A stretch of DNA of 64,000 nucleotides, taken from NCBI GenBank assembly GCA_017470985.1, contig JAFUXA010000009.1, forward strand, positions 104,889 through 168,888. The letters run 5' to 3'. The DNA is from Lachnospiraceae bacterium. Lineage in GTDB: Bacteria; Bacillota; Clostridia; Lachnospirales; Lachnospiraceae. The notes beneath the pieces are model-generated. The model did no database searches and had not been told where the DNA came from. It saw only the letters and a program-made list of their open reading frames with translations. The translations under genes were made by a program, and so were the position numbers. This document shows positions 1 to 64,000 of this stretch, piece by piece. Position 1 is the stretch's first letter. The number at the start of each line of letters is the position of its first letter.

Positions 1-317
1 CTGAACATCCAGATCATGAAGTATATGAGAAGTACTTCCCAAATGGTGGTGGTTCTATATTCACATTTGACATCAAGGGCGGACAGGAAGAAGCTTGGAA
101 GTTTATTGACAACTTGAAGATTTTCTCTCTTCTTGCAAATGTAGCTGATGTGAAGAGCTTGGTAATTCATCCTGCTTCAACAACACATTCTCAGCTTTCA
201 GAGGAAGAGTTACTTGATCTTGATATCAAGCCAAGCACAATTCGTCTTTCAATCGGTACAGAGCATATCGACGATATTATTGCCGATTTGGAAAATGGAT
301 TTGCAGCTATTAAATAA
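1..317 (+). CDS. metY: O-acetylhomoserine aminocarboxypropyltransferase, C-terminal part (5' end outside window)
   Basis: Only the last ~104 codons are present; the reading frame is open from base 3 and the gene starts upstream of the window. The fragment carries the Cys/Met-metabolism PLP-enzyme C-terminal signature SLVIHPASTTHSQLSEEEL followed by IRLSIGTEHIDDI, as in O-acetylhomoserine sulfhydrylases. The family uses PLP to replace the acetyl group of O-acetylhomoserine with sulfide, giving homocysteine in the cytoplasm. Cystathionine gamma-synthase/lyase relatives share these motifs, but GGGSIFTFDIKGG just upstream favours the MetY branch. A strong hairpin terminator follows. Confidence 0.85.
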   Translation, partial: EHPDHEVYEKYFPNGGGSIFTFDIKGGQEEAWKFIDNLKIFSLLANVADVKSLVIHPASTTHSQLSEEELLDLDIKPSTIRLSIGTEHIDDIIADLENGFAAIK

Positions 318-375
318 GCTGATAGACTAAAATAGATTCCTTTTATTAAATACATTTGACACTATTATATACTTC

Positions 376-418
376 AAAAAAATCGATTGTGCAAAGTACT
401 TGCGCAATCGATTTTTTG
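376..418 (+). terminator. Rho-independent terminator after metY
   Basis: Inverted repeat with arms AAAATCGATTGTGC and GCGCAATCGATTTT around a short loop, ending in a T-run. It sits about 60 bases after the metY stop. Confidence 0.85.
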
Positions 419-517
419 TGTTATAATCTATACGCTTTAAAATATGTCATAAACTTGGTATAATTTAAGCAGGATTTTTTGATAAAATCCCAGTAAATTT
501 TGTGAGAGGAGTACGAA

Positions 518-2548
518 ATGGGTAAGAACAAAAAGAATAACAAGAACCGAAGTGTTAAATCAATCAGTCGTAAGTTATCTCTGATTTCAGCAGTGATGCT
601 GTGTGTCAGCATGATTGCAGCAGAGTTGATTGTAATATATTTCGGATATGGAATGGTAAAGGATCTGATAGACAAGTCGTTAAAGACTGAGGTTACTACA
701 GATGCAGGAATGGTAAACAGAGAACTCAATGCTACATTCTACTATTTAAATGGCATTGCAGATACAGTTGAACAGGTGGATTTCTCAGATAATGCTACAC
801 TGAGAGCATATCTTGAAGGTACAATCGGCAGATATGATATGATCCCAACAGGAGCATATATTGCATTAAACGATGGTACATTTATCTACCCGGCAGACCC
901 ATCAATTGAGGTGGGCTTCGATGCATCAGAGAAGGCATGGTATAAGGAAGCAATGGCATATACAGACAAATACTTCTATTACTATGATGTGCCTTACTTT
1001 GATTCAGCTACAGGTGATTTGTGTTCTACAGTGCAGAGACATGTACATCTGAAAGATGGCAGAGAGGGCGTGTTCGTAGCCGATTTGATGATGAGCTCAG
1101 CTCAGAGTAAATTGAATGAAGTACAGCTTTATGATACAGGTAAAGCTATGATGGTTACATCTGATGGATTGATTCTGTCATATGAAGATGCAAGCGTATG
1201 TGGCCAGAAGATTGAAGAAATTGAGGACAATACATTCCTTGCAGGTGTGGCTCAGATGCTTGAAAAGGAAGATGGAACTGTTGCTCATATCACAGCAGGT
1301 TCTAAATATTATATGTGTTCATCAACCATTGATGGTACAGATTGGAAAGTTATTATCTATGCAAAGACTTCTGAAGTACTTGCAGCAGTAAAACAGATTG
1401 TTGTCACACTTGTAATATTTACAATTATTGCTGTACTTGTGGTTGTATTTATCATGATTCGCGTATTAAATAATATGATCAAGAAGCCGGTAAATGAGCT
1501 TACTGATAATATTGAGAGAATTGCCAGCGGTGACTTCACAGTAGAAGTTAAAGCAAAGGGTAATGATGAGATTGCATATATGAATTCAGCTATGGGAGAT
1601 TTCATTTCAGGTATGAGAGATTCCTTTGGTGATATCAAAGATGCATCCATGAGACTTCGCGGAGACGCACATAATTCTCAGGATACAGCAGAGCACTTGG
1701 AAGGCGCTGCTGCAGAGCAGTCCTCATCTATGGAGCAGGTTCGTGGAACTATATCAAATATGGCTGATGCCGTAAGCGAAGTTGCAGAAAGTGCTACAAC
1801 ACTTGCTCAGACAATTGAGGAAGTAAATGAAGGCGAGCGTCATATTGAGGCTTCAATGGCTACTCTTGTTGAGAAGGCTGAGATTGGTCAGAAGGATATG
1901 ATGACTGTGGCCGGAGGAATGTCAGATGTAGTTTCATCTATGGCAGATATGGCAGAGGCTGTAAATGCAGTTGATGACGCTGCCCAGAAGATTAATGAGA
2001 TTGTAGATATGATTACAGCTATTTCTACACAGACAAATCTCTTGTCACTCAATGCTTCAATCGAAGCTGCTCGTGCAGGTGAAGCCGGTAGAGGATTTGC
2101 CGTTGTTGCTTCTGAGATTGGAAACCTGGCAAATAATTCTGCTGAAGCGACCAGCGAAATCTCTGCAATTATTACAGAGATGTCAAGCCGTGTTAAGATG
2201 CTTTCAGAGAAGTCAAATACCAATACAGAGCTTATAAACAACAATGCAGAGTATGTAAATGCTGCAGCTGCTACATTCCAGCAGATTACTGCAGAGTTGT
2301 CAGAGGCTTCAGAGACATTGAATATTATTGCTGACCGTATGCAGACTGTAAATGATGTTGCAACAAATATGGCTGCAGTATCTGAGGAACAGTCAGCATC
2401 TACTCAGGAGATATCATCACAGGTAGAACTTGTTACAGAAGCAGCCCGCGGAGTTGCTCAGTCCAGTGACATGGTTTCAGATGCAGCTAATTCTGTTGCA
2501 GATGCAGTTGATGTAATCAATAATAATCTGGATAGATTTAAAATTTAA
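518..2548 (+). CDS. Methyl-accepting chemotaxis protein (periplasmic sensor, HAMP, MCP signalling domain)
   Basis: A 676-residue transmembrane chemoreceptor that would relay an extracellular signal to CheA/CheW. Membrane segments lie near residues 20-43 and 292-315. The ~250-residue loop between them resembles a double-Cache sensor (contains [14 protein letters not shown]). A HAMP linker follows (about 316-370), then a coiled-coil signalling domain whose hairpin tip holds the hallmark [19 protein letters not shown] near residue 512. There is no CheR-docking pentapeptide at the C-terminus, which ends in DRFKI. The ATG is preceded by GAGAGGAG. The gene stands alone between two terminators. The ligand cannot be read from sequence. 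Confidence 0.93.
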
Positions 2549-2577
2549 GAATATACAATATAATTAACAACTAAACA

Positions 2578-2640
2578 TAAACCGGTAAGATGGATGATAT
2601 GTGATAATTGCGTTATATATCATTATCTTGCCGGTTTTTT
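2578..2640 (+). terminator. Terminator after chemoreceptor gene
   Basis: Arms AAACCGGTAAGAT and ATCTTGCCGGTTT, separated by a ~30-base loop region, followed by TTTTTT. Confidence 0.75.
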
Positions 2641-2750
2641 GTTTTTTGAAAATATAAATAAATATGTAGATTTTTTGATATTTTATTGTTATATTGAAGT
2701 AGACAGTTTGTTTTGTTTGTCTAGTTGATGACATTGGGAGGACATGAGAT

Positions 2751-2894
2751 ATGAATAATAAAAACGAAGAAGTATTAATTGATGACACCGGTTTTATTGA
2801 AAAGCACAATGTGGTGGGCAAAGTTGTAATATTACTTTGTATGGGCATTAGCATTTATTTGATTTTTTTGGGTGCATTGGCAATTGCATTTTAA
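2751..2894 (+). CDS. Small single-pass membrane protein (47 aa), unknown function
   Basis: A short open frame starting MNNKNEEVLIDDTGFIEK, with a charged N-terminal half and one strongly hydrophobic segment from about residue 24 to the C-terminus (ends LIFLGALAIAF). The ATG has a good Shine-Dalgarno sequence (GGGAGG) about 10 bases upstream, and the coding bias (GAA, AAA, ATT) fits its neighbours. It lies 62 bases before the K+ channel start and may be co-transcribed with it. No family is recognised. It could be an unannotated membrane microprotein or, less likely, a chance frame. Confidence 0.55.
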   Translation: MNNKNEEVLIDDTGFIEKHNVVGKVVILLCMGISIYLIFLGALAIAF

Positions 2895-2956
2895 TGTAAC
2901 ATATTTGCTTTAGTGATATTGTACCAGACGCATTGCATAGGAGAGGGCATGAAGTT

Positions 2957-3715
2957 ATGGAAAATAAAAAGACGAAACCGGAATATATAAAAAGAAGAGT
3001 ATATGAGATTATAGAGGCTTCTCATGATGGAGATCAAACCAGTAAAGCATATGATCTCATGATGCTGGTAGGTGTAATAGTAGGATTGATTCCTCTTGCA
3101 CTGAAGATGGAAAATCCATATACAAGAGCTATTGATGCGACTACCGCTTTGATATTCCTTCTGGATTATATTTTGAGGATATGGACAGCAGATTATAAAA
3201 TGGGCGTGAAAAGTTATAAATCATATCTGGCATATATAGTAAGCCCACTTGCAATAATTGATTTGTTGTCAGTGGTACCTATTATGTGTCTGATTTTCCC
3301 GAACTCCAATGCCTTTGCGTTATTTAGAATGTTCAGACTCTTGAGAGCCTTTCGATTATTGAAGCTGATTCGTTATTCCAAGACTATTATTGTGCTGGAA
3401 AATATGTTTCGCAAGGTCAAGGATCAGATAGTTGCGGTGTTGGTGCTGGTGCTGATATATATTATAGCCTGCGCACTGATAATGTTTCAGATTGAGCCGG
3501 GACTGTTTGACAGTTTCTGGGATGCAATTTATTGGGCGGCTATTTCCATTACGACAGTTGGATATGGTGACCTTGTTCCAACTACGACGCTTGGACAATT
3601 GGTATCAGTAGTATCATCTCTGGTGGGTGTGGCTATAATAGCTCTTCCAACTGGTATTATAACTGCGGCATATATGGATGAAGTGAAGCGCAAGAAGACA
3701 AAACATGAATTATGA
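2957..3715 (+). CDS. Voltage-gated K+ channel-type ion transporter, six-transmembrane
   Basis: About 252 residues with the layout of a single 6-TM voltage-gated potassium channel subunit, expected to form a tetramer in the cytoplasmic membrane. An S4-like segment with regularly spaced arginines (FRMFRLLRAFRLLKLIR) lies near residues 123-139. The pore helix is followed by the potassium selectivity filter TTVGYGD near residue 199. There is no cytosolic RCK/TrkA-N domain; the protein ends soon after S6. A TTG at 2933 is in frame, but the ATG at 2957 is properly spaced behind AGGAGAGGG, so it is taken as the start. The likely role is K+ flux or membrane-potential control. Confidence 0.9.
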   Translation: MENKKTKPEYIKRRVYEIIEASHDGDQTSKAYDLMMLVGVIVGLIPLALKMENPYTRAIDATTALIFLLDYILRIWTADYKMGVKSYKSYLAYIVSPLAIIDLLSVVPIMCLIFPNSNAFALFRMFRLLRAFRLLKLIRYSKTIIVLENMFRKVKDQIVAVLVLVLIYIIACALIMFQIEPGLFDSFWDAIYWAAISITTVGYGDLVPTTTLGQLVSVVSSLVGVAIIALPTGIITAAYMDEVKRKKTKHEL

Positions 3716-3785
3716 TAATTGGTAATACAATTTATTATAAAAAATAATTAGAAGCTAAAGGCTTGAACAAAAGGAGGAATTGAAA

Positions 3786-4235
3786 ATGAGCAAGAAGGAG
3801 AATGGGTTTATTTCAGAATTTAAGAAGTTTATCTTGAGAGGAAATGTAATGGATATGGCAGTTGGTGTCATTGTTGGTGGCGCATTTACTGCAATTGTTA
3901 CATCTTTGAATGAGGATATCCTGTCACCTATTATCGGTTTGATTGGAGGAACAGACTTCTCTTATCTGACATTGACACTTGGAAGTGGTGAGAATGCTCC
4001 AGTTCTGACATATGGTAATTTTATTACTGCAGTTATTAATTTCTTGATTACAGCATTGGTAATCTTCTTGATTGTCAGAGGAATTAACAAAGCCAATGAT
4101 AGAGTGAGCCGTAGATTTGGAAAAGGCGAGGAGGAGGCTGCTGCTCCAACAGAGAAGGAGTGTCCATATTGCAAGACTATGATTCATATTGGAGCAACTC
4201 GTTGTCCAAATTGTACATCACAGTTGGAACAATAA
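3786..4235 (+). CDS. mscL: Large-conductance mechanosensitive channel MscL with C-terminal zinc-ribbon-like tail
   Basis: About 149 residues. The N-terminal FKKFILRGNVMDMAVGVIVGGAF is the MscL amphipathic helix plus TM1, and a second membrane segment (ITAVINFLITALVIFLIVRG) forms TM2. MscL opens under membrane tension as an emergency valve in hypo-osmotic shock. The C-terminus adds a CPYCKT...CPNC tail, two CxxC pairs resembling a zinc ribbon, which many Firmicute MscL proteins have. The ATG at 3786 is spaced 8 bases behind AAGGAGG; the in-frame TTG at 3780 overlaps that site and is rejected. Confidence 0.94.
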   Translation: MSKKENGFISEFKKFILRGNVMDMAVGVIVGGAFTAIVTSLNEDILSPIIGLIGGTDFSYLTLTLGSGENAPVLTYGNFITAVINFLITALVIFLIVRGINKANDRVSRRFGKGEEEAAAPTEKECPYCKTMIHIGATRCPNCTSQLEQ

Positions 4236-4277
4236 TATGCTATTGAAGCCAGGACGGACTATTGGGAGAGATTTTAG

Positions 4278-5144
4278 ATGAATTACGAACATGAAGTGGT
4301 AATTACAAGAGAAGGTATGCCTTGTAAAATCGATAGATTTGAGGGCAGAGATGGTAATTATATAAGAAAGCCACACTGGCATAATTCCATAGAGATTTTT
4401 GCAGTTTACTCAGGATATTTGGATTTTGTCATTGGTGACAGACGAGAGCGTGTCAGGGAAAATGATTTTATATTCATTAACACCAATGAGATTCACTCCA
4501 TCAAGGCGGAGAAACCGAATTACGCTCTGTATCTACAGATTCCTATTAATGAATTTAAGAACTATCTCACAGCAGATAGATTTATTGATTTCAATAAAAT
4601 AGAGGGAGATGGGATATCTAAATTATCGGAGAAAGAGCAGAGCTCAGTGCATAATGAAGTATTGGCCCATATGAAGAAATTGTATGAGATATCTCACATG
4701 ACTGAGGTGGGATATGATTATATGATGCTTCAATGCTGCTATGAATTAATGTATCTGATAGTACGCAATTATCGCAAGACTGAGACAGATGAAGCTTTGT
4801 TCAAATCAGTCAAGGCAATGCTTAGACTTTCGCCGGTTACAGATTATATTAAGAAACATTATGCAGAGGATATATCCCTCAGCACATTATCTGCTGAATT
4901 TGGATATTCAACAGAACATTTATCACGAATGTTTCAGAAGTATGCAGGTGTAAAATATAAATCATACATATCAGAGATTAGATTGGATCATGCTGAGAAA
5001 TTATTGGAAAAAGGCGAAATGTCCATAAGTGAAGTAGCTAGTGCAGTTGGCTTTGCTGATTCGAGAGCAATGGCCAAAGTTTTTGAAAAAAGATATGGTA
5101 TATTGCCTAGCGAATATCTTAAAAATCAAAAAAAAGCAAAATAA
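4278..5144 (+). CDS. AraC-family transcriptional regulator with cupin sensor domain
   Basis: A 288-residue regulator. The N-terminal ~120 residues look like a cupin ligand-binding fold (KPHWHNSIEIFAVYSGYLDF, then NEIHSIKAEKP). The C-terminal ~100 residues hold two helix-turn-helix motifs, ending in the family signature ISEVASAVGFADSRAMAKVFEKRYGILPSEY. It is immediately upstream of, and co-directional with, the sugar isomerase and xylulokinase genes, so it is probably their pentose- or deoxysugar-responsive activator. The inducer is unknown. Confidence 0.9.
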   Translation: MNYEHEVVITREGMPCKIDRFEGRDGNYIRKPHWHNSIEIFAVYSGYLDFVIGDRRERVRENDFIFINTNEIHSIKAEKPNYALYLQIPINEFKNYLTADRFIDFNKIEGDGISKLSEKEQSSVHNEVLAHMKKLYEISHMTEVGYDYMMLQCCYELMYLIVRNYRKTETDEALFKSVKAMLRLSPVTDYIKKHYAEDISLSTLSAEFGYSTEHLSRMFQKYAGVKYKSYISEIRLDHAEKLLEKGEMSISEVASAVGFADSRAMAKVFEKRYGILPSEYLKNQKKAK

Positions 5145-5226
5145 CGGTCAATAAAAATGTGACATGATACCTGTATGATTTGTTACTATGGGGAAAAAGA
5201 TAATAATTGTATGGGAGGATACATAA

Positions 5227-6708
5227 ATGAATAGACCAGCAGAGAAAATCGGAATTGTAGCAGTAAGTCGTGACTGCTTTCCGGAAAGTCTGTCAGTGAA
5301 CAGACGCGAGAATTTAATGAAAGCTTTACAGGAGAGACATCCAGAGTTGGATGTGTATGAGTGCCCAATCTGTATTGTGGAGAGTGAGATTCATATGGTT
5401 CAGGCCTTGGAGGATATCAAGAAAGCAGGATGTAATTCCCTTGTAGTATATCTTGGTAACTTCGGTCCTGAGATTTCAGAGACACTTCTTGCAAAGCATT
5501 TTGACGGACCTAAGATGTTTGTGGCAGCAGCAGAAGAAAGTGGAGAATATCTCCAGGATAACAGAGGTGATGCATACTGTGGTATGTTAAATGCCAGCTA
5601 TAACTTGAAGCTTCGTGGAATTAAGGCATACATCCCTGAGTATCCAGTAGGTGATGCAGATGATTGCGCTGACATGATTGCAGAGTTCGCTCCAATTGCA
5701 AGAGCAATTATTGCATTGAATAACCTCAAGATTATTAGCTTTGGACCTAGACCTCTGAATTTCCTTGCTTGTAATGCACCAATTTATCAGTTGTATCAGT
5801 TGGGTGTAGAAATCGAGGAGAATTCTGAGCTTGATTTGTTTGAGGCATTCAACAACCATGCAGGAGATTCTAGAATTCCTGAGGTTGTGGCAGATATGGA
5901 AGCTGAGCTTGGTGCAGGTAATAGAAAGCCTGAGATTCTTGAGAAGCTTGCTCAGTACGAACTTACATTATTGGATTGGATTGAGGAGCATAAGGGTTAC
6001 AGAGAGTATGTAGCAATCGCTGGTAAATGTTGGCCGGCATTCCAGACACAGTTTGGATTTGTTCCATGTTATGTAAATTCAAGATTAACCAAGAAGGGTA
6101 TTCCTGTCTCATGTGAAGTAGATATTTACGGAGCATTGAGTGAATTCATCGGTTCTGTTATTTCTCAGGATGCAGTTACACTTCTTGATATCAATAATAC
6201 TGTACCAAAGGATTTGTACAAGGAAGATATTGAAGGAAAGCATGATTACACATTACAGGATACATTTATGGGATTCCATTGTGGTAATACTCCTTCCAAC
6301 AAGTTGTCTTTCTGTGAGATGAAATACCAGAAGATTATGGCAAGAAGCCTTCCAATTGAGGTGACAAATGGTACTCTTGAGGGAGATATTGCTCCAGGCA
6401 AGATTACATTCTTCAGATTACAGTCTACGTCAGATGCTAAGCTTCGTGCTTATATTGCAGAGGGAGAAGTGCTTCCAGTAGCTACCAGATCATTTGGTTC
6501 AATCGGTATATTTGCCATAAATGAGATGGGTAGATTCTATCGTCATGTATTAATTGAGAAGAATTTCCCACATCATGGAGCAGTTGCTTTCGGAAATTAT
6601 GGCAAGGCTTTATATGAAGTATTTAAATATATTGGTGTTCCTGTTGAAGAAATTGGATTTAATCGTCCTGCAGGGGATAGATATCCAACAGAGAACCCAT
6701 TTAAGTAA
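5227..6708 (+). CDS. L-fucose/L-arabinose isomerase-family protein
   Basis: A 493-residue cytoplasmic protein of the fucose/arabinose isomerase superfamily, which interconverts aldoses and ketoses with a Mn2+ site. Visible features are an N-terminal Rossmann-like start (KIGIVAVSRDCFPES), SFGPRPLNFLACNAP, a likely metal-ligand stretch CEVDIYGALSEFI and a downstream His in MGFHCGNTPSNK. It is not XylA or AraA by sequence pattern. The next gene encodes xylulokinase, so the substrate may be a pentose (D-arabinose, D-xylose or L-fucose analogues). The GGGAGG before the ATG is well spaced. The family call is firm; the substrate is not. Confidence 0.8.
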   Translation: MNRPAEKIGIVAVSRDCFPESLSVNRRENLMKALQERHPELDVYECPICIVESEIHMVQALEDIKKAGCNSLVVYLGNFGPEISETLLAKHFDGPKMFVAAAEESGEYLQDNRGDAYCGMLNASYNLKLRGIKAYIPEYPVGDADDCADMIAEFAPIARAIIALNNLKIISFGPRPLNFLACNAPIYQLYQLGVEIEENSELDLFEAFNNHAGDSRIPEVVADMEAELGAGNRKPEILEKLAQYELTLLDWIEEHKGYREYVAIAGKCWPAFQTQFGFVPCYVNSRLTKKGIPVSCEVDIYGALSEFIGSVISQDAVTLLDINNTVPKDLYKEDIEGKHDYTLQDTFMGFHCGNTPSNKLSFCEMKYQKIMARSLPIEVTNGTLEGDIAPGKITFFRLQSTSDAKLRAYIAEGEVLPVATRSFGSIGIFAINEMGRFYRHVLIEKNFPHHGAVAFGNYGKALYEVFKYIGVPVEEIGFNRPAGDRYPTENPFK

Positions 6709-6736
6709 ATTATAATATTTGATAAATAATATTAAT

Positions 6737-6786
6737 TTGACGCATCTGAGAATGCAGTGACTATGTGCATTTATCGGGTGCGTCAA
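6737..6786 (+). other. Inverted repeat between isomerase and xylulokinase genes
   Basis: TTGACGCA at 6737-6744 pairs with TGCGTCAA at 6779-6786, just before the xylulokinase Shine-Dalgarno sequence. The right arm is followed by TATTTTC rather than a clean T-run. It may be a weak terminator, an attenuator or an mRNA-processing hairpin setting the kinase level. Confidence 0.45.
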
Positions 6787-6806
6787 TATTTTCAAAGGAG
6801 ACATAT

Positions 6807-8282
6807 ATGTATTATATAGGAATAGATTTAGGTACTTCATCTGTGAAAATGCTTCTGATGGATGGGGCAGGCAAGATACTCAAGATTACATCCAGAGAGT
6901 ATGATTTGGAATTTCCTCATCCGGGTTGGTCTCAGCAGAATCCTTATGACTGGTTTAATCAGTCTATGGATGGATTGAAGGAATTGATTGCTGACTGCGA
7001 CAAATCGCAGGTGGCAGGAATCAGTTTTGGCGGACAGATGCATGGATTGGTTGTATTGGATTCTGAGGATAATGTTATCCGTCCTGCAATTCTATGGAAT
7101 GATAATAGAACTGTGAAGGAAGTGGATTATCTCAATAATGTGGTAGGTAAAGATAAATTATCTCAGTATACAGCCAATATTGCTTTCGCAGGTTTTACAG
7201 CTCCAAAGATTCTATGGATGCGTGAAAATGAACCGGATAACTTCAATAGAATTGCCAAGATTATGTTGCCAAAGGATTATTTGGCATATAGACTATCTGG
7301 AAGTTTCTGTACAGATTATTCTGATGCTTCAGGCATGTTGCTTCTTGATGTGAAGAACCGTAAATGGTCTAAGGAGATGATGGATATCTGCGGAATCAGT
7401 GAAGCTCAGCTTCCTAAACTCTATGAGAGTTATGAGGTTGTAGGTACATTGCTTCCAGAGATTGCAGCAGAACTTGGATTGAGTTGTGATGTCAAAATCA
7501 TTGCAGGAGCAGGAGACAATGCGGCAGCAGCTGTGGGTACTGGAACAGTAGGTGATGGAAAATGTAATATCTCATTGGGAACTTCAGGTACAATTTTCAT
7601 TTCCAGCAAGAATTTCGGTGTTGATGACAACAACGCTCTTCATTCATTTGATCATGCGGACGGAGCATACCATCTCATGGGATGTATGTTGTCTGCAGCA
7701 AGTTGCAATAAATGGTGGATGGAAGAGATAATCGGAACCACAGACTTCGCAGGAGAACAGGCTGCCATAGACAAGCTTGGAGAGAATCATGTGTTCTTCC
7801 TTCCATATCTCATGGGAGAGAGATCGCCCCATAATGATCCAAATGCAAGAGGAGCCTTCGTAGGAATGACAATGGATTCATCTAGAACAGATATGACACA
7901 GGCTGTGTTGGAAGGTGTGGTTTTTGCGCTGCGTGATTCCTTTGAAGTTGCCAAGAGTCTGGGAATAGAAATTTCTAGAACCAAAATATGTGGAGGCGGA
8001 GCCAAGAGTCCCTTGTGGAAGACAATGCTTGCTAATATCTTGAATGTATCAGTTGATGTGGTGGAAACAGAGGAAGGTCCATCAATGGGTGGCGCTATGC
8101 TGGCAGCAGTTGGCTGTGGAGAATATGCTTCTGTTGAGGAAGCTGCAGATGCCATTGTGCGAGTGGTAGATACAGTTGAGCCTACACCTGAATTGGCAGC
8201 AAAATATGACAAGAGATATCAGGAATTCAAGCAGATATATCCAGCGCTAAAGAACGTGTTTGAAAATATTTGCAATAATTAA
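6807..8282 (+). CDS. xylB: Xylulokinase (FGGY family)
   Basis: A 491-residue FGGY-family carbohydrate kinase expected to phosphorylate D-xylulose with ATP. The N-terminal phosphate loop YYIGIDLGTSSVKMLLMD, GISFGGQMHGLVVLD, the substrate-site segment AILWNDNRT, CNISLGTSGTIF and the C-terminal GGGAKSPLW are all present, and the length is normal. The open frame reaches back to 6765, but AAAGGAG at 6795-6801 places the start at the ATG at 6807. Pairing with the upstream isomerase suggests a complete isomerise-then-phosphorylate route into the pentose phosphate pathway. A ribulose or fuculose specificity cannot be excluded. Confidence 0.9.
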   Translation: MYYIGIDLGTSSVKMLLMDGAGKILKITSREYDLEFPHPGWSQQNPYDWFNQSMDGLKELIADCDKSQVAGISFGGQMHGLVVLDSEDNVIRPAILWNDNRTVKEVDYLNNVVGKDKLSQYTANIAFAGFTAPKILWMRENEPDNFNRIAKIMLPKDYLAYRLSGSFCTDYSDASGMLLLDVKNRKWSKEMMDICGISEAQLPKLYESYEVVGTLLPEIAAELGLSCDVKIIAGAGDNAAAAVGTGTVGDGKCNISLGTSGTIFISSKNFGVDDNNALHSFDHADGAYHLMGCMLSAASCNKWWMEEIIGTTDFAGEQAAIDKLGENHVFFLPYLMGERSPHNDPNARGAFVGMTMDSSRTDMTQAVLEGVVFALRDSFEVAKSLGIEISRTKICGGGAKSPLWKTMLANILNVSVDVVETEEGPSMGGAMLAAVGCGEYASVEEAADAIVRVVDTVEPTPELAAKYDKRYQEFKQIYPALKNVFENICNN

Positions 8283-8322
8283 ATATATTTTATTGAGCAA
8301 AGGAATGTGAGATATAATATTA

Positions 8323-8360
8323 AAGAGTTGGGATGAATAATAATATTTATCTCAACTCTT
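8323..8360 (+). terminator. Hairpin after xylB (probable terminator)
   Basis: Twelve-base arms AAGAGTTGGGAT and ATCTCAACTCTT (one G-U pair) around an A/T loop. The following sequence ATGTTTATAG is only moderately T-rich. Confidence 0.55.
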
Positions 8361-8446
8361 ATGTTTATAGTGTATAATGTGAGATGAATAGGCTATGTGA
8401 CTTTGTAGCTGCAAGTTTAAATTATAGAGATGAGCGGGGGATAGAT

Positions 8447-9091
8447 ATGAGTAAAGGAATAATATTTGACATGGACGGAACTCTGTGGGACTCTGCAGAG
8501 AATGTGGCCAGAGCCTGGTCTAAAGTCCTGGGACAATACGGTTTTGGCGAGTATGCTGTTACCACAGAGGATATGTATAATGTCATGGGAATGACTATGG
8601 ATGATATCGCTGATAAGTTGTTTCCTTTTGTAGAAGGGGAAGAGAGAGCGGAACTGTTGGAGGCCTGCTGCATTGTGGAGAATGATTTCCTGGCAGAAAA
8701 TGGTGCCAACATTTATCCCAATGTGGAGAAGACCTGGTGGCGATTGCTTGATATGGGATATGACCTTTTCATTGTAAGTAATTGTCAGGCGGGATATATA
8801 GAAGCATTTCTGAAATATTATAAGCTGGATGAAATAGTGGAGGATTATGTATGCTTCGGAGATAATGGTTTGAGCAAGGCGGATAACATCCGTGAGATTT
8901 GTAAACGCAATCGCTTAGATGCTGCCGTATATGTGGGAGATATTCAGTCGGATTGTGATGCAACTCATGAGGCTGGCCTTCCATTTATTCATGCCACATA
9001 TGGCTTCGGCCAGGTATCAGATGCTGAAGCTGAGATAGGATCCCTTGAGGAACTTCCATTGATGATCGATTCTATATTTGAAATGTTATAA
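8447..9091 (+). CDS. HAD-family hydrolase, phosphoglycolate phosphatase-like
   Basis: About 214 residues of a haloacid-dehalogenase hydrolase. Motif I is IFDMDGTLWDSAE with the nucleophilic Asp, followed by a helical cap domain. Motif II is LFIVSNCQ, and motif III/IV is the Lys in LSKAD together with AVYVGDIQSDCDATHEAG. This layout fits Gph/PGMB-type small-phosphoester phosphatases. The open frame extends to 8384, but the ATG at 8447, after a purine-rich AGCGGGGG, gives the usual family N-terminus. The substrate is unknown. Confidence 0.82.
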   Translation: MSKGIIFDMDGTLWDSAENVARAWSKVLGQYGFGEYAVTTEDMYNVMGMTMDDIADKLFPFVEGEERAELLEACCIVENDFLAENGANIYPNVEKTWWRLLDMGYDLFIVSNCQAGYIEAFLKYYKLDEIVEDYVCFGDNGLSKADNIREICKRNRLDAAVYVGDIQSDCDATHEAGLPFIHATYGFGQVSDAEAEIGSLEELPLMIDSIFEML

Positions 9092-9133
9092 AAAGTGACA
9101 TATATTTTTTGGACAAAAAGAAAGGAACATATA

Positions 9134-9889
9134 ATGAGATTTATTTCTTGGAATGTAAATGGTTTGAGAGCTTGTGTAGGCAAGAATTTTCTGGAGGATT
9201 TTAATAAGTTAGATGCTGATATTTTCTGCCTACAGGAAACCAAGTTGCAGGAAGGACAGATTGAACTTGATCTGCCAGGCTATTATCAATACTGGAATTA
9301 TGCTGAGAAGAAGGGTTATAGTGGTACTGCAATATTTACCAAGGGAGAGCCAATCTCAGTGAAGCTTGGAATGGGCATAGAGGAACATGACAAGGAAGGC
9401 AGATTAATTACCTTGGAGTATGAGGATTTCTACTTCATTACATGTTACACACCAAATGCGCAAAACGAGTTGAAGCGAATTGATTATCGTATGAAATGGG
9501 AAGATGATTTCAGAGAATATCTCATGGAGTTGGACAAGACTAAGCCGGTTATTCTCTGTGGAGATTTGAATGTAGCCCACAATGAGATTGATTTGAAAAA
9601 TCCTAAGACTAATCGAGGTAACGCAGGATTTTCTGATGAGGAGCGCGGTCAGATGACGAAACTTCTGTCATCAGGATTTACAGATACATTCAGATATTTC
9701 TATCCTGACCAGGAACAGATTTATTCATGGTGGTCTTATAGATTCAAGGCCAGAGAGAAGAATGCCGGATGGCGTATTGATTATTTTATTACTTCGGATA
9801 GATTGCAGGACAAGCTGGTTGATGCCAAGATACATACAGATATCTATGGCTCAGATCACTGTCCGGTGGAGTTAGAGATTAATATATAA
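9134..9889 (+). CDS. xth: Exodeoxyribonuclease III (AP endonuclease)
   Basis: About 251 residues, full length for ExoIII/ExoA. The enzyme incises DNA at abasic sites and removes 3' blocking groups in base-excision repair. The N-terminal FISWNVNGLRA, the metal-binding Glu in CLQETKLQ, GDLNVAHNEIDL, the WWSYR motif and the catalytic SDHCPVELEI end are all present. A GTG at 9095 is in frame, but AAAGGA at 9121-9126 positions the ATG at 9134. It follows the HAD gene by 42 bases and may share its transcript. Confidence 0.94.
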   Translation: MRFISWNVNGLRACVGKNFLEDFNKLDADIFCLQETKLQEGQIELDLPGYYQYWNYAEKKGYSGTAIFTKGEPISVKLGMGIEEHDKEGRLITLEYEDFYFITCYTPNAQNELKRIDYRMKWEDDFREYLMELDKTKPVILCGDLNVAHNEIDLKNPKTNRGNAGFSDEERGQMTKLLSSGFTDTFRYFYPDQEQIYSWWSYRFKAREKNAGWRIDYFITSDRLQDKLVDAKIHTDIYGSDHCPVELEINI

Positions 9890-9977
9890 TTCATTGTAGT
9901 ATAGAAATGTTTTTTCTTAGACTGGGTAAATAATATACGAAATATGGTATTGGGGAAGAGTTAATAAGGAGATACTA

Positions 9978-11333
9978 ATGGCTAAAGATACAACAAAGAG
10001 CCTGACTACAGGCAGTCCTACAAAATTAATTATTGGTTTCGCTCTTCCACTTCTTGTGGGTATGCTTTTTCAGCAATTCTACAGTTTGGTGGATACTATA
10101 ATTGTAGGTAAGACTCTGGGAGTAGACGCCCTGGCGGCAGTTGGCTCAACCGGTTCTATCAATTTCATGATTATAGGATTTGCCATGGGTATATGTAGCG
10201 GATTTGCTATTCCTGTAGCTCAGAGATTTGGTGCAGAGGACTACAAGAGCATGAGAAAGTTCGTGGCAAACAGTGTGTGGCTATCTATTATTATCTCTGT
10301 GGTGATGACAATTGTAGTAGTGGCTCTCACCAGACAGATTCTAATATGGATGAATACGCCTGACAATATTATTGAGCAGGCTTACTCTTATATAGTTGTA
10401 ATATTTGCAGGAATTCCAGTTATATTCCTATACAATATGACTTCAGGAATTATGCGTTCTCTGGGAGACAGCAAGACACCTGTCTATTTCCTGCTTATGG
10501 CTTCAGCTATAAATATAGCTCTTGATGTAGTCTTTATTGTATATATTGGCATGGGTGTAGAGGGAGCAGGATATGCTACTATTATTTCCCAGGCTATATC
10601 AGGGGTTGCCTGTCTGATATATATTATTTTCAAATTTCCATTGCTGAAGATTCAGCGGGATGAATGGCTGTGGGACAATGGTATGGTTTCAAGACTTTTA
10701 GGAATGGGCGTTCCAATGGGATTGCAGTATTCCATAACTGCTATCGGTTCTGTGATTCTACAGACTGCGGTAAATGGTTTGGGTTCTGCAGCTGTTGCTT
10801 CCATGACTGCGGCAAATAGAATTGCAATGTTTATGGTGACACCTTTTGATGCCCTTGGTTCTACAATGGCAACCTACGGCGGACAAAATGTGGGTGCTCG
10901 CAAGCTTGAGAGATTGAAATCAGGATTGAAGTCAGCTCAGCTTCTAGGTTCAGCATATTCTCTTGTGGCTCTTGCTATTATATATTTTGGAGCTGATTAC
11001 TTGTTACTTCTATTCCTGGATGCATCAGAGACTGCTATTATTGCAGATGCCAAGACATTTATGATTATACAGGCGCTGTTTTATATACCTCTTGTTGCTG
11101 TAAATGTATTTAGATTTATCATACAGGGAATGGGATTTTCTACCTTTGCAATACTTGCAGGTGTTATGGAAATGATTGCCAGAACGGCAGCAGCCTTTAC
11201 TTTAGTTCCATGGTTTGGATTCCTGGGAGCATGTTTTGCCAGCCCATTGGCATGGATATTTGCAGATGCCTTTTTGGTACCGGCATTTTTCGGAACATAT
11301 AAGAAGCTGGAGCAGAAGCAATCTAAGATTTAA
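9978..11333 (+). CDS. MATE-family efflux transporter
   Basis: A 451-residue integral membrane protein with about 12 hydrophobic segments. It shows the MATE signatures LPLLVGMLFQQFYSLVDTIIVG near the N-terminus and GVPMGLQYSITAIGSVILQT at the start of the second half. The family exports cationic drugs or metabolites in exchange for Na+ or H+. An AAGGAG sequence sits before the ATG, and the gene is closed by a bidirectional terminator. The substrate cannot be inferred. Confidence 0.93.
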   Translation: MAKDTTKSLTTGSPTKLIIGFALPLLVGMLFQQFYSLVDTIIVGKTLGVDALAAVGSTGSINFMIIGFAMGICSGFAIPVAQRFGAEDYKSMRKFVANSVWLSIIISVVMTIVVVALTRQILIWMNTPDNIIEQAYSYIVVIFAGIPVIFLYNMTSGIMRSLGDSKTPVYFLLMASAINIALDVVFIVYIGMGVEGAGYATIISQAISGVACLIYIIFKFPLLKIQRDEWLWDNGMVSRLLGMGVPMGLQYSITAIGSVILQTAVNGLGSAAVASMTAANRIAMFMVTPFDALGSTMATYGGQNVGARKLERLKSGLKSAQLLGSAYSLVALAIIYFGADYLLLLFLDASETAIIADAKTFMIIQALFYIPLVAVNVFRFIIQGMGFSTFAILAGVMEMIARTAAAFTLVPWFGFLGACFASPLAWIFADAFLVPAFFGTYKKLEQKQSKI

Positions 11334-11339
11334 AAATAA

Positions 11340-11374
11340 AACCTGAGAGCATTATACTCTCAGGTTATTTTTTT
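11340..11374. terminator. Bidirectional terminator between convergent genes
   Basis: Perfect arms AACCTGAGAG and CTCTCAGGTT, flanked by A-rich sequence on the left and ATTTTTTT on the right. It can end the MATE transcript and the opposing 11373-11687 transcript. Confidence 0.85.
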
Positions 11375-11687
11375 AGCCCATAAGACCTCTCTGCTGACGG
11401 TCCATGTCCTCAACTACGATGTCGTATATCTCTCCATGAGTTCTGCAGTAAGATAGCACATCCCATGGCTCATTTGTATGGTAGTGAAGCTTGATAATAG
11501 CCTTCTCACCATTTACATCCTCACCGCTGTCGCCGGCGATTACCATTGAGTCACCTTTGATATTGGTAAGTACATATTCTCTAATCTCATCTGTCAGATC
11601 ATCTGCTACATCATCAGGATCATCTCCGTCTGCTACATATTGATCTAATAGAAGCTGTGTATCATAACGAAATTCTAATGGTTCCAT
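11373..11687 (-). CDS. Orphan FakA/DAK2-like middle domain protein (104 aa)
   Basis: A 104-residue acidic protein. Its core (GDSMVIAGDSGED, IKLHYHTNEPWDVLSYC, GEIYDIVVEDMDRQ) resembles the middle region of fatty-acid kinase FakA, where GDS..VVVGD and IKVHVHTNHPG..L are typical. The kinase domain and the C-terminal part are absent, so this is a stand-alone domain. AAAGGAAAA is properly placed before the minus-strand ATG, and the frame is clean from start to terminator, so it looks like a real short gene, not decay. It may be a regulatory or partner protein for a FakAB/DegV lipid-kinase system; that role is inferred. Confidence 0.65.
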   Translation of the reverse strand: MEPLEFRYDTQLLLDQYVADGDDPDDVADDLTDEIREYVLTNIKGDSMVIAGDSGEDVNGEKAIIKLHYHTNEPWDVLSYCRTHGEIYDIVVEDMDRQQRGLMG

Positions 11688-11787
11688 AATTTTTCCTTTC
11701 TGAAATAGATTTCATTTTCCATGCCATTATATCAAGAGAACATTTCTTTGTAAATGATATGAAATACATTAGTTAGTTAAAACAAAC

Positions 11788-11849
11788 TTGACAGATACCC
11801 CACGGGGGTATATTATTATGCACATAGGATGGATACCCCATAGGGGTAT
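11788..11849 (+). promoter_or_regulatory. csoR-copA promoter with two CsoR-type operators
   Basis: A -35 TTGACA (11788-11793) and -10 TATTAT (11811-11816) are separated by 17 bases. The palindrome ATACCCCACGGGGGTAT (11795-11811) fills the spacer. A second, perfect palindrome ATACCCCATAGGGGTAT (11833-11849) follows the expected transcription start. G/C-tract palindromes of the form TACCCC-N-GGGGTA are the known operator type of Cu(I)-responsive CsoR repressors, and the next gene encodes CsoR. Autoregulation of csoR-copA is therefore strongly implied. Confidence 0.9.
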
Positions 11850-11866
11850 GTTTGGAGGTGACAAAT

Positions 11867-12229
11867 ATGTCAGAGAATAACAAGATAGATATAGCTGCTA
11901 TGGATGGAAACAGTTGTGAAGATATTACAGAAAGCCCAGGGTGTTGCTGTCATAGAACCAAGGAGAGAAGTGAGAAGGAGTACAAGGATTTAATCAATAG
12001 ATTAAATCGTATAGAAGGTCAGGTTCGCGGTGTGACCAACATGGTTCAAAATGATGCTTATTGCGTGGATATATTGGTGCAGGTCAGCGCAATTAGAAGT
12101 GCATTGAATTCATTTAACAAAGTGCTTCTGGAGAATCACATTAAGACATGTGTCAAGGATGATATCTTGTCCGGCAGTGATGACAAGGTGGAAGAGTTGG
12201 TTGACACCATTCAGAAACTTATGAAGTAG
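11867..12229 (+). CDS. csoR: CsoR-family copper-sensing transcriptional repressor
   Basis: About 120 residues. The DUF156/CsoR fold is seen from RLNRIEGQVRGVTNMV onward. The Cu(I) ligand triad is present as Cys66, His91 and Cys95, with the same 25- and 4-residue spacings as the Mycobacterium CsoR Cys-His-Cys site. An extra N-terminal stretch contains three consecutive cysteines and a histidine (SPGCCCHR), which might bind metal too. The ATG at 11867 follows GGAGGTG; a TTG at 11852 overlaps that site and is rejected. It is expected to release its operators when copper binds, allowing copA expression 23 bases downstream. Confidence 0.93.
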   Translation: MSENNKIDIAAMDGNSCEDITESPGCCCHRTKERSEKEYKDLINRLNRIEGQVRGVTNMVQNDAYCVDILVQVSAIRSALNSFNKVLLENHIKTCVKDDILSGSDDKVEELVDTIQKLMK

Positions 12230-12252
12230 CGGTTGTTAAAAGAGGTACAGAT

Positions 12253-14934
12253 ATGCAGAAATATAATGTGACTGGAATGAGTTGTGCAGCCTGTAGCGCC
12301 AGGGTGGACAAGGCTGTGAGAAATATTGAGGGAGTTGATGAGGTTGCAGTAAATCTCCTGACAAATTCCATGAATGTGGAAGGACATGTGGATTGCCAGG
12401 CAGTAGTGGCAGCAGTGGAGGCTGCTGGATATGGAGCAGAACTAGTGGAGGACAATTCTAATACCCAAGGCAATTCAAGGGGCTTAACTAATGGAGATAA
12501 TGAAGCTGATAAATCTACAGTTAGAAAGCGAAGTTCTCAGGATCTAAATAAAACTCAGAAAGCAGAATTTAATGCCATCAGAAGGAGATTGATTACTTCT
12601 CTGGTTTTCCTCCTGCCTCTCATGTATATAACAATGGGACATATAATGTGGAAGTGGCCTCTGCCTGCGGTGTTAGGGGACAATCCTATGGCCATAGGTT
12701 TGCTGGAGATGACTATAACCGGAATCATCATGGTTATCAATCAGAAGTTTTTCATAAATGGTTTCAAGGGCTTGAGACATATGGCTCCTAATATGGATAC
12801 CCTGGTGGCTTTAGGAGCGGGGGTGTCATTTGCCTATAGCTTAGTGGTGCTTTTTCAAATGACAGCTGTGCCACCGGCAGAAGCAGCTATGACCATGGAT
12901 GGAATGGAAGCTGGTGGAGCAATGCCTAGAATCCACGAACTGCTTCACGGACTTTATTTTGAATCCGCAGCAATGATACTGACTTTGATTACTGTAGGTA
13001 AACTTTTAGAATCTTATTCCAAAGGTCGAACCACAGATGCTTTGAAAGGCCTTATGGATCTCACACCTCAGGAGGCTAGAGTTGTGCGTCAGGATCAGGA
13101 GATGATGGTTTCTGTGGAGGAGGTTTTGGTTGGAGATATCTATGTTGTAAAACCGGGAGAATCAATTCCTGTGGATGGCGTCATTGTGTCAGGAGGAGGA
13201 GCTGTAGATGAGTCTGCTCTAACCGGGGAAAGTATTCCGGTAGATAAGGCAGAAGGCCATGAGGTTACAGCAGCTACCATAAATGTGGATGGATATATGA
13301 CCTGTCGGGCTACCCGCGTGGGAAATGATACAACTATCTCTCAGATAATCAAGATGGTATCAGATTCCGCAGCTACCAAGGCTCCAATTGCCAAGGTGGC
13401 AGACAAGGTATCCGGAGTGTTTGTTCCAATTGTGCTTATAATTGCACTTATAACTTTGGCAGTCTGGCTTCTTGCGGGAGAGACAGTAGGATTTGCTCTG
13501 GCGAGAGCTATATCGGTATTGGTTATAAGTTGCCCTTGTGCTTTGGGCCTTGCCACACCTGTAGCCATTATGGTGGGAAATGGCATAGGAGCCCGCAATG
13601 GAATATTATTTAAAAACGCAACTGCTCTGGAAAATGTTGGCAAAACGGAAGTTGTAGTATTTGACAAGACCGGCACGGTTACCACAGGAAAGCCGAAGGT
13701 TATGGATGTGATTCCAAATGATAATATTTCACAGGAAGACCTGCTTAAATATGCAGCTGCTGTGGAGGCCAAAAGCTCTCATCCTCTGGCTAGGGCTGTT
13801 ATAGATTATGCGGATAATCAGGCGGTTCAGATTCTAGATGTATCTGATTTCAAAAATATAACCGGTCAGGGCGTTACTGCTGAATTGAATGGTTCTCAAT
13901 TATATGGAGGCAAAGCTGAATATATAAGAGAAAAGGTTGGGGAAGCTTATGACGCATTTGCCCTGAAACATAATGTGGCAAATATGGCTGCCCAGGGAGC
14001 CACACCACTGTTTTTTGCAGTTGATGACCAAATGTATGGAATGATTACAGTGGCTGATGAGATAAAAGAGGACAGCGCTCAGGCTGTAAAGTGGCTTCAT
14101 GCAATGGGTATCAAGACGGTTATGCTTACAGGTGATCGAATTGAGACTGCTAGAGTTATTGCTGCCAAGGCAGGCATAGAAAATGTTATTGCAGGTGTGC
14201 TGCCAAATACTAAATCAGAGGTTGTGCAGGCTATTTCAGAGCGAGCCAAGGTTATGATGGTTGGAGATGGAATAAATGATGCTCCGGCCCTGACAGCTGC
14301 AGATAACGGTGTGGCCATTGGAGCCGGCGCTGATATTGCAATGGATGCCGCTGAGGTTGTATTGGTTGAGAATCGAATGACAGATGTGGTATCAGCCATT
14401 AGATTAAGTAAGTATACTTTGAGAAATATTTATGAAAATCTCTTCTGGGCATTTTTCTATAATATAATATGTATACCCATTGCTGCAGGAGCCTGGATAC
14501 ATTTAACAGGCTGGGAAATGAATCCTATGTACGGAGCCGCGGCCATGAGTCTGTCAAGCTTCTGCGTGGTAATGAATGCGCTGCGATTGAATCTGTATGA
14601 CATTCGCAAAGAGACTAGAATTAGTAAGTCAAAGAGTGAAGAAGATGCAATCTCAAATTATCTGAAGGAAATAGTAGATAAATATGTGGTTGTTGATTTG
14701 TTAAAAGAAAATGGAGGTAACAAGATGAATACTGTATTAAATGTAGAAGGAATGATGTGTGCCCACTGCGAGGCTCATGTAAAGGAAGCTTTGGAGAAGC
14801 TGGATGGTGTTGTGAAAGCTACAGCAGACCATGATGCCAACCAGGTGGAAGTTGAGTTGAATGGCAATGTGTCAGAGGAAACTTTTGCCAAGGCTATAGC
14901 TGATGCAGGTTATGAATTCAAGGGAATTAAATAA
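12253..14934 (+). CDS. copA: Copper-exporting P1B-type ATPase CopA with N- and C-terminal metal-binding domains
   Basis: An 893-residue Cu+ exporter. It has an N-terminal HMA domain (GMSCAAC, residues 8-14), eight expected membrane helices, the TGES actuator, the Cu-site SCPCALG (about 426-432), the phosphorylation motif DKTGTVTTG (Asp near 471), the nucleotide-site SSHPLARAV and GDGINDAPAL (near 672). The final membrane signature MYGAAAMSLSSFCVVMNALRL is typical of CopA. Unusually, a second HMA domain (GMMCAHC, Cys836 and Cys839) is fused at the C-terminus and has its own in-frame start (see the 14725 entry). Expression is probably controlled by CsoR. Confidence 0.95.
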   Translation: MQKYNVTGMSCAACSARVDKAVRNIEGVDEVAVNLLTNSMNVEGHVDCQAVVAAVEAAGYGAELVEDNSNTQGNSRGLTNGDNEADKSTVRKRSSQDLNKTQKAEFNAIRRRLITSLVFLLPLMYITMGHIMWKWPLPAVLGDNPMAIGLLEMTITGIIMVINQKFFINGFKGLRHMAPNMDTLVALGAGVSFAYSLVVLFQMTAVPPAEAAMTMDGMEAGGAMPRIHELLHGLYFESAAMILTLITVGKLLESYSKGRTTDALKGLMDLTPQEARVVRQDQEMMVSVEEVLVGDIYVVKPGESIPVDGVIVSGGGAVDESALTGESIPVDKAEGHEVTAATINVDGYMTCRATRVGNDTTISQIIKMVSDSAATKAPIAKVADKVSGVFVPIVLIIALITLAVWLLAGETVGFALARAISVLVISCPCALGLATPVAIMVGNGIGARNGILFKNATALENVGKTEVVVFDKTGTVTTGKPKVMDVIPNDNISQEDLLKYAAAVEAKSSHPLARAVIDYADNQAVQILDVSDFKNITGQGVTAELNGSQLYGGKAEYIREKVGEAYDAFALKHNVANMAAQGATPLFFAVDDQMYGMITVADEIKEDSAQAVKWLHAMGIKTVMLTGDRIETARVIAAKAGIENVIAGVLPNTKSEVVQAISERAKVMMVGDGINDAPALTAADNGVAIGAGADIAMDAAEVVLVENRMTDVVSAIRLSKYTLRNIYENLFWAFFYNIICIPIAAGAWIHLTGWEMNPMYGAAAMSLSSFCVVMNALRLNLYDIRKETRISKSKSEEDAISNYLKEIVDKYVVVDLLKENGGNKMNTVLNVEGMMCAHCEAHVKEALEKLDGVVKATADHDANQVEVELNGNVSEETFAKAIADAGYEFKGIK
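14725..14934 (+). CDS. Possible internally initiated CopZ-like copper chaperone (69 aa) inside copA
   Basis: Within copA and in the same frame, a Met codon at 14725 is preceded by GGAGG at 14713-14717 with 7-base spacing, as good as any ribosome site in this window. Translation from here would give a complete 69-residue HMA protein beginning MNTVLNVEGMMCAHCEAHV, the size and pattern of CopZ chaperones. The stretch before it (SKSKSEEDAISN...KENGGNK) reads like a linker or former intergenic sequence. The site could yield both a CopA-CopZ fusion and free CopZ, or be a relic of two separate genes. Initiation is inferred from sequence only. Confidence 0.55.
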   Translation: MNTVLNVEGMMCAHCEAHVKEALEKLDGVVKATADHDANQVEVELNGNVSEETFAKAIADAGYEFKGIK

Positions 14935-14946
14935 AATATTAATTAA

Positions 14947-14985
14947 GCACGCTGGTATTGTAATGGGTACCAGCGTGTATTATTA
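14947..14985 (+). terminator. Terminator after copA
   Basis: Arms GCACGCTGGTA and TACCAGCGTG around a 10-base loop, followed by TATTATTATT. Confidence 0.75.
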
Positions 14986-15046
14986 TTATGGATAAATATA
15001 AGTATTTAAGAAGTTATAAGTTATAAAAGGGTAGAAGGAATAAGAC

Positions 15047-16237
15047 ATGATTAATGAACAATTTAAACAGATGCTTGGCGCAAAATCTGTAATCAGAGAA
15101 TTGAGCGAGTATGCAACCAAAAGAGGGACAGAAATAGGATATGACAATGTATTTGATTACAGTTTGGGAAATCCATCTGTACCCTGTCCGGACAGTTATA
15201 CAGAGGCTGTGCTGGATATTCACCAGAATATGAATCCTATGGAGATTCATGGTTATAGTCCATCAACTACTTTGCCATCTGCAAGACAGGCGGTGGCTGA
15301 CAGTTTAAATGAGAGATTTCAGATGGATTATGCTATGGAGCATATTTTCATGACGTCCGGTGCTGCAGGGGCATTGGCTCATGCTTTGAGGGCAGTGACA
15401 AAACCTGGAGACAAGGTAATAACATTTGCACCATTTTTCCCTGAGTACATACCATATGTAACAGGATGCGGTGATGAGCTGGTGGTAGTTCCTGCAAACA
15501 CAGAGGATTTTCAGATTAACTTTGAAGCCTTTAAAGACATGCTTACAGAGGATGTAATGGCAGTTTTGATAAATACTCCAAACAATCCTTCAGGCGTTGT
15601 ATATTCGAAGGAAACTATTCAGGAGATGGCGCGCATTTTACAGGAGGCACAAGATCGCTTTGGACATGATATCTTCCTTATTAGCGATGAGCCTTATCGT
15701 GAGATTCTGTTCGATGGTGAGACATATACATATCCAAGTAAGTTCTACGATAATACATTGAGCTGCTATTCTTTTTCCAAGAGCTTAAGTCTGCCGGGAG
15801 AGAGAATTGGATATGTGGCAGTTAATCCGAGAGCGACTGATGCAGACATATTGGTTGCCATTATGGCACAGATCAGTCGAGGTATCGGCCATAATTGCCC
15901 ATCTTCATCAGTTCAGTTGGCGGTATCACGAGCTTTGGATGATACCAGTGATTTGTCAGTATATGAAACCAATATGAATATTTTGTATGATGAGCTTGTA
16001 AAGCTTGGATTCAATGTGGTGAGACCAGGGGGAACTTTTTACATTTTCCCACAGGCTCTAGAGGAGGATGCAGTTGCATTTTGCCAGAAGGCCAAGGAAT
16101 ATGATTTGATTTTGGTGCCATCAGATTCTTTTGGGGTGAAAGGATATTTCAGAATGGCATATTGTATAGATACAGAAAAGGTGCGCAGATCTGTTGAAGC
16201 GCTTCGCAGATTTATAGAGACGGAATACAAGAGATAG
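15047..16237 (+). CDS. Pyridoxal-phosphate aminotransferase, class I/II
   Basis: A 396-residue fold-type I aminotransferase, probably for an aspartate-, aromatic- or alanine-type amino acid. Key elements are the cofactor-site GAAGALAHAL, the NTPNNPSGVVYS motif (Asn binding the PLP pyridine side), the Asp/Tyr pair in LISDEPYREI, the Schiff-base Lys in YSFSKSLSLPGERIGY and a C-terminal Arg in YFRMAYC. It has a weak AGAAGGAA ribosome site and stands just before the glycosyltransferase gene. The substrate is not resolvable from sequence. Confidence 0.85.
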   Translation: MINEQFKQMLGAKSVIRELSEYATKRGTEIGYDNVFDYSLGNPSVPCPDSYTEAVLDIHQNMNPMEIHGYSPSTTLPSARQAVADSLNERFQMDYAMEHIFMTSGAAGALAHALRAVTKPGDKVITFAPFFPEYIPYVTGCGDELVVVPANTEDFQINFEAFKDMLTEDVMAVLINTPNNPSGVVYSKETIQEMARILQEAQDRFGHDIFLISDEPYREILFDGETYTYPSKFYDNTLSCYSFSKSLSLPGERIGYVAVNPRATDADILVAIMAQISRGIGHNCPSSSVQLAVSRALDDTSDLSVYETNMNILYDELVKLGFNVVRPGGTFYIFPQALEEDAVAFCQKAKEYDLILVPSDSFGVKGYFRMAYCIDTEKVRRSVEALRRFIETEYKR

Positions 16238-16257
16238 ACCGACAAGGAGGGGTTGTT

Positions 16258-17295
16258 ATGATTACAATTTCATTGTGCATGATAGTGAAAAACGAAGAGG
16301 AGGTTCTGGCAAGATGCTTGGATTCTGTGGCAGATCTTATGGATGAGATTATTATTGTGGATACTGGGTCCACTGATGCCACCAAGGAAATAGCTGCTAA
16401 GTATACTGACAAAGTATATGATTTCAAATGGACAGGAAGCTTCTCTGATGCGAGAAATTATTCCTTCTCACTGGCTACTCAGGAATATATATATGCTCCT
16501 GATGCTGATGAGATGTTGGATGAGGAGAACAGGGAACATTTCCGCAAGTTGAAGGAAGTACTTCTGCCGGAAATTGAAATAGTACAGATGAAATATCGCA
16601 CAGTGACAGAGTATAATACTGTGTTAAATATTGCAAATGAATACAGACCGAAATTGTTCAAGAGACTTCGAGAATTTGTCTGGGTGGATCCTATTCATGA
16701 GACAGTGAGAATTGAGCCGGTGGTATTTGACAGCGATATAGAGATATTGCATAAGCCAACTGGTATGCATAGCAAGAGAGATTTCGGAGTCTTCGAGAGA
16801 CTGGTTAGAAATTCGAAAGAGTTGTCGCCGAAGTTGTTCAAGATGTATATACGGGAGTTGTATCTCACAGGTGACAAGACGGATCTGTCCAATGCGGAGG
16901 ATTATCTTATGCATCTGTCTGACACGACCATGGATGTGGATGTGAAGAAATCAGTGGATAGTGTGCTATTGAAGAATTACAGATTAAATGGCAGGGAATA
17001 TGATTTCTTGAAAACATTTGCCAAGGCTATTGTAAATGAGCCTTGCTCGGAGACCTGTTATGAAGCAGGATTATTTTACATGTCCAAGGAAGACTATGCC
17101 GAGGCATCCTTGTGGTTGTATAATGCGGCAAATGAGACTGAGTGCCTGATTGATGTACATTCATCTGGGGACAAGGCACTGGAGAATCTCATTAACTGCT
17201 ACATGAAAATGGGAGAAGGTTACGAGGATTTAATTGCAGTGGCCAGTCAGAAACTAAAAGACTGGAAACTTCCGGAAGAGAGTGTTATAATTTAG
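16258..17295 (+). CDS. Family 2 glycosyltransferase
   Basis: A 345-residue GT-A fold protein. The N-terminus ISLCMIVKNEEEVLARCLDSV and EIIIVDTGSTDAT form the nucleotide-sugar site, and YAPDADEML supplies the DxD-type metal motif. WVDPIHETVRIEP and a helical, TPR-like C-terminal half follow. Such proteins transfer a sugar from a nucleotide donor to an unknown acceptor (glycan, lipid or protein). No signal or membrane segment is evident. AAGGAGG precedes the ATG. Confidence 0.85.
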   Translation: MITISLCMIVKNEEEVLARCLDSVADLMDEIIIVDTGSTDATKEIAAKYTDKVYDFKWTGSFSDARNYSFSLATQEYIYAPDADEMLDEENREHFRKLKEVLLPEIEIVQMKYRTVTEYNTVLNIANEYRPKLFKRLREFVWVDPIHETVRIEPVVFDSDIEILHKPTGMHSKRDFGVFERLVRNSKELSPKLFKMYIRELYLTGDKTDLSNAEDYLMHLSDTTMDVDVKKSVDSVLLKNYRLNGREYDFLKTFAKAIVNEPCSETCYEAGLFYMSKEDYAEASLWLYNAANETECLIDVHSSGDKALENLINCYMKMGEGYEDLIAVASQKLKDWKLPEESVII

Positions 17296-17337
17296 ACAAT
17301 GATAAAAAATTAACAATGTTTTTCAGGGAGGCTTTTT

Positions 17338-18678
17338 ATGGATTTTACAAATGAGTACAATCAGAAATTAGTTTCAGCTGATGAGGCAGTGAAAGTTGTT
17401 AAATCAGGTGATTGGGTAGACTATGGTTGGTGCGTGGGCACTGTTGATGCATTGGATGAGGCTCTGGCCAGGAGAACTGACGAGCTGAAGGATGTGAAGA
17501 TTCGTGGTGGAATCCTCTTCAAGATTCCTGCAGTATTTGCCAGAGAAGATGCAGGAGAACATTTCTGCTGGAATTCATGGCATATGAGCGGAGTCGAGAG
17601 AAAGCTCATCTCCATGGGAGTGGCTTATTATAATCCTTTGAAATATTCTGAGTTGCCTAGATATTATCGTGAGAATCTGGCACCTGTGGATGTGGCCATG
17701 ATGCAGGTGGCACCAATGGACAAGCATGGATATTTCAACTTCGGACCTAGCGCATCTCACATGGCAGCAGTATGTGAGAGAGCTGGCAAGATTATTGTGG
17801 AAGTAAATGAGAATATGCCTCGCTGCCTGGGTGGATTTGAGGAAGGAATACATATCTCTCAGGTTGATTACATTGTGCAGGGCAAGAATCCAGCCCTTGG
17901 AGAATTGCCGGCAGGTGGCCCTGCTACTGAAGTTGATAAGAAGGTTGCGCAGCTTATTGTTGACGAGATTCCAAATGGAGCCTGCCTACAGCTTGGAATC
18001 GGTGGTATGCCAAATGCAGTCGGAGCATTGATTGCAGAATCTGATTTGAAGGATTTGGGTGTGCACACCGAGATGTATGTAGATGCCTTTGTTGATATTG
18101 CCAAGGCTGGCAAGATTACAGGCTTGAAGAAGAACATTGATAAGGGCAGACAGGTATATGCCTTTGGTGCAGGAACCAAGAAGATGTACGATTATCTGGA
18201 TGACAATCCTGCTCTGATGAGTGCACCGGTTGATTATACCAATGGCATTGCCCAGATTTCTGCCATTGATAATTTCATTTCTATTAATAATGCTGTAGAT
18301 ATTGATTTGTACGGACAGATTAATGCTGAGTCAGCAGGCGTGAAGCAGATAAGCGGTGCCGGCGGACAGTTGGATTTTGTATTAGGAGCATATCAGTCTA
18401 ATGGCGGTAAGAGCTTCGTATGTATGTCATCTACATTTACAACCAAGGATGGCACAGTGAAGTCTCGTATCAGACCTACATTGGCAGAGGGCTCTACAGT
18501 AACAGATACCAGACCAAATACTCATTATGTAGTTACAGAATATGGTAAGGTGTGTCTGAAGGGCATGTCCACATGGGAGAGAGCAGAGGCTCTTATCTCA
18601 ATTGCTCATCCAGACTTTAGAGATGACCTTATCAAGGAAGCAGAAGCCATGAAGATCTGGCGTAGAAGTAATAGATAG
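17338..18678 (+). CDS. but: Butyryl-CoA:acetate CoA-transferase
   Basis: A 446-residue member of the acetyl-CoA hydrolase/transferase family. It closely follows the pattern I recall for Lachnospiraceae butyryl-CoA:acetate CoA-transferases: [45 protein letters not shown] and [10 protein letters not shown], which contains the expected catalytic Glu, through to the C-terminal KIWRRSNR. The enzyme moves CoA from butyryl-CoA to acetate, the last step of butyrate formation in many gut Firmicutes. It is a single gene with its own terminator, apart from the other butyrate genes. A related propionyl or 4-hydroxybutyrate specificity is possible. Confidence 0.88.
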
Positions 18679-18728
18679 TATTTTACAGTTGAGATTTGGT
18701 GAAATATTTATAATCACAAATAATGAGG

Positions 18729-18756
18729 CTCCCGGGGTGATATCCTGGGAGTTTTT
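18729..18756 (+). terminator. Terminator after but
   Basis: Arms CTCCCGGGG and TCCTGGGAG with a short TGATA loop, then TTTTT. An outer pair GAGGCT/AGCCTC (18725-18730 and 18775-18780) could extend the fold. Confidence 0.85.
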
Positions 18757-18876
18757 GCATTATGAGCCTCGTATCAGATGATAAATAATATAATAAAACT
18801 TTGATAAATAGTCATAAATCTGATAGTGTAAAATATGTAATAATTATATCAAAATAGAAAGTGGGGAATTAGGAAA

Positions 18877-19422
18877 ATGACAGGAATTATTGTGGCAGTA
18901 GTAATTGTAGCTTTATTGTTGGTATGGTTTATCTCAACTACCAATCATATTAGAGTGTTGGAAGTGAAAATCAATGAGGCGACTTCGGGAATTGATGTGG
19001 CACTTGAGAAGAGATATGCAGTGCTTACCAAGCAGATGGAAGTTGTGAGAAATGTATGCTCTGAGGAGCAGAAACTTGCATTTGAATCAATTAAGCTTCG
19101 CCAGGGAATGAGTCAGACAGAACAGGCTGAAGCTGCTGATAAGCTTGATAAGGTATCCAAGGAATTCAATGCATTGATGGAGAATTATCCAGAGATGAAA
19201 TCCAATGAGAATTTCGACACTCTGCAGAAGAGTGTAAATGATACAGAGGAGCATCTCCAGGCTGCCAGAAGATTATTTAATTCTAATGTATCAGCATATA
19301 ACCAGTACATAGTTACATTTCCAACTTCTATTGTAGCTTCAATGACTGGTAAGGCTCAGAAAACTTTTTTTGAAGCTGATGAGACTAGAAAATCTGATGT
19401 GGATTTGTCCATGAATATTTAA
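18877..19422 (+). CDS. LemA family protein
   Basis: A 181-residue protein with one N-terminal membrane helix (IIVAVVIVALLLVWFI) followed by an all-helical cytoplasmic or surface domain: VKINEATSGIDVALEKRYAV, then LDKVSKEFNALMENYPEMKS and ARRLFNSNVSAYNQYIVTFP, which is the LemA hallmark. The molecular role of LemA proteins is unsettled. The next gene, 11 bases downstream, encodes a DUF3137 membrane protein, a pairing seen widely in Firmicutes. Confidence 0.9.
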   Translation: MTGIIVAVVIVALLLVWFISTTNHIRVLEVKINEATSGIDVALEKRYAVLTKQMEVVRNVCSEEQKLAFESIKLRQGMSQTEQAEAADKLDKVSKEFNALMENYPEMKSNENFDTLQKSVNDTEEHLQAARRLFNSNVSAYNQYIVTFPTSIVASMTGKAQKTFFEADETRKSDVDLSMNI

Positions 19423-19433
19423 GGTGATGTGTT

Positions 19434-20384
19434 ATGGCAGAAAATATGGAACAACCTACACCGGAGGACAAGAAGTTTAAACATCCGTTGGTAGTTATTT
19501 TATTGATTATTCTTGGAATTATAGTGATTCTTGCGTTTCATGAAGTTTTTTCCCTTCTATTTATGGTTGGCGTTACAATAGCCATTGTCCTATTTGTTAA
19601 GCGCGCCAATGATAAGCAACGCATACAGGATGAATTCAAGAAGAATAATTTTGAGGAGGTTTTGCAAAATATTTTCCCGGGTTCTCAATATTTCCCTAAG
19701 GGGGAAAATGTTGATGCTGACGGGATTCGTGAGTGCAATCTCTTTAGAATGGATAGAAACAGATATTACAGCCAGGATGGATTGAAAATGCGCCTGGGTA
19801 ACAATAATGATATTGATTTAGACTATGTTGAAGTGAGAACATACGAGATCAAGACCGATTCCGATGGAGATGATTATGAGTCCACCATTTTCAAGGGAGC
19901 CTTGTTCAAATACACTTTCTTCAAGAAGTTCAAGGACAACTTATATATCATTCCAAATGAGGCAGAAAATGGGAAGGTGAAGCATGGCTTGTTTGGCGGG
20001 GATAAGCCTGTGTTTAATCCGAAGAAATATGACAGGAATCTGGTGGAGACAGAGCTTGAAGATGTGGAATTCAATGAGATTTTCTCAGTGTATTCGGCTA
20101 ATGAAGCGGAAACATTTTACATATTAACACCACAGTATATGTCTCTCATCAAGGAACTGTATAAGAAATACAACGGAGATATTCGTTTTAAATTCAGTGA
20201 TAATAATATGTATATAGCCATAGAGGGTATGGATCTGTTCGATTATAAAATCGAATATCAGGATTTCACCCATGTGGATATGGAGCGAACCTTGGAGGGA
20301 TGCGTCAGACAGACCAGGGAAGAGCTGAACAGTTTGGCTGAATTTGCTGAGACTCTGGAACTGGGTGACAGCATTTTCTATTAA
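19434..20384 (+). CDS. DUF3137-type membrane protein, partner of LemA
   Basis: A 316-residue protein. Two adjacent hydrophobic segments near residues 19-58 form a membrane hairpin, followed by a large soluble domain with FKGALFKYTFFKKF, FNEIFSVYSANEAETFYIL and FRFSDNNMYIAI-like stretches typical of DUF3137 proteins. It overlaps no other frame and follows lemA by 11 bases behind AAGGTGATG, so the two are surely co-transcribed. The function is unknown; membrane or surface quality control is a guess. Confidence 0.78.
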   Translation: MAENMEQPTPEDKKFKHPLVVILLIILGIIVILAFHEVFSLLFMVGVTIAIVLFVKRANDKQRIQDEFKKNNFEEVLQNIFPGSQYFPKGENVDADGIRECNLFRMDRNRYYSQDGLKMRLGNNNDIDLDYVEVRTYEIKTDSDGDDYESTIFKGALFKYTFFKKFKDNLYIIPNEAENGKVKHGLFGGDKPVFNPKKYDRNLVETELEDVEFNEIFSVYSANEAETFYILTPQYMSLIKELYKKYNGDIRFKFSDNNMYIAIEGMDLFDYKIEYQDFTHVDMERTLEGCVRQTREELNSLAEFAETLELGDSIFY

Positions 20385-20428
20385 TATACTAACAAAGTGG
20401 CGAAACAACAGTGCTGGGAGAAGGTATT

Positions 20429-21079
20429 ATGAGCGATAATATGACAATGTATGAGAGGATGCAGGCTGGATTGGTATATGATCCGGGTGACAAAGAGATA
20501 ATGGATGAACAATTCCCATGGCAGGACAAGCTGTGGGAATTTAATCAATTGAAACCATCGCAAACCAGGGAGAAGGAAGCATATATGAAGGAGGTCTTTG
20601 CAGAGTGCGGAGACGGATGTTATATTGAACTTCCTTTTCATGCTAATTGGGGTGGTCATCATGTGCATATGGGCAATAGTGTATATGCAAATTACAATTT
20701 AACCTGCGTGGATGACGGACATATATACATCGGCAATGAGGTTTTGTTTGGGCCAAATGTAACCATAGCTACGCCAAATCATCCGATTAATCCTAAGCTT
20801 AGATCCAAGGGATTTCAGTATAATCGAGATGTGCATATTGGTAATAATGTATGGGTTGGAGCCAATGTGGCAATTGTGCCTGGAGTAACCATTGGAGATA
20901 ATTCCGTTATTGGAGCAGGTGCAGTTGTTACCAAGGACATTCCTGCCAATGTGATTGCGGTGGGAAATCCCTGTAGGGTGCTTCGTGAGATTGGGGATAA
21001 GGATGATAAATATTTCTACAAAGATGAATTGATTGATTGGGAAAATATACATATTCCCGAAACCAAAACAGTGAAATAA
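20429..21079 (+). CDS. Sugar O-acetyltransferase (maltose/galactoside acetyltransferase type)
   Basis: About 216 residues with an N-terminal Mac domain (MYERMQAGLVYDPGD) followed by a left-handed beta-helix of hexapeptide repeats. It carries the catalytic-site segment TIATPNHPINPKLRSKG and GNNVWVGANVAIVPGVTIG through VIAVGNPCRVLREI. The family transfers acetyl from acetyl-CoA to sugars. A GTG at 20411 is in frame, but the ATG at 20429 directly behind GGGAGAAGG is preferred. Confidence 0.88.
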   Translation: MSDNMTMYERMQAGLVYDPGDKEIMDEQFPWQDKLWEFNQLKPSQTREKEAYMKEVFAECGDGCYIELPFHANWGGHHVHMGNSVYANYNLTCVDDGHIYIGNEVLFGPNVTIATPNHPINPKLRSKGFQYNRDVHIGNNVWVGANVAIVPGVTIGDNSVIGAGAVVTKDIPANVIAVGNPCRVLREIGDKDDKYFYKDELIDWENIHIPETKTVK

Positions 21080-21106
21080 GATATAAGATTTGGAGTTAAT
21101 ATTTTA

Positions 21107-22261
21107 ATGGCAGAAAAGACCTGTAAATACAAGAAAAAATGCGGTGGCTGTAAATATATTGATTTGACCAATGAACAGCAGTTGGCAGAGAAACAAAAAT
21201 TTGTAAATAAACTGTTGAAGTCATATGGTAAAGTTGAAGATATAGTGGGAATGGGATATCCATATAATTATAGAAATAAAGTTCATGCAGTATTTGGAAG
21301 TGCCAAAGGTGGCAAGATAGTCTGTGGAACTTATGAGGAGAAGACTCATCGTATAGTGGATATTGCAGAGTGCCATATTGAGGACAAGGTTGCTACAAGC
21401 ATTATCCGAGATATTAAGGAATTGATGCCATCATTTAAGATAAAACCATACAATGAAGATACGGGCTATGGCCTTCTTCGTCATGTGTTAGTCCGCAGAG
21501 GGTTTAACACAGGAGAAGTTATGGTTGTGCTGGTACTGGGATCTCCGGTACTGCCATCTAGAAATAATTTCGTGAAGGCTCTTCTGAAGAAGCATCCTGA
21601 AATTACAACAGTTGTTCAAAATGTAAATGATAGAAATACCAGCATGGTTTTGGGAGAGAATGAGAAGGTTCTGTATGGACCAGGTTTCATTGTAGATGAA
21701 CTTATGGGCATGCGTTTTCGCATTTCTTCCAAATCTTTCTATCAGGTAAACCCTGTTCAGACCAAGCATTTGTACAGACAGGCAATTGAACTGGCAGCCC
21801 TAACTGGTACGGAGAGAGTCCTTGATGCATATTGTGGAACAGGTACAATCGGTATGATTGCATCCAAAGAGGCTAAAGAGGTTATTGGAGTGGAATTGAA
21901 CCGTGATGCGGTAAAAGATGCTCGCAAAAATGCCAAAGCCAATGGGGTGAAAAATATTGATTTTATCTGCAAGGATGCTGGTGATTATATGCTTGAGGCA
22001 GCTGCCAGGGGAGAACATTTTGATGTGGTTATTATGGACCCTCCTAGAAGTGGAAGCACCAAGGAATTCATAGATTCAGTGAAGAAAACAAGTCCTGATA
22101 GAGTGGTTTATATTTCCTGCAATCCGGAGACTCTGGCCAGAGATTTAAAACTTCTGACAAGAAAATACAAGGTGAATAGAATAGTACCATTTGACATGTT
22201 TCCTTTTACATCTCATTGTGAGGTGGTAACCTGTCTTGAGCGAATTGATGCCGGAAAATAA
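21107..22261 (+). CDS. 23S rRNA (uracil-5-)-methyltransferase, RlmD/RumA family
   Basis: A 384-residue SAM-dependent RNA methyltransferase. The N-terminal cluster-ligand cysteines (CKYKKKCGGCKYID) suggest the [4Fe-4S] site of RumA enzymes. The SAM motif VLDAYCGTGTIGMIA, IMDPPRSG and the catalytic Cys in VVYISCNPETLARDL are all clear. The TRAM domain usual at the N-terminus of RlmD is absent, so the protein is shorter than the ~430-450-residue norm. The target could be U1939 or U747, or a tRNA uracil as in TrmA relatives. No obvious SD precedes the ATG (GGAGTT is the closest). Confidence 0.87.
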   Translation: MAEKTCKYKKKCGGCKYIDLTNEQQLAEKQKFVNKLLKSYGKVEDIVGMGYPYNYRNKVHAVFGSAKGGKIVCGTYEEKTHRIVDIAECHIEDKVATSIIRDIKELMPSFKIKPYNEDTGYGLLRHVLVRRGFNTGEVMVVLVLGSPVLPSRNNFVKALLKKHPEITTVVQNVNDRNTSMVLGENEKVLYGPGFIVDELMGMRFRISSKSFYQVNPVQTKHLYRQAIELAALTGTERVLDAYCGTGTIGMIASKEAKEVIGVELNRDAVKDARKNAKANGVKNIDFICKDAGDYMLEAAARGEHFDVVIMDPPRSGSTKEFIDSVKKTSPDRVVYISCNPETLARDLKLLTRKYKVNRIVPFDMFPFTSHCEVVTCLERIDAGK

Positions 22262-22430
22262 TGGGCTGATTTAGTGAAGATTATAATTTTTTTGTAAATG
22301 TGTATAGAATAGAATAATTATAATTAGTTTGAACCTACATAATTCTTATATATAGATATAGCATTAGCTTAAACAAATTAGTAGGGATTGGGACCTTACT
22401 AAAATTTAATCTATGTATAGGAGAGGGAAA

Positions 22431-23939
22431 ATGGGTTTTACAGAAAATTTAAAGAAAATGACCAATGCCAGTGAACGTGATGGTGTGCAATACCGTACCG
22501 TTACCATACCTGAAATGGTATGTTCTATGGCGCAAAATGGTATTATGATGTGCTTCTACATGTTATCAATGTATGCAAGTTACATCGGAAATGCAGGTTA
22601 TGCCATACCTGTAGTAACAGTTAGTATGATTCTATCTGTAGTAGGAATTTTTGATGGTGTCACAGATGCCATTGCTGCTGCAATCTTTGAGTTGATGCCG
22701 GCGACTAAGCACGGTAAGATTCGTATCTTAATGTCTATAGGCTGGGGAATGGAAGCTATTGCATGTCTTCTTTTGTTCTCATGGACTTCTGACCGTTTTA
22801 GTGGAATGGTTGGAATGGTATTATTTATCATAATATATGTAATATATACTCTCGGATATACTTTGTGTAATGTTACATCAGGAACAATTGCATCAGTATT
22901 GACAAATGATCCAACTCAGAGACCAATGATGGCTTTCTTTGATACAGCATGGTCTTTTGGAACTCCAACTATTATGAATTTGTTCCTGACATTTTCAGTT
23001 TTGCCAAAGCATAATAACCAGTATGATGTTGGATTCTTCAAGGAAGCTATTTACATTTATGTAGGAACATCACTCGTGTTTTTGCTCCTCACATTCTACG
23101 GAATCAGAAGAGCTGATGTGAAGGAAACTTTCACAGTTTTATCTTCTGACGGTCAGGGCAAAGGTGAAGACAAAGTCAAGTTCAAAGATATGTGGAGTGT
23201 ATTGAAGAACAACAGACCTGTTCAGATGTACATGCTCACATTGGCTTCTGATAAATTCGCACAGTCCTGTGCATCACAATCAGTTATAAATGTTATGTTG
23301 GCAGGAATTTTGATTGGTTCATATCAGGCTACAACTTTGATTGGTACATTTACCCAGACAGTTGGGCTGATTGCTGCATTTGCAGGAGGTGTGCTCATTG
23401 CCAAAATCGGTGTTAAGAAAGCAACGAAAATGTGGTCTTGGATATGTATAGCATTTTCAGCTGTTTTGATTCTGTTCTGCTGTATACTTGGCAAGGATGG
23501 AATGAGCCAGATATCTGTTGCATTTATTCCAACAACTATCTACATCGTACTTCAGATTGCTATAACAGCCAGCAAAAATATCTTGTCAGTTGCTACATCT
23601 GCCATGAGAGGTGATGTAATTGATTATGAATTAGAAAGATCTGGAAAATATTTACCAGCTATTGTAAATGGTATTTATTCATTTATTTCAAAGTTGATTA
23701 AGTCCCTGTCAACTGCATTGGTTGGAATTATGCTCGGACTTATTGGATATAAGCAGGTTATGCCACAGCAGGGTGATCCGGTTACAACAAGTATATTTGT
23801 TATGACAATGGTTATATGCTTTGGATTCCCAATACTTGGTTGGCTGTGTAATGTAATCGCCATGAGATTCTATATTCTGGATAAAGAGAGAATGGTACAG
23901 GTTCATAAAAATATCAATGCCAGAAAGAATGAACAGTAA
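22431..23939 (+). CDS. GPH-family (glycoside-pentoside-hexuronide:cation) MFS symporter
   Basis: A 502-residue membrane protein with about 12 hydrophobic segments. It shows GPH/melibiose-symporter features: the polar loop GIFDGVTDAIAAAIFELMP after TM2, TKHGKIRILMSIG, and ATSAMRGDVIDYELERSGKYLPAIVNGIYSF in the second half. It probably imports a glycoside with Na+ or H+. The in-frame ATG at 22413 precedes AGGAGAGGG, so the ATG at 22431 is taken as the start. No catabolic gene is adjacent, so the substrate is open. Confidence 0.85.
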   Translation: MGFTENLKKMTNASERDGVQYRTVTIPEMVCSMAQNGIMMCFYMLSMYASYIGNAGYAIPVVTVSMILSVVGIFDGVTDAIAAAIFELMPATKHGKIRILMSIGWGMEAIACLLLFSWTSDRFSGMVGMVLFIIIYVIYTLGYTLCNVTSGTIASVLTNDPTQRPMMAFFDTAWSFGTPTIMNLFLTFSVLPKHNNQYDVGFFKEAIYIYVGTSLVFLLLTFYGIRRADVKETFTVLSSDGQGKGEDKVKFKDMWSVLKNNRPVQMYMLTLASDKFAQSCASQSVINVMLAGILIGSYQATTLIGTFTQTVGLIAAFAGGVLIAKIGVKKATKMWSWICIAFSAVLILFCCILGKDGMSQISVAFIPTTIYIVLQIAITASKNILSVATSAMRGDVIDYELERSGKYLPAIVNGIYSFISKLIKSLSTALVGIMLGLIGYKQVMPQQGDPVTTSIFVMTMVICFGFPILGWLCNVIAMRFYILDKERMVQVHKNINARKNEQ

Positions 23940-23972
23940 TTAAAAATCGTAATTATTTGATATAGTTGATAT

Positions 23973-24013
23973 AGCTGATTTTGGACTATTAATGAGTCTG
24001 AAATCAGCTTTTT
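23973..24013 (+). terminator. Terminator after GPH transporter gene
   Basis: Arms AGCTGATTTTGGACT and AGTCTGAAATCAGCT (two G-U pairs) with a 7-base loop, followed by TTTTT. Confidence 0.82.
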
Positions 24014-24167
24014 CACGTGTTAAATGGGCATGATAGATGGATAATTGTTATAGATTGAATAATCAGAAATTATGAAAGTTTTTGTTGTAAAAATCATTGC
24101 AAATGCAGAAATTTAGTGACAAAATAGAAGTGTGAGATTTTTCTAGCAGAAAGGAAGAGCGATTATT

Positions 24168-25901
24168 ATGAAGAAGAAAAAAGGACTTAATTTGTTATGG
24201 AAATTTGCATCCATGTCACTAGTGCCGTTATTGGTATTATTTGTGATTGCGCAGTTTGCTATTTCATTCATAACAAACACAGTAGCAGAGAAACTTGTAG
24301 GAAACATGCTGGCATCAAATGCTTATGCGATGGATGAGCTGATGATGATGGGAATTGAAGCTTATGGTGAGAAAGGCGCTGAAATTGGAACCATCATGGA
24401 AGAAATGAAAGAACAGACTGGTGGAGTTAATTATGCATTGGTTGATGTTAAGGGCGAGACCATTCTTATTAGTACATTTACAAGAGATGTTCCTGTGAAT
24501 ATGGAAGCTGTTAACAAGGCTGTAGCGGTGGGTACATATTTTGATGCCAAGGATATGGGGTCAGGAGAACCATTCTATACATACTATAGATCAGTTGGTG
24601 GTGGATTATATTGTATGATGGCAAATGTGCCATATTCTACAATCAAGGCATATTATAATAAATACCTAATGGGAATCATTCTAAGTATGGTTGCTATTAT
24701 GATTTTGTCAACTATTTTGGTTTATGTATTGGTTAAGATGATTGTAAAGGCTATTGGAAGTACAGTTGGCAACCTAGATCACTTGGCAGATGGAAATCTG
24801 CAATACAATTTACCTGAGAAGATTACTTCTAGATCAGATGAAGTTGGAAATATTGCAAGAGCTATACAGGCACTTGTGCAGAAACTTGGTAAAACAGTTA
24901 CCAATATTCATGAATCTACAGATTCGTTAAATGATTTTTCAGGACAGTTCAAGAATAGTTTTGACAAGATTAATGATCAGATTACAAGTGTAAACCAGGC
25001 AGTTGATGAAATTGCAAATGGTGCAACAAGTCAGGCTCAGGAGACAACTCGTATTGCACAGGAAATGAATGATATGGGTGAGGCTCTTGATGATGCTGCA
25101 GGTTCTGTTAAGCAGTTGATGAATAGTACAAATTCAATGCGTGACCAGAATAGAAAGATGAATGATATTCTGGAAGAGTTATCTGAGATAAGTGCTCGTA
25201 CAGAGAAATCTATTGATGATGTATATGATCAGACAGCTGAGACTAATAAGTCAGCTGAAGAAATCAGAAATGTAGTAGATATTATCAGTGATATTGCTTC
25301 ACAGACTAACCTGCTTTCATTGAATGCTTCTATTGAGGCAGCTCGTGCAGGTGAGCAGGGTAAGGGATTCGCAGTTGTTGCTGATGAAGTTAGAAATCTT
25401 GCTGAGCAGTCAGCTGATTCAGCACAGAAGATTAGTGCTATTGTAGAGGAACTTATTTCCAAGGCCAATGTATCAGTTCAGACAATGGAAGGTGTAAGAT
25501 CTGAGATTAATAATCAAAATGAGAAGTTGTCTACAACAAGAGATACATTTGAAGTTTTGAAAGAGGAAATCAGTAATGTAGCTTCTGAGATTGATAATGT
25601 ATCTTCTCAGGTTGATTCCCTCAATGCAACCAAAGATCAGGTTATGGGTGGTCTTGAAGGTTTGTCAGCAATTGCTGAAGAGAATGCAGCTTCAACAGAG
25701 GAGACTGCAGCTACAATGACCGAATTGGAACAGATTGTCAATGAGTGTAATGTTGCTACTGGCAATTTGATTGACTTGGCCGGAGAGATGGATTCAAATG
25801 TTAATTCATTTAAGTTGGATGAAAATGAAATTGCCAAGGCTAAGGCATTGATGGCTGACGAAGATGTTGTAGAAGATGTTGAAGAAGTGACAGCTGAGTA
25901 A
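24168..25901 (+). CDS. Methyl-accepting chemotaxis protein, short sensor domain
   Basis: A 577-residue chemoreceptor. Membrane segments lie near residues 13-36 and 167-190, enclosing a ~130-residue single-Cache-like sensor ([14 protein letters not shown]). A HAMP region follows, then the signalling coiled coil with the tip [19 protein letters not shown] near residue 386 and the tail [12 protein letters not shown], rich in acid. AAAGGAAG precedes the ATG. It is independent of the first chemoreceptor at 518-2548 and has a smaller ligand domain. The stop-codon region is tandemly duplicated (see 25888-25956). Confidence 0.92.
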
Positions 25902-25956
25902 TGATTGATTTACGTAAAAAATGACAGCTGAGTAATGATTAATTTACAATAAAAAA
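25888..25956 (+). repeat. Tandem duplication spanning the chemoreceptor stop codon
   Basis: Bases 25888-25920 and 25922-25956 are near-identical copies of about 34 bases, each starting TGACAGCTGAGTAATGATT and running into an A-tract. The duplication places a second copy of the last codons and the stop just after the real stop. Confidence 0.85.
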
Positions 25957-25960
25957 CAAG

Positions 25961-25986
25961 TGACGGGCGATACGCCCGTCATTTTT
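25961..25986 (+). terminator. Terminator after chemoreceptor gene
   Basis: Nine-base perfect arms TGACGGGCG and CGCCCGTCA with an ATA loop, followed by TTTTTATT. Confidence 0.9.
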
Positions 25987-26049
25987 ATTAAAAAGATGTT
26001 GACATGGCATCTGGCCAGTGTTATCATATCTTTAATTTGATAAAGCTTT

Positions 26050-26329
26050 AAACTGATGACGGAGAGAAGTACCTCTGTATGATGGCTCAATAGAGAGCTG
26101 CGATGGTGGGATGCAGTGAGATAGTACTTAGGGAATGGACTCCTGAGGGCACAGTCAAATGTATATTTTATATACAGAGTATTCTGTGACGCGAGGCATG
26201 CGTTAATTGCCGTAGATATATAGGTATCTAGCTAAGTGCATAGTGTCGAAGCTATGAATTCAAGGTGGCACCGCGGATGGTAAATTCGTCCTTGATGGAG
26301 ACATGAGATCTCTGTCAGGGGCGTTTTTT
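26050..26329 (+). promoter_or_regulatory. Tryptophan-specific T-box leader of the trp operon
   Basis: A tRNA-sensing T-box riboswitch upstream of trpD. The T-box sequence AAGGTGGCACCGCGG lies at 26262-26276. The specifier loop holds GGGAATGGACTCC, with the Trp codon UGG at 26136-26138. The UGGC in the T-box would pair with a GCCA tRNA end, matching the G discriminator of bacterial tRNA-Trp. A Stem I AGTA/GA-rich region lies before the specifier. The competing terminator is CGTCCTTGATGGAGA with TCTCTGTCAGGGGCG plus TTTTTT (26287-26329). Uncharged tRNA-Trp should permit read-through. Confidence 0.93.
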
Positions 26330-26419
26330 GTATTATGTGATTTTACATTTCTCACAAATACAGAAAGCTTCGCAGAGATACAGGCATATTGTAGTACATG
26401 GACAAAAGGAGGATTGGAC

Positions 26420-27436
26420 ATGATTAAAGAGGCTATTGAAAAGATTGTAAACAAAGGTGATCTGACTTATGACGAGGCTTATGCTGTTATGAATGAGATT
26501 ATGAGTGGTGAGAGTACTCCTACCCAGAATGCGGCTTTTCTGTCAGCACTGTCTACCAAGAGTGCCAAAGCCGAGACAACAGATGAAATTGCTGGGTGTG
26601 CCGCAGCCATGAGAGAACACGCAACCCAGGTGGAGACGGATATGGATATTTTTGAAATTGTTGGAACCGGTGGTGACAACGCTCACAGTTTCAACATTTC
26701 TACAACATCAGCTCTTGTTGCTGCAGCAGGTGGGATGAAGGTTGCAAAGCATGGTAACAGAGCGGCTTCATCTCTATGTGGAACAGCTGATTGTTTAGAA
26801 GCTCTTGGGGTAAATATTAACCAGGATCCTGACAAGTGCATCGAGCTTTTGGAGAAGGTGGGTATGTGTTTCTTCTTTGCACAGAAATATCATACATCTA
26901 TGAAATATGTAGGAGCTATTAGAAGAGAGTTGGGCTTTAGAACTGTATTTAACATATTAGGGCCTCTTACTAATCCTGCAACACCACAGATGCAGCTTCT
27001 TGGAGTCTATGATGAGTATTTGGTTGAGCCGCTTGCGCAGGTGCTTATAAGTCTCGGCGTCAAGCGAGGAATGGTTGTATATGGAACCAATAAATTAGAT
27101 GAAATTTCCATGAGTGCTCCAACCAAAATATGTGAGATCAAAGATGGCTGGTACAAGACATATTATATTGAACCGGAGGATTTCGGATTGGCGAAGTGCT
27201 CTAATGAGGATTTGAAAGGTGGTACTCCAGAGGAGAATGCTCATATAACCAGAGCTATTTTAAATGGTGCAACCGGACCAAAGAGAGATGCAGTTCTTCT
27301 CAATGCAGGAGCAGCATTATACATTGGCGGCAAAGCAGATAGTTTCGCAGATGGAGTTAAGCTTGCAGCTGAAATAATTGATTCCGGCAAAGCTTTAGAG
27401 ACACTGGAGAAGTTCATACAGGTGAGCAACGGTTAG
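26420..27436 (+). CDS. trpD: Anthranilate phosphoribosyltransferase
   Basis: About 338 residues. The enzyme joins anthranilate to PRPP in tryptophan synthesis. The PRPP site [41 protein letters not shown] and [18 protein letters not shown] are all present. The open frame runs back into the T-box, but the ATG at 26420 follows AAAGGAGG by 7 bases and gives the standard N-terminus. It is the first gene of the operon, whereas trpE is usually first. Confidence 0.95.
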
Positions 27437-27466
27437 AATCGATGTCTAGTGTTAATGGAGATGTAG

Positions 27467-28249
27467 ATGACTATATTAGATCAGCTGGCGGATTATGCCA
27501 GATACAGAGTACAACAGAATAAACAGATGGTTTCTTTGGAGGAGGTTAAAGAAGGGGCTTCTTCTTCCCCAAAGTTAGATTTTGAATTTGAAAAGGCTTT
27601 GAAGGGAGGAGATATTTCGTTTATATGCGAGTGCAAGAAAGCATCTCCTTCCAAAGGAATCATTGCCGAACAATTTCAATACATAGATATAGCAAGAGAA
27701 TATGAAGTAGCTGGAGCTGACTGCATATCAGTGCTGACAGAACCTAAATGGTTTATGGGGTCTGATGAATATTTACAAGAGATAGCATCACAGGTTAGCA
27801 TTCCTTGTCTTCGCAAGGATTTTGTGGTGGATGAATATATGATTTATGAAGCGAAAATGCTAGGCGCCAAGGGAGTGCTTCTCATAGCTTCTATTTTGAC
27901 AGATGAACAATTGCGAGATTATTTTCAAATATGTGAAAGCCTGGGCTTAAGCGCTTTGTTTGAAGCTCATGATGAGACGGAAATCAGGAGAGCCTTGGCT
28001 GTGGGCGCTAGAGTCGTTGGAGTAAATAACAGAAACCTCAAGGATTTCTCTGTAGATACTTCCAATAGCGCAAGACTTCGGGATTTGATTCCGCAAGATG
28101 TGATTTATGTATCAGAAAGTGGCATCTCTACTGCAGAGGATGTGAGTAAGCTTCGCAATGCAGGTGTGGATGCGGTGCTTGTAGGGGAGACACTCATGCG
28201 AGCAGAGGACAAGGCGGCCAAGCTACAAGAACTAAAAGCTACTCAATAG
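27467..28249 (+). CDS. trpC: Indole-3-glycerol-phosphate synthase
   Basis: A 260-residue (beta/alpha)8 enzyme converting CdRP to indole-3-glycerol phosphate. It has the signature FICECKKASPSKGII with the catalytic Lys, then SVLTEPKWFMGSDEYL, LRKDFVVDEYMIYEAKMLGA, VGVNNRNLKDFSVD and VSESGISTAEDV. GGAGATG lies before the ATG. The 3' end is followed directly by the 74-bp repeat array, and its last codons (AAGCTACAAG, AAAGCTACTC) resemble the repeat unit. Confidence 0.95.
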   Translation: MTILDQLADYARYRVQQNKQMVSLEEVKEGASSSPKLDFEFEKALKGGDISFICECKKASPSKGIIAEQFQYIDIAREYEVAGADCISVLTEPKWFMGSDEYLQEIASQVSIPCLRKDFVVDEYMIYEAKMLGAKGVLLIASILTDEQLRDYFQICESLGLSALFEAHDETEIRRALAVGARVVGVNNRNLKDFSVDTSNSARLRDLIPQDVIYVSESGISTAEDVSKLRNAGVDAVLVGETLMRAEDKAAKLQELKATQ

Positions 28250-28255
28250 GGACAT

Positions 28256-28745
28256 AAAGCTACCAAACTAGCTTTAAAGTGGGAAGATGGTAGCCAGAGT
28301 AGCTGAAATTGCAGCTAAGAGAGGAAGGAAAAGCTACCAAACTAGCACAAAAGAGGGAAGATGGTAGCCAGAGCAGCTGAAATTGCAGGTATTAGAGGAA
28401 GGAAAAGCTACCAAACTAGCTTTAAAGAGGGAAAATGGTAGCCAGAGCAACTCAAATTGTAGCTAAGAGAGGAAGGAAAAGCTACCAAACTTGCTTTAAA
28501 GAGGGAAGATGGTAGCCAGAGCAACTCAAACTGCAGCTAAGAGAGGAAGGAAAAGCTACCAAACTAGCACAAAAGAGGAAAGATGGTAGCCAGAGCAACT
28601 CAGATTGCAGCTAAGAGAGGAAGGGAAAGCTACCAAACTAGCTTAGAAGAGAGAAATTGGTAGCCGGCAAGGCAATATAAGAGCCCGCTAAGGGATGGCC
28701 AAGCTACCAAAACAGCCAAAAACCAAGGAAATGGTAGCTGGCAAT
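28256..28745 (+). repeat. Tandem array of 74-bp hairpin-forming repeats inside the trp operon
   Basis: Seven units start with GCTACCA at 28259, 28333, 28407, 28481, 28555, 28629 and 28703, an exact 74-base period. Each holds GCTACCA...TGGTAGC, arms able to form a 7-bp hairpin, and units 1-5 end in GAGAGGAAGG. Units 1-5 are nearly identical; 6 and 7, next to trpF, are degraded. The period is not a multiple of three and no long frame crosses it, so it is non-coding. It fills the ~500-base trpC-trpFB gap. No unique spacers occur, so it is not CRISPR. Confidence 0.95.
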
Positions 28746-28749
28746 AGAA

Positions 28750-30555
28750 ATGGATCAAGCAAATATGAAAATAAAATTTTGTGGATTATATCAAGATGTA
28801 CATATTGCCTACGCTAATGAAATCAAGCCAGATTACGTGGGATTCGTGTTTTGGAATAAGAGTCGCAGATATGTCACTCCTTCTAAAGCAAGACAGCTTC
28901 GCCAGCAGTTGAATGCAGACATTAAAGTGGTGGGCGTATTTGTTGATGAAGATATAGAAAATGTTATTAGCCTACATGAATCAGGAATAATAGATATAGC
29001 TCAGCTCCATGGAGCAGAAGATGATACATATATTCGAAAGCTTCAGGAACATGGCATCACAGTAATAAAAGCATACGTAGTGTCAAACAATTCAGGTGCA
29101 ATTATCCAGGCTGAGAATTCCATTGCGGATTATATATTATTTGATGCAGGTAAAGGTGAAGGCAAAACCTTTGACTGGGAGTTATTAAAGGGAATTAAGA
29201 GAGAATACTTTTTGGCAGGCGGTTTGAATCTGTCCAACATCGGTGAGGTCATTGAAAATCTCAATCCATTTGCAGTGGATGTAAGTTCAGGAATTGAGAC
29301 TGATGGAGCCAAGGATAGAACAAAGATGAAACAGTTTGCGCAGATAGTCAGAGAGGATGGCAAGATGGAAGCAATAAATGGTAGATTTGGAATTCATGGT
29401 GGACAGTATATACCTGAGACATTGATGAATGCAGTGAAGGAACTTGAGGAGGCTTACAATTATTACAAAAATGATCCTCAGTTTAATGCTGAGCTGACAG
29501 AACTTCTCAATGAATATGCTAATCGTCCAAGCAGATTATATTATGCCAAGAAAATGTCAGAGGACTTAGGCGGGGCCAAAATATATCTCAAGCGTGAGGA
29601 CTTAAATCATACAGGAGCACACAAGATTAATAATGTACTAGGCCAGGCTTTGCTTGCCAAGAAAATGGGCAAGACCAGACTGATTGCTGAGACTGGTGCC
29701 GGACAACATGGTGTGGCAACAGCAACGGCAGCAGCGCTTATGGGCATGGAATGTGTGGTTTTCATGGGAGAGGAAGATACCAAGAGACAGGCTTTGAATG
29801 TATATAGAATGCGTCTTCTTGGAGCAGAGGTTATTCCTGTTACAAGTGGAACTGCAACTCTCAAAGACGCAGTGTCAGAGGCCATGAGAGAATGGACTAA
29901 TCGAATTGATGATACCCATTATTGCCTTGGGTCAGTGATGGGTCCACATCCGTTCCCTACAATTGTCAGAGATTTCCAGGCGGTAATTTCCAAGGAAATC
30001 AAGGAGCAGATTGTGGAGAAGGAAGGTAGACTTCCAGATGCTGTAATAGCCTGCGTGGGAGGTGGCTCTAATGCCATTGGAACATTTTACAATTTCATCG
30101 AGGATGAAGGCGTGAAACTCATCGGTTGCGAGGCGGCAGGCCGAGGAATAGATACCTATGAGACTGCGGCTACGGTAAATACTGGAACTGTGGGAATATT
30201 TCACGGCATGAAATCATATTTCTGCCAGGATGAATATGGTCAGATTGCTCCTGTATATTCGATTTCAGCAGGACTTGATTATCCGGGAGTTGGCCCGGAG
30301 CACGCCTACTTACATGATATAGGAAGAGCTGAGTATGTGCCGATTACAGATGAAGAGGCGGTAAATGCCTTTGAATATTTATCACGAACCGAGGGCATAA
30401 TTCCGGCAATCGAGAGTAGCCATGCCATAGCTTATGCTATGAAGTTGGCGCCTCAGATGGATTCTGATCAGATTATAGTGGTTACAGTATCTGGCAGAGG
30501 TGACAAGGATTGCGCTGCCATTGCACGATATAGAGGAGAAGACATACATGAGTAG
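28750..30555 (+). CDS. trpFB: Bifunctional phosphoribosylanthranilate isomerase / tryptophan synthase beta (TrpF-TrpB fusion)
   Basis: One 601-residue frame joins two enzymes. Residues 1 to ~204 are TrpF (IKFCGL with the catalytic Cys, [17 protein letters not shown], and [14 protein letters not shown] with the general-acid Asp). Residues from ~206 are a complete TrpB ([19 protein letters not shown] Lys292 in [34 protein letters not shown]). The join is [10 protein letters not shown]. An in-frame ATG at 29365, with GAGG eight bases upstream, could also start free TrpB. The fusion's own start has only a distant, weak SD and lies right after the repeat array. It overlaps trpA by 8 bases. Confidence 0.93.
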
Positions 30556-31318
30556 AATATCAGAAGCATTTAACAGAGGTCACAAGGTCTTTATTCCTTT
30601 TGTGACATGTGGAGATCCGGATTTGGATACCACCCGGGCTATAGTGAAAGAGATGGCGGCAAATGGTGCAGATATTATTGAGCTCGGAATACCATTTTCC
30701 GATCCTACAGCAGAGGGGCCTGTAATTCAGGAAGCCAATATAAGAGCTCTGTCAAATAATATTACAACTGATGATGTAATGAATATGGTGGCTGAGTTGA
30801 GAAAAGATGTGGATGTGGCACTTGTATTTATGACATATGCCAATGTGGTTTTCTCATACGGCATTGAACGATTTGTATCAAGATGCGCTGATATTGGAAT
30901 TGATGGAATTATCTTGCCGGATGTACCTTTTGAGGAGAAGCGGGAATTTGATGATATATGTCAGAAGTATCAGGTGGATTTCATATCAATGATTGCACCG
31001 ACTTCTGAGGATAGAATAGATATGATTGCCAAGGAAGCCAGAGGTTTCATTTATGTGGTATCAAGCCTTGGAGTAACAGGGGAGAGAAGCAAGTTAAGTG
31101 GAAATATTGCAAGCCTGGTGGACAGAGTGCGAACTAATACTGATGTGCCTTGCGCAGTGGGATTCGGAATATCTACTCCTGAGCAGGCGGCGGAGATGGC
31201 GAGAATATCGGACGGAGCTATTGTAGGCTCAGCCATTGTGCGCATGATTGCCAAGTATGGCAAGGATGCTCCAGTGGAGGTTGGCAAATATGTGAAATCC
31301 ATGAAGGAAGCTTATTGA
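30548..31318 (+). CDS. trpA: Tryptophan synthase alpha chain
   Basis: About 256 residues, the indole-glycerol-phosphate lyase subunit that pairs with TrpB. It shows [15 protein letters not shown], the catalytic Glu in [19 protein letters not shown], the Asp in [27 protein letters not shown] and [12 protein letters not shown]. The ATG at 30548 overlaps the trpFB stop by 8 bases, implying translational coupling. A longer frame to 30500 lies inside trpB and is rejected. Confidence 0.95.
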
Positions 31319-31340
31319 TATTTATCATAGGAGAGAAGGT

Positions 31341-32906
31341 ATGTATCCAAGTATAGAAGCCGTCATTGAATTGGCGAAGACACGTAAATACAAGAGAATG
31401 CCGGTGGCTATAGAGATGTTGTCAGACGGTATTACTACTATTGAAGCAGTGCGCCGACTTAGAGAGACATCGAAGCAGTGTTATATCTTAGAGAGTGCCG
31501 GGCAGAACGAGACCTGGGGGAGATACTCTTTTCTAGGATTTAATCCTATACTTGAGGTGACCTGTCAGGATGGTGATGTGTCTGTTAAGAGAAATGATTC
31601 AGATGGTAAGACCTTGCTTCAATCCTATGAGGTTACCCATCCGGGAGAGGTGATTCGTGACATCGTTGATCGTTATCTAAGTCCGACTATAGAGGGAATG
31701 CCTACATTTACCGGTGGACTGGTAGGATATTTCTCATATGACTATATCAGATACAGTGAGCCCAAGCTCAAGCTTGAAAGCCATGGTGATGACGACTTCA
31801 AGGACATGGACTTGATGCTGTTCAATGATGTTATCGCATTTGATAACTTCAAGCAGAAGATATATCTCATAACCGGTATTATGCTGGAGGAGGATTCTCT
31901 GGATTTACAACAGAATTCTATTCATGAGTCAGAGGCGGGATGTTTGCATAAAGAAATGCAGGATTTCGAGATAAAGCAGAAATATAATGAAGCTCGCACT
32001 CGTTTAAATGATATTATGAAAATCTTAAATGATGGTGCATCCAGACATTTTGAACCTCTATGCCTGAAATCTGAAATTGTTCCCCGATTTAATGAGGAGC
32101 AATATTGCCAGATGGTTCGAAAGGCCAAGGACTACATCAAGGCCGGAGATATATTTCAGGTGGTTTTATCCAATCCCCTTAGCTGCGAGGCTTCCGGAAG
32201 TTTGTTCGATGTCTATAGACTATTAAGAGCACAGAATCCTTCCCCTTACATGTTTTATTTCTCCAGCGATGATATAGAGATAGCAGGAGCTTCTCCAGAG
32301 ACACTGGTAAAGGTTGAGAGCGGCTGCGTAAGCACATTCCCTCTGGCAGGAACCAGACCTAGAGGTGAGACTCCGGAGATTGATAAGCAACTGGAGAAGG
32401 ATCTCTTATCTGATGAGAAGGAACTGGCTGAGCACAATATGTTGGTGGATCTGGGGAGAAATGATATTGGCAAAATCGCTGAGATTGGTTCAGTGAAAGT
32501 TGACAAATATATGGAGATAGAGCGATTCTCCCATGTAATGCATATAGGTTCAACTGTTGTTGGAAAGCTGGCAGGCGATAAGGATGCGATAGATGCAGTT
32601 GATGCCATCTTGCCGGCAGGTACATTGTCAGGCGCACCGAAGTTTAGAGCATGTGAGATTATAGAGGAGTTAGAGCAGAGTAAGCGCGGAATATATGGAG
32701 GCGCTCTGGGATATATAGATTTCACAGGAAACCTGGATGTGTGCATCGCTATTCGCCTGGCATATAAGTTGCAAGATAGATTATACATCCGCTCTGGAGC
32801 AGGAATTGTATATGATTCTGTTCCTGAAAAGGAGGCGGCAGAATGTATTAACAAGGCTCGTGCTGTGGTAAATGCTGTCATGGAAGCTGACGGTGGATTG
32901 TTGTAG
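31341..32906 (+). CDS. trpE: Anthranilate synthase component I
   Basis: A 521-residue chorismate-using enzyme. The N-terminal tryptophan-binding LES motif is present (CYILESAGQNETWGRYSFLG), which implies feedback inhibition. The catalytic half has IFQVVLSNPLSC, LAGTRPRGETPE, VDLGRNDIGKI, HVMHIGSTV, ILPAGTLSGAPK and RSGAGIVYDSVPEKE. It works with TrpG, whose gene follows 17 bases later. Its position after trpA, not at the head of the operon, is atypical. Confidence 0.95.
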   Translation: MYPSIEAVIELAKTRKYKRMPVAIEMLSDGITTIEAVRRLRETSKQCYILESAGQNETWGRYSFLGFNPILEVTCQDGDVSVKRNDSDGKTLLQSYEVTHPGEVIRDIVDRYLSPTIEGMPTFTGGLVGYFSYDYIRYSEPKLKLESHGDDDFKDMDLMLFNDVIAFDNFKQKIYLITGIMLEEDSLDLQQNSIHESEAGCLHKEMQDFEIKQKYNEARTRLNDIMKILNDGASRHFEPLCLKSEIVPRFNEEQYCQMVRKAKDYIKAGDIFQVVLSNPLSCEASGSLFDVYRLLRAQNPSPYMFYFSSDDIEIAGASPETLVKVESGCVSTFPLAGTRPRGETPEIDKQLEKDLLSDEKELAEHNMLVDLGRNDIGKIAEIGSVKVDKYMEIERFSHVMHIGSTVVGKLAGDKDAIDAVDAILPAGTLSGAPKFRACEIIEELEQSKRGIYGGALGYIDFTGNLDVCIAIRLAYKLQDRLYIRSGAGIVYDSVPEKEAAECINKARAVVNAVMEADGGLL

Positions 32907-32923
32907 GTGATAGGAGATTTGAA

Positions 32924-33490
32924 ATGATTTTATTGATAGATAATTATGATAGTTTCTCTTACAATTTATATCAGCTCATTGGCGAGATACAACCGGATAT
33001 TTGTGTTGTGAGAAATGATGAGATAACCATAAATGAAATAGAACAGATGAAGCCGACTCACATTATTATCTCCCCGGGGCCAGGCAAACCTTCGGATGCC
33101 GGAATCTGTGAGGAAGTTATCAAATATTTCGCAGGGCAAATACCCATACTAGGAGTTTGTCTCGGACATCAGGCTATTTGTGAGACATATGGTGCTACAG
33201 TTGGAGCTGCAAAGGAGCTGGTTCACGGGAAGCAACATGAGGTGGTTATAGACAATATTAATCCGATATTTGCAGGATTGTCGGAGACTATAAATGTGGC
33301 CAGATACCATTCTCTTGCCGCCTGGGCCGATACCATGCCAGAGAATCTGCACATCATTGCACACACTGTGGATGGAGAGGTGATGGCAGTGTGTCATACC
33401 ATTCACAAGATATATGGTTTGCAATTTCATCCTGAGTCAATTCTCACACCGGATGGAAGAACTATAATCAGTAATTTCCTGAAGCTATAA
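32924..33490 (+). CDS. trpG: Anthranilate synthase component II (glutamine amidotransferase)
   Basis: A 188-residue class I glutamine amidotransferase that supplies ammonia to TrpE. It has IDNYDSFSYNL at the N-terminus, ISPGPGKPSDAG, the nucleophile Cys in ILGVCLGHQAI and the His-Glu pair in GLQFHPESILTPDG. The small size and the GHQ..YGA pattern fit TrpG or PabA; adjacency to trpE favours TrpG, although the protein may also serve folate synthesis. It is the last gene of the operon. Confidence 0.93.
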   Translation: MILLIDNYDSFSYNLYQLIGEIQPDICVVRNDEITINEIEQMKPTHIIISPGPGKPSDAGICEEVIKYFAGQIPILGVCLGHQAICETYGATVGAAKELVHGKQHEVVIDNINPIFAGLSETINVARYHSLAAWADTMPENLHIIAHTVDGEVMAVCHTIHKIYGLQFHPESILTPDGRTIISNFLKL

Positions 33491-33500
33491 AATAGATAAT

Positions 33501-33525
33501 GTGCAAATTTAATCAAATAGTGCAC
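33501..33525. promoter_or_regulatory. Candidate AraC-type site (GTGCAAATTTAATC) upstream of the regulator gene
   Basis: GTGCAAATTTAATC at 33501-33514 is the reverse complement of GATTAAATTTGCAC, closely matching GGTTGAATTTGCAA (34592-34605) and GATTGAATTTGCAC (34662-34675) on the far side of the araC gene. A half-copy GTGCAC follows at 33520-33525. Repetition around a regulator gene suggests an operator; binding is inferred. Confidence 0.4.
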
Positions 33526-33637
33526 AAAACCGAAACTTGAAAATTGTCAGATACTGACAAAAATGATTGAATATAAGCAAAAAATGTACAAAAAATGCAT
33601 TTTTTACTTATAATTAAGTTCGGTGGGGGTGTTTATT

Positions 33638-34573
33638 ATGGCACAGGAAAAGAAGAAAATAGAATTTAGATATTATAATATTCCAGCAGGGGAATATGTG
33701 CTTCCGAAGATAGGTAAAGGATGGGAGCAGGAGTACGGACTGGGATATCATGGCATGTTGCACTTTCATAATTACATGGAAATAGGCTATTGTTATCACG
33801 GTGACGGAACTTTGGATATAGAGGATAGACAGTATCATTATGGGGACAATATGTTTACCATAATTCCGGCAAATATGCCTCATACAACTGAGTCTAAAGC
33901 TGGAAATATCTGCAAGTGGGAATTTCTCTTTATAGATATTGATGAGTTTATCAGAAATGAGATGGTTTCCAACGATCTTTCAGCAGACGAAGTTATTCGT
34001 ATTGTAAATAAGCGCGGTACCCTCAAGACCGAAGCGAATCACCCTGCCATGGCTAAGCTTGTGAGAAATATTATTGAGGAGTGCAGAAATAATGCGATGT
34101 ACTCCAATATGAGTATCAAAGGATACCTGATGGCACTTGTTATTGAGATTTTAAGACTTGATGATGAGAGGGGAAAAGCTCATAAAAACATGAGACTTAC
34201 CCGTCATATTGATGGTGCTATAAAGTATGTGGATGAGCATTACAAGGAAGACATCAAGATTGAGAAAATGGCCAAAGTATGCGGTCTGAGTGAAAGTCAT
34301 TTCCGCAGAATATTTGAGGAAAGCATGAATATGAAGCCGGCGGATTATATCAATATGATCCGTATTCAGAAGGCTTGTTCTCTTATTAAGAAAGAGGATA
34401 TATCAATGGAGGATGTAGGTTTTAGAGTTGGTTATCAGACTCCGTCTACATTTAATAGAAATTTCAAGAAAATCACTGGTATGAGTCCTTATCAGTGGAA
34501 ATCTAAGTCAAGTAAATGGGAAAATCTGCAGATGCAGTTCAACATCAGTGCCAGAAAAGGATGGGAAGCATAA
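33638..34573 (+). CDS. AraC-family transcriptional regulator with cupin sensor
   Basis: About 311 residues. The N-terminal cupin (MLHFHNYMEIGYCYHGDGTLDI, IPANMPHTTES) is likely to bind a sugar, and the C-terminal double helix-turn-helix contains KMAKVCGLSESHFRRIFEES and VGFRVGYQTPSTFNRNFKKITGMSPYQW. A GTG at 33623 is in frame, but the ATG at 33638 sits behind GGTGGGGGTG. It lies upstream of an ABC sugar importer and beta-galactosidase, so it is probably their activator. Confidence 0.9.
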   Translation: MAQEKKKIEFRYYNIPAGEYVLPKIGKGWEQEYGLGYHGMLHFHNYMEIGYCYHGDGTLDIEDRQYHYGDNMFTIIPANMPHTTESKAGNICKWEFLFIDIDEFIRNEMVSNDLSADEVIRIVNKRGTLKTEANHPAMAKLVRNIIEECRNNAMYSNMSIKGYLMALVIEILRLDDERGKAHKNMRLTRHIDGAIKYVDEHYKEDIKIEKMAKVCGLSESHFRRIFEESMNMKPADYINMIRIQKACSLIKKEDISMEDVGFRVGYQTPSTFNRNFKKITGMSPYQWKSKSSKWENLQMQFNISARKGWEA

Positions 34574-34591
34574 GGGTTTCCTGTTTTATAT

Positions 34592-34675
34592 GGTTGAATT
34601 TGCAATATTTATGATTGAATTGATTGGAAAGTCCGTAATTACTGAGGTTACGGGCTTTTTTGATTGAATTTGCAC
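34592..34675. promoter_or_regulatory. Two more copies of the candidate AraC site
   Basis: GGTTGAATTTGCAA (34592-34605) and GATTGAATTTGCAC (34662-34675) are repeated with 70-base spacing, flanking the terminator at 34629-34662 and upstream of the ABC transporter promoter region. They match an inverted copy at 33501-33514. Confidence 0.45.
34629..34662 (+). terminator. Terminator after araC-type gene
   Basis: Ten-base arms AAGTCCGTAA and TTACGGGCTT around TTACTGAGG, then TTTTT. Confidence 0.88.
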
Positions 34676-34717
34676 ATTTTTGGAATAAAAGTACGCACTA
34701 TTTTTCAAACGAAGATA

Positions 34718-34765
34718 TATAATAATGCACATGTAAAGAAACATATTTATTGGTTTTATGTGCAT
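34718..34765 (+). promoter_or_regulatory. Putative -10 and inverted repeat upstream of the ABC transporter operon
   Basis: TATAAT at 34718-34723 is a likely -10; no convincing -35 is seen, as expected for an activator-dependent promoter. ATGCACAT (34725-34732) and ATGTGCAT (34758-34765) are perfect inverted arms in the likely 5' leader, 65 bases before the gene start. Confidence 0.45.
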
Positions 34766-34829
34766 ATTATACAAATGCAAGGGGCGCATTTGGGCACCAA
34801 AGCCAAAGCAAAAAGGAGGGTTTTCTATT

Positions 34830-36149
34830 ATGAAAAAAAGGTTTCTATCATTGTTGCTGGTAGGAGTACTTGCAACATCATCACTCTTGATGACAGGATG
34901 CTCAAAGGGAGGAGATTCTGCTAGCTCAGGAGACAGCGAGCACAAGCTTACAGTTTCAGCTTGGGATGAGAGCTTCAACCAGCCAGCACTTGAGGCTGCA
35001 GCAGCTGCTTACAAGGCACAGGTTGATCCAGACTTCGAGTTAGAGCTTAACATGGTTGGTTCATCAGAGGATGTAGAGACAGCTGTTACAACAGCAGGTT
35101 CAGCAATGGACTACAGCACATTAACAGATATTGTATTATTCCAGGATAAATACATCCAGAGATATGTAGCTGATTATCCAGATGCTTTCCAGCCATTTGA
35201 GGCAGAAGTTGATTGGTCACAGTTCCCAGAAGACAAGATTGCTTTCTCTACAGTAAGCGGAACACATTACGCAGTTCCTGTAGATAACGGTACAGTAATC
35301 GCAGCATACAGAACAGATCTTCTTGAAGAGTCAGGACATTCAATCGATGAGTTGAAGGGATGTACATGGGAGAAGTTCGATGAGATCGGTAAAGATGTAT
35401 ATGCAAAGACAGGTAAGTATCTCCTTTGCATGGATGGAGATGGCAATGATCTTCCATACATGATGCTTCAGGCAGAAGGTGTATCACAGTGGAAAGATAA
35501 TACTACACCTAATCTTGCTGAGAATGAGACATTAATCGAAGTTCTTGAGATCATTGAGAAATTACAGGATGACAACGTATTAACATTCTCTGCTGACTGG
35601 ACAGGTTACACAGATGAATTAATCAAGGGTGACAAGGTTGCCGGTGTTATCAATGGTAACTGGATCATTCCTACAATCAAGGGTGTAGAAGCTAACAGCG
35701 GTAAGTGGGGTATTACAACAATGCCAACTCTTAAGGGTGGCGATGGATATGCTACAAACGGTGGTTCTTCACTTCTTATTACAGCAAACTGCAAGAATAC
35801 AGAGCTTGCTAACAAGTTCTTAGCATTCACATTCGGTGGCGGAGATGGAGCTCAGGCTACATATGATGACGCTTTGAAGAATGGTGGTGTTGTTTCAACA
35901 TGGAGCGGAGCTGCTAATTCTGATTTCTATCAGAAGGGTGATGACTTCTTCGGTGGACAGTCAATCTACGCTGATATCGTTGAGATGGGATCACATGTTA
36001 AGGCAGTACAGGGAAGTGACTTCCACTATGCATGCCGTACACAGATTGCTACAGCAATCACAAATATCCACAATGGAACATCAGTTAAGGATGCCCTTAA
36101 AGATGCACAGTCACAGTTAGAGCAGACAATCGCTGGATCTTCTAACTAG
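34830..36149 (+). CDS. Sugar ABC transporter substrate-binding lipoprotein
   Basis: About 439 residues. A lipoprotein signal peptide (MKKRFLSLLLVGVLATSSLL) ends in the lipobox MTGC with Cys near residue 25, followed by a Ser/Gly linker (SKGGDSASSGDS). The mature part resembles family 1 extracellular solute-binding proteins (YTDELIKGDKVAGVINGNW, SSLLITANCKNTELANKFLAF). AAAGGAGGG precedes the ATG at 34830; the frame's extension to 34758 is rejected. Codon choice is more GC-rich at third positions than its neighbours, typical of a highly expressed gene. It likely delivers a galacto-oligosaccharide to the permeases downstream. Confidence 0.92.
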   Translation: MKKRFLSLLLVGVLATSSLLMTGCSKGGDSASSGDSEHKLTVSAWDESFNQPALEAAAAAYKAQVDPDFELELNMVGSSEDVETAVTTAGSAMDYSTLTDIVLFQDKYIQRYVADYPDAFQPFEAEVDWSQFPEDKIAFSTVSGTHYAVPVDNGTVIAAYRTDLLEESGHSIDELKGCTWEKFDEIGKDVYAKTGKYLLCMDGDGNDLPYMMLQAEGVSQWKDNTTPNLAENETLIEVLEIIEKLQDDNVLTFSADWTGYTDELIKGDKVAGVINGNWIIPTIKGVEANSGKWGITTMPTLKGGDGYATNGGSSLLITANCKNTELANKFLAFTFGGGDGAQATYDDALKNGGVVSTWSGAANSDFYQKGDDFFGGQSIYADIVEMGSHVKAVQGSDFHYACRTQIATAITNIHNGTSVKDALKDAQSQLEQTIAGSSN

Positions 36150-36192
36150 TCAGTAGTTTGGAGATAAGTTTCTGGACTTATGTGGAATTTTT

Positions 36193-36229
36193 GCGGGGAA
36201 TTGATATTTTTCGGTTCCCCGCTTTTTTT
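36193..36229 (+). terminator. Intra-operon terminator/attenuator after the binding-protein gene
   Basis: Arms GCGGGGAA and TTCCCCGC with a 14-base loop, followed by TTTTTTT. It lies between the binding-protein and permease genes; partial read-through would give the usual excess of binding protein over permease. Confidence 0.88.
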
Positions 36230-36273
36230 AAGAAAAATCTCATTGATTTAAGACGATAAAAGGAGGGTTAATT

Positions 36274-37167
36274 GTGAAGAAACAAAAAAGCGTCTTGGCA
36301 AAACAGCAGAGAGCTGGTTGGATATTCCTTCTTCCGGCTACATTACTGATTTTTGTCATGAGTTTCTATCCAATGATTCAGGCTTTCATTAATTCATTTA
36401 AAACTGGCCCTAGTTCTAGAATGGTATGGTCTGAACCAATATTTAAAAACTATATTAGAATGTTCCAGGATAAGATATTTCTTACTACCTTGGGCAATAC
36501 ATATCTCTACCTGATTATTCAGGTACCTATAATGTTGATTTTAGCTATTTTGCTGGCTCAACTTTTGAATAATAAGGATTTGAAATGCAGAGGTTTGTTT
36601 AGAACAATGGTATTCTTGCCATGTGCTACATCACTTGTATCATATTCTTTGATTTTCAAATCTTTATTTGCAAAAGAAGGACTTATTAATATGCTTCTTA
36701 TGAAGCTTGGATTGATTTCACAGAATATTAATTTCATCGGTGAAACCAATACAGCCAGAATGGTTATTATACTTGCGTTGATTTGGAGATGGACAGGTTA
36801 CAACATGGTATTCTATCTGGCCGGCTTGCAGAATATCGAATATTCAGTATATGAAGCTGCCAAGATTGATGGCGCCAATGGTTGGAAGACTTTCTGGCAT
36901 ATTACAGTTCCTCTTCTTCGACCAACAATCATTATGACATTTATCATGTCAATCAATGGTACATTACAGTTGTTCGATGAGTCAATGAACTTGACAAGTG
37001 GTGGTCCTGCAAATTCTACAATGACAATGTCACATTACATTTATGATAATTCCTTTGGACAGGGTGTCGGAAACTTCGGTTATTCATCAGCTATGGCCTT
37101 TTTGGTATTTATCATGGTAGCAATATTGGCATTCATCAATTTGAAAGTAGGTGATAAGCGTGACTAG
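36274..37167 (+). CDS. Sugar ABC transporter permease, MalF/UgpA type
   Basis: A 297-residue membrane protein with six expected helices. The binding-protein-dependent permease EAA loop is present as EYSVYEAAKIDGANGWKTFWHITVPLLRP, which docks on the ATPase. The start is GTG at 36274 behind AAAGGAGGG. No ATPase gene lies in this cluster, so the transporter probably borrows a shared MsmK/MalK-type ATPase encoded elsewhere. Confidence 0.92.
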   Translation: MKKQKSVLAKQQRAGWIFLLPATLLIFVMSFYPMIQAFINSFKTGPSSRMVWSEPIFKNYIRMFQDKIFLTTLGNTYLYLIIQVPIMLILAILLAQLLNNKDLKCRGLFRTMVFLPCATSLVSYSLIFKSLFAKEGLINMLLMKLGLISQNINFIGETNTARMVIILALIWRWTGYNMVFYLAGLQNIEYSVYEAAKIDGANGWKTFWHITVPLLRPTIIMTFIMSINGTLQLFDESMNLTSGGPANSTMTMSHYIYDNSFGQGVGNFGYSSAMAFLVFIMVAILAFINLKVGDKRD

Positions 37168-37990
37168 TAAAAAGAATAAATCAGCAATACAGAGACGATT
37201 GATTCCAAGTTATATTTTCCTTATCATATGGTCATTTATCTCAGTCTTTCCATTTTATTGGATGATTGTGGCTTCATCAAATTCATCATATGAGGTATCA
37301 CAGGGTAAGCTTACTTTTGGATCACATTTTATAGAGAACTTCATAAATTTGACACATGATTATAATCTGTGGGGAGCTATGGGCAACTCATTCAAATATG
37401 CAATTGCCCAGACAGTACTTTGCTTGTTTATCTGCTCTCTGGCAGGATACGGATTCGAATTGTATCATGACAAACACAAGGACAGATTGTTTGGAGTATT
37501 ACTTCTTGCAATGATGGTTCCTCAGGTTGCTACAATGATTCCTCTTTTTGTAATGATTGCCAAGATGAAGATGCTTAATACTGTAGTAGCATTCATTTTG
37601 CCTGCAATTTCAACACCATTTATGATAATGATGTTTAGACAGAATTCTAGAAACTTCCCGGTTGATATTATGGAGGCAGCTAGAATTGATGGATTAAATG
37701 AGTTCCAGATTTTCTTCCGCATGTATATGCCGGTTATGAAGTCAACTTATGCAGCAGCTGCTGTAATCAGCTTCATGAATGCTTGGAATGCATATTTGTG
37801 GCCAAAGGTAGTTATGCCAAAGTCAGAAGCACAGACAATGCCTATGCTTATTGCAGTTATTGCCGGTGGTTACTCAATTGACTACGGTAAACTTATGATG
37901 GGAGTTTTGTTCTGCTCAATTCCTACAATGATTATCTTCTTCCTGCTTCAGAAGCAGTTCGCAGAAGGTATTACTGGAGCAGTTAAATAA
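37160..37990 (+). CDS. Sugar ABC transporter permease, MalG type
   Basis: About 276 residues with six expected membrane helices and the EAA-loop DIMEAARIDGLNEFQIFFRMYMPVMK. The frame is open from 37151, but the GTG at 37160, 6 bases after AGGTG, is the likelier start. It overlaps the stop of the first permease by 8 bases. It is followed after 18 bases by the beta-galactosidase gene, so the three are one transcription unit. Confidence 0.9.
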   Translation: MTSKKNKSAIQRRLIPSYIFLIIWSFISVFPFYWMIVASSNSSYEVSQGKLTFGSHFIENFINLTHDYNLWGAMGNSFKYAIAQTVLCLFICSLAGYGFELYHDKHKDRLFGVLLLAMMVPQVATMIPLFVMIAKMKMLNTVVAFILPAISTPFMIMMFRQNSRNFPVDIMEAARIDGLNEFQIFFRMYMPVMKSTYAAAAVISFMNAWNAYLWPKVVMPKSEAQTMPMLIAVIAGGYSIDYGKLMMGVLFCSIPTMIIFFLLQKQFAEGITGAVK

Positions 37991-38008
37991 TTTAAGGAGA
38001 GTTATGAC

Positions 38009-41000
38009 ATGAGAAATTTTCAATACTCAATTGTGAGTGATCCTGAGATATTTCAGGAAAATCGAATGGAGGCACATTCTGATCACGAATTTTTCTCAAA
38101 TGAAGATGCGGTATTAGATGGCATATCCGATTTCAAATATTTCTTAAATGGTGTGTGGAAGTTCTCATATGCGAAGAACTATGACAGCGCCCTCAAGAAT
38201 TTCTATGAGATGGATTATGATTGCCATTCATGGGATGAGATTCGTGTCCCTGCCCATATACAGATGGAGGGTTATGGTGTGCCACAGTATGCCAATACCC
38301 AGTATCCTTGGGAGGGACAGGATAATCCTAGACCAGGAGAGATTCCTACATACTTCAATCCTGTTGCAAGCTATGTGAAATATTTTACAGTGCCAGAGTC
38401 TATGACAGAGGGACCTGTATATATCAGCTTCCAGGGTGTGGAGAGTGGTATGGCTCTCTGGTTAAATGGACAGTATATTGGTTATAGTGAGGATACATTT
38501 ACCCCATCAGAATTTGATCTGACAGATTATGTGATAAATGGTGAGAATAAACTGGCAGTTATGGTATTCAAATGGACTGCCGGAAGCTGGTGTGAGGATC
38601 AGGATTTCTTCCGATTCTCAGGAATTTTTAGAGACGTATATCTCTATACTACACCGAAGCTTCACCTGAGGGATGTAAGAATACAAGGCTTGCTTGATGA
38701 ACAGTACAGAGATGGTACTTTGGTACTTGATATGTGCTTGCAGGGCAAGGGTAAAGCTGAGATGGAACTTACCTATGAAGGTGAGGAGGTTCTCAGCGGT
38801 AATGTAGATTTAAATGAGAACACACATGTGGCTATTCCTGTAAAGGGAGTGAAGACATGGAGTGAGGAGAAGCCTAATCTGTATGTATTGAAGCTGAAAC
38901 TTGTGGATGAAGATGGGCAGGTTTTGGAGTACATACAGGAGAAGGTTGGATTCAGAAGATTTGAGATGATTGACAATATGATGCATCTCAATGGACAGAG
39001 AATCGTATTCAAGGGAACCAACAGGCATGAGTTCTGTTCATCAACAGGTAGAGTGTTGCCTGATGAGGATATATGGACTGATTTGGTAAATATGAAGCGC
39101 AATAACATCAATGCGGTTCGAACCAGTCATTATCCAAATAAGACATCTTTCTATCGTATGTGCGATGAACTTGGAATCTATGTAATTGATGAGACCAATT
39201 TAGAGACTCATGGAACGTGGGATGCTATCCTATGTGGTTTCGAGGGTATGGATTTTATGCTTCCTGGTAACCGCAAGGAATTCAAGGAATTGATTTTGGA
39301 CAGAGCCAAGAGCATGTTTGAGAGAGACAAGAACCATCCATGTATCTTGATTTGGTCTTGTGGAAATGAATCTTATGGTGGCAAGGACATCTATGAGATG
39401 TCTGAGTACTTCAGAAAAGTAGATGACACTAGATTGGTTCATTATGAAAATATTTATCACGATCTCTTTAATCCGGTGGATTATATTGAGAGTACTGATG
39501 TGGTATCTACAATGTATTCAAGTGCAGCAGATATCAAGGTGTTCTTGAAGGATAATCGTGATAAGCCATTTATCGAATGTGAATATACACATTCCATGGG
39601 AAACTCCAACGGTGCTATGCACAAATACACTGAGTTGGCTTATGAGGAGCCTCTCTATCAGGGAGGATTCATTTGGGATTATATAGATCAGTCACTAAAT
39701 CTGAAGGACAGATATGGCCATGAATATCAGGGCTACGGCGGTGATTTTGGTGACAGACCTTGTGATTATAGTTTCAGTGGAAATGGTATTGCTTATGGCG
39801 GAGACTCTAGAGAGTCCTCTCCAAAGATGCAGGAAGTAAAATATAATTATCAAAATATTGTAGGAGAGATTGCTGGAGGCAAAATCAAGATAGTTAACAG
39901 AAATCTCTTCGTCAACACACAGGAATATGATTGCATAGTCACTCTTGAGAAAGAGGGAAGAACAATCCAGGAGGTTTCTATTGATACCCATACAGAACCT
40001 CTGTCAACTGATGTGTACGATATGCCTTTTGAGGTGGAGTGTAATAAGGGCGAATATGTGGTGACGGTATCATTTAGATTACCAGAGGATACTAAGTGGG
40101 CTAAGCGTGGCCATGAGGTTGCATATATACAGACTACAGTTGGTACATATGTAGCACCACAGGGTGAGAAGAGAGAATTGACAGTGGTAGAAGGCTGGCA
40201 CAATATTGGAATTCGTTCCGATGAATTCGAGGTTATCTTCTCGAGAATACATGCAGGTCTGGTATCTTATAAATATGGCGGACAGCAGATGCTTGCCGGT
40301 ATACCGAAACCAAACTTCTGGCGTGCAATGACGGAAAATGATATTGCAAATCAGTTGCCATTTAGAGCAGGCCAGTGGAAGGTTGCAAGTATGTATCCTT
40401 CTATTAAATCTGAGCATGGTAGAAAAGCTGACAATTATACAATTGAGAAGTTCCATGACCATGTTAATGTAACTTATGTATATCATTTGGCAACAAAGCC
40501 TATAGTGGATTGTACATTATCTTATGATGTGTACGGAGATGGTGAGATTGAAGTAACATTGACTCTTCCTCCATCTGACAAGGTTGGCGAGTTGCCAGAG
40601 CTTAGTGTGGTTATGGCGATGGATGCAGACTTTGATCGATTGACATGGTATGGCCTGGGCCCTGATGAGACCTATGCTGACAGAAAGCATGCCAAGGTTG
40701 GAGTATATTCCAATAAGGTTGCAGAAAATGTTGCCAGATACCTGGTGCCACAGGAATGTGGTTTCAAGGAAGATGTGCGCTTCGCTACAGTAACCAACAG
40801 CAAGGGCCGCGGCTTGAGATTCACATGTAATAACCTGGGATTTTCAGCATTGCCATATTCAGTTCATGAGTTGGATAATGCAACCCATCCTACAGAATTA
40901 CCTCTTCCACATTTCACATATGTGCGAGTTGGTAAGCAGATGGGAATAGCCGGTGACGATACCTGGGGAGCATTGACTCATCCGGAATATATGCTGGATA

Positions 41001-41044
41001 ATTCCAAGGAAATGCAGATTAAATACTCATTTAAGGGGATTTAG
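38009..41044 (+). CDS. lacZ: Beta-galactosidase, glycoside hydrolase family 2
   Basis: A 1011-residue enzyme close in length to E. coli LacZ. Jelly-roll, Ig-like, TIM-barrel and C-terminal beta-sandwich domains are implied by GVWKFSYAKNYDSALK, GENKLAVMVFKWTAGSWCEDQDFFRFSG, RGTNRHE-like FKGTNRHEF and the small-chain-type C-terminus. The acid/base Glu454 is in LIWSCGNES and the nucleophile Glu525 in FIECEYTHSMGNSNG. No signal peptide is seen, so it is cytoplasmic and acts on an imported galactoside. AAGGAGAG precedes the ATG. Lactose is a likely but unproven substrate. Confidence 0.95.
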   Translation: MRNFQYSIVSDPEIFQENRMEAHSDHEFFSNEDAVLDGISDFKYFLNGVWKFSYAKNYDSALKNFYEMDYDCHSWDEIRVPAHIQMEGYGVPQYANTQYPWEGQDNPRPGEIPTYFNPVASYVKYFTVPESMTEGPVYISFQGVESGMALWLNGQYIGYSEDTFTPSEFDLTDYVINGENKLAVMVFKWTAGSWCEDQDFFRFSGIFRDVYLYTTPKLHLRDVRIQGLLDEQYRDGTLVLDMCLQGKGKAEMELTYEGEEVLSGNVDLNENTHVAIPVKGVKTWSEEKPNLYVLKLKLVDEDGQVLEYIQEKVGFRRFEMIDNMMHLNGQRIVFKGTNRHEFCSSTGRVLPDEDIWTDLVNMKRNNINAVRTSHYPNKTSFYRMCDELGIYVIDETNLETHGTWDAILCGFEGMDFMLPGNRKEFKELILDRAKSMFERDKNHPCILIWSCGNESYGGKDIYEMSEYFRKVDDTRLVHYENIYHDLFNPVDYIESTDVVSTMYSSAADIKVFLKDNRDKPFIECEYTHSMGNSNGAMHKYTELAYEEPLYQGGFIWDYIDQSLNLKDRYGHEYQGYGGDFGDRPCDYSFSGNGIAYGGDSRESSPKMQEVKYNYQNIVGEIAGGKIKIVNRNLFVNTQEYDCIVTLEKEGRTIQEVSIDTHTEPLSTDVYDMPFEVECNKGEYVVTVSFRLPEDTKWAKRGHEVAYIQTTVGTYVAPQGEKRELTVVEGWHNIGIRSDEFEVIFSRIHAGLVSYKYGGQQMLAGIPKPNFWRAMTENDIANQLPFRAGQWKVASMYPSIKSEHGRKADNYTIEKFHDHVNVTYVYHLATKPIVDCTLSYDVYGDGEIEVTLTLPPSDKVGELPELSVVMAMDADFDRLTWYGLGPDETYADRKHAKVGVYSNKVAENVARYLVPQECGFKEDVRFATVTNSKGRGLRFTCNNLGFSALPYSVHELDNATHPTELPLPHFTYVRVGKQMGIAGDDTWGALTHPEYMLDNSKEMQIKYSFKGI

Positions 41045-41112
41045 TAGGCATGGGGAGTAATCCCCTAAATCAAAATATTAATTCTAACATTCTTTTATCG
41101 AAACAATGAGAG

Positions 41113-41142
41113 ACAGGCTGCGGGTAACCGTGGCCTGTTTTG
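41113..41142 (+). terminator. Terminator after lacZ
   Basis: Arms ACAGGC and GCCTGT enclosing an inner CGG-GTAA-CCG stem, followed by TTTTGT. The rest of the 41045-41261 gap holds no gene. Confidence 0.75.
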
Positions 41143-41261
41143 TATAGATGAATTATCTCTCACTTTTTGAGCGATATTTTGCCTGACCATTGAAAAATAA
41201 GCCGGTAAATAATAGAATGAAAAAAGTGAGTTGAGAAAAAGTATTTGGAGGTAACGTATAA

Positions 41262-41774
41262 ATGATGGATTATTTCTATGAGACAGGGGTTGAGCGTCAG
41301 ATGAGAAAATCTGACAAGATTATGAGAAATATTTCTTTTGCAACAACTGTAGTATTTGGAGTTGTATATTTTACAACATTTAACATACAGGCCTTAGGAG
41401 CGTTTGTATTATTTATTTTCATGACAATGTTTGTGTATCTTAGCACACACCAGGCCTTTGATTATACAATGACTGGAACAGAAATTGATTTTACCAGAAT
41501 CTCCAACGGGAGCCGTCGTAAGATTATGGTAAATGTAGAAATCGGCCACGATTTAACTGTCATGGCACCATCTATGTCGGATCCGGTGAAGCCATATGTG
41601 GGCAAGAGAATGCCGACTTTTGATTTCACAAGTCATAGAGAGGGCGTGCCATATTATACAATGATTGCATATAATACCCTGACAGGTAGAGAGAGCAAAA
41701 TTCTGTTTGAGGCGGACGAGGAGATGGTGGATGCCATAGCTCGAATTGCCCCAAGTAAGGTTCATAAGAGATAG
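41262..41774 (+). CDS. Small two-helix membrane protein of unknown function
   Basis: A 170-residue protein with two hydrophobic segments near residues 26-64 and a C-terminal soluble domain (FDYTMTGTEIDFTRIS, YYTMIAYNTLTGRESKILFEADEEMVDAI). The pattern, a short membrane hairpin plus a PH-like beta domain, is common in Lachnospiraceae hypothetical proteins (possibly the family I recall as DUF6106, not checked). Its AUG is behind GGAGG, and the HD-domain gene follows after 14 bases. Function is unknown. Confidence 0.75.
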   Translation: MMDYFYETGVERQMRKSDKIMRNISFATTVVFGVVYFTTFNIQALGAFVLFIFMTMFVYLSTHQAFDYTMTGTEIDFTRISNGSRRKIMVNVEIGHDLTVMAPSMSDPVKPYVGKRMPTFDFTSHREGVPYYTMIAYNTLTGRESKILFEADEEMVDAIARIAPSKVHKR

Positions 41775-41788
41775 GTGGGATATTTTAA

Positions 41789-42265
41789 ATGATTTTCAAA
41801 TTGACACCTGAAGAGCAGCAGACCTTTGATGAGATATTGAGGCCCCTTTTGAATACCAAAAAGGTAAATGATATGAAGAAATTCATACAGCATGGCACAA
41901 TATCCACATACGACCACTGTTACGAGGTGGCCAAAGGCTGTTTGCATTTTAACAGAAAATATAAAATGGGAGCTGATGAGGCGGTACTGCTAAAGGCTGC
42001 TATACTCCATGATTTTTATTTATATGATTGGCATGACGCAGACAGAGGCAAGCACAACTGGCATGGATATATTCATGCTGAGCGGGCCAGAAGAAATGCT
42101 GTTAGACATTTCGATGTGGAGGATGAAGTGCAGATGGCCATATATAGCCATATGTGGCCGCTGAATCTGACCCGAGTGCCAAGAACCAAGGAAGGTTGGA
42201 TTCTATGCATGGTAGATAAATATGTATCTTTTTATGAGACAGTTTTCTGCCGCAAGAGTGAGTGA
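41789..42265 (+). CDS. HD-domain protein
   Basis: A 158-residue protein with an HD phosphohydrolase core: a likely metal His (GTISTYDHCYEV), the HD pair in KAAILHDFYLYDW, HGYIHAERARRNA, and a trailing Asp in CMVDKYVS. Such proteins hydrolyse phosphomonoesters or phosphodiesters of nucleotides. The ATG lacks a canonical SD (GATAGGTGG is the nearest). It lies 14 bases after the membrane protein gene. Confidence 0.82.
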   Translation: MIFKLTPEEQQTFDEILRPLLNTKKVNDMKKFIQHGTISTYDHCYEVAKGCLHFNRKYKMGADEAVLLKAAILHDFYLYDWHDADRGKHNWHGYIHAERARRNAVRHFDVEDEVQMAIYSHMWPLNLTRVPRTKEGWILCMVDKYVSFYETVFCRKSE

Positions 42266-42291
42266 GATTTATATTGACGGAGAAGTAAGAC

Positions 42292-43218
42292 ATGATTATA
42301 AGCAAGTATTTCGTTTATTTTATTTTCTATAGTTTTTTAGGATGGATTTATGAGACCATTTTCTGTACTATCAAAGGTGGGAAATGGGAAAACAGAGGAT
42401 TTCTCTTTGGCCCTATATGCCCTATTTATGGAGTGGGGGCAGACACCATGATGATTATTCTGGATGTGGTTCACCATTACACCGGGGGAGGGTTTGAGTT
42501 CACCTGGTGGCAGATATTTATCATTGCATTTTTCGGAAGCATAGTGCTGGAGTATGTCACATCTTATGTCCTTGAACGGAAATTTCACGCGGTATGGTGG
42601 GACTATAGCAATATTCCGCTAAATATACATGGCAGAATCTGTCTGCCTGCATCCCTGGGATTTGGTTTCGGAGGACTATTGGTTGTATATTTTATCATTC
42701 CTCGTTCTGTGGGACTTGGAAGCAATATTCCGCCTCTGGCAATGGAGATTATGTCCCTGGTATTTATGGCATTGCTGGCTGCTGATTTGACATTAACTGT
42801 CAGCGCTCTTACAGATTTTGAGAAATATGTTGCCGGCTTTGAGGATAATGTGAACAAGAAGATGGATGCCTTCGTTGATGGTATTGCTGAAAAGGTGGAA
42901 AATGCCGGAAGCTTCGTGACAGAGAAAGCAGAGAGCGCCACAGCTTATGTGACAGAGAAAAAGGAAAATGCTACTGCTTATGTGAATGAGAAAAAAGAGA
43001 GCGCAACTGCTTATGTGAATGAGAAAAAAGAGAATGCCACAGCTTATATGGCTGAGAAGAAAGATACATGGATTGAAAATGCTGCCTCAATGAAGGCATC
43101 CAAGAGTAAAATGTATCAGTCGGCAGTAAAGCGTGTGCATCATTTCAAATACAAGAAGGTTGAGCCGAAGAAACTGGAAGACTTTATCAGGGAATTAAAA
43201 TCCAAGAAAAAACACTGA
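42292..43218 (+). CDS. CmpB-type putative ABC transporter membrane protein with 11-residue repeat tail
   Basis: A 308-residue protein. The first ~185 residues are membrane-embedded and carry the pfam06541-type pattern (YSFLGWIYETIFCTIKGGKWENRGFLFGP, IYGVGADTMMIIL, ERKFHAVWWDYSNIPLNIHGR). The transport role of this family is only presumed. The C-terminal half is soluble and charged, with five hendecad repeats at about residues 205-259 (consensus ATAYVNEKKES), encoded by 33-bp DNA repeats at 42904-43068, likely to form a long amphipathic helix. A basic tail ends in ELKSKKKH. Confidence 0.82.
   Translation: MIISKYFVYFIFYSFLGWIYETIFCTIKGGKWENRGFLFGPICPIYGVGADTMMIILDVVHHYTGGGFEFTWWQIFIIAFFGSIVLEYVTSYVLERKFHAVWWDYSNIPLNIHGRICLPASLGFGFGGLLVVYFIIPRSVGLGSNIPPLAMEIMSLVFMALLAADLTLTVSALTDFEKYVAGFEDNVNKKMDAFVDGIAEKVENAGSFVTEKAESATAYVTEKKENATAYVNEKKESATAYVNEKKENATAYMAEKKDTWIENAASMKASKSKMYQSAVKRVHHFKYKKVEPKKLEDFIRELKSKKKH
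42904..43068 (+). repeat. Five 33-bp coding repeats (hendecad helix)
   Basis: Five in-frame 33-base units encode AGSFVTEKAES, then ATAYVTEKKEN, ATAYVNEKKES, ATAYVNEKKEN and ATAYMAEKKDT. The 11-residue period suits an extended amphipathic or coiled helix. Confidence 0.92.
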
Positions 43219-43320
43219 TGAAAGCCTTGCAAATAAAGGACACCTGAGGCATAAACCATGAGGAAACTGTAAAATTTTAGTACACATATGTATAAAATGG
43301 TGTATTCCTTACAAATAAAC

Positions 43321-43369
43321 AAAACCCTATTTGTGCAAAACGACATTTTTTGCACAAATGGGGTTTTTT
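43321..43369 (+). terminator. Strong terminator after CmpB-type gene
   Basis: Arms AACCCTATTTGTGCAAAA and TTTTTGCACAAATGGGGTT (one mismatch and a G-U) closed by a short loop and followed by TTTTTTT. Confidence 0.93.
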
Positions 43370-43402
43370 TGAGCCTCGCAAGTCCTTTTTAGCCTCATTT
43401 TG

Positions 43403-43468
43403 TGGTAAAATGTTACCATAAAATTGATACGCATATGGGACTTTTTGTCCATAAGGGGCGTATATACT
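43403..43468 (+). promoter_or_regulatory. Palindromes and putative promoter upstream of the CooC-like operon
   Basis: TGGTAA-AATG-TTACCA (43403-43418) is a perfect inverted repeat, and TATGG(G)ACTTTTTGTCCATA (43434-43453) is a second one with a single bulge. A possible -10 TATACT lies at 43463-43468 with no strong -35. They lie 20-85 bases upstream of the operon's first ATG. Operator function is inferred. Confidence 0.45.
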
Positions 43469-43488
43469 AATAATGAGGGGACTTTAAA

Positions 43489-44268
43489 ATGAATAAAGAA
43501 ACTAACGATGCAAAAATTCTTGCTTTGGCAGGAAAGGGCGGTGTTGGTAAGACTTCTTTGGCTGCAGTAATTGTGAAATTGCTGGTGGAAAATTTTCCGG
43601 ACAAGAAGGTTCTTGCTATTGACGCTGACCCGGCTGTAGGACTTTCTACTGCTCTAGGTGTAAATGTTGAGACAACCATTGATGATATTAGAAAAGAGGT
43701 TGTGGCTACTGCTGAGGATGGAGATACAAAAAGCGCGATAGAATTATTAGGAGAAGCCAGATACAAAATATTCGATGCTCTTGTAGAGCAGGATGGCTTC
43801 TCTTTTATTGCTGTCGGAAGACCGGAAGCAGCAGGTTGCTATTGCAAAATTAACAGTTATCTCAAGGAAGTTATTTCTATTCTGGCAGGCAACTACGATT
43901 ACATTGTAATCGACGGTGAAGCCGGTGTGGAGCAGATCAATAGACGAGTAATGGAAAAGGTTACACATCTGCTGCTGGTTACTGACTCCAGTAAAAAGGG
44001 AACACAGGTTGTTCAGACTATTAAGAAAGTGGCTGATGATTTGGTAATGTATGACAAGGTTGGCGTTGTGGCTAACCGCTTACCGGATTTGTCAGTGAAG
44101 GAATATATGGATTGCGGAGAACTTCCAATATTGTCATATATTATGTCAGATTCGTCGCTGGCTGAGTTTGATCTCAAAGGCGAAAATGTATTTTATTTGA
44201 GCGATGACGCTACTATTGTAAAGGGTATGCGTGAAGCTCTTGAAAATATGGGGATACTAAATAAATAA
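43489..44268 (+). CDS. CooC-like nickel-insertion ATPase (MinD/NifH-type)
   Basis: A 259-residue P-loop ATPase. It has a deviant Walker A, KGGVGKTS (Lys16-Ser23), the switch segment AIDADPAVGLSTALG and YIVIDGEAGVEQINRR. Cys117-Tyr-Cys119 matches the CXC motif of CooC, where it binds nickel or zinc at the dimer interface. CooC proteins deliver nickel to CO dehydrogenase; CooC-like proteins also serve acetyl-CoA synthase. No CODH gene is in the window, so the client is probably one of the neighbouring proteins. The ATG follows a weak GAGGGGA. It leads an operon with the genes to 51775. Confidence 0.85.
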   Translation: MNKETNDAKILALAGKGGVGKTSLAAVIVKLLVENFPDKKVLAIDADPAVGLSTALGVNVETTIDDIRKEVVATAEDGDTKSAIELLGEARYKIFDALVEQDGFSFIAVGRPEAAGCYCKINSYLKEVISILAGNYDYIVIDGEAGVEQINRRVMEKVTHLLLVTDSSKKGTQVVQTIKKVADDLVMYDKVGVVANRLPDLSVKEYMDCGELPILSYIMSDSSLAEFDLKGENVFYLSDDATIVKGMREALENMGILNK

Positions 44269-44278
44269 GGAGGGGCGA

Positions 44279-45481
44279 ATGAAAGATTTAAAGTATTTAT
44301 ATTATTTTGAAAAGCTTTTGGAAGATGCCAATAATGAGTTGATTCGTCAAGCCCAGGACGACGGCAAAATCTGTGTCGGCACTGTATGTGAAAATGTACC
44401 TGAACCATTATTGAATCTGCCGGGCACATTTTCAACAAGACTCCGTGCACCAAGAACAGGTTCAATGGAGATGGCCACATACTATCTCACAAGTTTCTTG
44501 TGCGAGTACAGTAGAGCTTTGTTGGAGAGAGCCATCGAAGGTGGATACAATTTCCTGGATTGTATCATAGCACCGGATGGATGTACTATGATGAATCGCT
44601 GCGTGGAGAACATGGAATTATTGAAGACCATGGGCGCAGGCAAAGAACATTTCTTCCATGAGTACATGGAAATTCCTCAGAAGGGTGATCAAAATGGTTT
44701 GGATCTGTATGTGTTGCAGTGTCAGAACCATATTTTAAATCCTCTGAAGGAGCATTATGGAATTGATGTTAGCGATGCTGCCATCAGACAGGCAGTTGAG
44801 GAGCACAACGAAGTATGCCGTCTCATTAGAGCAATCGGTGAATTCAGAAAGGAAGATAATCCTAGAATTACAGGGTATGAATATCATATTCTCACCATGG
44901 CAACTTATTGTGCACCGAAGTATCTCATTATCGATAAGCTTCGTGAGACTCTTGAGGAATTAAAGACCAGAGAGCCTGATGAGAAGAATAAGTACAGAGC
45001 CAGAGTGGTATTCGTAGGTTCAGAAGTTGATGATGTGGATGTAATCAAGTTGGTGGAGGACTCAGGTGCATATGTATGTGCTGACAGATTCTGCTACGGT
45101 TCATTCCCAGGTCGTGATGAGATTGTGTTAAATGATGATGAGGATGCTCTCACTCAGGTATGTCGTGCTTACCAGCAGAGAGGCGCATGCCCTAGATATT
45201 GGGATACTCCAAAGGTTGTAGGCCGAAGAGAATATGTAGCTCAGTTGGCAAAGGAATACAAGGCGGACGGTATCATCTATGAGCAGGTGAAGTTCTGCGA
45301 CCCTTGGGCTTACGAGAGAATGGTTGGTACTGTTGTACTGCGTGATGACTATGGTTATCCGGTACTTCAGGTAGACAGACCATATTCAATCGGTACTTCA
45401 GGTCAGATGCGTACCAGAGTACAGGCATTTGTGGAGAGTATTGAGATAAAGAAGATACAAGGAGGTGCGCTAAATGGCTAA
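44279..45481 (+). CDS. HgdB/BcrC-type 2-hydroxyacyl-CoA dehydratase-like Fe-S subunit
   Basis: A 400-residue protein of the 2-hydroxyacyl-CoA dehydratase/benzoyl-CoA reductase B-subunit family. It shares family landmarks, including CIIAPDGCTMMNRC, RVVFVGSEVDDVDVIKLVED, the Cys pair in YVCADRFCYG and the C-terminal QVKFCDPWAYERMV followed by GTSGQMRTRVQAFVESI. The cysteines are candidate [4Fe-4S] or double-cubane ligands. Such subunits receive an ATP-activated low-potential electron from an HgdC-type protein. The substrate is unknown, and the locus has no CoA-transferase or acyl-CoA dehydrogenase. It overlaps the next gene by 8 bases. Confidence 0.85.
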   Translation: MKDLKYLYYFEKLLEDANNELIRQAQDDGKICVGTVCENVPEPLLNLPGTFSTRLRAPRTGSMEMATYYLTSFLCEYSRALLERAIEGGYNFLDCIIAPDGCTMMNRCVENMELLKTMGAGKEHFFHEYMEIPQKGDQNGLDLYVLQCQNHILNPLKEHYGIDVSDAAIRQAVEEHNEVCRLIRAIGEFRKEDNPRITGYEYHILTMATYCAPKYLIIDKLRETLEELKTREPDEKNKYRARVVFVGSEVDDVDVIKLVEDSGAYVCADRFCYGSFPGRDEIVLNDDEDALTQVCRAYQQRGACPRYWDTPKVVGRREYVAQLAKEYKADGIIYEQVKFCDPWAYERMVGTVVLRDDYGYPVLQVDRPYSIGTSGQMRTRVQAFVESIEIKKIQGGALNG

Positions 45482-47039
45482 GGAAATCGGCGGCGAGGCC
45501 TTGGGTAGATTCTTTGCCGAGGGCAAGAAAGTTAGAAAAAGACGTGAGTGGCGTGGAGTCAGAGATACGTTTTACGATTACACCAGATGGCTGTATATCA
45601 TGTCTCAGCTGGTGAAATTTACAATGAAGCCTAGAAATGTAAAGGCAATGTTCCGTTATCGCTGGATGGCCAATTATCTGGCTGTTCCAATGATGGTTGA
45701 CAAGCATACACAGGGACTCAGAGGACCATACCTTCGTATGTGTCACTTGGAGCAGGACCTGGTTGTATATGATGTAGCTAAACTTCTGGACAACCTGTTC
45801 AGAGGAGATAGAAGAATAGGAAATGACAAGGAATTCTCCAAGAAGGTTGTACTTGTTGATGAGAACGAGATGACTGCAGTGATGATGGGATTCCCAACTT
45901 TGAAGGGATTGTCTCGTGAGACACCTTCCACATATGTATCTGTTCTTTTGAATCAGAGAGCTGCAGAGCATTATATTGATGTGGCTCAGGAGTACGGACT
46001 TCCGGGAGATGTATGTCCTATGCCTGAGGCTGAGGCCGGAGTATCAATCGATGATGACGCTCCAATCCTTGGTGCCTGCGCAGTGCAGTGTAATACAACC
46101 TGTGATGGTTCTCTTATGGGAAATGGTGTTATTGCAAAGCGTCTTGAACTTGAAGATGATATTCCAATCTTCCAGCTTGCTACACCTCTTCGTCATAAAG
46201 AAGAAGATACACAGGAGTATGCGGCACAGGAAATCAGAAATGCTATCAAGTTTATCGAGGAGCATACCGGTGAGAAATGGGATTGGAAATATTATTTCGA
46301 ATGTGCAGCTCGAGTAAACGAGTCTACAAGACATCGTAACGAATGGCTTGATATGAACAAGACAGATTATCCACAGATATTTGGTTCAAACCTGGCTCTG
46401 TACACAGAGACCAATTACATGGCTATCTGTGGTAAGGTTCCTGAGTTTGTAAATGTAGATAGAAAGCTTTCTGCCCTTGCCAACCAGGCATACAAGGACA
46501 AGATGATGATGGCCAAGGAATATCGTCATCGTGCAATCGTATGGGGCGTGCAGTCACATTACTACATGGACTTCCTGTTATGGATATTGAATTGCTGGGG
46601 AATTGTACCTCTTACAGATATGCTTTCCATGGTAAATACAGAGATGATTGCAGAGACAGACACTCCGGAGAACAGGGAGCAGGCATATTATGATATGGCA
46701 ATGCTTACAGAGAACATGATTATGAGAAACCGTACTCACGGTGGATACAAGGTATTGCTTGATGAACTGTGGGAGTTCTGCGAGGAGTTCAATGCAGATA
46801 TGGTTATTCTCTGGGAGCATATGGCTTGCAAAGCCTTGGATGGTATGCATGGTCTCTTCGAGGAGAAAGCTAGAGAAAAAGGAATTCATCTGGTATGGGT
46901 AACACATGATCTGTTTGATGCCCGTGTGGTAACAAGACAGGGTGTAAGAGATCAGATTAACAGATACATGAGAACCGTATTTAAAGAGGAACCACTTGAT
47001 CCATCATTAGAAGTACTTCCGGATGATGCATCATGGTAG
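45474..47039 (+). CDS. HgdA/BcrB-type dehydratase-like Fe-S subunit, extended
   Basis: A 521-residue partner of the preceding subunit. It is larger than the usual ~430-480 residues and has a basic N-terminal ~75-residue extension (GKKVRKRREWRGVRDTFYDY). A Cys-rich stretch (ACAVQCNTTCDG) and WILNCWGIVPLTDMLS plus a C-terminal HLVWVTHDLFDARVVTRQ follow. It belongs to the broad HgdA/B superfamily, also home to double-cubane-cluster proteins. The ATG is inside the end of the upstream gene behind AAGGAGGTGC, so the two are translationally coupled. Confidence 0.8.
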   Translation: MAKEIGGEALGRFFAEGKKVRKRREWRGVRDTFYDYTRWLYIMSQLVKFTMKPRNVKAMFRYRWMANYLAVPMMVDKHTQGLRGPYLRMCHLEQDLVVYDVAKLLDNLFRGDRRIGNDKEFSKKVVLVDENEMTAVMMGFPTLKGLSRETPSTYVSVLLNQRAAEHYIDVAQEYGLPGDVCPMPEAEAGVSIDDDAPILGACAVQCNTTCDGSLMGNGVIAKRLELEDDIPIFQLATPLRHKEEDTQEYAAQEIRNAIKFIEEHTGEKWDWKYYFECAARVNESTRHRNEWLDMNKTDYPQIFGSNLALYTETNYMAICGKVPEFVNVDRKLSALANQAYKDKMMMAKEYRHRAIVWGVQSHYYMDFLLWILNCWGIVPLTDMLSMVNTEMIAETDTPENREQAYYDMAMLTENMIMRNRTHGGYKVLLDELWEFCEEFNADMVILWEHMACKALDGMHGLFEEKAREKGIHLVWVTHDLFDARVVTRQGVRDQINRYMRTVFKEEPLDPSLEVLPDDASW

Positions 47040-47117
47040 GCAGCAGTTTGACTGCATAATTAAATGTATTTAAATAGCATACAGACTATGATATTGGAAA
47101 TGTAGGAGGAATAAATA

Positions 47118-47918
47118 ATGAAATATTTTGGTGGATGTGATTCAGGTTCTACATATACAAAATGTGTAATTATAGATGAAAATGGCAAGATGGTAGCAGA
47201 TGTTACATTGAGAAGTCGCATCAATGCGGTTTTGTCTTGCGAGGAATCAATTGAACAGGCTATCGCTCAGGTGCCTGAGTTAAAGAGCGCAGATGATCTG
47301 GCATATCTGGTTGGTACCGGATATGGTAGAAATAAAGTACCTTCAGCTGATGAGAATATCTCAGAGATCAGCTGCCATGCAATGGGTGTTCATGTGGCTG
47401 ATCCAAATGTCAAAGCCATCATTGATATTGGCGGACAGGATGTCAAAGGTATTGCAGTAGACCAAGATGGTACAGTTTTGAATTTTGCTATGAATGATAA
47501 ATGTGCTGCCGGAACAGGTAGATTCTTTGAGGCTATGGCAAGAGCATTTGAGATGTCACTTGATGATTTCTCAAATCTGTCATTAAAGGCCAAAAATGTA
47601 ATTCCAATCACAGCACAGTGTACAGTATTTGCTGAATCAGAGGTTATCTCACTTGTTGGAGAAGGAAAGCCGATGGATGAGATTGCAGCAGGTATTGAGC
47701 TTGCAGTAGCAAAGAGATGTTTTGTAATGTCGAAAAAAGCAGGTGCAGTTGATGCTATTACATTGACAGGCGGATGTGCCAAGAATGCAGGATTGAAGGA
47801 AGCAATCGAGAGAGTATTGAATCTCAAAGTTATTGACTTGCCTATCGATCCACAGCTTATGGGTGCTCTTGGTGCAGCAGAATTTGCCCGTCAAAAAGGT
47901 ATGGCACAGGCCAGATAA
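47118..47918 (+). CDS. CoA-substrate-specific enzyme activase (HgdC/BadF-type ATPase)
   Basis: A 266-residue ASKHA-fold ATPase of the archerase type. It has the phosphate loop CDSGSTYTKCVIID, AIIDIGGQDVKGI and the adenosine loop ITLTGGCAKNAGL. Two cysteines, Cys129 (NDKCAAGTGRFFE) and Cys168 (ITAQCTVFAESEV), match the residues that ligate the bridging [4Fe-4S] cluster in HgdC. It hydrolyses ATP to push a low-potential electron into the dehydratase-type subunits. AGGAGG precedes the ATG. Confidence 0.92.
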   Translation: MKYFGGCDSGSTYTKCVIIDENGKMVADVTLRSRINAVLSCEESIEQAIAQVPELKSADDLAYLVGTGYGRNKVPSADENISEISCHAMGVHVADPNVKAIIDIGGQDVKGIAVDQDGTVLNFAMNDKCAAGTGRFFEAMARAFEMSLDDFSNLSLKAKNVIPITAQCTVFAESEVISLVGEGKPMDEIAAGIELAVAKRCFVMSKKAGAVDAITLTGGCAKNAGLKEAIERVLNLKVIDLPIDPQLMGALGAAEFARQKGMAQAR

Positions 47919-47929
47919 GGAGGATAGAT

Positions 47930-48097
47930 ATGGCAACATTTTTACACGTATTACTTGTGATAGCTATCGTACTTGTATGCTTATTTGTGCTTAGCTTCAT
48001 AGTATATTTCTTCAATCTGGATATGAAGCTTACGGCAGCTATTGAGCCATGGTTACTTAAGCACTATGACAAGATTGACAGAGATAAGCATTTATAG
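47930..48097 (+). CDS. Small membrane protein (55 aa) within the low-potential redox operon
   Basis: A 55-residue frame with a strong SD (AAGGAGGAT) 11 bases after the activase stop. Residues 5-29 are a hydrophobic helix (FLHVLLVIAIVLVCLFVLSF), and the remainder is charged, ending YDKIDRDKHL. It is too short to have been called by ORF length, but its spacing, RBS and codon use match the operon. It might anchor one of the partners at the membrane. No homology is recognised. Confidence 0.68.
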   Translation: MATFLHVLLVIAIVLVCLFVLSFIVYFFNLDMKLTAAIEPWLLKHYDKIDRDKHL

Positions 48098-48124
48098 GAA
48101 ATAAGTATTTATAGGAAATTTGAC

Positions 48125-48844
48125 ATGAAACTATATGATGAGGTTATTGCCCGTACCAATGGCATTTTACAGAACTATGAGGCTAAGTCCTTGCAGGTGG
48201 GCTGTGAGAAATGGACTGATGTGGGCAAGGCAAAGATGATATTGCGTTCTGAGATGGCGTACGAACTGGGTGGTGAGAAGCTTCCGGCAATAGGTTGCAC
48301 CATAGTCACCACATCAACAGAGTTGGTGCCACAGGATGAAATTATCTTGATTGGTCCTGATATCTCAGAGATTAAACAGGATCAGCCCTATGCGAGAATT
48401 ACATTTGTGAGAACAGATGAATCTGCTATGGGACAGGGTGATGAATTATATAATGCAATTCATCGAATAGAATATTTCCGCTATCATGTATTTCCAGAGG
48501 GCTTTATGATGAGAGTATCAGCAGCAAGCGAAAGAGAATGCGTGAGAGTAGGAAGCGAGGCGATTGACAAGGGATTGGATTTTACCAAAATTGGTAATTT
48601 CATGATAGATGCGCTGCATGTGCACAAGGACGTGCAGGCTGTAAAGGTAATATTTGTCACATTGCCGGAGGCAGATTATGAGGGATTGCGTGAGAATCAG
48701 CGCATGACCAAGAAAATTACAGATACAATTGATCACATGTTAAAGGATGTGAATATGGACTGCCACAGCTGCAGTTTACAGGAAGTCTGTGAAGAAGTTG
48801 AGGGAATGCGGGAATTACATTTCGGTATTTCCAAAAACTTTTGA
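48125..48844 (+). CDS. Stand-alone acetyl-CoA synthase (AcsB/CdhC) middle-domain-like protein
   Basis: A 239-residue protein. From about residue 75 its order of motifs follows the central domain of acetyl-CoA synthase beta: ILIGPDISEIKQDQPYARI matches EVIGPDIDQIPEGS..., FMMRVSAASERECVRVGSEAIDKGLDFTKIG matches WLRVSKDAVAKGF and ...GEILVAKM, and DCHSCSLQEVC matches the SCVLCQSFAPNHVC stretch that ligates the A-cluster. The CODH-contact domain and the nickel-bearing C-terminal domain of AcsB are missing. Only three cysteines remain in the C-terminal part. The function is unknown; the match is from memory, not an alignment. Confidence 0.6.
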   Translation: MKLYDEVIARTNGILQNYEAKSLQVGCEKWTDVGKAKMILRSEMAYELGGEKLPAIGCTIVTTSTELVPQDEIILIGPDISEIKQDQPYARITFVRTDESAMGQGDELYNAIHRIEYFRYHVFPEGFMMRVSAASERECVRVGSEAIDKGLDFTKIGNFMIDALHVHKDVQAVKVIFVTLPEADYEGLRENQRMTKKITDTIDHMLKDVNMDCHSCSLQEVCEEVEGMRELHFGISKNF

Positions 48845-48883
48845 TAAATGTAAAGTATTTTATAAGAAAAGGAGTATAAGATT

Positions 48884-51775
48884 ATGGATATGGAAAAGTA
48901 CAACCAGTGGCCTGCAAACCACCGCAATGACAATCCACCTAGCCAGAAGATTATTGAGCTGGGCAAGAAAATCACTGACGTGGCCGGACACATGATTGGT
49001 GGAGTAAAGGCAGAGGACCCGGAGTATTGGGGACTTGCAGAGATCATTGATGAAGAGCAGGCTGAAATCTGTCTCACAATGAAGAGAAGACATCCTTATA
49101 CATTTAAGGAATTGTGTGATTTGAACAAAGACAAGGTCAATAAACATGGAGTAGATGGTTTCCAGGAAATCATTGATTATCTGTGTTATGTTGGTGTGTT
49201 GGAGTACGATTACGGTTATCATTATGATCACAATGGTCGTACAGCACCTCAGAGTGAGAGAAGATATATATTATCAATGTTTGTACCGGGCTCTGCAGAG
49301 ATGTTTAATATTGAGGAACTTACAGATGGAACACATGACAATCCTCGTTTGGATCAGCATCCTGATTTGGCAGCTTTCTTCGAGAGAATGACATATATTC
49401 CACTTGAGGGAATTACACAGATGGTTCCTCCTGGAGGCGCAGGAATTGGTATGCATGTCATTCCTGTTGAGTCAGCAATCGAGATGAATAATGAAGCTGT
49501 TGATCTTGAGAAGTTATCATACTGGTTAAGCAAGTATGAAGGTAAGATCGGTGTAGCAAGATGTTCATGTCGTGCTTCAAGAAAGGTTATCGGCGAAGGT
49601 TGTGCTGATGACGATTGGGGATGGTGTATCGGTGTCGGTGATTTCGCTGACTATTGCCGTGAGACTGGTAAGGGTCATGACATTACCAAGGAAGAAGCTC
49701 TTGAAATCTTAAAGCGTGGTGAGGAAAATGGATTTGTACATCAGGTAACAAATATTGATGGAGAGAACAAGATCTTCGGTATCTGTAACTGTAATGTAAA
49801 TATCTGTAATGCTCTTCGTACATCACAGTTATTTAACACACCAAATATGTCAAGAAGTGCGTATGTGGCACATGTTGACAAGGAGAAGTGTGTAGCTTGT
49901 GGACGATGCGTAGAAGTATGTCCTGCAGGTGCTACAAGACTTGGACAGAAGCTTTGCAAGGCTGACGGAACAGAAGTACAGTATCCAAAGCATATCTTGC
50001 CTGATCATATTAAGTGGGGTAAGGAATTCTACGATCCAGATTACAGAGATAATAATAGAATTAATTCTCACAAGACTGGTACAGCTCCATGTAAGACAGC
50101 TTGTCCTGCCCATGTTGCAGTTCAGGGTTACTTGAAGAAGGCAGCACAGGGTGATTATGATGCAGCTCTTGCACTTATCAAGAAGCAGAATCCATTCCCT
50201 GCTGTATGCGGACGTATCTGTAACAGAAGATGTGAGGATGCTTGTACAAGAGGAACAATTGATGAGCCAATCGCTATTGATTCAGTCAAGAGATTCCTGG
50301 CAGATAGAGATCTCAAAGCTGAGACAAGATATGTTCCTAAGAAGTTAATTCCAGCATCTATCCATAGAGATGGATGGGATGAGAAGATTGCCATTATCGG
50401 TGGTGGTCCAGCTGGTCTTTCTGCTGCTTATTATCTGGCAGAGAGAGGATACAAGCCTACAGTATTTGAGAAGAATGCAGAGGCAGGTGGTATGCTTCGT
50501 TACGGTATTCCTTCATACAAGTTGGAGAAGGACGTTATCGCAGCAGAAATCGATGTTATGCGAGAGATGGGTGTAGAGATCAAGACCGGCGTAGAAGTTG
50601 GCAAGGATATCTCACTTAACGAGTTGAGAGCTCAGGGATACAAGGCATTCTACATTGCAATCGGATGTTCTGCAGGACGTCGTCCTGGAGTACCTGGAGA
50701 TGATGCAGAAGGTACATTTACAGCTATCGATTATTTGGCAGAAGCTAACTGTGGTGGCAAGGAATTCACAGGCCGCGTAGTAGTTGTCGGTGGTGGAAAT
50801 GTTGCTATTGATGCTTCAAGAGTTAGTGCAAGAAACGGTGCTTCTGAAGTTACACAGCTTTGCCTGGAGTCAGAGGCAGAGATGCCTGCAAGCGATGAGG
50901 AAGTAAGAGAAGCAGGTGAAGATGGAGTTGCAATTAAGTGCGGCTGGGGACCAAAGGAAGTTCTCGTAGAGAATGGCAAGGTTACTGGAATCGTATTTAA
51001 GAAGTGCTTATCAGTATTTGAAGAAGTTGATGGCAGAAAGAAGTTTGCTCCTAAGTATGATGAAAATGATACAATCACAATCCAGTGTGATAGAGTTATC
51101 TTCGCTGTAGGTCAGCAATCAGTATGGGGCGACCTTTTGAAGGATGAGAAGGTAGAATTCAGAGGACCTGCTCTTGTAGCTGATGGTCTTACATATCAGG
51201 TACAGGGCGCACCTGACCTCTTCATCGGTGGAGATGTAATGACAGGACCTAAGTTCGCAATCGATGCTATCGCAGCAGGACATTGGGCTTCTGAGTCACT
51301 TCACAGATATGTACAGGGTGGTCATATGACTATCGGTAGAAACAGATGGGAATTCATCGAACTTGATAAGGGTGATATCCTTGTTGAGCAGTATGATAAC
51401 TCATCACGTCAGTCTGAGGGAATAAATCCTGCAGTTGGTGACAAGTCATTCAAGGAGCACAAGGTACCATTTACAGAGGAACAGGTAAAGATTGAGACAT
51501 CAAGATGTCTTGGATGTGGTGCTACAATCATTGATGAGAATAAGTGTATCGGATGTGGACTCTGTACAGTACGTTGTGAGTTCGATGCTATTCACTTACA
51601 TCGTGATCATCCTGAGTGCACTAACATGGTTACAGCAGAGGATAAGTTCAAGAAGATTATCCCTTACGAGCTGAAGAGAGCTTGCAAGATTGTATTTACT
51701 CCAAAGACAGCAGAGGAGAAAGCCCAGATCAAGGCTGCAAAGGAACAGTTCGCAGCCAAGGGGAAGAAACTCTAA
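48884..51775 (+). CDS. 963-residue Fe-S/FAD oxidoreductase: Cys-rich and ferredoxin domains fused to a GltD-like unit
   Basis: A large fusion. Residues 1-~330 hold a domain with RCSCRASRKVIGEGC (from Cys227) and ICNCNVNICNAL, a possible extra cluster. A [4Fe-4S] ferredoxin motif CVACGRCVEVCPAG starts at ~336. The GltD-like module follows: CKTACPAHVAVQGYL, PAVCGRICNRRCEDAC, the FAD fold IAIIGGGPAGLSAAYYL (~506) and the NAD(P) fold VVVVGGGNVAIDASR (~633). Near the C-terminus are RCLGCGA and CIGCGLCTVRCEFDAI (875-906), a second ferredoxin pair. It probably moves electrons from NAD(P)H towards the low-potential acceptors of the operon. Codon use is that of a highly expressed gene. Confidence 0.82.
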   Translation: MDMEKYNQWPANHRNDNPPSQKIIELGKKITDVAGHMIGGVKAEDPEYWGLAEIIDEEQAEICLTMKRRHPYTFKELCDLNKDKVNKHGVDGFQEIIDYLCYVGVLEYDYGYHYDHNGRTAPQSERRYILSMFVPGSAEMFNIEELTDGTHDNPRLDQHPDLAAFFERMTYIPLEGITQMVPPGGAGIGMHVIPVESAIEMNNEAVDLEKLSYWLSKYEGKIGVARCSCRASRKVIGEGCADDDWGWCIGVGDFADYCRETGKGHDITKEEALEILKRGEENGFVHQVTNIDGENKIFGICNCNVNICNALRTSQLFNTPNMSRSAYVAHVDKEKCVACGRCVEVCPAGATRLGQKLCKADGTEVQYPKHILPDHIKWGKEFYDPDYRDNNRINSHKTGTAPCKTACPAHVAVQGYLKKAAQGDYDAALALIKKQNPFPAVCGRICNRRCEDACTRGTIDEPIAIDSVKRFLADRDLKAETRYVPKKLIPASIHRDGWDEKIAIIGGGPAGLSAAYYLAERGYKPTVFEKNAEAGGMLRYGIPSYKLEKDVIAAEIDVMREMGVEIKTGVEVGKDISLNELRAQGYKAFYIAIGCSAGRRPGVPGDDAEGTFTAIDYLAEANCGGKEFTGRVVVVGGGNVAIDASRVSARNGASEVTQLCLESEAEMPASDEEVREAGEDGVAIKCGWGPKEVLVENGKVTGIVFKKCLSVFEEVDGRKKFAPKYDENDTITIQCDRVIFAVGQQSVWGDLLKDEKVEFRGPALVADGLTYQVQGAPDLFIGGDVMTGPKFAIDAIAAGHWASESLHRYVQGGHMTIGRNRWEFIELDKGDILVEQYDNSSRQSEGINPAVGDKSFKEHKVPFTEEQVKIETSRCLGCGATIIDENKCIGCGLCTVRCEFDAIHLHRDHPECTNMVTAEDKFKKIIPYELKRACKIVFTPKTAEEKAQIKAAKEQFAAKGKKL

Positions 51776-51883
51776 GCAAGAGAGGAAGCTCTGAAACGAG
51801 TAGCACTTGATATTTTATTAATCCTAGTTTATAGTAATTACTCGTAAGAGAATAATTATTAGGGCGCTAAAATTAAACAAATT

Positions 51884-51915
51884 AAGGCCTCAGCGTATAC
51901 TGGGGCCTTTTAATT
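51884..51915 (+). terminator. Terminator between the oxidoreductase and HypA-like genes
   Basis: Arms AAGGCCTCAG and CTGGGGCCTT around CGTATA, followed by TTAATTTT. It isolates or attenuates the HypA-like gene, whose SD starts 20 bases later. Confidence 0.8.
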
Positions 51916-51931
51916 TTGTCAGGAGGGTAGT

Positions 51932-52387
51932 ATGCACGAATTAGGAATAGTATTTTATATTGCAGACAAAGTAGAAAAGGTTGCTGCGGAAAATAACGTA
52001 TCTCAAATCAAGAGTGTCACAATGGAAATCGGAGAGGTGTCTACGGTTATTCCGGAGTATCTGGTAGATTGTTGGAATTGGAAAGCAGCGAAGAGTGATC
52101 TGCTAAAAGGCTGTGAACTGAAGGTCGATTTGGTTCCTGCTGTTACATTCTGCGAAGATTGCCAGCAGACATATGAGACTGTGAAATATGGTAAGACTTG
52201 TCCAAACTGTGGAAGTGGCAATACATATCTGGTACAGGGCGATGAGCATAACATCAAGGAGATAGAGGTTCTTGATGAAAATATGCAGCCAGGTGAGAAA
52301 CGTGAGGAATATATCGAGAGAGATTCTTCTATTGAAACAGGTGCTTATATGCCTATGGGTGATACCGAAGATATTCGTGAAGATTAA
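51932..52387 (+). CDS. hypA: HypA-like nickel metallochaperone
   Basis: A 151-residue protein. The MHEL N-terminus supplies the nickel-binding Met-His of HypA, and VTMEIGEVSTVIPEYL matches the core strand-helix. The zinc site is FCEDCQQTYE...CPNCGSG. It is longer than the usual ~115 residues, with an acidic C-terminal tail (EYIERDSSIETGAYMPMGDTEDIRED). HypA loads nickel into [NiFe]-hydrogenase or urease; neither is in the window, so its target here may be the adjacent nickel-type operon. AGGAGGGTAGT precedes the ATG. Confidence 0.85.
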   Translation: MHELGIVFYIADKVEKVAAENNVSQIKSVTMEIGEVSTVIPEYLVDCWNWKAAKSDLLKGCELKVDLVPAVTFCEDCQQTYETVKYGKTCPNCGSGNTYLVQGDEHNIKEIEVLDENMQPGEKREEYIERDSSIETGAYMPMGDTEDIRED

Positions 52388-52395
52388 TTTGATAG

Positions 52396-52451
52396 GACTG
52401 AAGCTGAATGAATTGAGTTGATTGCTCAAATGGTTCAACTTCAGTCTTTTT
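52396..52451. terminator. Bidirectional terminator between hypA and the DtxR-type gene
   Basis: Outer arms GACTGAAG and CTTCAGTC plus an inner TTGAG/CTCAA stem, followed by TTTTTAATA; A-rich on the other side. Confidence 0.72.
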
Positions 52452-52462
52452 AATATAACGGA

Positions 52463-52846
52463 TTAGTCCATCAATCCGATTTCTTTGCAATGCTTCTTGA
52501 TTGCAGCAAAGCTTTCAGGGCTTATGACATGCTCTACACGACAAGCGTCCTCCAAAGCGATATCCTCAGGAACGCCTAATTTAATAAGTGCACTAGATAC
52601 AAATTGATGTCTTTCATATATTGTCTCTGCAATTTTGCGCCCTTCATCAGTGAGAGTAATAAAGCCATTTTCGGATACTGTTATATGGTTCTTCTCTCTG
52701 AGATTTTTCATGGCAATACTGACGCTGGATTTCTTGAAATCCAACTCATTTGCTATATCAACTGAACGTACATTAGCCTGTCTTTGGCTGAGTACAAGAA
52801 TTGTTTCTAAGTAATTTTCTGCTGATTCATTTACATATGATTTCAT
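52463..52846 (-). CDS. DtxR/MntR-family metal-dependent regulator
   Basis: About 127 residues on the minus strand. The N-terminal winged helix (SAENYLETILVLSQRQANVRSVDIANEL, KKSSVSIAMKNLREKNHI, LTDEGRKIAETIYERHQ) and the dimer/metal domain (EDACRVEHVISPESFAAIKKH) follow the MntR/DtxR pattern. Candidate metal ligands are the Glu/His residues in ERHQF, DACRVEHVI and KHCKEI. There is no SH3 domain, as in MntR. TTTGGAGG fixes the start at the ATG whose last base is complement of 52846; a TTG further upstream overlaps the SD. Metal could be Mn, Fe or Ni. It faces the nickel-type genes. Confidence 0.88.
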   Translation of the reverse strand: MKSYVNESAENYLETILVLSQRQANVRSVDIANELDFKKSSVSIAMKNLREKNHITVSENGFITLTDEGRKIAETIYERHQFVSSALIKLGVPEDIALEDACRVEHVISPESFAAIKKHCKEIGLMD

Positions 52847-52998
52847 ATGGTCTAAAACCTCCAAATTATTTCTTACATAATATCATAATTGGGCCCACAA
52901 TCCAACGAGTGAAATTATTAAAAAAGCGGATATTTAATTAAGAAAGTATTAATAAGTATCAGACTCGAAATACCCCTCACGAAAAAAGAAAATAATTG

Positions 52999-53060
52999 TT
53001 GACATATAAGGGGCTTTAAAATATAATACAACCATAAAACCTATTAACTTGGTAGGAAAA
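52999..53060 (+). promoter_or_regulatory. cysK promoter with near-consensus boxes and an imperfect palindrome
   Basis: TTGACA (52999-53004) and TATAAT (53022-53027) are separated by 17 bases, an ideal sigma-A promoter. CCTATTAACTTGGTAGG at 53040-53056 lies just past the transcription start with inverted CCTA/TAGG ends, a possible operator for the Rrf2 protein encoded downstream of cysK. Confidence 0.7.
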
Positions 53061-53113
53061 TAGGGAAAAGGAATTCACGATAATATATTTAACAAAAGAA
53101 AGGAACTAAAGTT

Positions 53114-54049
53114 ATGGCACAAATTATTGAAAGCACAACAGAATTAATTGGAAACACACCACTTCTTAAGCTGAATAGATACACAGATGCAGCAGGAGTG
53201 ACAGATGCGACAATCCTCGCAAAGTTGGAGTACTTAAATCCAGCCGGATCAGTAAAGGATAGAATCGCTCTTGCAATGATTGAAGATGCAGAGAAGAAGG
53301 GATTGATCAAGGAAGGCGCTACAATTATCGAGCCTACTTCCGGAAATACAGGAATTGGTCTTGCTGCAGTTGCAACAGCAAGAGGATATAAGACAGTAAT
53401 CACACTTCCAGATACAATGTCAGTTGAGAGAAGAAACCTTCTCAAGGCTTACGGCGCTGAGTTGGTTCTTACAGATGGAAGCAAGGGAATGAAGGGAGCT
53501 ATCGCAAAGGCTGAGGAATTAAATAAGGAAATTCCTAATTCGGTTGTATTAGGACAGTTTATAAATCCTGCAAACCCAGCAGCTCACAAGGCAACTACAG
53601 GACCAGAAATCTGGAATCAGACAGATGGCAAGGTTGATATCTTTGTTGCTGGTGTAGGTACAGGTGGAACAATTACAGGTGTAGGTCAGTATCTCAAAGA
53701 GCAGAATCCTGATGTGAAGATCGTAGCAGTTGAGCCTGCATCAAGTGCTGTTCTTTCTACAGGACAGGCTGGTCCTCACAAGATTCAGGGAATCGGAGCT
53801 GGATTTGTTCCAGATACATTGGATACATCAGTATATGATGAGATTATTGCTATTGAAAATGATGATGCATTTGCAGAGGGCAAGAAGTTCGCTGTTACAG
53901 AAGGTGTACTTGTTGGTATTTCTTCTGGAGCTGCTTTGAAGGCTGCAACAATTCTTGCTGCAAGACCTGAGAACAAGGGCAAGAACATTGTGGTATTGCT
54001 TCCTGATTCAGGAGACAGATATTTGTCTACACCACTATTCGCAGAGTAG
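53114..54049 (+). CDS. cysK: Cysteine synthase A (O-acetylserine sulfhydrylase)
   Basis: A 311-residue PLP enzyme making L-cysteine from O-acetylserine and sulfide. The substrate loop [16 protein letters not shown], the PLP Lys in [29 protein letters not shown] and the phosphate-binding [16 protein letters not shown] are clear. [13 protein letters not shown]-type [15 protein letters not shown] is canonical CysK. AAAGGAA precedes the ATG. It stands under a strong promoter, with an Rrf2 regulator gene downstream. Serine made by SerA/SerC in this window is the upstream precursor. Confidence 0.96.
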
Positions 54050-54087
54050 GCAGAGACTAGTTGAATTTTTGACACAAAGTTATTAAA

Positions 54088-54130
54088 ATATCCTCGTGAA
54101 GAATTGCAACATGATTTTTCACGGGGATAT
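54088..54130 (+). other. Hairpin between cysK and the Rrf2 gene
   Basis: Thirteen-base arms ATATCCTCGTGAA and TTCACGGGGATAT with no T-run after the right arm. It may be a weak terminator or a regulatory fold in the Rrf2 leader. Confidence 0.5.
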
Positions 54131-54175
54131 AAATTATTCTCAGTTTTTAACTAAGTAATTAACGAGGTGAAATAT

Positions 54176-54613
54176 ATGAAAGTTTCCACAAGAGGCAGAT
54201 ATGCTATTAGATTTATGCTGGATTTGGCTATGCACAATACAGGAGAACCTGTGAGAGTGCGTGATATAGCTGCCAGACAAGAGATCTCTGATAAATATTT
54301 GGAGCAGGTGGTTGCTACATTGAACAAGGCCGGCTATGTGCGTAGTGTCAGAGGTCCACAGGGTGGATACTTGCTTGCAATGAAACCGGAAGAGTACACC
54401 ATGGGTATGATTCTCCGTCTTACAGAGGGAGAAATGTCTCCAGTAGCTTGTCTTGCTGGTCCAAATAACTTGTGCGACCGTGCAGATAATTGTACTACGC
54501 TGGGCTTTTGGAAGAGATTGGACAAGGCCATAAGTGATGTGATTGACCATACTACTTTGGCGGATCTCATGGAGGAAGAGCAGGCTCGACTGGTCAACAA
54601 TTATGTGATCTAA
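54176..54613 (+). CDS. Rrf2-family transcriptional regulator (IscR/CymR-like)
   Basis: About 145 residues. The winged-helix N-terminus KVSTRGRYAIRFMLDLAMH, VRVRDIAARQEISDKYLEQV and VRSVRGPQGGYLLA are Rrf2 hallmarks. Three cysteines in the C-terminal half (VACLAGPNNLCDRADNCTTL) are arranged like the IscR [Fe-S] ligands, so it may sense iron-sulfur status. Its position after cysK also suits a CymR-type cysteine regulator. A GTG at 54167 is in frame, but the ATG at 54176 behind CGAGGTG is preferred. Confidence 0.88.
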   Translation: MKVSTRGRYAIRFMLDLAMHNTGEPVRVRDIAARQEISDKYLEQVVATLNKAGYVRSVRGPQGGYLLAMKPEEYTMGMILRLTEGEMSPVACLAGPNNLCDRADNCTTLGFWKRLDKAISDVIDHTTLADLMEEEQARLVNNYVI

Positions 54614-54690
54614 ATGATATAAGAAGTTTTAGTACTTATAGAAATTAAGTAATCGCAAAATGAAAATGAAAAAGAATTGAATTATCAAGT

Positions 54691-54732
54691 AAAGTAGGGT
54701 AATATGCTTATAGTTACCCTACTTTATTTGTT
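54691..54732 (+). terminator. Terminator after the Rrf2 gene
   Basis: Twelve-base perfect arms AAAGTAGGGTAA and TTACCCTACTTT with an 11-base loop, followed by ATTTGTTT. Confidence 0.82.
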
Positions 54733-54802
54733 TAAAGCAAGAAAACATATTCGAAGTAGAGGTATTTGAAGTATATTAATATGAATAGGAGATTTCGAAA
54801 AA

Positions 54803-55405
54803 ATGGACGTAGTATGTTTGGATTTAGAAGGTGTATTGGTTCCTGAGATTTGGATTGCATTTGCAGAGCAAAGTGGAATTCCTGAGTTGAAGAGAACTAC
54901 AAGAGATGAGCCTGATTATGATAAATTGATGAACTGGAGACTGGGCGTATTGAAGGAGCATGGTCTGGGATTGAAGGAGATTCAGGATACAATTGCGGAA
55001 ATTGATCCCCTTCCAGGAGCAAGAGAGTTCCTTGATGCCTTGAGAGCTGAGACACAGGTTATAATTATCAGCGACACATTTACCCAGTTTGCAAAGCCAC
55101 TTATGGAGAAATTAGGCTGGCCTACAATTTTCTGCAACGAGCTTGTAGTAGCAGAAAATGGTGAGGTTACCGGCTTTAAAATGCGTTGCGACAAATCTAA
55201 ATATACTACTGTAAAAGCTTTACAGTCATGCGGATTTGACACAATCGCATCAGGCGACAGTTTCAATGATTTGGGAATGATTGAAGCCAGCAAAGCGGGA
55301 TTTCTCTTTAGAACAACTGAGTCTATCAAGGCTGACTACCCTCAGTACGAAGCTTTTGAAGAATATGATGACTTACTTCATGCCATTGAGAAGGTTTTAA
55401 GTTAA
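54803..55405 (+). CDS. thrH: ThrH: phosphoserine phosphatase / homoserine phosphotransferase
   Basis: A 200-residue HAD enzyme beginning MDVVCLDLEGVLVPEIWIAF, the ThrH signature, with Asp7/Glu9 as catalytic pair. Motifs IIISDTFTQFAKPLMEKL, LGWPTIFCNEL, KMRCDKSKYTTVKAL and IASGDSFNDLGMIEAS complete the fold. ThrH dephosphorylates phosphoserine and can pass the phosphate to homoserine. No SerB is in the window, so it may complete serine synthesis here. Confidence 0.93.
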   Translation: MDVVCLDLEGVLVPEIWIAFAEQSGIPELKRTTRDEPDYDKLMNWRLGVLKEHGLGLKEIQDTIAEIDPLPGAREFLDALRAETQVIIISDTFTQFAKPLMEKLGWPTIFCNELVVAENGEVTGFKMRCDKSKYTTVKALQSCGFDTIASGDSFNDLGMIEASKAGFLFRTTESIKADYPQYEAFEEYDDLLHAIEKVLS

Positions 55406-55424
55406 ATATTTCAAATGTCAAAAT

Positions 55425-55457
55425 AACCACCTATTCTGTCTGTTTAGGTGGTTTTTT
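55425..55457 (+). terminator. Terminator after thrH
   Basis: Nine-base arms AACCACCTA and TAGGTGGTT with an 11-base loop, then TTTTG. Confidence 0.85.
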
Positions 55458-55572
55458 GTATATTTTTGTTCATTGAATAAGTTGTCTAAATACTTTATTA
55501 TAGTAAAGTGTGGTCTTGTAAAATAATAGGACTATTTTGAAGTATATTTTATAAATGAAAGGAAGTATTGGC

Positions 55573-56673
55573 ATGAATTACAAAATTGGTGTAATTCGTG
55601 GTGATGGTATTGGACCGGAAATTGTGACAGAGGCTGTAAAAGTGCTGGATGCAATTGCTGAAAAATATGGTCATACTTTCAACTACGAGGAGATTTTGAT
55701 GGGCGGATGTTCCATCGATGCAACAGGTGTTCCACTTACAGATGAGGCTATTGAAGCTGCAAAATCCTCGGATGCTGTACTTATGGGATCAATTGGTGGT
55801 AACACAGCAACTTCTCCATGGTATAAGCTGGCACCTGAACTTAGACCGGAGGCAGGCTTGTTAAAGATTCGCAAGGCATTGAATCTATTTGCAAATCTTA
55901 GACCTGCTTATCTATATGAGGAATTGAAGGAAGCATGTCCACTTCGTGAGGATATTATCGGAGATGGATTTGACATGATGATTATGCGTGAGCTGACAGG
56001 TGGATTGTATTTCGGTGAGAGAAATACTACCGAGGTGGATGGAGTTCTCACAGCTTGCGATACCTTGACATATAATGAAAATGAAATCAGACGAATTGCC
56101 AAGAGAGGATTTGACATTGCCATGAAGCGTCGCAAGAAAGTGACTTCAGTTGACAAGGCAAATGTGTTGGATTCTTCCAGATTATGGCGCAAGATTGTGG
56201 AGGAGGTTGCCGCAGATTATCCTGAGGTTACTTACGAGCACATGCTTGTAGACAATGCTGCAATGCAGTTAGTAAAAGATCCGAAGCAGTTCGATGTTAT
56301 TCTTACGGAAAATATGTTTGGAGATATTCTCTCAGACGAGGCCAGCATGGTGACAGGTTCAATCGGTATGTTGTCATCAGCCAGTCTCAATGAGACTAAG
56401 TTCGGTCTCTATGAGCCAAGTGGCGGTTCTGCTCCTGATATTGCAGGACAGGGTATTGCCAATCCGATTGCCACAATTCTATCGGCAGCCATGATGCTTC
56501 GATACAGCTTTGATTTGGATAAGGAAGCAGATGCTATTGAAAATGCTGTGAAGCAGGTGTTGAAAGACGGATATAGAACAATCGATATTATGCCTCAGGA
56601 AGCTGACAAGAGAGCCACTGTAACACAGGTTGGCACAGCCAAGATGGGCGATTTGATTGTGGAGAGATTATAG
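55573..56673 (+). CDS. leuB: 3-isopropylmalate dehydrogenase
   Basis: About 366 residues. It oxidises and decarboxylates 3-isopropylmalate with NAD+ in leucine synthesis. The N-terminus [74 protein letters not shown] and the final [22 protein letters not shown] are all standard. An ATG at 55555 is in frame, but AAAGGAAG follows it and places the start at 55573. It is followed by ilvD after 17 bases in a branched-chain cluster. Confidence 0.94.
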
Positions 56674-56690
56674 TATAGGGAGGAAATATT

Positions 56691-58355
56691 ATGCAGAGTG
56701 ATAACGCAAGAGCTGGTATGCAGCAGGCGCCAGCCAGAAGTTTGTTTAATGCTTTGGGATTCACCGGGGATGAAATGAAAAAACCTATGGTAGGTATTGT
56801 AAGTTCTTACAACGAGATAGTACCTGGCCATATGAATATTGATAAGATTGTAGATGCAGTGAAAATGGGAGTTGCTGAGGCTGGTGGAGTGCCAGTTGTA
56901 TTTCCAGCAATTGCTGTGTGTGATGGAATCGCCATGGGTCATGTGGGAATGAAATATTCTCTCGTAACAAGAGATTTGATAGCTGATTCCACAGAGTGTA
57001 TGGCTATTGCTCATCAGTTTGATGCTCTCGTTATGGTGCCAAACTGTGACAAGAATGTACCTGGACTTCTCATGGCAGCAGCTAGACTTAACCTGCCAAC
57101 AGTATTTGTCTCAGGTGGTCCAATGCTTGCAGGTCATGTACATGGACACAAGACTTCACTGTCTTCTATGTTTGAGGCGGTTGGTTCTTATGCAGCAGGA
57201 ACAATGACTGAGGAGGATGTTCTTGAGTATGAGAGAAAGACATGCCCAACCTGTGGATCATGTTCGGGAATGTATACAGCTAATTCCATGAACTGCCTGA
57301 CAGAGGCTCTTGGAATGGGACTTCCGGGAAATGGTACTATTCCTGCAGTATATTCTGAGAGAATTCGTCTGGCCAAGATGGCAGGCTATGCTGTTATGGA
57401 TTTATATAAGAGAAATATTAGAGCAAGAGATATCATGACCAAAGAGTCTATTCTCAATGCTCTTACAGTAGATATGGCACTTGGATGCTCAACTAATTCA
57501 ATGCTTCATTTGCCGGCAATTGCACATGAAATCGGATTCGATTTCGACATTGCATTTGCCAATCCTATTTCAGAGAAGACTCCAAACTTATGTCACTTGG
57601 CTCCAGCAGGTCCTACTTATATGGAGGACTTAAATGAGGCCGGCGGTGTATACGCAGTGATGAATGAGTTGAAGGAATTAGATTTATTGAATCTGGATTG
57701 TATGACAGTTACAGGCAAGACAATTGGAGAGGCAATTTCAGGTGCGGTAAATAGAAATCCTGAGGTTATCAGACCTCTTGATAATCCTTATTCTAAGACT
57801 GGAGGACTTGCAGTATTAAAGGGTAACCTGGCTCCTGACGGATCTGTTGTCAAGAGATCTGCAGTAGTGGAAGAAATGATGGTACATGAAGGCCCGGCCA
57901 GAGTATTTGACTGTGAGGAAGATGCTATTGCTGCTATAAAGGGTGGCAAGATTGTAGAGGGTGATGTGGTAGTCATCCGTTACGAAGGACCAAAGGGTGG
58001 CCCTGGAATGAGAGAGATGCTCAATCCTACATCAGCTATTGCAGGAATGGGACTTGGTTCATCCGTAGCACTTATTACAGATGGCCGTTTCTCAGGTGCA
58101 TCCCGTGGAGCATCTATTGGACATGTATCTCCAGAGGCAGCAGTTGGCGGACCAATCGCCCTTGTTGAGGAAGGTGACATTATCGCCATCGATATTCCAA
58201 ATATGAAGCTTGATATCAAGGTTTCTGATGAGGAGATGGAGGCTCGTCGCGCTAAGTGGCAACCTCGCGAACCAAAGGTTACAACAGGTTATGCAGCTCG
58301 CTATGCCAAGATGGTAACATCCGGCAACCGCGGCGCTATCTTAGAGCTTAAGTAG
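56691..58355 (+). CDS. ilvD: Dihydroxy-acid dehydratase
   Basis: A 554-residue Fe-S enzyme of valine/isoleucine synthesis. The cluster-ligand cysteines appear in [34 protein letters not shown] and the C-terminal [19 protein letters not shown] carries the substrate Ser. The start and length are normal and GGAGG precedes the ATG. The 3' gap to ilvB holds the large palindromic element. Confidence 0.96.
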
Positions 58356-58382
58356 TTCTAACAGTTATTTTGAATTACACCA

Positions 58383-58519
58383 GCATCCTGGCTGTATGTC
58401 TTTCACAGGAACATTACGAGCCCGAGCACTTGACGAGCAAGCTTATGCGAAGCGAGTCTAGTACTCCTGGTGCGAGTACGTAGCGGAAGCGTTCCTGCGT
58501 AGACATACAGCCAGGATGC
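58383..58519. repeat. 137-bp palindromic element in the ilvD-ilvB interval
   Basis: Perfect 19-base inverted arms GCATCCTGGCTGTATGTCT (58383-58401) and AGACATACAGCCAGGATGC (58501-58519) enclose a GC-rich core. The core holds smaller hairpins, for example GTACTC-GCACCAG-type arms GTACTC/GAGTAC around 58461-58480 and GGAAGCGTTCC. Bases 58462-58496 recur exactly, inverted, at 63966-64000. It looks like a small non-autonomous mobile or REP-like repeat; no protein frame is convincing. Confidence 0.85.
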
Positions 58520-58611
58520 GGATGGATAGAATAAACATTTTACAAGTACTTATAAGAGGTACGTGAATTTAAGAAGTATATTTATAAATCTTAGGGAAGG
58601 AAGTATATTAC

Positions 58612-60300
58612 ATGCAACTAACAGGATCACAAATAGTAATTGAGTGCTTGAAAGAACAGCGCGTCGATACTGTATTTGGCTATCCGGGTGGAGCAATCTT
58701 AAATGTCTATGATGAGCTCTACAAGCACAAGGACGAAATTCGACATGTGCTTACATCTCATGAGCAGGGCGCAAGCCATGCGGCAGATGGATATGCCAGA
58801 AGTACAGGAAAGGTTGGCGTGTGTCTGGCTACAAGTGGACCGGGAGCAACTAACCTGGTAACCGGAATTGCCACAGCATTTATGGATTCAGTTCCAATGG
58901 TGGCAATCACTTGTAATGTTACCGTGCCGCTTTTGGGCAAGGATAGTTTCCAGGAAGTGGATATTGCCGGTATTACAATGCCAATTACCAAGCACAACTT
59001 TATTGTGAAGGATGTCAATGAATTGGCCTTCACACTTAGAAGAGCATTTAACATAGCACAGTCAGGCAGACCTGGCCCTGTGCTTGTAGATATAACCAAG
59101 GATGTAACTGCTGCAAAGACAGACTTCACATTTGTGGAGGCTGAGCCCGTAGCAAGAACTCACGATATGCTTGAGGAGGACGAGATTGAGGATGCAATCG
59201 CACTTATCAAGAAATCCAAGAGACCTTACATATTCGTAGGTGGTGGAGCAGTTGTTTCTGAGGCAAATGCAGAATTGGAAGAATTTGCCAATCTCATAGA
59301 TGCCCCTGTATGTGACTCACTTATGGGTAAGGGAGCATTTGACGGAAATAATCCTAGATACACAGGAATGCTTGGAATGCATGGTACCAAGGTATCAAAC
59401 CTGGGAGTCAGCAATTGCGATTTGCTTATTGCAATTGGAACCAGATTCAGCGACAGAGTATTGGGAAATCCGAAGAAATTTGCCAAGCAGGCCAAGGTAT
59501 TGCAATTTGATATTGACCCTGCTGAGATCAACAAGAATGTGGTGGTCAATGCACAGGTAATCGGTGATGTGAAGCAGATTTTAGAGAGATTAAACTTCGA
59601 TTTAGAGCAGAAGAATAACAAGGAATGGATGGACAAAATTGCAGAGTTGAAGGCAGCTCATCCTGTGAAATATAATGACGCAGGTCTGTCTGGTCCTTAT
59701 GTAGTAGAAGAAATATACAAGCAGACCAAGGGTGATGCAATTATCACTACTGAGGTAGGACAGCATCAGATGTGGGCTGCACAGTATTATAAATATTCTC
59801 GATCTCATCAGCTTATAACATCCGGTGGACTTGGAACAATGGGATATGGTCTTGGAGCTGCCATTGGAGCCCAGGTTGGAAATCCGGATAAGCAGGTGGT
59901 AAATATTGCCGGAGACGGATGCTTCAGAATGAACATGAATGAAATCATTACAGCGGTGAAAGAACATTTACCACTTATAGAGGTGATTATAGACAACCAG
60001 GTGCTGGGAATGGTTCGCCAGTGGCAGGACCTCTTCTACGAGAAGAGATATTCCAACACAGTGCTTAGCGATAATGTGGATTATGTGAAACTGGTTGAGG
60101 CTATGGGAGCTACAGGTTACAAGGCGACAACCAAGGAAGAGTTCGCACAGTATTTCGCCAAGGCGCTGGAGGCTGATGGCCCGGTAGTTATAGATTGTGT
60201 AATTGATTGTGATGACAAGGTGTGGCCAATGGTTGCTCCTGGAACTCCAATTAGTGATAGTTTTGATGAAGAAGATTTAGCGAAGAAAGGAAACAAGTAA
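58612..60300 (+). CDS. ilvB: Acetolactate synthase large subunit
   Basis: A 562-residue ThDP enzyme condensing pyruvate with pyruvate or 2-ketobutyrate. It has VFGYPGGAILNVYDEL, the catalytic Glu in LTSHEQGASHAADGYAR, SGPGATNLVTGIATA, FQEVDIAGITMPITKHNF and the ThDP motif GDGCFRMNMNEIITAV. No small-subunit gene (ilvH/ilvN) is adjacent; it must lie elsewhere. The stop is one base before the serC start, implying coupling. Confidence 0.94.
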   Translation: MQLTGSQIVIECLKEQRVDTVFGYPGGAILNVYDELYKHKDEIRHVLTSHEQGASHAADGYARSTGKVGVCLATSGPGATNLVTGIATAFMDSVPMVAITCNVTVPLLGKDSFQEVDIAGITMPITKHNFIVKDVNELAFTLRRAFNIAQSGRPGPVLVDITKDVTAAKTDFTFVEAEPVARTHDMLEEDEIEDAIALIKKSKRPYIFVGGGAVVSEANAELEEFANLIDAPVCDSLMGKGAFDGNNPRYTGMLGMHGTKVSNLGVSNCDLLIAIGTRFSDRVLGNPKKFAKQAKVLQFDIDPAEINKNVVVNAQVIGDVKQILERLNFDLEQKNNKEWMDKIAELKAAHPVKYNDAGLSGPYVVEEIYKQTKGDAIITTEVGQHQMWAAQYYKYSRSHQLITSGGLGTMGYGLGAAIGAQVGNPDKQVVNIAGDGCFRMNMNEIITAVKEHLPLIEVIIDNQVLGMVRQWQDLFYEKRYSNTVLSDNVDYVKLVEAMGATGYKATTKEEFAQYFAKALEADGPVVIDCVIDCDDKVWPMVAPGTPISDSFDEEDLAKKGNK

Positions 60301-60301
60301 G

Positions 60302-61384
60302 ATGAGTAGAGTGTACAATTTTTCAGCAGGTCCTGCAGTGCTTCCTGAAGAGGTTTTGAGAGAAGCAGCAGAAGAAATGATGGACTACAGAGGTTGCGGA
60401 ATGTCTGTTATGGAGATGTCCCACAGATCCAAGGTGTTTGACGATATTATCAAAGAAGCTGAACAGGATATCAGAGATTTGATGAATATTCCTGACAACT
60501 ACAAAGTCTTATTCCTTCAGGGTGGTGCTTCACAGCAGTTTGCAGCAATCCCTATGAATCTTATGAAAAATAAGAAGGCTGGTTACATCGTAACTGGTCA
60601 GTGGGCTAAGAAGGCTTATCAGGAAGCTAAGTTATATGGTGAGGCAATTGAGCTTGCTTCATCTGCTGATGAGACTTTCTCATACATTCCTGATTGTTCA
60701 GATTTGGATATTCCAGATGATTTGGATTATGTATATATTTGTGAAAATAATACAATCTATGGAACTAAGTTCAAGACATTGCCAAATACTAAGGGCAAAG
60801 ATCTGGTGGCAGATGTATCATCATGCTTCCTTTCAGAGCCAATTGATGTATCTAAGTATGCAGTTGTATACGGCGGTGTTCAGAAAAATGTAGGTCCTGC
60901 AGGTATGGTTATCGTGATTATCAGAGAGGATCTCATTCGTGATGATGTACTTCCTGGCACACCAACAATGCTCAAGTACAAGACACAGGCTGACGCTGAT
61001 TCTCTGTACAACACACCTCCTTGCTACACAATCTACATCTGCGGTAAGGTATTCAAGTGGCTCAAGAAGATGGGCGGCCTTGAGGCTATGAAGGCTCATA
61101 ACGAGAAGAAGGCCAAAATCTTATACGACTTCTTGGACGAGAGCAAGATGTTCAAGGGAACTGTTAGAAAGGAAGACAGATCTCTCATGAATGTACCATT
61201 TGTTACAGGAGATGCAGATCTTGATGCCAAGTTCGTAGCAGAGGCCAAGGCAGCAGGTTTTGAAAACCTCAAGGGACATAGAACAGTTGGTGGTATGAGA
61301 GCTTCTATCTACAACGCAATGCCAATCGAGGGTGTTGAGAAGTTGGTAGAATTCATGAAGGATTTCGAGGCCAAGAATTCATAA
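60302..61384 (+). CDS. serC: Phosphoserine aminotransferase
   Basis: A 360-residue PLP enzyme of serine synthesis. It carries VYNFSAGPAVLPEEVL, LFLQGGASQQFAAIPMNL, the PLP Lys in VYGGVQKNVGPAGMVIVI and RAS-type GHRTVGGMRASIYNAMP at the C-terminus. It starts one base after the ilvB stop, behind GAAAGGAAA within ilvB's last codons. It converts 3-phosphohydroxypyruvate from SerA to phosphoserine. Confidence 0.96.
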   Translation: MSRVYNFSAGPAVLPEEVLREAAEEMMDYRGCGMSVMEMSHRSKVFDDIIKEAEQDIRDLMNIPDNYKVLFLQGGASQQFAAIPMNLMKNKKAGYIVTGQWAKKAYQEAKLYGEAIELASSADETFSYIPDCSDLDIPDDLDYVYICENNTIYGTKFKTLPNTKGKDLVADVSSCFLSEPIDVSKYAVVYGGVQKNVGPAGMVIVIIREDLIRDDVLPGTPTMLKYKTQADADSLYNTPPCYTIYICGKVFKWLKKMGGLEAMKAHNEKKAKILYDFLDESKMFKGTVRKEDRSLMNVPFVTGDADLDAKFVAEAKAAGFENLKGHRTVGGMRASIYNAMPIEGVEKLVEFMKDFEAKNS

Positions 61385-61463
61385 ATTATTTTGGAAAATA
61401 TTAACGGAAGTTGTAGATAATAATAGGGGTCATAGTATATTTTGGAGTTAAAAGGAGAAGATT

Positions 61464-62633
61464 ATGTTTTCATATAATTGTTTAAATCCTATTGCTGAAT
61501 GTGGTTTGGATTTGTTCAGCACAGATTACAAGAAGGTGGAGGATATCAACGAGGCTGATGCAGTTTTGGTTCGAAGCGCTTCTATGCATGACATGGATTT
61601 GCCGGAGAAGTTGGTAGCAGTTGCCAGAGCCGGCGCAGGTGTCAACAACATTCCTCTTGATAAATGTGCTGAGGAAGGAATCGTAGTATTTAACACACCA
61701 GGTGCCAATGCCAATGGTGTAAAAGAGTTGGTATTCGCAGGTATGCTTCTTGCATCAAGAGATATCGTGGGTGGTATTAAATGGTGTGAGGAAAATGCAT
61801 CTGACGAAAATATTGCCAAGTCTGCAGAGAAGGCTAAGAAGGCATTTGCCGGAACTGAGATTGCAGGCAAGAAGCTTGGTGTAATCGGACTTGGAGCTAT
61901 CGGTGTTCAGGTGGCAAATGCTGCTACACATCTTGGTATGGATGTGTACGGATTTGATCCATATATATCAGTAAATGCAGCATGGAACTTGAGCAGAAGC
62001 GTACATCATGTGAAGGATGTGGAGGACATCTATAGAGAATGTGATTTCATTACAATTCATGTGCCACTTCTTGATTCTACCAAGGGTATGATCAACAAGG
62101 ATGCGATTCAGCTTATGAAGAAAGGCGTAGTAATCTTGAACTTTGCCAGAGATCTGTTGGTTGATGAGCCTGCAGTACTGGACGGAATTGCAGCTGGCAA
62201 GATCAAGAAGTATGTAACTGATTTTGCAAATCCTACAACAGTTGGTCAGGAAGGCGTGATTCTCACACCTCACCTGGGAGCTTCCACTGCTGAGGCAGAG
62301 GACAACTGTGCAGTTATGGCAGTGAAGGAGATTGCTGATTATCTGGAAAATGGTAATATAACTCATTCAGTGAATTATCCTGACTGTAATATGGGTGTGT
62401 GCAAGACTGCTTCCCGTGTGGCTATCTTGCATAGAAACAACAAGGGTGTCATCGCTCAGTACACCAAGATTTTGGGCGACGCAGACATCAATGTAGCAGA
62501 CATGTTCAACAAGACTCGCGGCGATTACGCATATGCTCTTCTGGATTGTGATTCACCAATTCCTGCAGAGGTAGTTGAGAAGTTGTCTCACAGCGAGGAT
62601 GTAGTTAGAGTTCGTGTGGTAAAGAATTCCTAA
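61464..62633 (+). CDS. serA: D-3-phosphoglycerate dehydrogenase
   Basis: A 389-residue NAD-dependent dehydrogenase that starts serine synthesis. It has the Rossmann motif LGVIGLGAIGVQVANAATHLG, the catalytic Arg/Glu/His set (NFARDLLVDEPAVL and LTPHLGASTAEAEDNC) and a C-terminal ACT domain (RVAILHRNNKGVIAQYTKIL) for serine feedback. AAAGGAG precedes the ATG. It follows serC by about 79 bases, so serC-serA act in one pathway. Confidence 0.95.
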   Translation: MFSYNCLNPIAECGLDLFSTDYKKVEDINEADAVLVRSASMHDMDLPEKLVAVARAGAGVNNIPLDKCAEEGIVVFNTPGANANGVKELVFAGMLLASRDIVGGIKWCEENASDENIAKSAEKAKKAFAGTEIAGKKLGVIGLGAIGVQVANAATHLGMDVYGFDPYISVNAAWNLSRSVHHVKDVEDIYRECDFITIHVPLLDSTKGMINKDAIQLMKKGVVILNFARDLLVDEPAVLDGIAAGKIKKYVTDFANPTTVGQEGVILTPHLGASTAEAEDNCAVMAVKEIADYLENGNITHSVNYPDCNMGVCKTASRVAILHRNNKGVIAQYTKILGDADINVADMFNKTRGDYAYALLDCDSPIPAEVVEKLSHSEDVVRVRVVKNS

Positions 62634-62672
62634 AAGGGGATTTTGGGATCACATGTGAAATGGAGATAAAAT

Positions 62673-63920
62673 ATGGCGAAGGTATTACCATTTAATGGGA
62701 TTAGACCATCAAGGGAGAGTGCTGCAACTATTGCGGCTCTCCCTTATGATGTATATAACAGAAATGAAGCAGAAGCTGTCGTGGCCAAAAACCCGGACAG
62801 CTTCTTGGCAATTGATAGAGCAGAAACCAATTTCGATTCATCTGTAGGCACTTATGATGAAGTGGTCTATGAGAAGGCCCACGACCTGTTGTGGCAGTGG
62901 GTTGATGAAGGCAGATTTATAAGAGATGATAGAAAATGTTATTACCTGTACGAGTTGACTATGAATGGTAGAGCTCAGACTGGTATTGTAGCATGTGCCT
63001 CCATTGATGATTATGAAAATGGAATTATCAAGAAGCATGAAAATACCAGGGCTGAGAAGGAAGCGGACAGAATTCATCATGTGGATTCCTGCAATGCTCA
63101 GACTGGACCAATTTTTTTGGCTTATAAGGCTAGAAGAGAGATTGATGAAATAGTGGACAGAATCAAGACTTCCACAGAGCCGGAATATGATTTCGTATCA
63201 GATGATGGAATCGGCCATAGAGTCTATGTGATTGATTCTGATGAGGATGTGTCTGCTCTGGAAAATATTTTTGCTACAATGGATAGCATCTACATAGCTG
63301 ACGGTCACCATAGAGCAGCATCCGCTGTGAAGGTGGGGCAGAAGAGAAGACAGGAGCATCCAGGATTTACAGGGGATGAGGAATTCAATTATTTCCTGTC
63401 GGTACTGTTTCCGGATAATCAACTTATGATTATGGATTACAATCGAGTGGTTCGTGATTTAAATGGTTTGACTCCGGAAGAATTTGTTGAAGCAATTTCT
63501 GACAAAATGGATATAATAGAGATTGGGTCTCCTGAGGGAGAGCCAATTGCACCAACGAAAAAAGGTCAGGTGTCCATGGTCATTAATGGGACATGGTATC
63601 TGTTAGAATTTAGAGAACAAGATAAATCCTCAGATCCTGTGGAGGGATTGGATGTATCTATTTTGCAAAATGTTATTCTAAATCCAATTTTGGGAATTGC
63701 AGATCCTAAGACAGATGATAGAATAGACTTTGTAGGTGGAATTCGAGGACTGGGAGAATTAGAGCGTATATGCGAGCTTGATTGTAAGGTGGCATTTGCC
63801 ATGTATCCGACCAGCATCAGCGAACTTTTTGCAGTGGCTGACGCAGGGCGCCTCATGCCACCGAAGTCCACCTGGTTCGAACCGAAGCTTCGCAGTGGCT
63901 TATTCATCCACGAGATATAA
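62673..63920 (+). CDS. DUF1015-family protein
   Basis: A 415-residue cytoplasmic protein beginning FNGIRPSRESAATIAALPYDVYN, with FLAIDRAE, IHHVDSCNAQTGPIFLAY, IADGHHRAASAVK and DRIDFVGGIRGLGELER. These belong to the DUF1015 family, which often neighbours serA/serC in clostridia and is proposed, not shown, to act in serine metabolism. The ADGHHR motif suggests a catalytic or metal site. Function is unknown. Confidence 0.88.
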   Translation: MAKVLPFNGIRPSRESAATIAALPYDVYNRNEAEAVVAKNPDSFLAIDRAETNFDSSVGTYDEVVYEKAHDLLWQWVDEGRFIRDDRKCYYLYELTMNGRAQTGIVACASIDDYENGIIKKHENTRAEKEADRIHHVDSCNAQTGPIFLAYKARREIDEIVDRIKTSTEPEYDFVSDDGIGHRVYVIDSDEDVSALENIFATMDSIYIADGHHRAASAVKVGQKRRQEHPGFTGDEEFNYFLSVLFPDNQLMIMDYNRVVRDLNGLTPEEFVEAISDKMDIIEIGSPEGEPIAPTKKGQVSMVINGTWYLLEFREQDKSSDPVEGLDVSILQNVILNPILGIADPKTDDRIDFVGGIRGLGELERICELDCKVAFAMYPTSISELFAVADAGRLMPPKSTWFEPKLRSGLFIHEI

Positions 63921-63965
63921 CTTGTGATTAGGGGAGGTTGTTCCTGGTCCTACATATATCTTTTT

Positions 63966-64000
63966 AGGAACGCTTCCGCTACGTACTCGCACCAGGAGTA
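63966..64000. repeat. Inverted copy of the ilvD-ilvB repeat core, truncated by the window end
   Basis: These last 35 bases are the exact reverse complement of 58462-58496 (AGGAACGCTTCCGCTACGTA and onward). The flanking TCCTGGTCCTACATATATCT on the left is only loosely like the arm of the other copy. The match runs to the last base, so the element very probably continues beyond the window. Confidence 0.85.

Follow-up and report, generated by a model that had tools for sequence, protein, structure and literature searches.

A conserved gene cluster joining a putative HgdB/HgdC-type reductase to CODH/ACS-like proteins, with a separable IsrA-type flavoprotein module

Our analysis of a 64,000-nucleotide stretch of a Lachnospiraceae bacterium genome (contig JAFUXA010000009.1, hereafter the window) shows that six genes form a conserved unit, which we refer to as the core: these encode a CooC-like ATPase, two HgdB-family proteins (HgdB-small and HgdB-large), an HgdC-type activase, a small membrane protein and ACSm, a stand-alone protein corresponding to the middle domain of acetyl-CoA synthase (ACS). 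We consider it somewhat probable that the core encodes a membrane-anchored, ATP-driven radical reductase with accessories derived from CODH/ACS and with a link to an NAD(P)H-dependent ene-reductase. The cluster spans positions 43489-52387 on the plus strand, where a preliminary description had listed seven open reading frames. The coordinates, strand and family of all seven were verified, and an eighth gene that had been overlooked, encoding 55 amino acids, was found at 47930..48097 in the interval between HgdC and ACSm. The tight packing described earlier was reproduced upon re-measurement, with spacing of -8 to 78 nt from CooC through the FAD gene: CooC and HgdB-small are separated by 10 nt, HgdB-small and HgdB-large overlap by 8 nt, and gaps of 78, 11, 27 and 39 nt separate HgdB-large from HgdC, HgdC from the membrane protein, the membrane protein from ACSm and ACSm from the FAD gene, respectively. 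The HypA gene may form a separate transcript because the 156-nt gap that precedes it contains a terminator-like hairpin at 51884..51909 (plus strand), a weak call given that eight such sites occur in the region versus 4.7 expected. Promoter-like sites were no more frequent than chance (26 found versus 27.9 expected). A riboswitch or other RNA cue for a metal or cofactor was considered and dropped, as Rfam gave no match near the cluster, the sole match in the entire window being a T-box at 26047-26296, and none in six related loci taken from the set of 80 described below.

The preliminary description had proposed a search for this gene order across genomes, with a lack of conservation counting against the cluster, and we found the cluster conserved in many. 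Among the best 80 of 495 relatives, the same arrangement is found in Lachnospiraceae, other Clostridia and Spirochaetes and the gene cluster is thus above chance, with CooC, HgdB-small, HgdB-large and HgdC all present upstream in 47 of 56 testable loci. Genomes with ACSm and genomes with HgdB-large constitute identical sets both in a family-level survey (25 of 299) and in a class-level survey (7 of 332, with two full-length ACS matches set aside). ACSm was single-copy in each of nine genomes whose HgdB-large count ranged from one to nine, and in a tree the HgdB-large copies cluster across genomes. Among the hosts are Pseudobutyrivibrio, Butyrivibrio fibrisolvens 16/4 and Treponemataceae MAGs.

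The overlooked gene is equally regular in its position. A 55-amino acid open reading frame was found in 71 of 71 HgdC-ACSm intervals, the window's included (68 by script and the remaining three by motif), and its product, a predicted single-helix membrane protein with no match in Pfam or NCBIfam, is probably a membrane anchor subunit. A similar small gene lies immediately 3' of 21 of 41 other HgdB-large copies, and the remaining 20 have no recognized small membrane gene directly downstream.

Both HgdB proteins match the Pfam HGD-D family (cut-off 28.4 bits), HgdB-small (400 amino acids, 44279..45481, plus strand) with 287.5 bits and HgdB-large (521 amino acids, 45474..47039, plus strand) with 126.5 bits. 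The best solved relative of HgdB-small is BzdN (8s02_B, E 3.6e-24). The six [8Fe-9S] ligand cysteines of BzdN (PMC11971306), at positions 36, 73, 100, 263, 293 and 327, correspond in the alignment to C37, C75, C102, C272, C304 and C340 of HgdB-small, each of which is kept in 57 or 58 of 58 rows, and a HAD beta subunit in the same output lacks cysteines at the equivalents of C37 and C272. We therefore predict that HgdB-small carries an [8Fe-9S] double cubane. In HgdB-large, the predicted catalytic subunit, C181, C210 and C452 are invariant (61 of 61 rows) and would ligate a [4Fe-4S] cluster; its profile matches DCCP, MbdO, BzdO and HadB, aligning with MbdO across all three cysteines, and is remote from BzdO (E 4.7e-8). 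Where BzdO has its catalytic His131, the third residue past the second ligand cysteine, HgdB-large has S213 in 61 of 61 rows, an equivalence set by position only. HgdC (266 amino acids, 47118..47918, plus strand) passes TIGR00241 with 212.6 bits against a cut-off of 125.4 and retains C129 and C168 in 70 of 70 rows, which we take to be the two conserved cysteines for a bridging [4Fe-4S] cluster. Its family thus supports the earlier proposal that this activase and the HgdB pair form an ATP-driven electron-transfer step.

The bzdN equivalog scored 95 bits against a cut-off of 453.8 and the bzdQ model 156 against 380.2, and the best NCBIfam model for both HgdB proteins, NF040772 (DCCP; cut-off 350), gave 135.3 bits for HgdB-small and 42.1 for HgdB-large. 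The HgdB pair appears to represent a new branch within the superfamily of class I benzoyl-CoA reductases and DCCPs, in which ATP use drives electrons into [8Fe-9S] double cubanes (PMC11971306); the 2-hydroxyacyl-CoA dehydratases belong to this superfamily as well. As in the Bzd/Mbd-type class I benzoyl-CoA reductase BzdNOPQ, a two-subunit reductase is accompanied by an ATP-driven activase, and both the six small-subunit ligand cysteines and the three invariant large-subunit cysteines are shared. The window differs in having a single HgdC in place of the BzdP/BzdQ pair, approximately 90 extra residues in HgdB-large before the region matched to BzdO (profile position 162 versus residue 74) and a membrane helix, CooC and ACSm in the same locus. 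DCCP and its reductase likewise share an HgdC-like activase, but each monomer of the DCCP homodimer contains a double cubane (PMC11971306), whereas here there are two different subunits and the six ligand cysteines reside in HgdB-small. An (R)-2-hydroxyacyl-CoA dehydratase of amino-acid fermentation with unusual neighbors would account for the HGD-D and activase families and for the HAD subunits among the solved relatives. However, the HadB and HadC equivalogs failed (27.6 against 750 bits, and 88.8 against 700 bits for HgdB-small on HadC), HgdB-small has the six-cysteine pattern of BzdN, and neither a CoA transferase nor a 2-hydroxyacid or acyl-CoA dehydrogenase occurs among 10 scanned window proteins and 20 scanned neighbors of other HgdB pairs, leaving this reading rather improbable. 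The preliminary assignment of an HgdB-family pair stands, with the amendment that the cluster ligands of HgdB-small follow the BzdN/DCCP type and not that of the dehydratases.

Two further core proteins resemble parts of the CODH/ACS system. The CooC/AcsF-like P-loop ATPase (259 amino acids, 43489..44268, plus strand) has CooC (3kje) as its best solved relative (E 1.5e-17), and the previously noted CXC metal motif, C117-Y-C119, is invariant in 60 of 60 rows, the window's included. ACSm (239 amino acids, 48125..48844, plus strand) matches Pfam CdhC with 34.5 bits against a cut-off of 24, and its family profile aligns with the middle domain of the ACS/CODH alpha subunit, residues 309-496 (E 7.9e-9), bearing out the earlier identification of a stand-alone ACS piece. 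This homology stops near residue 190, beyond which a C-terminal motif, DCX2CX5CXEXEX5H, retains C213, C216, C222 and H232 in 80 of 80 rows; its spacing of 3-6-10 ending in histidine differs from the 3-9-10 ending in cysteine of full ACS. In gut acetogens the usual order is cooS-cooC-acsB (PMC11338639), and CooC and ACSm look like a pair co-opted from such a locus, although the window has no CooS and ACSm lacks ACS domains 1 and 3.

A degenerate or alternative CODH/ACS serving carbon fixation in Lachnospiraceae that lack the canonical system could be read from CooC and the ACS piece, and a Lachnospiraceae acetogen without canonical CODH/ACS has been described (PMC7000372). We regard this as highly improbable, as ACSm scores only 33.5 bits against the 800 required by the full-length ACS model and, with 239 amino acids and ACS homology ending near residue 190, lacks the ACS domain that bears the Ni-Ni site. 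The lack of CooS, complete AcsB and hydrogenase previously reported for the window extends to the bacterium's own genome (88.8% complete), in which searches for CODH, full-length ACS and [NiFe]-hydrogenase found none. Across genomes, a link between the core and CODH was dropped on distribution: CooS above cut-off was detected in 5 of 25 core genomes versus 61 of 274 others (p = 1), and just one of those five has a full-length ACS. Literature searches returned no description of a lone ACS domain outside CODH/ACS, and if the tie between ACSm and the HgdB pair is real, it would to our knowledge be the first role for a piece of acetyl-CoA synthase beyond that system.

Downstream of ACSm, the flavoprotein and HypA make up a second module, which can exist apart from the core and is of the putative isoprene-reductase (IsrA) type. 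The preliminary description had called the former a GltD-like fusion; it is indeed an oxidoreductase, but family matches and a six-cysteine site revise its identity to an IsrA-type Fe-S/FAD/NAD(P)H oxidoreductase (963 amino acids, 48884..51775, plus strand). The six "cluster V" cysteines (C227, C229, C248, C301, C303 and C308) are present in 40 of 40 rows. The HypA-like metallochaperone (151 amino acids, 51932..52387, plus strand) passes Pfam HypA with 106.7 bits and falls under the TIGR00100 cut-off (73.4 versus 88.1); His2, Glu3 and two CXXC motifs, conserved in 39 of 39 rows, further support the family originally proposed. A [NiFe]-hydrogenase as the HypA client was rejected, there being none in the bacterium's own genome and a match in 7 of 29 core genomes. 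IsrA-type flavoproteins with HypA/HypB alongside have been described previously (PMC10134865), and the window's copy resembles IsrA and its clade 9 homologues in domain order, CxC-CxC spacing of 74, the six-cysteine site and an adjacent HypA gene. It differs in length (IsrA has 901 amino acids), in having no HypB match within 1.5 kb and in adjoining an HgdB-type core, which is not mentioned in the available part of the neighborhood list of PMC10134865.

These two modules are associated across genomes. An IsrA-type gene occurs in 20 of 25 core genomes versus 45 of 274 core-less ones (Fisher 9e-11, a value that overstates independence since the genomes are related and some are drafts), and among 65 loci whose downstream sequence was long enough, it adjoins the core in 37. 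The link may nonetheless be indirect, because 5 of the 25 core genomes show none and other genomes have an IsrA-type gene but no core. This adjacency and enrichment, together with the IsrA authors' remark that cluster V is similar to double-cubane sites and to the A-cluster of ACS (PMC10134865), would fit a core acting as a maturation machine that activates or assembles cluster V of the flavoprotein with nickel from HypA. We find that unlikely: beyond the 45 and 5 genomes just mentioned, HypA lies near all 30 IsrA-type loci among those listed, core present or absent, so IsrA is seemingly served without the core, and the HgdB pairs multiply and diverge on their own. Of the original proposal, a low-potential reductive system with an ATP-driven step from HgdC to HgdB is upheld and the inclusion of the flavoprotein in one set is not.

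In the radical reductase that we favor, HgdC would hydrolyze ATP to deliver single electrons into the [8Fe-9S] cluster of HgdB-small, from which they would pass to the [4Fe-4S] active site of HgdB-large, where the substrate would undergo a Birch-like radical reduction. The 55-amino acid helix would keep the complex at the membrane, and such tethering suggests a lipophilic or membrane-delivered substrate. Their association with the HgdB pairs suggests that CooC and ACSm may be a maturation or cluster/metal-transfer unit shared by all HgdB pairs of a cell, and the IsrA-type flavoprotein with HypA might either supply electrons from NAD(P)H or complete the conversion through reduction of a conjugated double bond. 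It is also conceivable, though unlikely, that the core represents a family of nickel-containing membrane-bound Birch-type reductases in which ACSm and CooC, as a maturation pair of acetyl-CoA synthase put to a new use, equip HgdB-large with nickel or with a heterometal cluster assembled beforehand; ATP-driven double-cubane electron supply would then be combined with a Ni-Fe-S active site. The only systems known to us with ATP-driven electron supply to an [8Fe-9S] cluster are class I benzoyl-CoA reductases and DCCPs. With up to nine copies in a genome, a diversified and apparently membrane-tethered branch would extend double-cubane chemistry to new substrates and offer test targets for anaerobic reductions of the gut and rumen that lack an explanation.

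One candidate substrate class is unsaturated lipid, for example in the rumen hydrogenation of conjugated linoleic acid to vaccenic acid. The membrane helix, the hosts named above, the proposal of IsrA as a diene reductase and an oleate hydratase near a homologue in two Acetobacterium species (PMC10134865) are in keeping with this function. We nevertheless judge it quite improbable, as rumenate reductase, the sequence of which is said to be reported, is membrane-associated with an NADH:substrate ratio of 1:1, and the available part of that account describes no ATP need (PMC4478896). Methyl-selenium (mlp) clusters were set aside as a parallel since their gene set differs in the available part of PMC10418091. 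A Pfam scan of 20 neighbors of other HgdB pairs yielded a pfkB-type kinase twice and no other recurring function that could be linked to the HgdB enzyme. In four loci, a BaiCD/bilirubin-reductase-like ene-reductase takes the place after ACSm.

The window belongs to a 2.38 Mb genome (35 contigs, 88.8% complete), and its ACSm, the stand-alone ACS middle-domain protein, is 83% identical to that of a Lachnospiraceae MAG from water-deer rumen, the nearest relative among the named matches. On re-examination of the window, the coordinates of the seven genes in the preliminary description were borne out, and their products fall into Pfam and NCBIfam families as a CooC-like ATPase, two HGD-D proteins (HgdB-small and HgdB-large), an activase (HgdC), a CdhC-domain protein (ACSm), a Fer4_20/Pyr_redox_2 flavoprotein and a HypA-like protein. 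The list stands for those seven and is incomplete, since an eighth gene at 47930-48097, between the HgdC and ACSm genes, encodes a small membrane protein of 55 residues with one hydrophobic stretch, a polar C-terminal tail and the motif YFFNLDMKL...KHYDKIxRD, which has no match to Pfam or NCBIfam at E 0.01. A CmpB-like membrane protein (PF06541) with C-terminal, near-identical 'KKENATAYVNE' type repeats, weakly LEA-like, is encoded at 42292-43218, and a DtxR/MntR-type metal regulator, with a homologue at variable distance in 14 of 80 related loci, at 52463-52864 on the minus strand, convergent with HypA. The sole Rfam match in the window is a T-box leader at 26047-26296.

Relatives of ACSm were sought by one 9-residue pattern in one genome per species; 495 were found, and the best 80 of these were studied. 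Going by labels as deposited, these best 80 of 495 are mostly Lachnospiraceae, including Pseudobutyrivibrio, Roseburia MAGs and Butyrivibrio fibrisolvens 16/4, the remainder being other Clostridia, such as Clostridium gasigenes, and Spirochaetes MAGs. The lack of conservation that the preliminary description had named as refuting was not seen: the order CooC, HgdB-small, HgdB-large, HgdC, ACSm recurs among these 80 loci, and thus in many genomes. All four large upstream genes are present in 47 of the 56 loci in which 6.2 kb or more separate ACSm from the left end; among the exceptions, L040, L060, L065, L067 and L088 are without an adjoining HgdB pair, HgdC was not found in L074, and L095, L104 and L105 have ACSm alone. 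The small membrane gene occupies 71 of 71 HgdC-ACSm intervals examined, window included (68 scored by script; L089, L102 and L103 by motif). Downstream, on the same strand and within 3 kb, the flavoprotein occurs in 37 and HypA in 35 of the 65 loci with at least 4.2 kb of downstream sequence, and the commonest neighbour family outside the seven genes and the small membrane gene reaches at most 16 of 80 loci. The core or parts of it were also seen in MAGs labelled Treponemataceae, Spirochaetaceae or Spirochaetes (L036, L077, L079, L083 and L090), which suggests transfer across phyla or mislabelled bins.

At slightly better than even odds, we favor a scheme in which ATP would drive electrons from HgdC through an [8Fe-9S] cluster to a [4Fe-4S] active site at the membrane, CooC and ACSm would form a shared maturation or transfer unit, and an NAD(P)H ene-reductase would be linked to the core; the substrate is left out of this claim. 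The best solved relative of HgdB-small is BzdN of class I benzoyl-CoA reductase, whose [8Fe-9S] ligands are Cys36/73/100/263/293/327, those of the [4Fe-4S] cluster in BzdO being Cys95/128/380 (PMC11971306, accessible portion). In the alignment, the ligand positions of BzdN fall on C37, C75, C102, C272, C304 and C340 of HgdB-small, conserved in 57, 58, 58, 57, 58 and 58 of 58 rows, respectively. In the same alignment output, the double-cubane cluster protein (DCCP) also has cysteines at all six places; in the beta subunit of 2-hydroxyisocaproyl-CoA dehydratase, the places of C37 and C272 are not cysteine. HgdB-large is more remote, with profile matches to DCCP (E 3.1e-11), MbdO (6.5e-9), BzdO (4.7e-8) and HadB (5.1e-7). 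It has three invariant cysteines (C181, C210 and C452), each of which lines up with a cysteine of MbdO. Where BzdO has His131, all 61 rows carry serine, so HgdB-large may differ from BzdO in catalysis. An amino-acid dehydratase, which the HadB match favors and the six-cysteine BzdN pattern of HgdB-small does not, ranks below the ATP-driven reductase. By their scores on curated models, these proteins are not plain members of the bzd, had or double-cubane equivalogs. In the literature searched, which included fatty-acid hydrogenation and double-cubane proteins and had subscription journals mostly outside its coverage, no account of the gene set was found.

Across 299 genomes of the family, ACSm (E <=1e-8) occurs in 25 and HgdB-large (E <=1e-20) in the identical 25, with one ACSm match per genome. 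The 332 genomes of the class gave nine ACSm matches; with G535 and G600 set aside as full-length ACS (open frames of 713 and 719 aa), the remaining seven genomes and those with HgdB-large (E <=1e-15) are one and the same set, and three of them (G000, the window's own genome, G024 and G170) were also in the family draw. Nine genomes were chosen for lacking an HgdB pair at the ACSm locus (L099 offers only 0.5 kb upstream), and HgdB-large was found elsewhere in 9 of 9, at 1 to 9 matches each (one of eight in G337 being a fragment), with ACSm single-copy in every one. Across 40 fetched regions, every HgdB-large is accompanied by an HgdB-small, with an intervening ORF only in L190 and L200, and 21 of the 41 HgdB-large copies there are directly followed by a small single-helix protein that shows a similar pattern and variants of the NLDMK motif (19 by hydropathy and two more by motif; hits in L172 and L204 were dropped as lacking it). 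These patterns make the HgdB pair and the helix the likely enzyme and ACSm the likely accessory, shared among HgdB pairs. Lipid hydrogenation is likewise ranked below the ATP-driven reductase; rumenate reductase is described as apparently membrane-associated and as using NADH 1:1, and a sequence for that enzyme is said to exist (Fukuda 2007, as stated in PMC4478896, the source of all three points in its accessible portion). The HgdB-large copies of G334-G336 appear, in a 51-copy tree, to form groups common to these genomes. G334-G336 (L167-L186) and G337 are small genomes of 1.6-2.1 Mb with 6 to 9 HgdB-large matches and one ACSm, and are a good place for a substrate search.

The flavoprotein (963 aa, 48884-51775) resembles IsrA, a 901-aa putative isoprene reductase. 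IsrA carries CxC motifs (180-182, 254-256), Fer4 sites (289-300, 848-877) and a six-cysteine 'cluster V', for which nickel binding has been put forward as a possibility; among 988 IsrA homologues, HypA is nearby in 73% and HypB in 56% (PMC10134865, accessible portion). In the window protein the CxC motifs, at 227-229 and 301-303, have a spacing of 74, equal to that in IsrA, and are invariant together with C248 and C308 in 40 of 40 rows. Among the 30 IsrA-type loci listed for the family, all 30 have HypA at most 1.5 kb away and 18 have HypB there. The IsrA-type/HypA module is therefore of a known kind and does not depend on the core, yet is enriched with it: an IsrA-type gene (E <=1e-100, two candidates scored per genome) is present in 20 of 25 core genomes versus 45 of 274 others (Fisher 9e-11, kinship among genomes ignored). 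At L167, in a multi-copy genome, the HgdB pair adjoins HypB, HypA and an IsrA-type gene. At L195, L196, L198 and L199, ACSm is followed in place of the IsrA-type protein by an old-yellow-enzyme-like protein, nearest BaiCD and bilirubin reductase with scores under cut-offs. That the core serves to mature the IsrA-type enzyme, a reading that the enrichment favors and the occurrence of the module without the core does not, also ranks below the ATP-driven reductase. Two different ene-reductase types adjoining one core may point to a second, ene-reducing step. The window's genome has a second IsrA-type flavoprotein (60-62% identical) at 7644-10475, minus strand, of L206 (G000:C2:40000-58000); the surrounding 18 kb that were fetched contain no HgdB core gene.

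The ACSm family profile matches the ACS/CODH alpha subunit (residues 309-496, E 7.9e-9), and ACSm residues 26-190 align with full-length ACS from nine loci (probability 88.8%). C-terminal to this homology is the motif D-C-X2-C-X5-C-X-E-X-E-X5-H, whose D212, C213, C216, C222, E224, E226 and H232 are each kept in 80 of 80 rows (the window and 79 of 80 loci); in a 25-row family alignment with more distant members, the three cysteines are invariant and H232 is conserved only in at least 90%. Full ACS has C-X2-C-X8-C-X9-C at this place, where its A-cluster domain begins; the likeness is positional, with no alignment score behind it. In ACS these cysteines (C473/C476/C485/C495 of the L207 ACS) hold the A-cluster cubane. 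ACSm stops at the motif and so lacks the part of ACS that carries the Ni-Ni site. In gut acetogens cooS-cooC-acsB is the usual order (PMC11338639, accessible portion), so CooC and ACSm could plausibly have been recruited together from a locus of that kind.

The preliminary description had proposed a check for CODH/ACS elsewhere in the genome, and CooS has no match in this 88.8%-complete draft, nor does [NiFe]-hydrogenase; as the genome is a draft, both absences are provisional. CooS scores above cut-off in 5 of 25 core versus 61 of 274 other genomes (p = 1), with full-length ACS in one (G028) of those five, and [NiFe]-hydrogenase is matched in 7 of 29 core genomes. On these counts, CODH was rejected as a partner of the core, as was [NiFe]-hydrogenase as the client of HypA. 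A degenerate CODH/ACS, for which the ACS homology of ACSm speaks and against which the CooS distribution is to be set, ranks below the ATP-driven reductase as well. Two family genomes were observed to carry full-length acetyl-CoA synthase genes as a tandem pair, at a distance of about 2.2-2.3 kb (L207/L217 on G028:C15 and L210/L218 on G154:C34).
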